This document shows positions 1-29,376 of a stretch of DNA of 29,376 nt, one piece after another. This DNA comes from Rickettsia typhi (GTDB lineage Bacteria; Pseudomonadota; Alphaproteobacteria; Rickettsiales; Rickettsiaceae). The stretch lies in NCBI GenBank assembly GCA_945875975.1, contig CAMCMD010000016.1, positions 1 to 29,376 of the forward strand, written 5' to 3'. The position numbers and the translations under genes were made by a program. The stretch's first letter is position 1; each line of letters opens with the position of its first letter. Below the pieces are notes generated by a model. It searched no databases, was not told the origin of the DNA, and saw nothing but the letters and a program-made list of their open reading frames with translations.

Positions 1-75
1 GAATCGAATCTTGTCCCAATCGCTTGCATAAGCAACGTTGCTAATAATGATAAAGAAGATAGCGTATTTTAGCAT
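1..75 (-). CDS. Secreted protein, N-terminus only (partial)
   Basis: Reading leftward from an ATG at 75, 25 codons stay open to the window edge. The peptide starts [17 protein letters not shown] and continues SDWDKIRF. That is a typical Sec signal peptide: one Lys, a hydrophobic core and an AYA motif before a likely cleavage site at residue 17, so the product should be exported. It is divergent from tyrS with 73 bases between the two starts, which leaves room for back-to-back promoters. The mature part visible is too short to name a family. The strong signal-peptide shape is the only support. Confidence 0.5.
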
Positions 76-89
76 ATATTTCTTTATTC

Positions 90-118
90 TTGACAAAAGA
101 AGAATTAAAAACAAGAAT
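90..118 (+). promoter_or_regulatory. Promoter of tyrS
   Basis: A perfect -35 box TTGACA at 90-95 is followed by a 17-base spacer and AAGAAT at 113-118, which matches TATAAT at four positions. Transcription would start near 125, about 24 bases before the ATG at 149. This supports 149 rather than 38 as the start of tyrS. Sequence match only. Confidence 0.5.
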
Positions 119-148
119 ACACCAATATTAATAAATGGCACAACTAGT

Positions 149-1402
149 ATGACATTTTTTGAAGAATTTAAAAAGCGCGGTTACTTTCACCAATGTACCA
201 ATGAAGTGCGTTTGCAGCAAAGGACAAAAGAACAGAAAATTGTTGCATATTTAGGGTTTGATTGCACGGCATCTTCCTTGCATGTTGGTAATTTAATGCA
301 GGTTATGATACTACGTCTGTTGCAGCAATATGGACACAAACCAATTGTTTTAATTGGAGGGGCGACAACAAAAATAGGTGATCCAACTGGAAAAGAGGAG
401 GCTCGAAAGTATTTATCCAACGAAGAGATAGTAAGCAATATAGGTGGTATAAAAAGGTCATTATCTAAATTTATTAAATTTGGAGATGGAGAAAGCGATG
501 CTATAATGGTGAATAACTCGGATTGGCTAGAAAAAGTTGGATACATCGAATTCTTGCGAGAAATGGGGCGCATGTTTTCTATCAATCGAATGTTGACTAT
601 GGATTCAGTCAAGTCACGGCTAGAGAGAGAACAGTCACTTAGTTTTCTAGAGTTTAACTATATGCTTCTTCAAGCATACGATTTTTACCATTTGAACAAA
701 GAATTTAACTGTGAACTACAACTTGGTGGAAGTGACCAATGGGGTAATATTGTGACTGGTGTCGATTTGATCCGAAAAGTTAGCGGTAACGAATCCTTGG
801 GTTTGACTACTCCTCTTTTGACTACTTCTTCTGGCGTAAAAATGGGTAAATCTGTTAGTGGGGCGGTATGGCTCAATGAAGAGCAATTATCGCCGTATGA
901 TTATTATCAATTTTGGCGCAATACTGAAGATAACGATGTATCAAAATTTGCCAGGCTGTATTGTGAGTTTTCCAATCAGGAGTTAATAGAATTTGAGCAT
1001 ATGGTTAAGCACAATATAAATGAGGCTAAAAAGAGGTTAGCTTATGTGGCCACAAGACTGTGTCATGGAGAAGACAAGGCAAATAAAGCTCAAGAAACGG
1101 CAATAAGAGTGTTTGAAAAAGGGGAAGTAGGTGACGACTTGCCTGTTATCACCATTAATAAAGAAAGAATAAAAGAGGGCATAGCTTGTTATGACTTATT
1201 TTTTGAGTCTGGCTTGGCTAGCTCTAAAGGTGATGCAAGAAGGTTAATACGCGGCAATGGTGCTAAAATTAATGATAAGCAAGTCCAAGACGAGAATCTG
1301 ATTATTGATGAAAGCTTTATTGACAATGGAGTAATTAAGCTTTCTTCTGGGAAGAAAAAGCATGTTATAATAAAGATATGTGCTCAGCAAACTGTTGTCT
1401 AG
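149..1402 (+). CDS. tyrS: Tyrosine--tRNA ligase
   Basis: Class I aminoacyl-tRNA synthetase that charges tRNA-Tyr with tyrosine in the cytosol. The 417-residue product has the usual family length. The HIGH-type signature is HVGN at residues 45-48 (in [10 protein letters not shown]). The KMSKS-type loop is KMGKS at residues 231-235. The tyrosine-pocket stretch [10 protein letters not shown] is present. The last 60 or so residues form an S4 RNA-binding domain ([18 protein letters not shown]). The reading frame is open from 38, but the extra 37 residues are low-complexity and lie across the promoter; [13 protein letters not shown] is the expected family start. The 3' end overlaps the convergent recO by 38 bases. 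Confidence 0.95.
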
Positions 1403-2069
1403 CTTGAGGTGGTCCTTTGTCGACTAATATATAGCGATTAAAAAAATATGAAGTTAGCCTTAATGCATTATTTATCGATGATTTATCCATTGCTTCCCCT
1501 AGAAGAAATTTAGGTAATATTAAAAGCTTATCAGAGTAGGGATCGCCAGCCGCCTTAGATACGGCACAGCCAGATTTTGGGGATACGTAATGTAAATCAT
1601 CCGTAAGTCCGTTTGCTGCGCATCTATCAAGCTGCAATTTATACCCAGCTTCAGCAAGAATTTCTATTTCCAATTTTATATATTCCGCAAAAGAAAATAC
1701 TTGTTTTAGTGATTCCATGAAAGTTAGCAAAGCTGGAAATAGATTGTTATGAGGAGCTCTCTCACAAAAAGCTAGTTTTAATAGGCTTGTGATTGAATTG
1801 AAGGCGTATAGCTTGGTTTTATTCATCAATAAATGAGAGTTATAAGCTTTAATTAATTCCGCTTTAACAGACCCAATATGTTCGTGTAGACGAGCGTTCC
1901 AGACAAAATCTACCAGATTCCCTTCGGCTAAGTTATCTCCTGTTTTTTTAGTATATTGGTTTAATACGCCTGAATAAATTCCATGATTTTCCGTAAATAT
2001 TGTTACAATATAGCTGCGTTCTTTTAGTGGGATCTTTGAGATAATTATACCTTGATCACGAAAATTCAT
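1365..2069 (-). CDS. recO: DNA repair protein RecO
   Basis: RecO helps load RecA on SSB-coated gaps in the RecFOR pathway. The 234-residue product starts [19 protein letters not shown], the N-terminal OB-fold opening typical of RecO, with the characteristic HG-Y-GV segment ([10 protein letters not shown]) that follows. The rest is the helical C-terminal domain. No zinc-finger cysteine cluster is evident. Its end overlaps the end of tyrS in convergent orientation, and its start faces the carbonic-anhydrase-like gene across a short divergent gap. Length and N-terminal motif fit well. Confidence 0.85.
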
Positions 2070-2158
2070 GTTATAGTAAATATTATTAATGAAAGATGTT
2101 CATATTATTAGAAATTTGTTATGAAAACAATCAAATTGACGTTAATAGAATAATCAGT

Positions 2159-2677
2159 ATGGGATACAAACTTGTTGATTATAAAAACCTATCCCCAAAT
2201 ATCCATGAAACAGTCTATTTGGCAGATGGAGTAGTAGTAATAGCTGGTGATGTAACAATTCAAGAGCATGCCAATATTTGGTTCAATTCTGTGATTAGAG
2301 GTGATGTAGCTAAAGTTACAATAGGAAAGAATACCAATATCCAAGATGGCACAGTAATCCACACATCGAGATTTGATGGTCCAACGCATATTGGTAGCAA
2401 TATTACTATTGGTCATATGGCTCTTATACACGCATGCAGCATCGAAGATAATGCATTTATTGGTATGCAATCTACGGTAATGGATAAATCTATTGTAGAG
2501 GAGTATGGTTTTTTGGGTGCAGGAAGTTTACTTTCTCCTGGAAAGATAGTGCGCACAAATGAGTTGTGGATTGGAAGGCCGGCTAAATTCGTACGGATGG
2601 TTACAGATGAAGAGAAGGAGTTTATGAAGGGTAATCTTCAAAACTATCTTGATTTGGCTACAGCCTACAAGAACTGA
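2159..2677 (+). CDS. Gamma-carbonic anhydrase-like protein (left-handed beta-helix)
   Basis: A 172-residue gamma-class carbonic anhydrase / YrdA-like protein built from hexapeptide repeats (IQEHAN, VTIGKN, THIGSN and similar). The three zinc-binding histidines are present: H68 in GTVIHTS, and H86 and H91 in TIGHMALIH. The Arg-Asp pair RGD at 47-49 is also conserved in the family. This suggests an active metal site, though many such proteins have no proven hydratase activity. The frame is open from 2096, but ATG 2159 (MGYKLVDYKNLSPNI) matches the usual family start; the upstream 21 residues look like leader sequence. A trimer would be expected. Confidence 0.88.
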   Translation: MGYKLVDYKNLSPNIHETVYLADGVVVIAGDVTIQEHANIWFNSVIRGDVAKVTIGKNTNIQDGTVIHTSRFDGPTHIGSNITIGHMALIHACSIEDNAFIGMQSTVMDKSIVEEYGFLGAGSLLSPGKIVRTNELWIGRPAKFVRMVTDEEKEFMKGNLQNYLDLATAYKN

Positions 2678-2868
2678 CAAAATCATAAAAAAGCATTATA
2701 GAAATTTCTGTCGCAGCTAAGACAGAACAATTTATCTTATTATACTACATCCTCTATATCTTAAACAATAAATGGGGCGGAACCTTTCTCAAACAAGGTT
2801 ATTGAATTCTTTTTTTTAAAAAAAAGCTATTTTAATGGCCGTGGTATAAAATAAATTCATCTAATATG

Positions 2869-2897
2869 TTGACATTTTTTAATTTATCATTTATACA
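2869..2897 (+). promoter_or_regulatory. Promoter upstream of the 215-residue protein
   Basis: TTGACA at 2869-2874, a 17-base spacer and TATACA at 2892-2897 make a good sigma70-type promoter. Transcription would begin near 2904, just before the ATG at 2932 and the open frame that follows. It supports a real gene here despite the start-codon problem. Confidence 0.5.
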
Positions 2898-2956
2898 TAA
2901 TTAAATTTAGTAACATATAAAGTTAAGAATCATGTTTGCACAAATAAAAAATAATT

Positions 2957-3604
2957 TTGCTATCGCTTCTGAACAACCTGTTATCTTTTATTAAAGGGTC
3001 TGCCTACCAAGCTATGTATAATTATGTAAAATCTGTAGCAACTTTTGTTGTTAAAGGTGCAGTACATATAGCAAGAGGTGTGTATGATATTTCTTGTGAT
3101 GTAGCTAACGTAGTTGTTAATCTTTGTAGATCACCTGATAATCAAGATATAGCATATAAACATGCGGATGTTTCGGTAAAAACCAAAGCTCAAAATGATT
3201 CTCAAGAAGTTAATAATCCTCAAGAAGTTGTTAAAAAAAGCAGCTTAGCAAAAATAGCAGCTTTTGTATCGGAGATTTCCGGTGAAAAAGATAATACTTA
3301 TTTGGGATCACTTAGTAATAATTCAAAAGACTATCCTGCTGCTAAAATTGTAATGGATGCTATTTCTACAATACAATGCATAGGACAAGATTTTGTAACA
3401 GAAGTACTTAAAATGCCAACAGGAGTTATAAACTCTGGATTAAAATCAGCATATTTAAGTGGTGTTCCTACTTCAATGAAGTATGAGACAACGAATGTAG
3501 AGAACGATTTCTCCAACGAAGATAGTTTCGCTCTTATAGATCTTGATTGCAATAATGAGTCGATTGAAATGGTAGTGTTAGGGGATATCGCACCTGCTGC
3601 ATAG
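2957..3604 (+). CDS. Hypothetical protein, amphipathic N-terminus; start disrupted
   Basis: The family is not recognised. The frame encodes about 215 residues: a hydrophobic/amphipathic first half rich in Val and Ala (FVVKGAVHIARGVYDI), a polar Lys/Gln/Ser linker, and an acidic tail ending DIAPAA. In this frame the first usable start is a TTG at 2957 with no ribosome site. An ATG at 2932, 28 bases after the predicted transcription start, opens another frame and stops after 20 codons. If the six-A run at 2946-2951 had five A's, that ATG would read MFAQIKIILLSLLNN straight into this frame. The gene is therefore probably frameshifted at a homopolymer, or the base is a sequencing error. No enzyme motif is visible; membrane association is an inference. 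Confidence 0.6.
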   Translation: MLSLLNNLLSFIKGSAYQAMYNYVKSVATFVVKGAVHIARGVYDISCDVANVVVNLCRSPDNQDIAYKHADVSVKTKAQNDSQEVNNPQEVVKKSSLAKIAAFVSEISGEKDNTYLGSLSNNSKDYPAAKIVMDAISTIQCIGQDFVTEVLKMPTGVINSGLKSAYLSGVPTSMKYETTNVENDFSNEDSFALIDLDCNNESIEMVVLGDIAPAA

Positions 3605-3624
3605 CCACAGGAATAATCTTATAA

Positions 3625-3698
3625 AGTCCATCCTAAAAAATCTCCTACACCCTAAGAAACTAGAAAGCTACTATTTCTAGGGTGTGGGGGATTGGACT
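3625..3698. terminator. Large imperfect hairpin between convergent genes
   Basis: The left arm (AGTCC, then TCTCCTACACCCTAAGAA) pairs imperfectly with the right arm (TTCTAGGGTGTGGGGGATT, then GGACT). It lies between the rightward 215-residue gene and the leftward uvrC, where a bidirectional terminator is expected. The size and bulges could also fit a decayed Rickettsia palindromic element. No long T tract follows. Confidence 0.45.
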
Positions 3699-3799
3699 AT
3701 TTTCGCTGGTCTACCAAAGAGCGATGCCAATCATGTTAGTATCATTCCATCTCTCTTGATAAAAGGATTTATTTGGAAAATAGCATTACTATATGCAAT

Positions 3800-5617
3800 T
3801 CAAGATCTCAAGAAACGATAGATGGTTTTTGCTAGTTCCTCGCTAATACCCTCGACCTTTTTCAGTTGTGCCTCGGTGGCATCAGCTATAGCACTAAATG
3901 ATCCAAAATAATTTAATAATGCCTTTTTTCTTGCTGATCCAATAGCTGGTATCATATCCAGTGAAGAATATTTAATGGCAGAAGAGCGTTTATTTCTATG
4001 GTTTTTTATAGCAAAATTATGAACTTCATCGCGCAGAATTTGTAGATACTTCATGGTGGCATTATTTTTATCTAGGGTGAATACATCATGGCCTGGGATA
4101 TGAAACTGTTCTTTGCCGCTATTTCGGTTGACTCCTTTGGACATACAGACAAAAGGCAAGTGGATTGCTAACTCATTCATTATATCAGAGACAACTCTCA
4201 TATGGCCTTTGCCACCGTCTATAATCATTAAATCAGGTTTACGTTGCGGTTCTGTTTTTAATCTCTTCAATCTTCTTCTTAAAACCTCGCGTAGCATGGC
4301 ATAATCATCTCCTCCGAAGCTATTCACAGGTTCATCTTTGATGTTAAAGAGACGATATTCTTTTTTCTCGAATCCATCCGGTCCTGCAACTATCATAGCA
4401 CCAACAGGAAAGGCTCCTTGAATATGGCTATTATCATAAACTTCTATTCTCTGAGGGGTATCGTTCAAGTTAAATAATGATTGTATGTCCACGAGGGCAT
4501 TATGATTTTTAGCTCCCATGATTAAATGTTTCTGTAATGAAAGCTCTGCATTATACAAAGCATTTTCCATAATTTTACTTTTTGGTCCGCGCTTTGGAAT
4601 AGAGATTTTTATGTCCACATGATGAAGTTGTTTAAGTGCATCGACATAAATGGTTTTATCTTCAAGTTCATGACTAATTAGTATATCTTTTGGTGGAGTT
4701 TTATTTTGATAGAGCTGCATTAAAAAACTACCTAGAACCTCGTGATCTGCTATTTCACTATCGGTATGAGAAGGAAAATAAGCTTGATTACCACAAGGTT
4801 GATGGGATCTGTAAAGAAATATTTGGATACAAAACACCCCGTTTTTTGAGGCGAGTGCTATAACGTCAGCATCGTTAAGATCATGCGAATCCTGGGATTT
4901 AAGTTGGACGTAACTTAGGGACTTAATTCGATCACGAATTTCTGCAGCTTTTTCGTAATTCAGCTCATTGCTAAATTGTTCCATTTTTTTTGAGAGTATA
5001 GTTTGTAGCACATGGTTTTTACCAGTAAGGAAAGCTTGTACTTCACTAACCAAATCATCGTATTCTGGTTTGGATATTTTATTAACGCAAGGAGCGTAGC
5101 AACGGTTAATTTGATACTGTAAACATGGCCTAGTACGAGTAGCAAAATAATTATCGGAACAAGATCTCAGTCTGAAAATTTTCTGTAGTTCTAATATTGT
5201 TGCATCTACATGCGTAGGAGAGGCGAATGGGCCAAAAAATTTACCATCGATAAGATTTTTTCCTCGAAACTTTAGCAGTTGAGGATATTCATGATCAAGT
5301 CTTAGCTTAATATACGGAAAAGATTTGTCGTCTTTTAGTAAGATATTGAATTTAGGTTTAAATTTTTTGATTAATTGTCCTTCAAGAAGTAAAGCTGCGG
5401 ATTCAGAGTCGGTAATGCAGTATTCAACATAACAGGCAAGAGAAACCATGAGCTTGTTTTTACCCTTCAATTCAAGAGTATATTGGCTTAGTCTATTTTT
5501 GAGATTTTTTGCTTTGCCTATATAAATAATATTCTTGCCAGAGTCAAAAATCCTATATACACCTGGTAATTCAGGAGTGTTAGTTAGATAAGATTTTATG
5601 AGTTCTGTGCCTTGCAA
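3800..5617 (-). CDS. uvrC: Excinuclease ABC subunit C
   Basis: UvrC makes the two incisions flanking DNA damage in nucleotide-excision repair with UvrA and UvrB. Of 605 residues, the N-terminal GIY-YIG nuclease domain shows GVY at 19-21 and YIG at 32-34 with KNLKNRL following. Four cysteines are spaced 12, 8 and 4 apart (RSC, RPC, RC, APC), the arrangement that holds the UvrC iron-sulphur cluster. A UVR helix (NYEKAAEIRDRI) follows, then the RNase-H-like second nuclease domain with VYDNSHIQG and MIIDGGKGH, and a C-terminal helix-hairpin-helix (IPAIGSARKKALLNYFGS). It starts 6 bases after yidD ends, so the two are probably cotranscribed. Confidence 0.95.
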   Translation of the reverse strand: MQGTELIKSYLTNTPELPGVYRIFDSGKNIIYIGKAKNLKNRLSQYTLELKGKNKLMVSLACYVEYCITDSESAALLLEGQLIKKFKPKFNILLKDDKSFPYIKLRLDHEYPQLLKFRGKNLIDGKFFGPFASPTHVDATILELQKIFRLRSCSDNYFATRTRPCLQYQINRCYAPCVNKISKPEYDDLVSEVQAFLTGKNHVLQTILSKKMEQFSNELNYEKAAEIRDRIKSLSYVQLKSQDSHDLNDADVIALASKNGVFCIQIFLYRSHQPCGNQAYFPSHTDSEIADHEVLGSFLMQLYQNKTPPKDILISHELEDKTIYVDALKQLHHVDIKISIPKRGPKSKIMENALYNAELSLQKHLIMGAKNHNALVDIQSLFNLNDTPQRIEVYDNSHIQGAFPVGAMIVAGPDGFEKKEYRLFNIKDEPVNSFGGDDYAMLREVLRRRLKRLKTEPQRKPDLMIIDGGKGHMRVVSDIMNELAIHLPFVCMSKGVNRNSGKEQFHIPGHDVFTLDKNNATMKYLQILRDEVHNFAIKNHRNKRSSAIKYSSLDMIPAIGSARKKALLNYFGSFSAIADATEAQLKKVEGISEELAKTIYRFLRS

Positions 5618-5623
5618 GATTTT

Positions 5624-5842
5624 TTATTTATTTCGTTCAACAGGGTCATAACCACCGCTTGTAAAAGGGTTGCATCGAATTATACGTTTTATGCTAAGAA
5701 ACATTCCTTTGATAGCACCATAGTTGTTGATTGCTTCTAGGCAATATAATGAACAAGTAGGAGAATATTTACAATTTTTCCCCAGCCATGGAGAAATAAA
5801 ATATTGGTAGAATTTTATAACTAAGATCAGTGGGTATTTCAT
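5624..5842 (-). CDS. yidD: Membrane protein insertion efficiency factor YidD
   Basis: A 72-residue YidD: short amphipathic N-terminus, then [20 protein letters not shown], and the GG-DPV ending (TSGGYDPV), the two diagnostic blocks with conserved cysteines. YidD assists the YidC insertase at the inner membrane. It lies between timA (31 bases upstream) and uvrC (6 bases downstream) on the same strand. Usual partners rpmH/rnpA are not in the window. Confidence 0.9.
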
Positions 5843-5873
5843 GCTTTAATGGTAGCTTTAATACAAAATTATA

Positions 5874-6539
5874 CTACTGGGGTCTGTCTATATTGGTCAG
5901 ATACCATTCATTACCAGTACCAATACTGCTTTTTGTAAAGGTCCATTCTTCGTGTAAGTCTTTTATTTTATTGGTAATATTTTTGCCAACAAATAAAATT
6001 TTGATAAAGATATTATTGCCAAACATATATATTTCTGAGATCTGCAAATCAGGGGTAGCTTTGGCTGTATACTCGCCATAACTTACCGATAGAGTTTTAA
6101 ACTGTTGTATATAACGCTTATCAACAAGTTGCTCTAGTTCTTTTTCGTCATTTTTGTAAGCTGCATCAACGATCATCCTGAAGGCGGCTTTTGCGCCTTT
6201 AAGAAAATTATGAATATTAAATGAAGGAACACGATTCATTACATCGACTAGACCTTCTTTAACATCGTTGTCGTTCTCAGGAACTACCAAACCTCGAAGG
6301 TCAATTTTATTTTTTCGAGCAAATGTTGGCTTCAGAATGTTGGCACTTATTACTGACTCTTTATTTGTATTGTTTGTCGCCGAGGTAGTAACATCTTTCA
6401 TTGCCGTTTTTTCTCCAAAAACGGAAGAGCGTTTTATGCTATCTTCATCTGAAGTGGTGCCAAGAGTTGCGATCAGTTTGTTTATAATAAAAAAAGCTAT
6501 TCCAGCAAAAATAATAAGTTCGATTAATTGCCCAGACAT
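5874..6539 (-). CDS. Tim44/TimA-like inner-membrane protein
   Basis: A 221-residue Tim44-domain protein. The N-terminus is a single membrane segment (IELIIFAGIAFFIINKLIATL, here 21 residues split as IELIIFAGIA then FFIINKLIATL), followed by a polar linker and a C-terminal Tim44-like domain (residues about 95-221: FLKGAKAAFRMIVDAAYKND and a beta-rich end with EWTFTKS). Bacterial homologues, called TimA, are known in alphaproteobacteria and related to mitochondrial Tim44; their exact role is poorly defined. It heads the leftward cluster with yidD and uvrC, starting in the 151-base gap opposite the portal gene. Confidence 0.8.
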   Translation of the reverse strand: MSGQLIELIIFAGIAFFIINKLIATLGTTSDEDSIKRSSVFGEKTAMKDVTTSATNNTNKESVISANILKPTFARKNKIDLRGLVVPENDNDVKEGLVDVMNRVPSFNIHNFLKGAKAAFRMIVDAAYKNDEKELEQLVDKRYIQQFKTLSVSYGEYTAKATPDLQISEIYMFGNNIFIKILFVGKNITNKIKDLHEEWTFTKSSIGTGNEWYLTNIDRPQ

Positions 6540-6690
6540 TTATATATTCTCGTCAATGTTTTTATACTCATCGTATTCTATGCGAAAAATTACTACTTGA
6601 AAAGTCATTTATTATATTGACTCTTAGTGTGCCTGATCTGCAGTGTTATAAAGCACTCTTGTTGTTAACAAACACAGGAAGAGGCGAAGA

Positions 6691-7896
6691 ATGATAAAAT
6701 CCTATTTTAAGAAAATCTCAGGCAAGCAAAGTAAGAAATCAACTAGTTACTTGGACTTACCGTTTTTTAATTATTCACAAGATGAAAGAGTTGGAGTGGA
6801 TGCATACAAAAATAATGCAATTGTGCATAGGTGCGTCAATCTGATTGCTACTTCAGCCAGTCATATTCCATGGCAAATATTCAGAAATAACAATGGTTCA
6901 AAAGAATTGCTTAAAAACCATCCTATTCTAAGTTTACTTAAATATCCTAGTCCAGAAAAGTCAGGAGCTGATTTTTTTACAGAAAGCTTATCCAGTTTGC
7001 TGCTGTATGGAGATAGTTATTTGTTAATTTCATCCGGAAATAAAACTACTCCAAGTTTTTTATACAACCTTCATTCCTCATTAGTTGAACAAACTCTTTC
7101 TAACAATCAACTCGTGTCTTACGTTTATGGCAACGGGGATAAAAAGCAATCTTTTGAAATTGATCCAGTTACTCGAAAAAGCCGTGTACTACATATTAAA
7201 AACTACAACCCGACTGATCAACGTAAGGGATTATCCTCTTTGGCAGCAGCTGCAAAAGCAATAAATTTACATGCTAAAGTTATGGATTGGAATAAATCAT
7301 TGTTAAAAAATGCAATTAGACCGAGTGGGGCTTTGGTATTTCAGGATGGTAATGGTTATTTATCAGATGAGCAATTTGAAAGATTACAGCAACAATTTTA
7401 TGATAATTTTAGTGGTGCATCTAATTCTGGAAAGCCTCTTATTCTAGAAGGTGGGTTAAAGTGGCAAGAGACAAGTAATGCTGAGCGGTTTGAAAAATTT
7501 TTAGAATTGAAAGATTCAAGTGCAAGAGACATAGCCATAGCATTCAATGTACCTCCATAATTATTGGGAATTAACGGGGATAATACTTATAGCAATATGC
7601 AAGAAGCAAGGTTGGCTCTATGGGAAGAGAATATTATTCCACTACTCGATAAATATGCTGATGCATTAAGTAGCTGGCTATCTTATTGGTATAAAGAAGA
7701 TTTGACTATCGATTTTGATAAAGAATCTATTTCCGTACTTACAGAACGTAGAGAAAATGTATGGGCAAAAATTGCAAGTGCAGATTTTATGACGATTAAA
7801 GAAAAAAGAGCAATTGTTGGATTAACTCCTATCAAAGGGATGGATAAAATTAGTATAAATCTAACTGGAGAGCGTAATGAAAGAAACGGTGAATAA
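6691..7896 (+). pseudogene. HK97-type phage/GTA portal protein with an in-frame stop
   Basis: The frame encodes a portal protein of about 400 residues, full family length: N-terminal NNAIVHRCVNLIATSASHIP, central LLYGDSYLLI, and FNVPPxLLGINGDNTYSNM near the C-terminus. The portal is the dodecameric ring through which the terminase pumps DNA. Codon 290 (7558-7560) is TAA inside PP-x-LLGI, where Gln (CAA) is usual, so a single C-to-T change cut the gene. The remaining 111 codons are undamaged and in the same frame, so the lesion is recent or an error. A ribosome site (AGGAAGAGG) precedes the ATG. It heads a packaging module with the 86-residue protein and the large terminase, as in GTA relics of Rickettsiales. 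Confidence 0.85.
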
Positions 7897-8137
7897 ATTA
7901 TACAGTTTTATAGCAAAACTAGTTTTGATGCTTGAGGACGAGTTAGATGAGTTGAAGTCTAGCAAATCTAAAAGTGCAATTAATGTTAAAAGAAATATTA
8001 CGGATACACTTAATAAGCTGGTGAATCTTATAATACAGTTAAATAAATTAAGTAGAGACGAGGCAATGAATACTAATGTTGATATGACTAAGGAAGATAA
8101 AGATATCATAGAACGATTCATACATAGATATAAATAA
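7877..8137 (+). CDS. Small coiled-coil protein of packaging module (possible small terminase)
   Basis: An 86-residue, almost wholly helical protein with heptad-like Leu/Ile spacing (LMLEDELDELKSS, then NITDTLNKLVNLIIQLNKLS). It starts inside the last 20 bases of the portal frame and ends 36 bases before the terminase start, so it belongs to the same transcript. Its size, helical nature and place next to the large terminase resemble the gp1-type small terminase subunit of alphaproteobacterial GTAs; this is inference, as no decisive motif exists. It remains intact while the portal is broken. Confidence 0.65.
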   Translation: MKETVNKLYSFIAKLVLMLEDELDELKSSKSKSAINVKRNITDTLNKLVNLIIQLNKLSRDEAMNTNVDMTKEDKDIIERFIHRYK

Positions 8138-8173
8138 ATCCCTGTATTGTTCAGTTTGAAAGGAAAAAATCAT

Positions 8174-9574
8174 ATGACGTGTAATAAAAAGCTTCTTGAA
8201 GCAGTCTTGCGTCAGGATTTTAGCAGCTATATTAGTAAAGTATTTCATACTATTAATCCAGGGGCGGAGTATCAATCAAATTGGCATATAAACCTAATTT
8301 CAGACCACCTCGAAAGAGTCAAATCATCAGAAATCAAGAGGTTGATAATCAATATGCCGCCCAGGGCATTAAAGTCTGTTTGTGTTAGTGTTGCGTGGCC
8401 TACCTGGTTATTAGGCCATAATCCTGCAGCTCGCATTATGGCTGCTAGCTACTCCTCAGTACTTAGCGTTAAGCATTCCCTTGATAGTAGGCTTGTGGTT
8501 TCTTCAGAATGGTATGGGAGGTTATTTCCAGCCACTAAGCTTAGCAAAAAATACAACCAAAAAAGTAAATTTCTCACTTCTGAAAACGGATTTAGATTTG
8601 CAACGAGTGTAGGTGGGGCAGCCACGGGTGAGGGAGGAGATTTTCTGATTATTGATGACCCGCATAACTCTACGCAAATCAATTCTCAGAAAGCCAGGAA
8701 TAAAGTCATTGAATGGTTTGAACAAACTTTTGTAACTAGGTTAAATGACCAAAGCAAAGGCGCTATAGTTCTAGTTATGCAGCGCCTGCATGAAGACGAT
8801 TTATCAGCGCATTTGATTTCAAGTGGCGGTTGGGAGCTTCTTAAAATACCAGCAATTGCTTTTGAGGATAAGATTTATAATATTGGTATAAATAGCTATG
8901 AGTATAAAAAGGGACAAATTCTCAATCAAGAGAGAGATCAATTGGCGTTCTTAAATAATGTAGAACAAGAGATGGGGGTAAGAAATTTTGCTGCTCAATT
9001 TCTTCAAGATCCATTGCCATCTGACATTAATTTATTAGCATTAGAGGATATTTTGTATTATGAGGAGTTGACTCAAGGATTTGAATATTTTGTCTTAAGT
9101 TGGGATACGGCAATTAAGATTTCAGAAAAATCTGATTATAGTGTTGGCACATGTTGGGGAGTGTTATCTGGCAAATTTTATCTTGTGTCGATGGTCCGAA
9201 AAAAAATGAGCTATCCAACCCTTAAAAATGAGATTGAGAAACAAGCACAGAAATACAAGCCAAGGCATATCATTATAGAAGATAAAGCTAGTGGACAGTC
9301 GCTAATTCAAGATTTATCTCTTGCTGGGTACTCAAATATAAAGCCTAGTAAACCTAAGCTTGATAAAATAACCCGATTTGCGTCGGTAATACCCCTTTTT
9401 CAAGCGGGCAGAGTATTTTTGCCTAGTAAATCTGCATTTAATCGTGAATTAATTCATGAATTAACCACATTTCCAAATTCAAAAAATGACGATATTGTTG
9501 ATTCAGTGAGTCAATTTCTAAATTTCTGCAAAGAATTGTCAAGTAAAACTCCAATGCGTATCAGAATAGTTTAG
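8174..9574 (+). CDS. Large terminase subunit (phage/GTA DNA-packaging ATPase-nuclease)
   Basis: A 466-residue terminase. The ATPase half has the Walker A-like NMPPRALKSVCVS (about residues 60-72) and the Walker B FLIIDDPHNS. The C-terminal RNase-H-like nuclease carries acidic residues in LSWDTAI, IIIEDKASG and KNDDIVDSVSQF. The frame is open from a TTG at 8147, but ATG 8174 is preceded at 9 bases by AAAGGA and is chosen. The protein looks full length and intact. It would cut and translocate DNA through the portal. Gene order portal, small protein, terminase differs from the terminase-first order of the Rhodobacter GTA. No capsid, protease or tail gene is in the window, so the module is a remnant or one part of a dispersed GTA. 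Confidence 0.9.
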   Translation: MTCNKKLLEAVLRQDFSSYISKVFHTINPGAEYQSNWHINLISDHLERVKSSEIKRLIINMPPRALKSVCVSVAWPTWLLGHNPAARIMAASYSSVLSVKHSLDSRLVVSSEWYGRLFPATKLSKKYNQKSKFLTSENGFRFATSVGGAATGEGGDFLIIDDPHNSTQINSQKARNKVIEWFEQTFVTRLNDQSKGAIVLVMQRLHEDDLSAHLISSGGWELLKIPAIAFEDKIYNIGINSYEYKKGQILNQERDQLAFLNNVEQEMGVRNFAAQFLQDPLPSDINLLALEDILYYEELTQGFEYFVLSWDTAIKISEKSDYSVGTCWGVLSGKFYLVSMVRKKMSYPTLKNEIEKQAQKYKPRHIIIEDKASGQSLIQDLSLAGYSNIKPSKPKLDKITRFASVIPLFQAGRVFLPSKSAFNRELIHELTTFPNSKNDDIVDSVSQFLNFCKELSSKTPMRIRIV

Positions 9575-9614
9575 AATGTCCCAACTTGCGATAAAAGCTT
9601 ATCCAATTTTTGAC

Positions 9615-9643
9615 TTGAAAAATTGTTTGTTCACTGTTATAAA
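9615..9643 (+). promoter_or_regulatory. Promoter of tRNA-Arg
   Basis: TTGAAA at 9615-9620, a 17-base spacer and TATAAA at 9638-9643 sit 27 bases before the tRNA. The sequence after the -10 box is GC-richer (GACGTG), as in many stable-RNA promoters. Confidence 0.6.
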
Positions 9644-9670
9644 AGACGTGCTTTGAGCAAAGCTTGTCAC

Positions 9671-9747
9671 GCGCCCTTAGCTCAGCTGGATAGAGCAACG
9701 GATTTCTAATCCGTAGGTCAGAGGTTCGAATCCTCTAGGGCGCACCA
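9671..9747 (+). tRNA. tRNA-Arg (anticodon TCT)
   Basis: A 77-base cloverleaf. The acceptor arm GCGCCCT pairs with AGGGCGC, the discriminator is A and the CCA end is encoded at 9745-9747. The D-arm region is TTAGCTCAGCTGGATAGAGC. The anticodon stem ACGGA/TCCGT closes loop TTTCTAA, giving anticodon TCT, which reads AGA/AGG. The T loop is GGTTCGAATCC. The 3' end is directly followed by, and shared with, a recombinase relic on the other strand, so this tRNA is probably an integration target. Confidence 0.95.
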
Positions 9748-10135
9748 TTCTCCATTTTCAGCTGTTTTTACGAATGCGTCAAACGGTGGACACAAGGTGT
9801 AGACTAGCTTCTGGCTTTTTAGCTGCAGGTTATCAAACACCAGATTTATCAATTTGCGTTTTCCTCGATAGTTGAACCCCTGAATGTTTCACCCGCGTTG
9901 GAAGCTAGTTGTAGTGTACTAATAAGCCCTTCTGCAAAGTTATTGTCCGCTCTATTGTTACTTTCCAGTTCTTTTAGCAAATCATCGCGTTTTTGCTCCA
10001 GTTCTTTTCTTTTTTCTTTGTAATAATCTTTTCTGCATCTGATGAGCTGAGCTCCTGATGGCTGCTATTGCTTTTTCAAGCAGCTCTGGTTTTAAATACA
10101 TTTCATCAAATATGCAGCATAATTATTAGTGGTTC
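9718..10135 (-). pseudogene. Serine recombinase C-terminal relic abutting tRNA-Arg (copy 1)
   Basis: Leftward translation gives, in three successive frames, a helical stretch FDEMYLKPELLEKAIAAIR, a coiled coil YYKEKRKELEQKRDDLLKEL then GLISTLQLASNAGETFRGS, and the end LINLVFDNLQLKSQKLVYTL then CPPFDAFVKTAENGEWC. This is the C-terminal layout of large serine recombinases (zinc-ribbon/coiled-coil type). At least two frameshifts separate the blocks, and the catalytic N-terminal domain is absent. The frame runs through the tRNA CCA end (TGG codon 9745-9747) and stops inside the tRNA at 9718. The family call is by pattern only. Codons within 9742-9801 are repeated almost exactly at 13073-13132. 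Confidence 0.65.
9742..9801. repeat. 60-bp direct repeat, copy 1 (includes tRNA-Arg 3' end)
   Basis: Runs from GCACCATTCTCC to ACACAAGGTGTA. It matches 13073-13132 at 59 of 60 bases (C at 9759, T at 13090), same orientation. Upstream, GGGCGCACCA of the tRNA is matched by GGGTGCACCA at the second copy. The repeat encodes the end of the serine recombinase on the minus strand. Confidence 0.9.
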
Positions 10136-10396
10136 CTAAAAAGCTATACCATATTCTATTGCAAAATAAGACAAAAATTTTATTGCTTTTACTGTCCTAA
10201 CCAAAAATTTTATAAATATTTTGGAATTAGAATCAAAAGTATTGGCTAAATTTCCGAAGAGATACTCCTTTTTTTATGGTTTTTAAGAAAATCTAATGTT
10301 ATTTTTTCTGAACCTACAAACCAGATTTCTGAAATTCCTAAACTATAAAATAGCAAAGATTTATTTAACCGTATCATCCGATTGACATACATTCAT
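10136..10396 (-). pseudogene. Uma2-like endonuclease relic
   Basis: Leftward translation gives SDDTVK, then in a shifted frame NKSLLFYSLGISEIWFV and GSEKITLDFLKNHK, then a stop and, in a further frame, FLVRTVKAIKFLSYFAIEYG. The order 'SDxTv...K..LyslGIsEiWfv' matches the Uma2 family (putative PD-(D/E)XK nucleases common in cyanobacteria and some intracellular bacteria). It is broken by at least two frameshifts and lacks its N-terminus. It sits head-to-head with the folate operon. Recognition is by pattern only. Confidence 0.4.
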
Positions 10397-10410
10397 ATAC
10401 TATGTTAAAT
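10382..10410 (+). promoter_or_regulatory. Possible folate-operon promoter
   Basis: A perfect TTGACA at 10382-10387, 17-base spacer and TTAAAT at 10405-10410 (four of six -10 matches). It lies about 70 bases before the folB reading frame and partly over the Uma2-like relic, so it may have been recruited. Low certainty for the -10 box. Confidence 0.4.
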
Positions 10411-10467
10411 TGGTGGAACCGTATGTTATATTAGGTAAGGAATAGCATAATTTTGAATTACTTAAGA

Positions 10468-10474
10468 AAGGAGG
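10468..10474 (+). promoter_or_regulatory. Strong Shine-Dalgarno site of folB without a start codon in place
   Basis: AAGGAGG is a perfect ribosome-binding site. The codon at the ideal distance, 10481-10483, is TTC in the folB frame, where an ATG would be expected. The only in-frame alternatives are ATA 10478, ATT 10493 and TTG 10517. The site shows that translation once started near 10481. Confidence 0.7.
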
Positions 10475-10516
10475 TAAATATTCAATAAAAATATTTTTAG
10501 ACTATCCATCTCAGAT

Positions 10517-10885
10517 TTGCGGATATGGATTCATCTCGGATGTAGCAATGAAGAAAAGTTTCATCCCCAACTTATTAGTTTTAATATAAATTTAGACTTT
10601 AACTCTTCTCCTAAAGGTGCAAGTACAGACAGTCTTGAAGACACAATTTGTTATCTTAGACTTGTTGAAGCGATCAAAGCATATTGCAAAAATAAACGTT
10701 TCAATCTTATAGAGTGCCTAACAGAATCAATTTATAAATTGATTGAACAACTTTTACTACCTCATTACAACCTTATTGCTTCAATCAAGATAATAACGCA
10801 TAAGGTTTCGCCACCTGTTGAGTATGTTTACGGAGGAGTTGTCTTTACATACTGTGTTAACTCAGAGGAAAGGGGAAATGTATGA
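10517..10885 (+). CDS. folB: Dihydroneopterin aldolase (FolB-like)
   Basis: FolB converts 7,8-dihydroneopterin to 6-hydroxymethyl-dihydropterin in folate synthesis. The family pattern is clear: a Glu in GCSNEEKFHPQ, the segment DSLEDTICYLRLVEAI with the catalytic-type Tyr, LIECLTESIYKLI, and KIITHKVSPPVEYVYGGVV with the conserved Lys. The standard start available is TTG 10517 (122 residues), but the frame is open back to 10478 and the residues NKNIFRLSISDLR before it fit the first beta strand of FolB. The true start was probably at 10481, where a perfect ribosome site now faces TTC. Expression may rely on ATT 10493 or TTG, or be lost. Its stop overlaps the start of folKP (ATGA). Confidence 0.75.
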   Translation: MRIWIHLGCSNEEKFHPQLISFNINLDFNSSPKGASTDSLEDTICYLRLVEAIKAYCKNKRFNLIECLTESIYKLIEQLLLPHYNLIASIKIITHKVSPPVEYVYGGVVFTYCVNSEERGNV

Positions 10886-12156
10886 TTTATATTAGCCTTG
10901 GGTCTAACTTAGGAAATCGTATTAATAATTTATGGCTTGCTGTCAATTTACTTAAAAAGCGTTGTTTACGAGATGTAAGCTGTTCTATTGTTCTTGAAAC
11001 GGAAGCAATTTTGCCAGAAGAGGCATCAGTTACATGGAATAAGCCCTTTTTAAATATGATTGTTTCAGGAGAAACAAATTTATTACCTAAAGAATTGTTG
11101 CAAGCTTTGAAAATTATAGAATACGATATTGGGCGCCACAAGAGTTATGAAAAATGGGCTCCACGCATAATTGACTTAGATATACTCCTTTATGGTGATC
11201 TTCATATTAATGAACCTAATTTTACAATACCTCATCCAGAATTAAATAATCGCAATTTTTTACAGCATCTCTTATCTCTTATGGGGGTAGATTCATGGAG
11301 ATCCAAAAGACCTGTTATCAATTCTTTTAAAAAAAGCTTTACCTTGCACCCAAGAATGGTCGGAGTTGTTAACGTTACCGATGATTCTTTTTCTGATGGT
11401 GGTAAATTTCATCAGCCAGATAAAGCTATTGAACAAGTGCATAAACTTGCTGATGAGGGCGCTAGTATTATTGAAATTGGCGCACAGTCCACCAAGCCTG
11501 GTGCTATTATTCATTCACCTGAGCAAGAATACACTAAATTAAAGCCCGTATTAGACGGGCTCTCAAAATTGATGAATGAAGAAATTATTCATATAAGCAT
11601 AGATACTTTTTGGCCTTCTTTTGCTTTAAATCTTCTTGAAAAGTACAAAATCAATTGGATAAATAACGTTAAGGGAGAATTTGATGATTATACCTTAAGT
11701 GCTATAGCTAATTCTGGGTGTAAATTCTGCTTTATGCATTCTATAAGTATTCCTCCTAGTAAAGATAGAATTATCCCCTCAAATCAAAGACCTACAGAGG
11801 TGATAATAGAATGGGGAAAATATTTTATAGAACGGCTTTTAAAACTGGGCTTTTCTTTAGAAAGCATTATTTTAGATCCGGGCATAGGTTTTGGTAAATC
11901 TGCTTATCAAAATATAGAACTATTAAGATATGCAGCTGAATTAAAACATCTAGGTGCTTTAGTAATGATTGGGCACTCTAGAAAATCTTATATTCAGACA
12001 TTTTCGTCCGAAGCTAATGCCAGTGAAAGAGATATAGAAACTATAGCTCTATCTCTTGCTTTAAAAGATAAGATAGATTTCTTGCGAGTTCACAACGTAA
12101 AGGATCACATGCGGGCTTTTGTTGCTCATGATATTGCGAATGGAGGAATATTATGA
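10882..12156 (+). CDS. folKP: Fused HPPK / dihydropteroate synthase
   Basis: A 424-residue fusion doing two consecutive folate steps. FolK (about residues 1-135, pyrophosphorylation of hydroxymethyl-dihydropterin) shows YISLGSNLGNR, RxIDLDILLYGD (residues RIIDLDILLYGD) and IPHPELNNRNF. FolP (about residues 155-424, joining the pterin to p-aminobenzoate) shows MVGVVNVTDDSFSDGG, IIEIGAQSTKPGA, ISIDTF, INNVKGE, LDPGIGFGKS, MIGHSRKSYI and RVHNV. The Pro usual in NVTPDSF is Asp here. Such FolKP fusions are known in Rickettsia. The start overlaps folB and the end overlaps folA, each as ATGA, so translation is probably coupled. Confidence 0.93.
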   Translation: MIYISLGSNLGNRINNLWLAVNLLKKRCLRDVSCSIVLETEAILPEEASVTWNKPFLNMIVSGETNLLPKELLQALKIIEYDIGRHKSYEKWAPRIIDLDILLYGDLHINEPNFTIPHPELNNRNFLQHLLSLMGVDSWRSKRPVINSFKKSFTLHPRMVGVVNVTDDSFSDGGKFHQPDKAIEQVHKLADEGASIIEIGAQSTKPGAIIHSPEQEYTKLKPVLDGLSKLMNEEIIHISIDTFWPSFALNLLEKYKINWINNVKGEFDDYTLSAIANSGCKFCFMHSISIPPSKDRIIPSNQRPTEVIIEWGKYFIERLLKLGFSLESIILDPGIGFGKSAYQNIELLRYAAELKHLGALVMIGHSRKSYIQTFSSEANASERDIETIALSLALKDKIDFLRVHNVKDHMRAFVAHDIANGGIL

Positions 12157-12659
12157 ATTTCAATAAGCGAATTATTGGTATTATGGCTGCAACTGACCAA
12201 GGGGTTATTAGCTACAATAATACTTTGCCTTGGAATTTTCCTGATGAACTTGAGCATTTTAGGAAAATAACCATGAATCATATTATGATTATGGGGCGCA
12301 AAACTTATGAAACAATACCTAAAGCACTTATGCTTGATCATCAGTCAATTGTCTTATCTCATAACACTAGTTTATTTCTAGAAAATGCCAAAGTTATCAC
12401 TTCTCTCGACGAGTGTGTGCGCTATATTGATGAGCTAAACACTCACTGTAATATTTTCATGATTGGAGGAGCACAAATAGCGCATTTGTTTTTGGCAAAC
12501 AATTTAATTTCTTCTTTTGTCTTTACACAAATACACAAACCATATTTAGGTGATACGCACCTCAACCTAAGCTACTTTAAACTTTGGTCTAAATCTATTT
12601 TAAAAGATTGCAACGATTATACTATTTATCAACTAACGAATCCAAAGGAGAATCTATGA
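12153..12659 (+). CDS. folA: Dihydrofolate reductase
   Basis: Reduces dihydrofolate to tetrahydrofolate with NADPH. The 168-residue product is of normal length. Motifs: GIMAATDQGVISYNNTLPW at the N-terminus, the catalytic acid in FPDELEHF, the NADPH-binding MGRKTYETIP, and MIGGAQIAHLF. It overlaps folKP (ATGA) before it and the CADD-like gene (ATGA) after it. It appears intact. Confidence 0.93.
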   Translation: MNFNKRIIGIMAATDQGVISYNNTLPWNFPDELEHFRKITMNHIMIMGRKTYETIPKALMLDHQSIVLSHNTSLFLENAKVITSLDECVRYIDELNTHCNIFMIGGAQIAHLFLANNLISSFVFTQIHKPYLGDTHLNLSYFKLWSKSILKDCNDYTIYQLTNPKENL

Positions 12660-12993
12660 CTTTTCTGAATAATTTAGATAAAACACTAGAACAATGGCAC
12701 TTAACTGAAAACACCCTTTTTATCAAGCATGGGACGAAGAAATTTTAAAGCGTCAAACATTACAGATTTATGCAAAAGAATATTATCATCATGTTGCTGC
12801 TTTCCCAAGATATATCAGCCAAATTCATGCTCTTTGCTCTAACCTAAAAGCACGTCAAAATCTATTAGACAATCTAATTGACGAGGAGAAAGGAGATAAT
12901 AATCATCCAGAACTTTGGTTGTGCTTTGCTGAAGAAATAGGTGTTTTTAGAGATTCTATAAAAGATAGGGCTGAGCTTGAATGCTTTTCTTAG
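12656..12993 (+). pseudogene. CADD/PqqC-like protein, frameshifted and truncated
   Basis: Begins with an ATG overlapping the folA stop. Reading MTFLNNLDKTLEQWHLTE, it shifts frame at the five-T run 12717-12721 and goes on as FYQAWDEEILKRQTLQIYAK, then EYYHHVAAFPRYISQIHAL, and DNLIDEEKGDNNHPELW. This is the N-terminal half of the CADD (Chlamydia protein associating with death domains)/PqqC haem-oxygenase-like fold, including both early tyrosines and the first Glu and His metal ligands (DEEKGDNNH). Chlamydial CADD supplies p-aminobenzoate, and its place after folA suits that role. One lost T explains the shift. The frame ends at 12991-12993 near residue 110 of an expected 220 or so; sequence beyond belongs to a recombinase relic, so the second half is deleted. 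Confidence 0.75.
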
Positions 12994-13030
12994 ATATGGA
13001 ACATTTAGTGCTTCGAATGTCTCAAATATG

Positions 13031-13180
13031 TTAGCGGGGTCGGGTACCGGTTCTAAAATCATACACCAGGGTGCACCATTCTCCATTTTTAGCTGTTTTT
13101 ACGAATGCGTCAAACGGTGGACACAAGGTGTACTCCGCTTCATCAAATTTACCATCCAGAAATAAATCGGCATTGTCACG
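13031..13180 (-). pseudogene. Serine recombinase relic with internal deletion (copy 2)
   Basis: One open frame of 50 codons reads RDNADLFLDGKFDEAEYT, then CPPFDAFVKTAKNGEWC, then TLVYDFRTGTRPR and a stop at 13031-13033. The first part resembles the middle of serine recombinases (a helix region with 'ADLFLDGKFDE'), the second is the same C-terminus as copy 1. They are joined at TACACC, which occurs in both parts, so an internal deletion is likely. The tail after GEWC differs from copy 1, which enters the tRNA there; this tail is probably the original C-terminus. It cuts off the CADD-like gene. Confidence 0.6.
13073..13132. repeat. 60-bp direct repeat, copy 2
   Basis: Same orientation as 9742-9801 with one mismatch in 60. 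It is preceded by GGGT, so GGGTGCACCA resembles the tRNA-Arg 3' end GGGCGCACCA. The pair brackets the folate operon. Confidence 0.9.
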
Positions 13181-13271
13181 TTAATTTGTGAGATTTCGGC
13201 TAATAACACCAGAAGAGTTTGCAAATTATCATACAAATTAGTTCTTCCACATATATATACTATTTATTTAA

Positions 13272-13448
13272 AACTGGCTTAGTGATATTTGGAATTCACT
13301 GCCTGGAGGAAACGACTTTCTGAATTTAGTTTGCTCTCGAAGTGATAGCCTTTTGGATAGTAAGGAGGATGATTGCAAGATTTCGCTTTCCGGAGCACTT
13401 AATGCTTGGTGGTACCAGGATACAGATTATATTGAATCTAACTATTAA
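13272..13448 (+). pseudogene. Unassigned C-terminal fragment
   Basis: A 58-codon stretch without a start codon, closed by TAA at 13446-13448. It includes WNSLPGGNDFLNLVCSR, SLLDSKEDDCKISLSGAL and ends WWYQDTDYIESNY. The composition is protein-like and unlike noise (several Trp, Cys and Gly). It may be the tail of a gene removed when the recombinase relic was rearranged. The family is not recognised. Its last bases overlap the end of the histidine kinase on the other strand. Confidence 0.3.
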
Positions 13449-14140
13449 GCTTTCAAAGGAATCTTAATCACAAAAGTAACACCAGCTTTTGTATTATTTC
13501 GAGCTACTATATTACCACCATGGGCTTTTACAACTTCTTTTGCAATTGCAAGACCAATACCAGATCCAGGAATTTTCTCTATACTATGGATCCCACGCTG
13601 CAATGGTAAAAAAATACTTTCCAGCTCATTTGAGGGAATTCCGCACCCTTCATCGCTAACTCTTAAGCTAAAACATTCAGTGCCATCTTCTTTAATAATA
13701 CCTACACGAATTTTAATCAACCCTTTCTCAGTATGATTTATAGCATTAGTAATTAAAATTTCGAGTAGCTGTTTGAACCAAAAATTATCAACTATACTAT
13801 AATAACTTGAAATTCTATTCTGAAACTTAAGCTTTAACGAAGAATTTTTAGTTCTTACTTGGTGATACTCGACTTCTTGTTTAACCAGCTCAATTAAATC
13901 ATACTTATTCAACTGGATATTAATTGTATCAGACTTGAAATTTGAAATTGTTGACAACAAGCTCACCATCTTACTAAGCTTCTTAGTGGCTTCATATATA
14001 TTTTTTAAATTTTCTTTATCATCTCCATTATCTAGTTTAACCTTACTAAGCATAAGGTCGGATAATAAGTATATATTAGTAATTGAACCATTCATTTCAT
14101 GAAGGATTTTGTCAAGATAGGTAACTTTAAGACTATTCAT
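13445..14140 (-). CDS. Soluble sensor histidine kinase without sensor domain
   Basis: A 231-residue histidine kinase core. The phosphoacceptor is His14 in LDKILHEMNGSITN (HisKA dimerisation helix). The HATPase_c domain follows with N box LITNAINHT, G1 box VSDEGCGIP, F-like LPLQRG and G2 box PGSGIGLAIAKEV. There is no membrane segment or input domain before the His, so it must take signals from a partner protein or be a fragment of a longer kinase that begins at a re-used ATG. No response regulator is adjacent; a receiver-domain relic lies at 20257. Such stand-alone kinases occur among cargo of Rickettsiales amplified genetic elements (RAGE). Confidence 0.85.
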   Translation of the reverse strand: MNSLKVTYLDKILHEMNGSITNIYLLSDLMLSKVKLDNGDDKENLKNIYEATKKLSKMVSLLSTISNFKSDTINIQLNKYDLIELVKQEVEYHQVRTKNSSLKLKFQNRISSYYSIVDNFWFKQLLEILITNAINHTEKGLIKIRVGIIKEDGTECFSLRVSDEGCGIPSNELESIFLPLQRGIHSIEKIPGSGIGLAIAKEVVKAHGGNIVARNNTKAGVTFVIKIPLKA

Positions 14141-14610
14141 AATTTTTTCTGGTACTATGGGATTACTCAGCGATTGAGCATATAAGAATCTGTATTCAAT
14201 AAATACTTTTATTACACATTAACTAAAATTATATAAACAAAAATACACATTGTCAACAACCAAAAGTTGCTTTTTTTATACAATTTATTAAATATTGCTT
14301 TAGTAAGTCCAAAGCTCTCTCTAATAGCTTTAATTTTAGTAAACCTAGAGCCTTTTTTGATTGCACATGTACAAGAAAATAGCTATTAGATGCGTTGTAA
14401 AGCTGTCAGAAGAAGCTATCTGAGAAAGGTAAGGTGTTAAGACGGAATTTATTAGATTTTCTGGAGTATAATTTTTATTATAGATTTTTAAATCCAGAGT
14501 TGATTTAAAGTGAGAATAAGTTTAAGGTTAATGAATGACATGAAACTCGGATGTAATAAAAATTTCCTTTTAGTAAGATTAAGAATTTTTATTTTTAGAA
14601 GGTATTAAGT
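14141..14610. other. Gap without a recognised gene
   Basis: 470 bases of AT-rich sequence between the histidine kinase and the small ankyrin gene. Only a weak hairpin, CAAC-CAAAA-GTTG followed by seven or so T's near 14261-14278, stands out. No reading frame of clear origin was seen. Confidence 0.5.
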
Positions 14611-14817
14611 ATGACTAATAAGAAAAAAATAATACAAGCAGCAAAAGTTGGTGATCTTAAAGAAATATTTGAACTAATTGATCAGGGAACAGATCCATTT
14701 ACAATGGATTGTAATGGAAGAACAGCTATTTCTTATGTTTTTAGTACTATCGACTCTGCTCAAATGAAAAAACTATCAAAAAAGATCGCTCGTTATTTGT
14801 ATATCAGAAATAAATAA
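14611..14817 (+). CDS. Small ankyrin-repeat protein
   Basis: 68 residues: IIQAAKVGDLKEIFELIDQG then DPFTMDCNGRTAISYVF, one and a half ankyrin repeats with the expected 'AAkxGDLxxIxxLIdxG' helix pattern and 'D.nGrTa'. A ribosome site (AGAAGG) is 8 bases before the ATG. It may be a complete mini-protein or the start of a longer ankyrin gene truncated by loss. It faces the nucleotidyltransferase gene tail-to-tail with 18 bases between. Ankyrin proteins in this group are often host-directed. Confidence 0.65.
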   Translation: MTNKKKIIQAAKVGDLKEIFELIDQGTDPFTMDCNGRTAISYVFSTIDSAQMKKLSKKIARYLYIRNK

Positions 14818-14835
14818 ATTACTCAATATAGTTTA

Positions 14836-17109
14836 TTATAGAAAACCTTGAGGATCAAAATCTAGACCTAAGACCTGAGTAGGTTCATCATTTATAAATG
14901 AGACTTCTTCATTTATTAAGTGCGAGAAAGAAGTATCCCCTATATTAATATTTGGGGATAATGATTCCTCCTTAAGCTTAGATATTTTTTCTTCAACTAC
15001 TCTAGCCATATAATTATTTGACATTTTTGTGTATAAAAAAAATAAATCATATAAAATTCGTAAATCTTTTGGTTCATGGATATGAGCTTTTTCTAAATAT
15101 AGTTTTGCTTTAGTATATTCAAGAAATCTCATGTGTACTTTGCCTTTAGTAAAATCACAGTTCTCAAATATAGAATCAGTTTGTAATATAGTTATACCTT
15201 TATGGCCTGGGCAGTTTTGTAAAATGTACTGTAATCTGAGCATAATATAGTAGAAATGATGTAAAATATGGGTATCTCTAAAATGAAAGATATCACTGCT
15301 TTCTAATGACTTATCCACATTTTTAAAACCATACTTTATAAGTGAACCTACTGAGATCCACTCTTTTTGTGCGAAATTATGATGGTATGCATGAAGACGA
15401 AGCTCTGATGTTATTGTAAGTGCTTCCTCAAGATGTTGTTTACCCGTTTCACTTATTGCTCCTTTTAACTTTATTTGTTCAAGAATTTGCCAGCTTGTAA
15501 ACCACGTATCTCCTTGTATTGTATCAATTTCAAAATAATTGCCTAATGCAGCGATAACTCTATCAATTATGTGATAGAGTTCTTTTACATTCAACAGTTG
15601 CCCATACTGTGTCTCATCTAATTTTAAACAATATTTGCTAACATCTTCTTGCAACAACTTTAGTGTTCTAGATTGAAGAATTTTTGTTGAAATTTTATGT
15701 TGAAGCCTTCCTTTATAATCATCATACAGTTCTTGACTTCCCATTATTAAGGAGGTAAATCTTAATGCTTGTACTAGATATTTATCAGTTTTATACCAAG
15801 TGGTACTTGGAGATTCAGACTGAAATTCAGCCATTTCTTCTGGAGTTAAAATTAGCTCATAGTCAGGAATGTTAATTAATATAGTTTCTCCATTATTAAA
15901 CTTTTTCAAAATCTTATATCCTCCCTGTCTTCCCAGAGCGGATTTACACGCGTACCATCTATTACCATCAAGACTAAATCCTCGTTGAGTCAGTCCATCC
16001 CAAAACCATTCATCTTCTTCTTTTGCTGTTCTAAGGTTATTTAGAGCCTCTACTCCAATAATAGGTAAAATAGTTTCACCTAAATTTATTATTTTGATTT
16101 GGAATAATTTAGAAAATTCTCTAAAATATTCCTTATAGTCAGAAAATCTTACTAGTATAGCAAATTCTAGATCTGACCATGGAGTCATAGTACCCATAGC
16201 AAATGAACCCAAACCAATTATCGCATACTCAATTTTTTCTAGTTCACAGCCAAGCTGATTGAAACAATCTTGCATTATTCGCTGGATAAATCCCGTACCA
16301 TGTTTATTTATAAAAAAATTACCGCATTTACTGTATAGCTCCTTAACCATAATGACTCTTGTGCAGATATTTTTGATAGAGTATTCTTTAATTTTTTCTA
16401 GTTCCAAGCCAATTTCTGTACGAAATTCTTTCAAAGGTTTTTTATAATTTTGGATACAGTATGCTACTTGTAGCATATCTTCCTCCTGTAATGAATAGGA
16501 TATGCTGCCACTACTACGACTTAAAAGAAATAACTTTTCTGCTGATAATGCTATAGATTCAAAATATATTGCATCAACTTTTTTACTATTAATCTTAAAT
16601 TCTGGTTTATATTCTATGCAAAAATTCTTACAATATTGAAATATTGCAGCAGCCTTAGCATAGTTTTCTTTATATTTATTGCTGTTTAAATAAATGATTC
16701 CAAGATGATATAAGGAGTCTAATACTATGATTGCAACTTGTTTTATATAACTTGAGGGTAATATATCTGGACCTGGCTTACTTAAAACCGGTTTCAATAT
16801 TTTTACAATCTCTGCTTCTGTTTTATCATAGTCTCTTTGTTTATAGTAATTTATTGCTTTAGCATATGATTCTTTTATTTCATTCAACTTCTTAAAAAAA
16901 GCTATATCTGAGTTTAATTTAATTACCTTTTGCTTCTTTGCAGTACTAGAATCAGCACTTGTTTCTTTAGAGAATTTTTTGTTTTTATTATGATTAGCTT
17001 TATCTTTATCAGCGTGATCAAATTTACCTTTTTTGCTAAGAGATAAAAGCACTCTACTTCTTGTATCAGTTGTTAAGCCATCTACTGATAAGCCTCTATT
17101 AGAGTGCAT
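14836..17109 (-). CDS. Large nucleotidyltransferase-fold / TPR protein
   Basis: 757 residues. The first 70 are polar and lysine-rich, probably disordered. Helical TPR-like repeats follow (about 75-200: YAKAINYYKQRDYDKTEAEI). A nucleotidyltransferase active site lies at 301-319: GSFAMGTMTPWSDLEFAIL, i.e. GS-x9-SDxE with Asp313 and Glu315 as likely metal ligands, as in DUF294/GlnD-type enzymes. A helical central region with LGRQGGYK and a final pair of TPR helices (KAKLYLEKAHIHEPKDLRIL) follow. No membrane segment or signal peptide. The C-terminus is LGLDFDPQGFL, resembling the end of the coiled-coil protein at 20953. Substrate unknown; nucleotidylation of a host or bacterial protein, or of a nucleotide, is conceivable. 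A stand-alone gene with its own 244-base upstream gap. Confidence 0.7.
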   Translation of the reverse strand: MHSNRGLSVDGLTTDTRSRVLLSLSKKGKFDHADKDKANHNKNKKFSKETSADSSTAKKQKVIKLNSDIAFFKKLNEIKESYAKAINYYKQRDYDKTEAEIVKILKPVLSKPGPDILPSSYIKQVAIIVLDSLYHLGIIYLNSNKYKENYAKAAAIFQYCKNFCIEYKPEFKINSKKVDAIYFESIALSAEKLFLLSRSSGSISYSLQEEDMLQVAYCIQNYKKPLKEFRTEIGLELEKIKEYSIKNICTRVIMVKELYSKCGNFFINKHGTGFIQRIMQDCFNQLGCELEKIEYAIIGLGSFAMGTMTPWSDLEFAILVRFSDYKEYFREFSKLFQIKIINLGETILPIIGVEALNNLRTAKEEDEWFWDGLTQRGFSLDGNRWYACKSALGRQGGYKILKKFNNGETILINIPDYELILTPEEMAEFQSESPSTTWYKTDKYLVQALRFTSLIMGSQELYDDYKGRLQHKISTKILQSRTLKLLQEDVSKYCLKLDETQYGQLLNVKELYHIIDRVIAALGNYFEIDTIQGDTWFTSWQILEQIKLKGAISETGKQHLEEALTITSELRLHAYHHNFAQKEWISVGSLIKYGFKNVDKSLESSDIFHFRDTHILHHFYYIMLRLQYILQNCPGHKGITILQTDSIFENCDFTKGKVHMRFLEYTKAKLYLEKAHIHEPKDLRILYDLFFLYTKMSNNYMARVVEEKISKLKEESLSPNINIGDTSFSHLINEEVSFINDEPTQVLGLDFDPQGFL

Positions 17110-17353
17110 AATACACTCTTCATCTGGTGCAGCATATTCGTTAAGTATTTTTTTTTTTCATTAGGCCCGTGCAAATATCAATAAAAATAACTTAAGATTG
17201 ATGGTATGTCTAACATGTTACTACCATATTCCGTATATTACTAATAATATTTTATTTATTTTACTTGACAAACATTCAGCTATTGGTCTTACGATAAAAC
17301 AAGATAAATTCTATTGATACTATTTCTTATTAAATTAGGTGCTTGTTTAATCT

Positions 17354-19534
17354 CTAACCTTCTCGCTTGAGAATTCTATTTATTTTATCCCTCAAAATCA
17401 CATATTCTTTGATTTCTTCTTCCAAATGTTTTCGCTTTAAAAGGTCTATATTGTCTTGCTGTAGCATAGTACGATTTACCCTAACTATACCATCATAACT
17501 GTCTGCTTGTGTGTAGTAATTTGGAGGGGCTGCTGTTCTTGCTATATCGAATATTGTTTTTATAACTTCCAATTTTTTTGTGGAATTTATCTGAAACCGT
17601 TTTGATAAAATATCATTAAATTTACTATACCAGATATCTTTTTCGTATAACTTCAGAAGTATATTAGCTAAATTATTGTATGAAGATGAAATGCTTTTAG
17701 TTGTTAACTTATCTACTACGTCTAGTAACCCACTATTTTTATCTTCACCTAAATATATAGACTGAATTTCTTTTAAATACTTAGCCTGGTCTTTAGAATT
17801 GTTAGAATGGATAATTAATCTTGCATAGTGTTTTGACAAAGCCTCTTTGCAATAAAACTGATTAAATAAATCGTTCTTAGGAATAATAGTTGAGTGCGAT
17901 TGAGATATTGGTCTATAATTTACTATATATTCCTTTTCATCTTCTAATAATTCCTTATTCGTTTTTATAGAATCTAAGATCTTTATTTTAGCCTCCTCAG
18001 TATCATTTCTAAGAAGTGCACTTACTATCTCTTTTTCTGCAATAAACTCCGTACCACTTCGGATGCTTAAAAACCCTTCAAAAAGGCTAAGTTTTGTGCC
18101 AAGATAGTTTGCTAGTTTAAAATATTTGCGAGATTGATTTAGGTCTCCCTGGTACGCATAAGTTCTGCCAAGCAAATATACTATCCTAGTATATAATTCC
18201 GGCAAATCTTTTATACCCTGAAACTCTAGTAGTATCTCCTTTTCTGTTAAATTATCAAAGTTAAATTCTTTTCCATTTAGTTGAGCATTACTATAGGCCA
18301 TTTGTCCTGTAAAGTTTGCAAAATCCTGCTTGATCAAATAATTATTCTTAATATATTGCTCTGCAAAACTTTTTGCATAGGTTAGCAGCTTGCGAGCATT
18401 CAAACCGTCATGACTATTATAAGTATATTGATTTGCTAACGCATGTAGTACGTACAAACTATTTAAGAGTTCTTCTAAAGGTAAATCAATTTTTAGAAAA
18501 TATTGCCTCACGTTCTCATCGTCAAAATATTTAATAGTATTTTCTACCTTTCCAAGTATTTTATGATTCTTTCTCCTTTGTAAGTCATCAATATTATCTG
18601 AAGAAAGTATTTGTACAAATTGAGCAAAATTCTGATTTATTTCTTGTATTGTAGGCTGTATATCTCCTCTTTTGTAGGGATTATGAAAGAAAATCATCCA
18701 TGTTATACTTAAAATTATAACAAATAATATAAAAATGAAAAATTTAGATTTATTCAAAACAGTTATAGAATTAGTCAAGGAGGCTTCAGGATGGATACGT
18801 ACACCTTTTTGAAAAGATTCCCATATACCATGACTATCTCTCGAAAACTCCATTATTACACTCTTAATACTGTTACTCTGGGTAAGTATTTCAAGTAGCT
18901 TGAATGTGGATTGATAAAATTGCTGTTTATTACTAAAATCTATATATGTTAAGTCATTAATATGATCTGTAGGCGCTGAACAAAAGGAAATAATTATTTG
19001 ATCTTTAACTGTACTAGCAATAGACAATTCATCTGTTTTACAACAAATTATCAATTGCTTAAAATCTTTGTTAATCTCTTTCGAAATATTGATATCAATT
19101 TTAGCCAACTGTAAGTAATTTAATAGTTTATCTAATAATTTAGCTTCTTCACAATCATCATTATAAATTAAGTTGAATTTATTATAATTCCTATCAGGAA
19201 CAGCAGCTATTTTCTTTAATTGTTTCAAGAATAAATCCTCGATTAAAACACATAAGTAATATTTGCTAAAATAGGGTAGCTTTCCTGATTTTTCAGCGAA
19301 ATCTATTATTTGCTCTCTAGAATTATAACCAAGTTTTTTCATCATATTATATATGTGAGCACCCACAGTTTTAGGAGAAAGTGAAAGAAGAGAGGCTATC
19401 TTTTTATCTTTTCTATTTCCTAATAAACAAGACAAAACATCTATTTCTCTATTTGTAAAGCTTATCCCACTAACTTCTTTTAATTGTGATTGATACACAA
19501 ATTCCTTTTCAAGCAGATCTATGTCAAATTGCAT
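17354..19534 (-). CDS. Membrane-anchored LuxR-type regulator with TPR domain
   Basis: 726 residues. A GerE/LuxR HTH sits unusually at the N-terminus (24-85: FTNREIDVLSCLLGNRKD, KIASLLSLSPKTVGAHI, KKLGYNSREQII). Residues about 90-250 form an alpha/beta region (FNLIYNDDCEEAKLLDKLL, KQLIICCKTDEL, IIISFCSAP, IDFSNKQQFYQSTFKLLEIL) of unknown type. One membrane helix follows at about 264-282 (FFIFILFVIILSITWMIFF), then a 440-residue helical, TPR-like part (YLLGRTYAYQGDLNQSRKYF). This predicts a one-component, ToxR/CadC-like regulator with DNA binding in the cytosol and a repeat sensor beyond the membrane. A 17-bp perfect inverted repeat lies 29 bases before the ATG and may be its operator. Confidence 0.75.
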   Translation of the reverse strand: MQFDIDLLEKEFVYQSQLKEVSGISFTNREIDVLSCLLGNRKDKKIASLLSLSPKTVGAHIYNMMKKLGYNSREQIIDFAEKSGKLPYFSKYYLCVLIEDLFLKQLKKIAAVPDRNYNKFNLIYNDDCEEAKLLDKLLNYLQLAKIDINISKEINKDFKQLIICCKTDELSIASTVKDQIIISFCSAPTDHINDLTYIDFSNKQQFYQSTFKLLEILTQSNSIKSVIMEFSRDSHGIWESFQKGVRIHPEASLTNSITVLNKSKFFIFILFVIILSITWMIFFHNPYKRGDIQPTIQEINQNFAQFVQILSSDNIDDLQRRKNHKILGKVENTIKYFDDENVRQYFLKIDLPLEELLNSLYVLHALANQYTYNSHDGLNARKLLTYAKSFAEQYIKNNYLIKQDFANFTGQMAYSNAQLNGKEFNFDNLTEKEILLEFQGIKDLPELYTRIVYLLGRTYAYQGDLNQSRKYFKLANYLGTKLSLFEGFLSIRSGTEFIAEKEIVSALLRNDTEEAKIKILDSIKTNKELLEDEKEYIVNYRPISQSHSTIIPKNDLFNQFYCKEALSKHYARLIIHSNNSKDQAKYLKEIQSIYLGEDKNSGLLDVVDKLTTKSISSSYNNLANILLKLYEKDIWYSKFNDILSKRFQINSTKKLEVIKTIFDIARTAAPPNYYTQADSYDGIVRVNRTMLQQDNIDLLKRKHLEEEIKEYVILRDKINRILKREG

Positions 19535-19562
19535 TTTAGATTCTTTTAGTTTTATAAAAATA

Positions 19563-19608
19563 GCTTAAATTTCTAGCTAGGTATAATTACTTAGCTAGAA
19601 ATTTAAGC
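19563..19608. promoter_or_regulatory. 17-bp perfect inverted repeat in divergent region
   Basis: GCTTAAATTTCTAGCTA at 19563-19579 and its exact complement TAGCTAGAAATTTAAGC at 19592-19608, loop of 12 bases. It is between the LuxR-type gene (leftward from 19534) and the small HTH gene (rightward from 19697). It could be an operator for either regulator or an RNA hairpin in the leader of the LuxR-type gene. CTAGTTTTTT downstream on the plus strand also allows a terminator, but no plus-strand gene ends here. Confidence 0.6.
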
Positions 19609-19696
19609 CATTCTACCTAGTTTTTTATCAATGTTATTAGTGTATTTAATATAAGTAAATAAAATTTGTTATATAAAAGCATTCAGGTAAATTCAA

Positions 19697-19918
19697 GTGA
19701 TAACAATAAGCAGCAAAAGGAAAAATTTTACCTCCCACATATTAATAAAAAGTCTTGTTTCTGATAGGTTAAAAGATAAGCGCAGAAAATTGGGTATTAC
19801 GCTCTATGAAGTTTCTAACGATACTAACATTTCTACAAAAGAAATACTCGCCATTGAGAGCTCTAGCAAAAATGAAACCATTTTACAAAAATTTTATTTA
19901 ATAAAAAACATCACCTAA
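19697..19918 (+). CDS. Small HTH protein (RodZ/XRE-like HTH)
   Basis: 73 residues from a GTG start. The core SDRLKDKRRKLGITLYEVS then NDTNISTKEILAIES matches the HTH_25 helix-turn-helix of RodZ-like and XRE-like proteins, with the typical 'R..lGiTLyeVS..T.Is...i.AIE'. It lacks the membrane and C-terminal parts of RodZ. It is either a short regulator or the remnant of a longer gene. Start is uncertain; no clear ribosome site. It ends one base before the end of the convergent 94-residue gene. Confidence 0.5.
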   Translation: MITISSKRKNFTSHILIKSLVSDRLKDKRRKLGITLYEVSNDTNISTKEILAIESSSKNETILQKFYLIKNIT

Positions 19919-19919
19919 G

Positions 19920-20204
19920 TTACTTTTTATCAAGTCCTTGTTTTGGTGCTTTAAACCCAAATGTATTTTTAATCTCACTAGAGAGCGACGTATAGAATTT
20001 AGCTAATACTAAGTCAAGTTTAGACGACAATACTGAATTTGAACGTAGGAGTTTATCTAACGAAGCGCCGGTTCTTTTACTATCAAGCTCTATAGAGGTT
20101 AATATTGAAGTTATATCATCAGCTAAAAAATCCATTGCATCTTCTATTGCAGATTCAATAGCTTGTTCTATGTATTTATCATTATAAATTTTTTGTTTTT
20201 TCAT
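19920..20204 (-). CDS. Hypothetical helical protein, 94 residues
   Basis: Not recognised. The start MKKQKIYNDKYIEQAIESAI is charged and helical, followed by an acidic segment EDAMDFLADDITSILTSIEL and a basic end APKQGLDKK. No membrane segment or known motif. Convergent with the small HTH gene, so possibly a toxin-antitoxin-like neighbour, but nothing in the sequence proves this. Confidence 0.45.
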   Translation of the reverse strand: MKKQKIYNDKYIEQAIESAIEDAMDFLADDITSILTSIELDSKRTGASLDKLLRSNSVLSSKLDLVLAKFYTSLSSEIKNTFGFKAPKQGLDKK

Positions 20205-20256
20205 AACTTAATTACCATTTAATTACAACTAATGGTTTTAAAATAATTTTTTCACT

Positions 20257-20352
20257 ATAGCAACTAGTATTCTTTTAGTTGAAGATAATGTAAAAACAAA
20301 TATACTAAAATCTATGATTAGAAACAAATTGCATCAAGTTAGGCTCTATTAA
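20257..20352 (+). pseudogene. Response-regulator receiver domain relic
   Basis: Thirty-two codons read IATSILLVEDNVKTNILKSM then IRNKLHQ before a stop at 20350-20352. ILLVEDN is the classic first strand and acidic pair of receiver (REC) domains, followed by the expected first helix. The phospho-acceptor Asp region is missing. It is probably the stump of a response regulator or of the receiver part of a hybrid kinase such as once partnered the kinase at 13445. Confidence 0.5.
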
Positions 20353-20952
20353 GAGTAGCTATTTAAAGCCATTTATTCTTCATAAAATTGTAGGCTACCC
20401 CGCTTAAGTGTAAAAAAAATACTAGACTCCATAGCCAATTTAAAAGCATTTCAGCCTCAACCTAGAATAGTAAGCTAATATATAAAAGAGGCCAGTTTAG
20501 AATATAGCAAATTCTATCTGAATTTTAGGCGCAATAGAGCTGCGGTTGGGTTATATTATTCCAAATATCGAAAGCCTGTGTTCTTTTACTTTTGTATTCT
20601 TGTCTGGTTAATAAATGCATGTGTAATGAAAAATTATTCATAAGTTGTCCTTGCAAGATTAAAAATAACTACATATTAATTAGGAGGATTCTTAAACTTG
20701 CGCTTCACTTCCTCAAAACAATCTAGTAGGCTGATGCGATACTTCAATTTGATTATTTAGTCGCTTATACGATACTGTAGGTAATTTAGGTAAAGCCATA
20801 TTTTACATATTTAAAAGCTCTTATCCTCTGTTCTCTACAACTTCAATATCTTTGTTTAACTTGACAAATCATCTCAGCTTTGTGCAGCCTCGCTCTTAAA
20901 TTTATCCTATCTGAACCTTAGTGCACTATACTATAAGTATAAAACTTTTATA
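20353..20952. other. Gap without a recognised gene
   Basis: 600 bases after the receiver relic. On the minus strand 20713-20799 encodes a 28-residue peptide (MALPKLPTVSYKRL and so on) of unknown status. Otherwise frames are short and no RNA gene was recognised. The stretch looks like decayed coding sequence. Confidence 0.4.
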
Positions 20953-21408
20953 TTATTCTTCAGGATCAAAATTTTGACCTGCCATTTCCAAGTCATAAGG
21001 CTTAGCGTTTTCTACCATTGAAACATCTTCTTGATGTTGACCGGACAAAAATCCCGTCACAAGTTGTTCTAATTCTTGAATCTTTTGCTGCATTTCTGCC
21101 TTATCTTGTTGATATTGTTCTTTGAGAAGGTTATTTTCTTGTTCTAATAATTGAGTTTTTTCATATAACAATATGCTATTTTGAGTTATAGGATTATTGA
21201 GACATTCATGATAATCTTTGTTTATTTCAGCTATTTTATTCTTAAAATGTTCAGATAGGATAATAGTATTTAACCTTTCTAATGCTTCTTGTATTCCAGG
21301 ATATTTTTGCATTAAATACACTATCCTATTTAGGCCATTCATTAAATATTGTTGGTGAAATTCTTTAAATACCTTCTTAGGAACTTGATACTCAGGATGC
21401 ATAGCCAT
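20953..21408 (-). CDS. Coiled-coil protein, probably the detached tail of an ankyrin gene
   Basis: 151 residues. The N-terminal 60 are helical (PKKVFKEFHQQYLMNGLNRI), then a Gln/Glu/Lys coiled coil (about 80-115: LYEKTQLLEQENNLLKEQYQ), then a polar end MAGQNFDPEE. The frame is open upstream of the ATG without a start, reading SPKLLRGQLDGNFISEDSTA, to a TAG about 40 bases inside the preceding ankyrin frame. The two frames overlap there, which suggests one extra base split a single ankyrin-coiled-coil gene. The last residues resemble the C-terminus of the nucleotidyltransferase protein, also at DNA level. Confidence 0.6.
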   Translation of the reverse strand: MAMHPEYQVPKKVFKEFHQQYLMNGLNRIVYLMQKYPGIQEALERLNTIILSEHFKNKIAEINKDYHECLNNPITQNSILLYEKTQLLEQENNLLKEQYQQDKAEMQQKIQELEQLVTGFLSGQHQEDVSMVENAKPYDLEMAGQNFDPEE

Positions 21409-21472
21409 AAATTTACCTTCTGCTGTAGAATCTTCTGAGATAAAATTTCCATCAAGTTGTCCTCTTAATAAT

Positions 21473-22258
21473 TTAGGACTTATGCTCTTTATACCATTGT
21501 AATAGCTGTCCTTCTAAATCATCTAAATCTTTATTATATAATCCTTCTCCTTCTGTAATTGTATTTTTTAGTTTTTTCAATAAATCATCACTAATTTTAC
21601 CTGAATATTTTTGTTCAAGCAATTTGTTATAAGAAGTATAATCACCTGGTATTCCTGTTTTTATTAATAAGTTTTTAAATAATTTTATTGCAAATTCATG
21701 ATTACTTGTTCTTGCAAGTTCTTGCTCAGTTATTATCTCTTGAGATTGGGGTTTATCTATATCTTTTGATAACAAAAAAGCCTCTAGTTCATTAAATGAT
21801 TTTAATTGCACTAGATTTTTAATAGCTTTAGTGATGGACAATAAATCTTTTATATTTGGCTCAGTAATTGCTTCTATATTAATATTATTAATTTCAGCAC
21901 CATTAATAAGAAGCAATTTAATAATTTCTGATTTTTTCCCTAACACATTACATGGATTTTCATTAAAATGCAAAAAAGTCCATTTATTACTAATTATTAA
22001 TGATAAAAGAGTATTATTTGAATTACCTGCCGGTAACTTAGCCTCTAAATTAACTCCCTTACTTACTAAATATTTTATTATTTCTAAATTATAATTTCTT
22101 GCTGCTGCATAAATAGGTGTATATCCTTTATCAGGTCCATCATGTAAAGGAGCTTCAGGATTAACTCCATTATCTACTAACCATTTTACTCCTATTATAT
22201 TACTATGCGCTACTGCTATAAAAAGAGGAGTACATCCTTTATAAACACCCTCAAGCAC
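21473..22258 (-). CDS. Ankyrin-repeat protein (5'-truncated)
   Basis: 261 residues from a GTG. Ankyrin repeats at the N-terminus: GCTPLFIAVAHSNIIGVKWL, GYTPIYAAARNYNLEIIKYL, each with 'G.TPl..A....n...v..L' and a VDNGVN or VSKGVN end. A helical second half follows (NLVQLKSFNELEAFLLSKDI). Repeat sequence continues upstream of the GTG (LRFFVDRKADINAH) to about 22330, where it meets unrelated plus-strand sequence, so the true N-terminus was lost. Downstream it is probably split from the 20953 coiled-coil frame by a +1 shift. Ankyrin proteins here are candidate effectors; secretion is not shown. Confidence 0.7.
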   Translation of the reverse strand: MLEGVYKGCTPLFIAVAHSNIIGVKWLVDNGVNPEAPLHDGPDKGYTPIYAAARNYNLEIIKYLVSKGVNLEAKLPAGNSNNTLLSLIISNKWTFLHFNENPCNVLGKKSEIIKLLLINGAEINNINIEAITEPNIKDLLSITKAIKNLVQLKSFNELEAFLLSKDIDKPQSQEIITEQELARTSNHEFAIKLFKNLLIKTGIPGDYTSYNKLLEQKYSGKISDDLLKKLKNTITEGEGLYNKDLDDLEGQLLQWYKEHKS

Positions 22259-22278
22259 ATGAGCATTTATATCAGCTT

Positions 22279-22479
22279 TCCGATCTACAAAAAACCTTAA
22301 AAGAATATTGGGAGGGAGTACTACGCCAAGAATATAGCCTACCCAATATTACTAGAGAATTCTTTGCGGCAGGAGGAGATGTTGCTCTTATATGTAATGG
22401 GGAGTATGAGGACACATCCCAAGTTCTTGGGGCAGTTGACCCAATTAATATGGAAAATTTTATGGATTTATTTGTTTAA
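22279..22479 (+). pseudogene. Unassigned C-terminal fragment next to transposase
   Basis: Sixty-six codons then TAA at 22477: SDLQKTLKEYWEGVLRQEYS, LPNITREFFAAGGDVALICN, GEYEDTSQVLGAVDPINMEN. It has convincing protein character but no start, and the family is not recognised. Its first part overlaps the upstream extension of the ankyrin frame on the other strand; only one of the two can be original there, so the junction is near 22280-22335. The 3' part overlaps the transposase fragment in another frame. Confidence 0.3.
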
Positions 22480-22681
22480 TCAAGATTTCCTTAGTGTTAA
22501 GATCTTACTATTACCCACAAAAATAAAATATTTGTTGGCAGATCGTGAATTTATGAACAGGGAATGGTTGGAGTTTTTAACCAAGAATAAGATTGATTAT
22601 GCTATTACATTAAGAAAAGGCATGAGCCTCAAAATAGAGGGAAATATAAAAACCTTGGCTGTAGGAAGAAGTTTTGACTAG
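22460..22681 (+). pseudogene. IS4-family transposase fragment
   Basis: The piece IKYLLADREFMNREWLEFL followed by TKNKIDYAITLRKGMSL is the middle of IS4-type DDE transposases: the second catalytic Asp is in ADREF and is followed by the 'fi..eW..fL...i.y.irlrk' block. The N-terminal DD region and the Glu (YREK-like) region are missing, and the frame ends at 22681. The frame is open from 22364 but the first part does not look like transposase. A relic with no mobility of its own. Confidence 0.6.
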
Positions 22682-22743
22682 TTAAAAGCTTGTGAACATA
22701 GGGAGGTTAGAGCTATTTTGTTGAATCAGCAAGTGAAACTGGT

Positions 22744-22909
22744 TTAATTCTTTGTAAGCTCTATTACCGAATCAGAACCTATTAATTTACGTAGATCGGC
22801 TTCGTTGGTTTTATCCGCATTCTTAAAAAAGAAGTACCATTCTCTATTTTTGGTAGTGTTACGAATGGGTCAAACGGTAGATGCATGGTGAACTCTAGCT
22901 TTCAACTTT
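22744..22909 (-). pseudogene. Serine recombinase C-terminal relic (copy 3)
   Basis: Leftward translation gives KLEFTMHLPFDPFV and, after a one-base shift, TTKNREWYFFFKNADKTNEA then DLRKLIGSDSVIELTKN and a stop at 22744-22746. LEFTMHLPFDPFV with EWY aligns with YTLCPPFDAFV and EWC of the other two relics; the DNA is similar over about 80 bases, including ACGAATG-GTCAAACGGT on the plus strand. It is more diverged, with its own tail, so it came from a related but different recombinase. Confidence 0.55.
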
Positions 22910-22945
22910 TTGTTTGTCGAAAGCATCAAACTTTTCGACAAACAA
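22910..22945. repeat. 13-bp perfect inverted repeat
   Basis: TTGTTTGTCGAAA at 22910-22922 and TTTCGACAAACAA at 22933-22945 with a 10-base loop. It lies at the edge of the recombinase relic and may be a terminator or an element end. No T tract on the plus strand; the minus strand has AAAAAG before it. Confidence 0.5.
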
Positions 22946-23303
22946 TATTTGGGGTAAGGTATGATTATGGCCAATAATCCTCTTAAGATATTTATTATCT
23001 ACTAAATTTTAAATACCAGGAATTTTTAATTACCTTACTCAGGCAATAATTATTTATAATCTTCTTATACAAATAGCAATCGTTCAGAAAATCAATTAGA
23101 TATTATTTATTTTAGAGAAGCTATATTAAAAGTCATTGAGGTAGTTAGATAAATTTATTTTTATGAACAGGTGATTTCATTCTACCAGGAGATCTTTCTT
23201 TTTTTAATATAGATTCTTGCGAGGTAGCCTAAAAATCTATCTATTCACTATAATGAAGAGAGATGTATAGGATAGCTTGTTACTACACGGGAGATAAGAA
23301 AAT
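22946..23303. other. Gap before nhaA
   Basis: About 360 AT-rich bases with no recognised gene. TATAAT at 23249-23254 could be a -10 box for nhaA but has no convincing -35 box. GGGAG about 12 bases before the ATG at 23304 is a plausible ribosome site. Confidence 0.4.
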
Positions 23304-24489
23304 ATGCAAATGAATTACAAACTTAAAAATTTTATTAAATTTGAAAATTTTTCTGGCTTACTATTAATTATAGTTTTTGTTTTAGCCTTGATAATTAGTA
23401 ACAATTCAATTTCTTATGTATATTATCAAGAAATTGTATATCTGCCTATAACAATTATTATAGGTGATTTTTCTCTGAATACTTCTCTTATAGAAGTAGT
23501 TAATGATGGAATTATGACTTTCTTTTTCTTATTCATCGGATTGGAGATGAAATACCATTTAGGAGAAGGAGAGTACAAGGAACGCAAGAAGCTCTTATTA
23601 CCAGCGGCTGCGGCAATAGGAGGGTTAATAGTCCCTGCATTGATTTATATAGTTTTCAATTTTAATCAGCCTACTTTGAAAGGATGGGCTATACCTATAG
23701 CTACTGATACTGCCTTCGTTTTGTGTATATTATCATTTTTTAAAAGGCATATCAGCCTGGAATTAAAAGCTTTTATAATAGGCTTTTCTCTTATTGATGA
23801 TATGCTAGCTTTACTTATATTGGCTATCTTTTATAGCAAAACTATTCAGTTGACAGCATTACTTATTGTCATAATTTTAATAGGAGTGCTATTTGTATTA
23901 AATTTATTAAAAGTAAAAACAAACCTTTTATTATATGTTAGTAGGCCTATTATTATGGGTAACAATGGTAGAAGCTGGAATCCACGGGACACTTTCTGGT
24001 GTAATAGTAGCTTTATCCATCCCAGTTACAGTAGAAAAAATGCCTAATGAACATTTTAAACAATTAGAAGATGTCATTCAACCATTGGTAAATTATTTTA
24101 TTTTACCAATTTTTATTTTTACTAACTCTGGAATATCTTTTGTAAAATTCAATATAAAAAGTACTTGCTCTAATGTTAGTCTGGGAATTATTTTAGGATT
24201 ATTCGTCGGCAAGCAATTAGGCATTTTCTTATTTTCATATCCTGTAGTGAAATCAAAAATATGTTCTTTACCTAGTAATACCTCGTGGATAAAGTTTTAT
24301 TCTATTGCAATCTTAGGAGGAGTAGGATTTACATTAAGCCTGTTTATTGGTGGCTTAACCTTTGAGCAGGGTTGTCCTGCTAATGCTATGAGGGCAGCAG
24401 TAATTATTGGCTCTGGATTGTCAGCAATAGTTGGTATATTATTATTGAAATATAGTAACAGCGTTGCAAATAGCAATCCATTAGGTTAG
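23304..24489 (+). pseudogene. nhaA: Na+/H+ antiporter NhaA, frameshifted
   Basis: NhaA exchanges two protons for one sodium ion across the inner membrane. The first frame (23304-24047) has the N-terminal helices and catalytic aspartates: D135 in IPIATDTAFVL and D165-D166 in FSLIDDMLAL, equivalent to E. coli D133, D163 and D164. Family sequence continues in the next frame from about 23935 (GLLLWVTMVEAGIHGTLSGV, later ILGGVGFTLSLFIGGLTF) to 24489. Joined, the length (about 390) and all helices fit NhaA. One extra base near 23934 (TTATTATATGTTA) breaks it. Either a recent pseudogene or a sequence error. Neighbours are transposase and recombinase relics, so it may be acquired. Confidence 0.85.
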
Positions 24490-24581
24490 ATTAAGCTAAA
24501 CAAAGCTCATGAATTTGTCAAAAACGGTTATCTTACGGTGCACCACTTAAATTTAAGTAAATCACGATATTTTTAGTTATT

Positions 24582-25307
24582 ATGGCACAAAAACCAGTAA
24601 ATGTAATTTGCATGAAATGGGGCACAAAATATGGTGCTAATGATGTAAATGTCTTATATTCCATGGTTAAAAGGCATTTGAAAATGCCGCATAGATTTAT
24701 TTGTTTAACTGATAATATAGATGGCCTTGACCAAGGAATAGAGTGCTTTGATATGCCCGTTATTGTTGTTCCTAAGGAGAAAGATATTTCGCCTTGGAGG
24801 AAGCTTGGAATGTTTTCAAAGACAATTGGCGACTTAGAAGGAAAATCTCTGTTTCTAGATCTTGATCTAGTTATACTAGACGATATTGACTGTTTTTTTA
24901 CATTTTCTAATAAATTTACTATTATTGAAAACTGGACTCAAAAGGGCCAGGGTGTTGGAAATTCCTCTGTCTATTGTTTTACCATTGGCCGGCATGCAGA
25001 CGTGCTTAATTACTACAATAATAATATTGAAGAAATTACGAACAAATATAGTAATGAACAGGTCTATCTCTCAAAAAAGATTGGAGATATTGATTATTGG
25101 CCAGATAGTTGGTGTAAAAGTTTTAAGAGGCATTGTATGCCTGGTTATATAATTCGATATTTTAAAACTCCAGTGAGGCCCCCTAACGTCAAAATAGTAG
25201 TGTTTCATGGCAATCCTAAGCCCGAAGATGCTATTAAGGGAGGCTTTTTTGGTAGCATATGGAAGTATATACGTCCTACCCCGTGGATTAAAGACGGATG
25301 GCGGTAA
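24582..25307 (+). CDS. Glycosyltransferase with DxD motif
   Basis: 241 residues. The N-terminal NVICMKWGTKYGANDVNVLY, the DLD at 93-95 in SLFLDLDLVILDDID (metal and nucleotide-sugar binding), and a C-terminal IVVFHGNPKP are features of GT-A-fold transferases of the GT8-like type. No signal peptide or membrane helix, so a cytosolic or peripheral enzyme for surface sugars is likely. It appears intact. Its tail-to-tail neighbour is the FkbM-like gene, another common surface-polysaccharide gene. Donor and acceptor are unknown. Confidence 0.75.
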   Translation: MAQKPVNVICMKWGTKYGANDVNVLYSMVKRHLKMPHRFICLTDNIDGLDQGIECFDMPVIVVPKEKDISPWRKLGMFSKTIGDLEGKSLFLDLDLVILDDIDCFFTFSNKFTIIENWTQKGQGVGNSSVYCFTIGRHADVLNYYNNNIEEITNKYSNEQVYLSKKIGDIDYWPDSWCKSFKRHCMPGYIIRYFKTPVRPPNVKIVVFHGNPKPEDAIKGGFFGSIWKYIRPTPWIKDGWR

Positions 25308-25325
25308 TATGTGATTTTTACCCAA

Positions 25326-25365
25326 CCTAAGTTTATAATAAGAATAGGCTTATTATAAACTTAGG
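25326..25365. terminator. Bidirectional hairpin between convergent genes
   Basis: CCTAAGTTTATAATAAG (25326-25342) and its exact complement CTTATTATAAACTTAGG (25349-25365), loop AATAGG. A 17-bp perfect stem placed exactly between the ends of the glycosyltransferase (25307) and the FkbM-like gene (25382). Position argues for a shared terminator, though no strong T tract follows on either side. Confidence 0.65.
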
Positions 25366-25381
25366 CTGGAATTAGATACAA

Positions 25382-26245
25382 TTAATAATCTACTTCGTGT
25401 TTGTAGACATTCTCAATTTTATATTCTGGGTATATTTCATTTGCTAGAGAATAACATCCAACAGCTTTATCCCAATTTTCGGATAATTCCTCCAAGTGTT
25501 CATTTGCTACATAGTACCTATTTAAACTATCAAACAATACAAAAGTAAAATTATTTTTTAATAGAATAGTTTCCCATTCTTCATGTGCTTTCATATGAGA
25601 AAATGGTCTTATAGATTCAATAATCAAAGTACTAGGGCGGTATTTTGATAAATCAATACCTTCTAAAACCTCCTTCTCCATACCTTCAACGTCTATCTTC
25701 AAAAATGTAATCGGGGCTATTGGATATGCTATTAATATATTATTTAGAGTAGTAACTTTCATAGTTTCTTTTTTGTAATCATATCCTTTGTCCTTTGCTT
25801 TATTAACAAAATCAATGTTCCCTGAAGACATCAAATCTGAAGATAAAATATAAAAATCGATTTCACCTTCAGTGTTAGATGCTCCTTTGTTAATACTTAT
25901 GTCGTTTGGTCGTTGTGTAATATATTCATCATAAAACTTTTCAATAGGTTCAATATTAATCCCACTCTATCCTTCAAGATAAAAATGCTTTGTTACAGAA
26001 TCGATGTTAGGGCTATTGGCTCCAACATCAATGTAATGACCGTTTTTTATATTAGATAAAGCTATAGAGAGTATATAATCTTCATAAAACTGAGCGTAAA
26101 AATTGGGGTTACCACCTTGTCTTGGTACTGGGCATGTAGCGCCAAAATATGCTTTACTTAATTCAAGTTTGACTGGTTTGATATTTATTATTAATAATGT
26201 ACAGCATGTAAAAATAACGACTAGAATAATAATTTTCATTTTCAT
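25382..26245 (-). pseudogene. FkbM-family methyltransferase with nonsense codon
   Basis: The frame holds 287 codons. The N-terminus KIIILVVIFTCCTLLIINI is a membrane anchor. The SAM-binding motif I is HYIDVGANSPNIDS, and the later FLKIDVEGMEKEVLEGI is the diagnostic FkbM block. Codon 93 (25967-25969) is TAG within LEG-x-SGINIEP, where FkbM proteins have Trp; TGG to TAG is one base. The rest is open and in frame, so inactivation is recent or an artefact. The family O-methylates sugars and other small molecules; the neighbouring glycosyltransferase suggests a surface glycan. Confidence 0.85.
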
Positions 26246-26283
26246 AATTACCTAACTTCATTTACTAATTACTTAATGTAGCA

Positions 26284-26327
26284 ATTAAAATATTAACATT
26301 ATCTAAACATAATATTAATATTTTAAT
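26284..26327. repeat. 13-bp AT-only inverted repeat upstream of FkbM-like gene
   Basis: ATTAAAATATTAA at 26284-26296 and TTAATATTTTAAT at 26315-26327, perfect, 18-base loop, 39 bases before the FkbM-like start. In AT-rich DNA such repeats arise more easily by chance. Confidence 0.4.
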
Positions 26328-26597
26328 GATAGTTTACTAATATAATTTGTAAGTAATAGTATGATATTTTGCGAACTATAAGATTCTAAAAGTGATGTGA
26401 ATTACCACACGGTCCTGGTTTACGTTGTATATTGGGTTTGTTATGTAATGAATGAATATATGAATAAAAATTAGGTTGAATTGGCTCATATGTTTACAGA
26501 GAAAAGGCTAAAAATAATGTGACAAAGAAGTCAATATGAACTTGTATTTTTTTATTGTTTTTAAGTAGAATTTTGACTAATATTGAAATAATATCAC

Positions 26598-26632
26598 TTT
26601 ACTAATTTAGTTTTCATGAGTAAATTAGTAAA
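26598..26632. repeat. 12-bp inverted repeat upstream of symporter-kinase
   Basis: TTTACTAATTTA (26598-26609) and TAAATTAGTAAA (26621-26632), perfect, 11-base loop, about 180 bases before the ATG at 26815. A possible operator or hairpin. The remaining sequence of the 570-base gap 26246-26814 shows no gene. Confidence 0.4.
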
Positions 26633-26657
26633 TAATATGTCCTAAACCTTAATTCAA

Positions 26658-26683
26658 AAGCTCCTATATTCAAGGAGGAGCTT
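26658..26683. terminator. Short GC-containing hairpin
   Basis: AAGCTCCT (26658-26665) and AGGAGCTT (26676-26683), 10-base loop. It is in the leader region before the symporter-kinase. The right arm contains AGGAGG-like sequence. No T tract; function unclear. Confidence 0.3.
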
Positions 26684-26814
26684 ATATTACATAGCAGGGG
26701 TATAGGAAGAGGCTAAAATTAGAAAGAAAAAGAGTTTTTCTTTGAAGAAAATTTTGAATTATTTTGATTAATGTAATAATACTTAGCTTATAATTTTATT
26801 TATTATCATCAACT

Positions 26815-29376
26815 ATGACATGGAATTTAGATATAATTATTGTAACTGGATTTTTGATTGTAAATTTAATATTTGGTATCATATCTGGACGCGGTATAAG
26901 AAACATCCAAGAATATTCTCTTGGTAACAGAAATTTTTCCACAGCAACTATTGTTGCAACTATTGCTGCGACTTGGATTGGTGGCTCTAATTTTAGCATA
27001 ACAATAGCAGAGACTTACAAGCAAGGGATGTTCTTTCTATTATGTAGTCTAGCCGAAGCAGTGTCTTTTGGGCTAATTGCCTATTTTTATGCTCCTCGCA
27101 TGGCAGAATTCCTAGGCAAATTATCGATAGCTGAGGCAATGGATACTATATATAAAAATAACTATGTAAGAATCATAATAGCTATATTTAGCACCATTCC
27201 TGGGATAGGTAGGATTGCAATGCAATTTTTGGTCATGCAAGCCTTATTAAATCTATGGCTTGGCATTCCTGGGGTGTACGCTACTGGAATAAGTAGTTTA
27301 ATAGTAATTATTTATTCCACCTTTGGTGGCATCAAAGCAGTAACTTTCACTGATCTGATTCAGTTTTTTGCTTTTGGCGTTGTTATTCCAATGACTGCAT
27401 TCTTAATTTGGAAATCGTTCGATAATAACGATATGCTAATTAGTGCAATAGGGACGGATCCATTATTTAATTATAACTCAATTTCTGATTCTCAAAAACA
27501 AGGCATGAGCGCTACATTATACTTATCCTTATTTTTAATGGTACCTCTTCTCGACCCAGCTATTTTTCAAAGAATATCAATGGCTAAAAATACATTGCAG
27601 GTATCTAAATCCTTTATTATAGCTATATTCTTTATTCTTCTTTGTGATGCTCTAGTACATACTGTTATTGGAGTTTTGTTTAGGGCTGATACTCACATTA
27701 TTGATTTAAATGCAGACAATGTTATACAATATGTAGTGGATCATTATCTAAATTATGGATTCAAAGGGATTTTTATTGTCGGTATAATGGCAATGATTAT
27801 GTCTACTGCTGACTCATATATCAACTCTTCAGCGGTATTACTTGGTTATGATTTCCCCAAGTCTATTGGAATAAAATTAACAGAACAAAACCAATTGCTG
27901 TTGGTACGAGTTTCCTCTTTGTTTATTGGTCTTGCTTCTCTATTAGTTAGTTTATTTGCAACGGATTTATTAGAGTTACTTTTGTCTGTATATAGTTTTT
28001 ATATGCCAATTGTCACTCTACCTTTTACATTAGCTATTTTTGGTTTTCGTAGTACCGCTAAGGCTTTATTAATTAGTATGGTTGCAGGATTTGTTACTGT
28101 GGTTTATTTTGAATTATTTTCAGAAAAATATAACATAATATCTGGTATACCTGGCACGTTAGTTAGCTTTGTATTTTTTATAGGAAGCCATTACATACTT
28201 GGTGAAAAAGGTGGGTGGGTGGGTATTAAAGATAAAGAACCGCTTAATGCTTTAAGATTAGAAAGAAAAAGAAAAGTCTATTCTTTTATTCACTCAATAA
28301 AAAATTTCAGTTTAGTTAAATGCTGCCAGAATAACACCCCGAAAGAAGAAAGGATTTTTGTCTATTTTGGATTATTTTGCATAATAGTAGTATTCTCTTA
28401 CGCTTATTCACTTTCAAGAGATATACAGGAAGAATATACTTTTGTACTTAATTTTATCTATTACTCAGTACTAATTTTATCAACTATATTTATTACTTAT
28501 CCATTTTGGTCCAAGAAATATAGAAGTGAAGGGTTTATATCCATTTTATGGAATATAGCAGTATTCTATAATTTAGCTTTTAGCAGTAATTTGCTAGTTG
28601 TTATTGGTCAATTTAACCAAATGCATATAACTATTTTGATGACAAGTTTGATTACTTTAGCAGTTTTAATGCGTTGGCAAATTGCTATATTAATGATTGT
28701 AGGTGGAGTGGTAGCTAGTATTCAATATTATAAAATGCATAATGGAATAAGCGTTTTACCAGATTATGGGATGCAATTCAAAATAACTTACTCATTACTT
28801 CTGCTAAGTGGTATATTAATTGCTTTTTTTAAGCCCAAGCAACAATATCAAGCGTTAACGGAAGAAAGTAACTTGTTTTTATCTGATAAAGTTGGCAATC
28901 AAAAAAAAGAACTATCTAGATTGCAAGAACTTAAAAACGAGTTCTTACGAAATATTGAGCACGAAGCACATGCATCTATTACTGGCATTACTAGTATGGG
29001 ACAAGTTTTGTGGGAAAAGTACGATAATTTTACAGAAACACAAAGGCGTAAAGCTACGCAAGAAATAGCCAAAAGCTCAGAAAGATTAACTAGTTTAGTA
29101 AATAATTTGATTGATATATCAAAACTTGAGAATATTAACTATAAGTTAAATAAAACTCCAGTAAACTTAACTAATCTAGCCTACCAAAGATTAGAAATTT
29201 GTCGAAAATTATATATCGAAGAAAAAGATAAAGAAAGTCTAAATTTTGATCTGAACATAGAGGATAAATTAGTTATCTTGTGTGATGAATATTACATCGC
29301 ACGTACTCTTGATAATATTATTATTAATGCTATCCAATATTGTAAAAAAGGAACAATTACTGTTACGTTAAAATCA
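26815..29376 (+). CDS. Na+/solute symporter-histidine kinase fusion (3' end outside window)
   Basis: An open frame of 854 codons reaching the window edge. Residues 1 to about 470 are an SLC5/PutP-type symporter: NIQEYSLGNRNFSTATIVA, ATWIGGSNFSIT, IYSTFGGIKAVTFTDLIQFF and MSTADSYINSSAV (the PutP 'TaDS' signature). A second membrane block of about six helices (about 520-690) links to a kinase: HisKA with H716 in NIEHEAHASITGITSM, then HATPase_c N box TLDNIIINAIQYC near the edge. It resembles CbrA-type transporter-kinases, where transport and signalling are joined. The G boxes and any receiver domain lie beyond the window. The ATG has no clear ribosome site but fits the family N-terminus. Confidence 0.85.
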   Translation, partial: MTWNLDIIIVTGFLIVNLIFGIISGRGIRNIQEYSLGNRNFSTATIVATIAATWIGGSNFSITIAETYKQGMFFLLCSLAEAVSFGLIAYFYAPRMAEFLGKLSIAEAMDTIYKNNYVRIIIAIFSTIPGIGRIAMQFLVMQALLNLWLGIPGVYATGISSLIVIIYSTFGGIKAVTFTDLIQFFAFGVVIPMTAFLIWKSFDNNDMLISAIGTDPLFNYNSISDSQKQGMSATLYLSLFLMVPLLDPAIFQRISMAKNTLQVSKSFIIAIFFILLCDALVHTVIGVLFRADTHIIDLNADNVIQYVVDHYLNYGFKGIFIVGIMAMIMSTADSYINSSAVLLGYDFPKSIGIKLTEQNQLLLVRVSSLFIGLASLLVSLFATDLLELLLSVYSFYMPIVTLPFTLAIFGFRSTAKALLISMVAGFVTVVYFELFSEKYNIISGIPGTLVSFVFFIGSHYILGEKGGWVGIKDKEPLNALRLERKRKVYSFIHSIKNFSLVKCCQNNTPKEERIFVYFGLFCIIVVFSYAYSLSRDIQEEYTFVLNFIYYSVLILSTIFITYPFWSKKYRSEGFISILWNIAVFYNLAFSSNLLVVIGQFNQMHITILMTSLITLAVLMRWQIAILMIVGGVVASIQYYKMHNGISVLPDYGMQFKITYSLLLLSGILIAFFKPKQQYQALTEESNLFLSDKVGNQKKELSRLQELKNEFLRNIEHEAHASITGITSMGQVLWEKYDNFTETQRRKATQEIAKSSERLTSLVNNLIDISKLENINYKLNKTPVNLTNLAYQRLEICRKLYIEEKDKESLNFDLNIEDKLVILCDEYYIARTLDNIIINAIQYCKKGTITVTLKS

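Follow-up and report, generated by a model that had tools for sequence, protein, structure and literature searches.

A decayed island behind tRNA-Arg(TCT) in a Rickettsiaceae contig and its probable origin from tandem serine recombinase elements

The tRNA-Arg(TCT) locus and its repeats

The window (the whole stretch of DNA analysed, 29,376 nucleotides) belongs to a Rickettsiaceae lineage beside the genomes G031, G001 and G002, with which its UvrC groups in our trees. Of the earlier naming of the organism the family stands, but membership in Rickettsia itself is not shown. The features of the locus are as follows.

9671..9747, plus strand: tRNA-Arg(TCT), the target gene (ARAGORN), acceptor stem fully paired
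9738-9747, plus strand: first att copy GGGCGCACCA, the last ten bases of the tRNA (pattern search)
9718..10113, minus strand: recombinase relic 1, a frame-shifted remnant of the C-terminal third (P0134 residues 353-517, approximately), with the tail W-CALEDSNL and a stop (translation; tblastn of 120 homologues)
10517..10885, plus strand: folB (PF02152; FolB domain)
10882..12156, plus strand: folKP fusion, of foreign origin according to the trees (scores above cut-off for the folK and DHPS models)
12153..12659, plus strand: folA (PF00186)
12656..12993, plus strand: CADD-like gene fragment, broken and cut short (frames apart; TENA/THI-4 match on one piece)
13031..13078, minus strand: putative right end of element 1, the internal att copy followed by the native tail W-CTLVYDFRTGTRPR and a stop (same continuation as in copies away from tRNAs; native-tail homologues align across it)
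13069-13078: internal att copy GGGTGCACCA, overlapping the long repeat by six bases
13079..13171, minus strand: recombinase relic 2, putatively the left end of element 2; a small, internally deleted piece of the C-terminus (identical to relic 1 at 53 of 54 positions beside the core)
13079..24535, no strand assigned: remainder of the island, taken as element 2 and possibly composite, with a histidine kinase, a LuxR-TPR protein, an ankyrin protein, a transposase fragment and a split NhaA (ORF list; Pfam and family-model matches)
24536-24545, plus strand: distal att copy CGGTGCACCA, the insertion end (pattern; the joined flanks align to L001 in one piece)
24546..25307, plus strand: old downstream flank of the tRNA, a 241-aa ORF (follows tRNA-Arg(TCT) in G001, G002 and G032)

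Read on the minus strand, the frame of the recombinase runs ...YTLCPPFDAFVKTAENGEWCALEDSNL and then a stop, its tryptophan codon (TGG) lying at 9745-9747 and its stop codon at 9718-9720 inside the tRNA, just as the original prediction had described the C-terminus running into the CCA end of tRNA-Arg(TCT). The window retains only the C-terminal third of a recombinase that is sequence-related to the intact relative L008, and this copy is dead. Between 9730-9801 and 13061-13132 extends a long repeat of 72 nt, 93% identical, in which 53 of the 54 nucleotides after CCA agree between the two recombinase ends; together with the shared GCACCA this gives the 59/60 already reported for the second copy.

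Allowing at most one mismatch, the window has three occurrences of the motif GGGYGCACCA, whereas shuffled sequence averaged 0.47 and a single shuffle in 100 reached three. Two of these att-like copies had been proposed to bracket the cargo and are real; the third, at 24536-24545, marks the far end of the insertion, beyond that bracket. The tRNA-fragment repeats at the joints are short, the direct repeat being only 9-10 bp. Symmetry of the arms about the core, measured at seven joints, was matched by shuffles 8 to 795 times in 2000 and is weak at six of the seven single sites, and the placing of six of the seven symmetry centres 2-3 bases after TGG is suggestive only.

Empty sites and the extent of the insertion

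The proposed check of the same tRNA gene in relatives was rewarded with empty sites. In G001, tRNA-Arg(TCT) is followed directly by the homologue of window 24546 onward, and in G002 and G032 by the same gene after a short spacer; no insert was found between the tRNA and the next gene in these three genomes, nor any recombinase match at their tRNA-Arg(TCT) loci (E 1e-2), while the tRNA-Arg(TCT) match of G031 sits at a contig edge. When the window flanks were joined by script and compared with L001, a single alignment of 910 columns resulted, with 87.5% identity and 4 gaps. The insert after the window tRNA accordingly measures 14.8 kb (9748-24545).

This bears on the element as originally drawn, a single one of 3.3 kb (9748-13078) with ordinary chromosome beyond 13132. 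The two long repeat copies do bracket exactly that stretch, but L001 continues after its tRNA with the homologue of 24546, not of 13133, and a further att-like copy stands at 24536-24545, which makes this reading very unlikely. The repeat copies themselves are real; the insertion extends to 24545, and an insertion of 3.3 kb only was rejected on the empty-site alignment.

The stretch carries the marks of a genomic island in a tRNA gene (an intact tRNA, a displaced 3' fragment, an integrase gene between them and an empty site in relatives), the integrase being a relic and the fragments 9-10 bp long. It also carries those of a tandem array at a tRNA, with fragments at 13069-13078 and 24536-24545 and recombinase ends at 9748 and 13079, although both recombinases are relics and the distal end is without a native tail. 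Because the internal copy ends in W-CTLVYDFRT, the native 3' end of the recombinase gene, this copy has the appearance of a junction between two elements in tandem. At the distal end, 24536-24545, the native-tail motif is absent, and element 2 could therefore be eroded, of composite make-up or of a different type; its cargo gave only weak matches, of 33-34%, among the loci compared.

One could instead suppose a single 14.8-kb element in which the internal copy is a local duplication of the recombinase end, with no second integration. The near identity of the two left ends (53/54) and the bare distal end would suit it; the native tail at the internal copy, which duplicating the tRNA-side end does not supply, and the tandem cases elsewhere speak against it, and we regard it as unlikely.

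The original prediction had counted against folate cargo any recombinase relic at this tRNA in relatives lacking the fol genes. G036 and G028 do have such relics there, with no folKP match in G028 and one on another contig in G036. Since these relics are only 68% like the window's (over 47 residues) and the sites of closer relatives are empty, we read them as probable independent insertions at a hotspot.

The folate operon as cargo

The cargo had been given as folB-folKP-folA and a CADD-like gene: the folB, folK, folP and folA domains were all recovered, whereas the CADD-like gene is a broken fragment. Among the matches listed, no drug-resistance model reached its cut-off on folA. FolKP groups with Tisiphia-type sequences, P0002 and G080/G083/P0018 (100/99), away from G032/G033/G036/G037; as UvrC instead falls into the clade of the window, these trees mark the operon as foreign. 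No folKP match was found in G001, G002 and G031, draft genomes in which absence is weak evidence. Residence of fol at tRNA-Arg(TCT) from old was considered and rejected on the trees and on these missing matches in drafts.

In 14 fol neighbourhoods read elsewhere no recombinase match lay nearby, so fol is no standing cargo of the recombinase family. Such fol operons without a recombinase had been named as a finding that would tell against cargo; they do exist, yet they are compatible with fol being resident there and cargo only here. It is doubtful, though it deserves weight, that an element without fol was already present at tRNA-Arg(TCT) and received the operon later: no other genome read has fol beside the recombinase, as that course of events would lead one to expect, but a reading of 9748-13078 gave no sign of a separate insertion around fol. 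The core of the original proposal, a site-specific element whose recombinase gene carries at its 3' end an att site matching the tRNA acceptor end, with fol as cargo, is supported.

A recombinase family at tRNA ends

A family of large serine recombinases that is common in Rickettsiaceae includes the one found here. The intact relative L008 has Resolvase (PF00239) and Recombinase (PF07508) domains and no match to the zinc ribbon PF13408 at 1e-3, a domain also missing from 10 of 42 streptococcal serine integrases according to the available text of PMC4701971. Sixty C-terminal copies were collected from nine genomes with a query ended at the W before the tail, unlike an earlier query that included the tRNA-derived tail and was thereby biased toward copies at tRNAs (29 of 31, from 30 loci). 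Of these sixty, 44 abut an antisense tRNA gene, 11 have the native tail and five have neither; TGG falls exactly on CCA in 35, and the other nine of the 44 lie outside that register, a second subfamily running into its tRNA in a different frame. The 59 loci read cover 61 of the 72 matches in the nine genomes (one locus gave no match). Over all the family loci examined, these and those from the earlier rounds, 16 anticodons are represented.

The native-tail motif had 45 matches in 10 of 12 genomes against one in the reversed control, and 30 of the 45 were read. Tails were classed by a regular expression on protein letters, which left 16 of 120 in neither class and 10 without the anchor, and one scoring covered only the 7999 candidates sharing most words. 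As in exchange of the rumA type, two tail states follow the same codon, and sites occur both empty and filled. Relatives in plasmid and phage collections were all under 60% identity. Searching 20 genome loci and also L035, we obtained no tRNA-end repeat within about 10 kb of a recombinase that passed the filter, and for most intact recombinases no far end turned up nearby. In G080 and G083 the exact core GGGTGCGCCA has just two occurrences per genome, one at the tRNA and the other far off. A small ORF that precedes intact recombinases was weighed as a candidate directionality factor; its top-scoring family model stayed below the cut-off.

A second element of the family was found with both ends at tRNA-Arg(acg) in G071 (about 62 kb) and G072 (about 73 kb), its flank following the tRNA directly in G074 and G076, which are empty sites; the 22-base flank sequence is additionally present, at 3 mismatches, behind the tRNA-Arg(cct) gene of both G073 and G083. 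A like tandem stands at tRNA-Ser(tga) in G071 and G072. The G071 element carries F-type tra genes and an HD/SpoT-like gene, as listed for RAGE (PMC10732058); for the Orientia RAGE the integration site is described in the available text as undeterminable, whereas here a serine recombinase and both ends are present. The window itself yielded no tra genes, the F-type set of which would mark a RAGE, among the part of its ORFs scanned with Pfam.

It may be asked whether a tyrosine integrase made the island, with the serine recombinase as passenger, as tyrosine enzymes are the usual tRNA integrases (PMC4383910, available text) and a Legionella adelaidensis relative has a tyrosine recombinase gene beside the serine one. 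We find this extremely improbable: that tyrosine recombinase had no match in the window or in the other loci searched, none appeared among the part of the window ORFs scanned with Pfam, and in 35 of the 60 copies the CCA is met in exact register by the serine gene itself.

Our preferred reading, which we consider likely, is that the 14.8 kb following tRNA-Arg(TCT) represent a decayed island, built by two or more tandemly inserted elements whose large serine recombinase is specific for tRNA 3' ends and swaps its gene tail with antisense tRNA. In the circular element the gene would cross the att core at a tryptophan codon (TGG, the complement of CCA) and end in the native tail ..LVD.FRT. Recombination with a tRNA 3' end would join it at that codon to the antisense tRNA strand, giving the tail ..LEDSNL and a stop, while the tRNA would keep its whole acceptor end and the native tail would come to lie at the opposite end of the element. 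Were a further element then to integrate next to it, the right end of one would abut the recombinase of the other, yielding the attP-like joint at 13031-13132, and the fol operon would be foreign cargo of the proximal element. The sequences themselves show the repeats, the empty site, the incongruence of fol, the register of tRNA and W across the family, the native tails, and another element with both of its ends and empty sites; what we infer is catalysis by this recombinase, the order of events, and that the element brought fol along instead of receiving it afterwards.

Serine recombinases at tRNA genes were called rare in a 2011 survey (PMC3218068, available text), in keeping with the earlier remark that such use of a tRNA end is unusual, and we found no report of a large serine recombinase at tRNAs combined with C-terminal exchange. 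The Int of the Ralstonia phages phiRSM1 and phiRSM3 is likewise a serine recombinase whose att core, beside int, is a tRNA 3' end in reverse (PMC3816273, available text), but it is small and resolvase-like, with its core between ORF14 and ORF15 and one tRNA-Ser as target, whereas the present family is of large serine recombinases with many tRNAs and a core inside the coding end. Streptococcal rumA ICEs share the large serine integrase, the att inside the gene and the exchanged 3' part with its changed C-terminus, their target being the protein gene rumA instead of antisense tRNA genes (PMC4701971). In Mx8 Int of Myxococcus, attP also lies inside the integrase gene, and the C-terminus is replaced on integration with a change in activity, but this is a tyrosine integrase (PMC4701971, PMC6070905, as far as their available text goes). 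Mycobacterium AICEs, likened by description only, include a serine recombinase group integrated in a tRNA-Leu gene; there a single tRNA is concerned, and tail exchange is not mentioned in the available text (PMC3218068).

In the genomes studied here the combination is common, with 44 tRNA-abutting copies in nine genomes, and joints can be mapped to the base. A recombinase frame ending in an antisense tRNA would offer a rule for finding islands, the DSNL/ESNP-type tails of many recombinase records would be explained as integrated-state tails, and tail exchange would provide a natural test of integrase control. The locus would also show how a vitamin operon moved between Rickettsiaceae. As a broader idea, to be held tentatively, a widespread clade of large serine recombinases may take the tRNA CCA end as a landing mark read as its own tryptophan codon. 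Integration would swap the C-terminus, and excision or a tandem array would restore it; this tail would then signal which state the element is in and govern the direction or activity of recombination, and by this one device many different Rickettsiaceae tRNA genes may have been seeded with conjugative and metabolic islands.

An insertion at the tRNA-Arg(tct) gene

The features named in the original prediction were all found: the tRNA-Arg(tct) gene, a recombinase C-terminus on the minus strand beyond its CCA, whose translated frame enters the tRNA and stops at 9718-9720, and a second copy of the recombinase end at 13061-13132, with 53 of the 54 bases after CCA equal between the two. Of the genes placed in the 3.3 kb between the copies, folB, folKP and folA were present, but the CADD-like gene proved to be only a broken fragment.

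9671-9747, tRNA-Arg(tct)
24536-24545, far end of the insertion, core CGGTGCACCA

The proposed check, an empty site in a relative, was borne out. A scan with the neighbouring terminase found three comparison loci (L001, L002 and the Megaira genome L003). In L001 the homologue of window position 24546 comes directly after the tRNA, and the window flanks, joined in a script, align with it as a single stretch (910 columns, 87.5% identity, 4 gaps). In L002 and genome G032, 134 and 256 bp, respectively, separate the tRNA from the same 241-aa ORF, and the tRNA loci of L001, L002 and G032 contained no recombinase match at E 1e-2. The position of the homologue in relatives, together with the joined-flank alignment, indicates that the insertion spans 9748-24545 (14,798 bp). 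The core GGGYGCACCA, with at most one mismatch allowed, was matched at three places in the window, all of them joints (shuffle mean, 0.47). The tRNA carries C where both displaced copies carry T; thus, either the point of exchange falls inside GCACCA or the tRNA was repaired at this base afterwards.

Ahead of the tRNA (6691-9574), as in L001 and L002, lie genes for an HK97-type portal protein and a phage terminase large subunit, an old prophage or gene-transfer-agent remnant. An NhaA antiporter lies in two overlapping frames (23304-24489) just inside the distal end. L001 (CAMBEC010000008.1) is a MAG titled Rickettsia typhi; its label looks wrong, because its UvrC is 91% identical to that of the window and groups apart from other lineages.

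A serine recombinase family at tRNA ends

An intact relative (L008, 523 aa) carries PF00239 and PF07508. A 48-residue query including the tail matched 47 of 85 family genomes, and in the 30 loci read with it, antisense tRNA stood at the end of 29 of 31 copies. The query cut at the Trp residue matched 48 of 85. From nine genomes, 59 loci were fetched (61 of their 72 cut-query matches), which gave 60 copies, one locus having no match; 44 copies abut antisense tRNA: 35 place the Trp codon exactly on CCA and 9 lie within 20 bases. A native tail was present in 11 copies, and 5 are in neither state. Thirteen anticodons are represented (Arg tct/acg/ccg; Ser gga/gct/tga; Gln ttg; Met cat; Asp gtc; Asn gtt; Ala tgc; Leu tag; Val gac), and other loci read added Glu ttc, Leu taa and Ile gat. 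The core match covers ten bases for Arg targets and fewer for the Ser type. A second subfamily enters antisense tRNA in another frame, with GFEP../GLEP.. tails (L133, L156, L161, L162, L167, L168), which means that not every copy places the Trp codon on CCA.

Class-wide, 21 of 385 genomes matched a tail-less full-length query at 1e-40. Among 24 loci read, antisense tRNA overlapped the 3' part of the open frame in 13, one had a tRNA 102 bp past the stop, and 10, including all five under 29% identity, had none. Of 1189 homologues, the 120 listed were classified by regular expression: the tail was of tRNA type in 64, of native type in 30 and of another kind in 16, while 10 lacked the anchor. A 36%-identical relative in a Legionella adelaidensis record ends in tRNA-Asn(gtt); there (L035, NZ_LR134433.1), a tyrosine recombinase gene lies beside this serine recombinase gene, and the record is termed a plasmid, yet carries uvrB. 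A small conserved ORF just before the intact recombinase (L086:9865-10329, L087:10154-10537, L080:8937-9218) is a possible partner or directionality factor.

The expectation that such use of a tRNA end is unusual agrees with Ghinet 2011 (PMC3218068), which terms serine recombinases at tRNA genes rare, citing phiRSM1, and reports 8 such enzymes from Mycobacterium at a tRNA-Leu gene. The phiRSM1 core is described as the tRNA-Ser 3' end (PMC3816273). A word search of the main text of a 2022 large-serine-recombinase survey (PMC10083194) returned no "tRNA", and no published description of this family was found, most subscription literature lying outside the search's reach.

Origin of the folate operon

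The UvrC and FolKP trees place the window with different relatives, which marks the fol operon as foreign. UvrC identity to the window is 98% in G031, 91% in G001 and 87% in G002, and G032, G036, G037 and G028 group next in the tree. FolKP groups with P0002, then with G080, G083 and P0018 (100/99), inside a Tisiphia-type/Megaira-type group (the Tisiphia-type naming rests partly on trees) and apart from the FolKP of G032, G033, G036 and G037. A folKP match occurred in 43 of 85 family genomes, many of them drafts, and in none of G001, G002 and G031. The displaced cores hint at a donor with an A3:U70 acceptor stem, the type they fit. Among tRNA-Arg(tct) genes, the stem is G3:C70 in the window, G001, G002 and G003, and A3:U70 in G036, G028, G032, G080 and G083.

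The folate genes had been predicted to be cargo, and here they do lie between the element's ends; however, no recombinase match turned up in the 14 fol neighbourhoods read, so they are no standing cargo of the family. We infer that fol came with the element, not into it later. In four Megaira-type genomes (G003, G023, G024, G025) the operon lies near tRNA-Gly(gcc). A published example of horizontal operon gain in Megaera concerns biotin (PMC13134042).

Probable tandem elements and a proposed exchange of the tail

At the internal joint, the minus strand reads GGAGAATGG followed across the joint by TGCACCCTGGTGTATGATTTTAGAACC, that is, W-CTLVYDFRT. Several recombinase copies away from tRNAs share this continuation (GAATGG, 7 bases, ~TAGTGGA..ATTT..GAACC), whereas the tRNA-side copy has antisense tRNA codons in its place, which suggests that the internal copy is a restored 3' end. 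A junction between the right end of one element and the left end of its neighbour should produce just this. G071 and G072 have a comparable layout at tRNA-Ser(tga), with a relic at the tRNA and a native-tail copy within ~0.5 kb. The window recombinase is decayed: the tRNA-side relic retains about residues 353-517 with shifted frames, and the internal one is a mere scrap. Since the native-tail motif is absent from the distal end at 24536, the distal element may be worn or composite.

The native-tail motif (at most 2 mismatches) gave 45 matches, spread over 10 of 12 genomes (reversed control, 1 match). Among the 30 matches read, two, in G071 and G072, adjoin host sequence; their cores are GGGTGTACCA and GAGTGTACCA. 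In G074 and G076 this 22-base host flank comes directly after tRNA-Arg(acg) (2-3 mismatches), from which the elements at this tRNA would measure ~62 kb in G071 and ~73 kb in G072, the recombinase lying at the end next to the tRNA. With 3 mismatches, the flank is also found after tRNA-Arg(cct) in G073 and G083. Matches above cut-off to TraC, TrbI, TraE and TraU (TraK just below), and to HD_4 and the Rickettsia 120-kDa antigen family, point to a conjugative element of RAGE type in G071. This element (L299-L302) also has a 6853-aa open reading frame on its tRNA-distal side.

We propose that the att core (CCA, discriminator and several acceptor bases) sits within the final coding stretch of the recombinase gene. 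Integration would then join the gene to antisense tRNA and leave its native tail at the opposite end of the element; the gene would regain that tail on excision or through tandem insertion. By analogy with the Mx8 and rumA elements, the tail may adjust recombinase activity.
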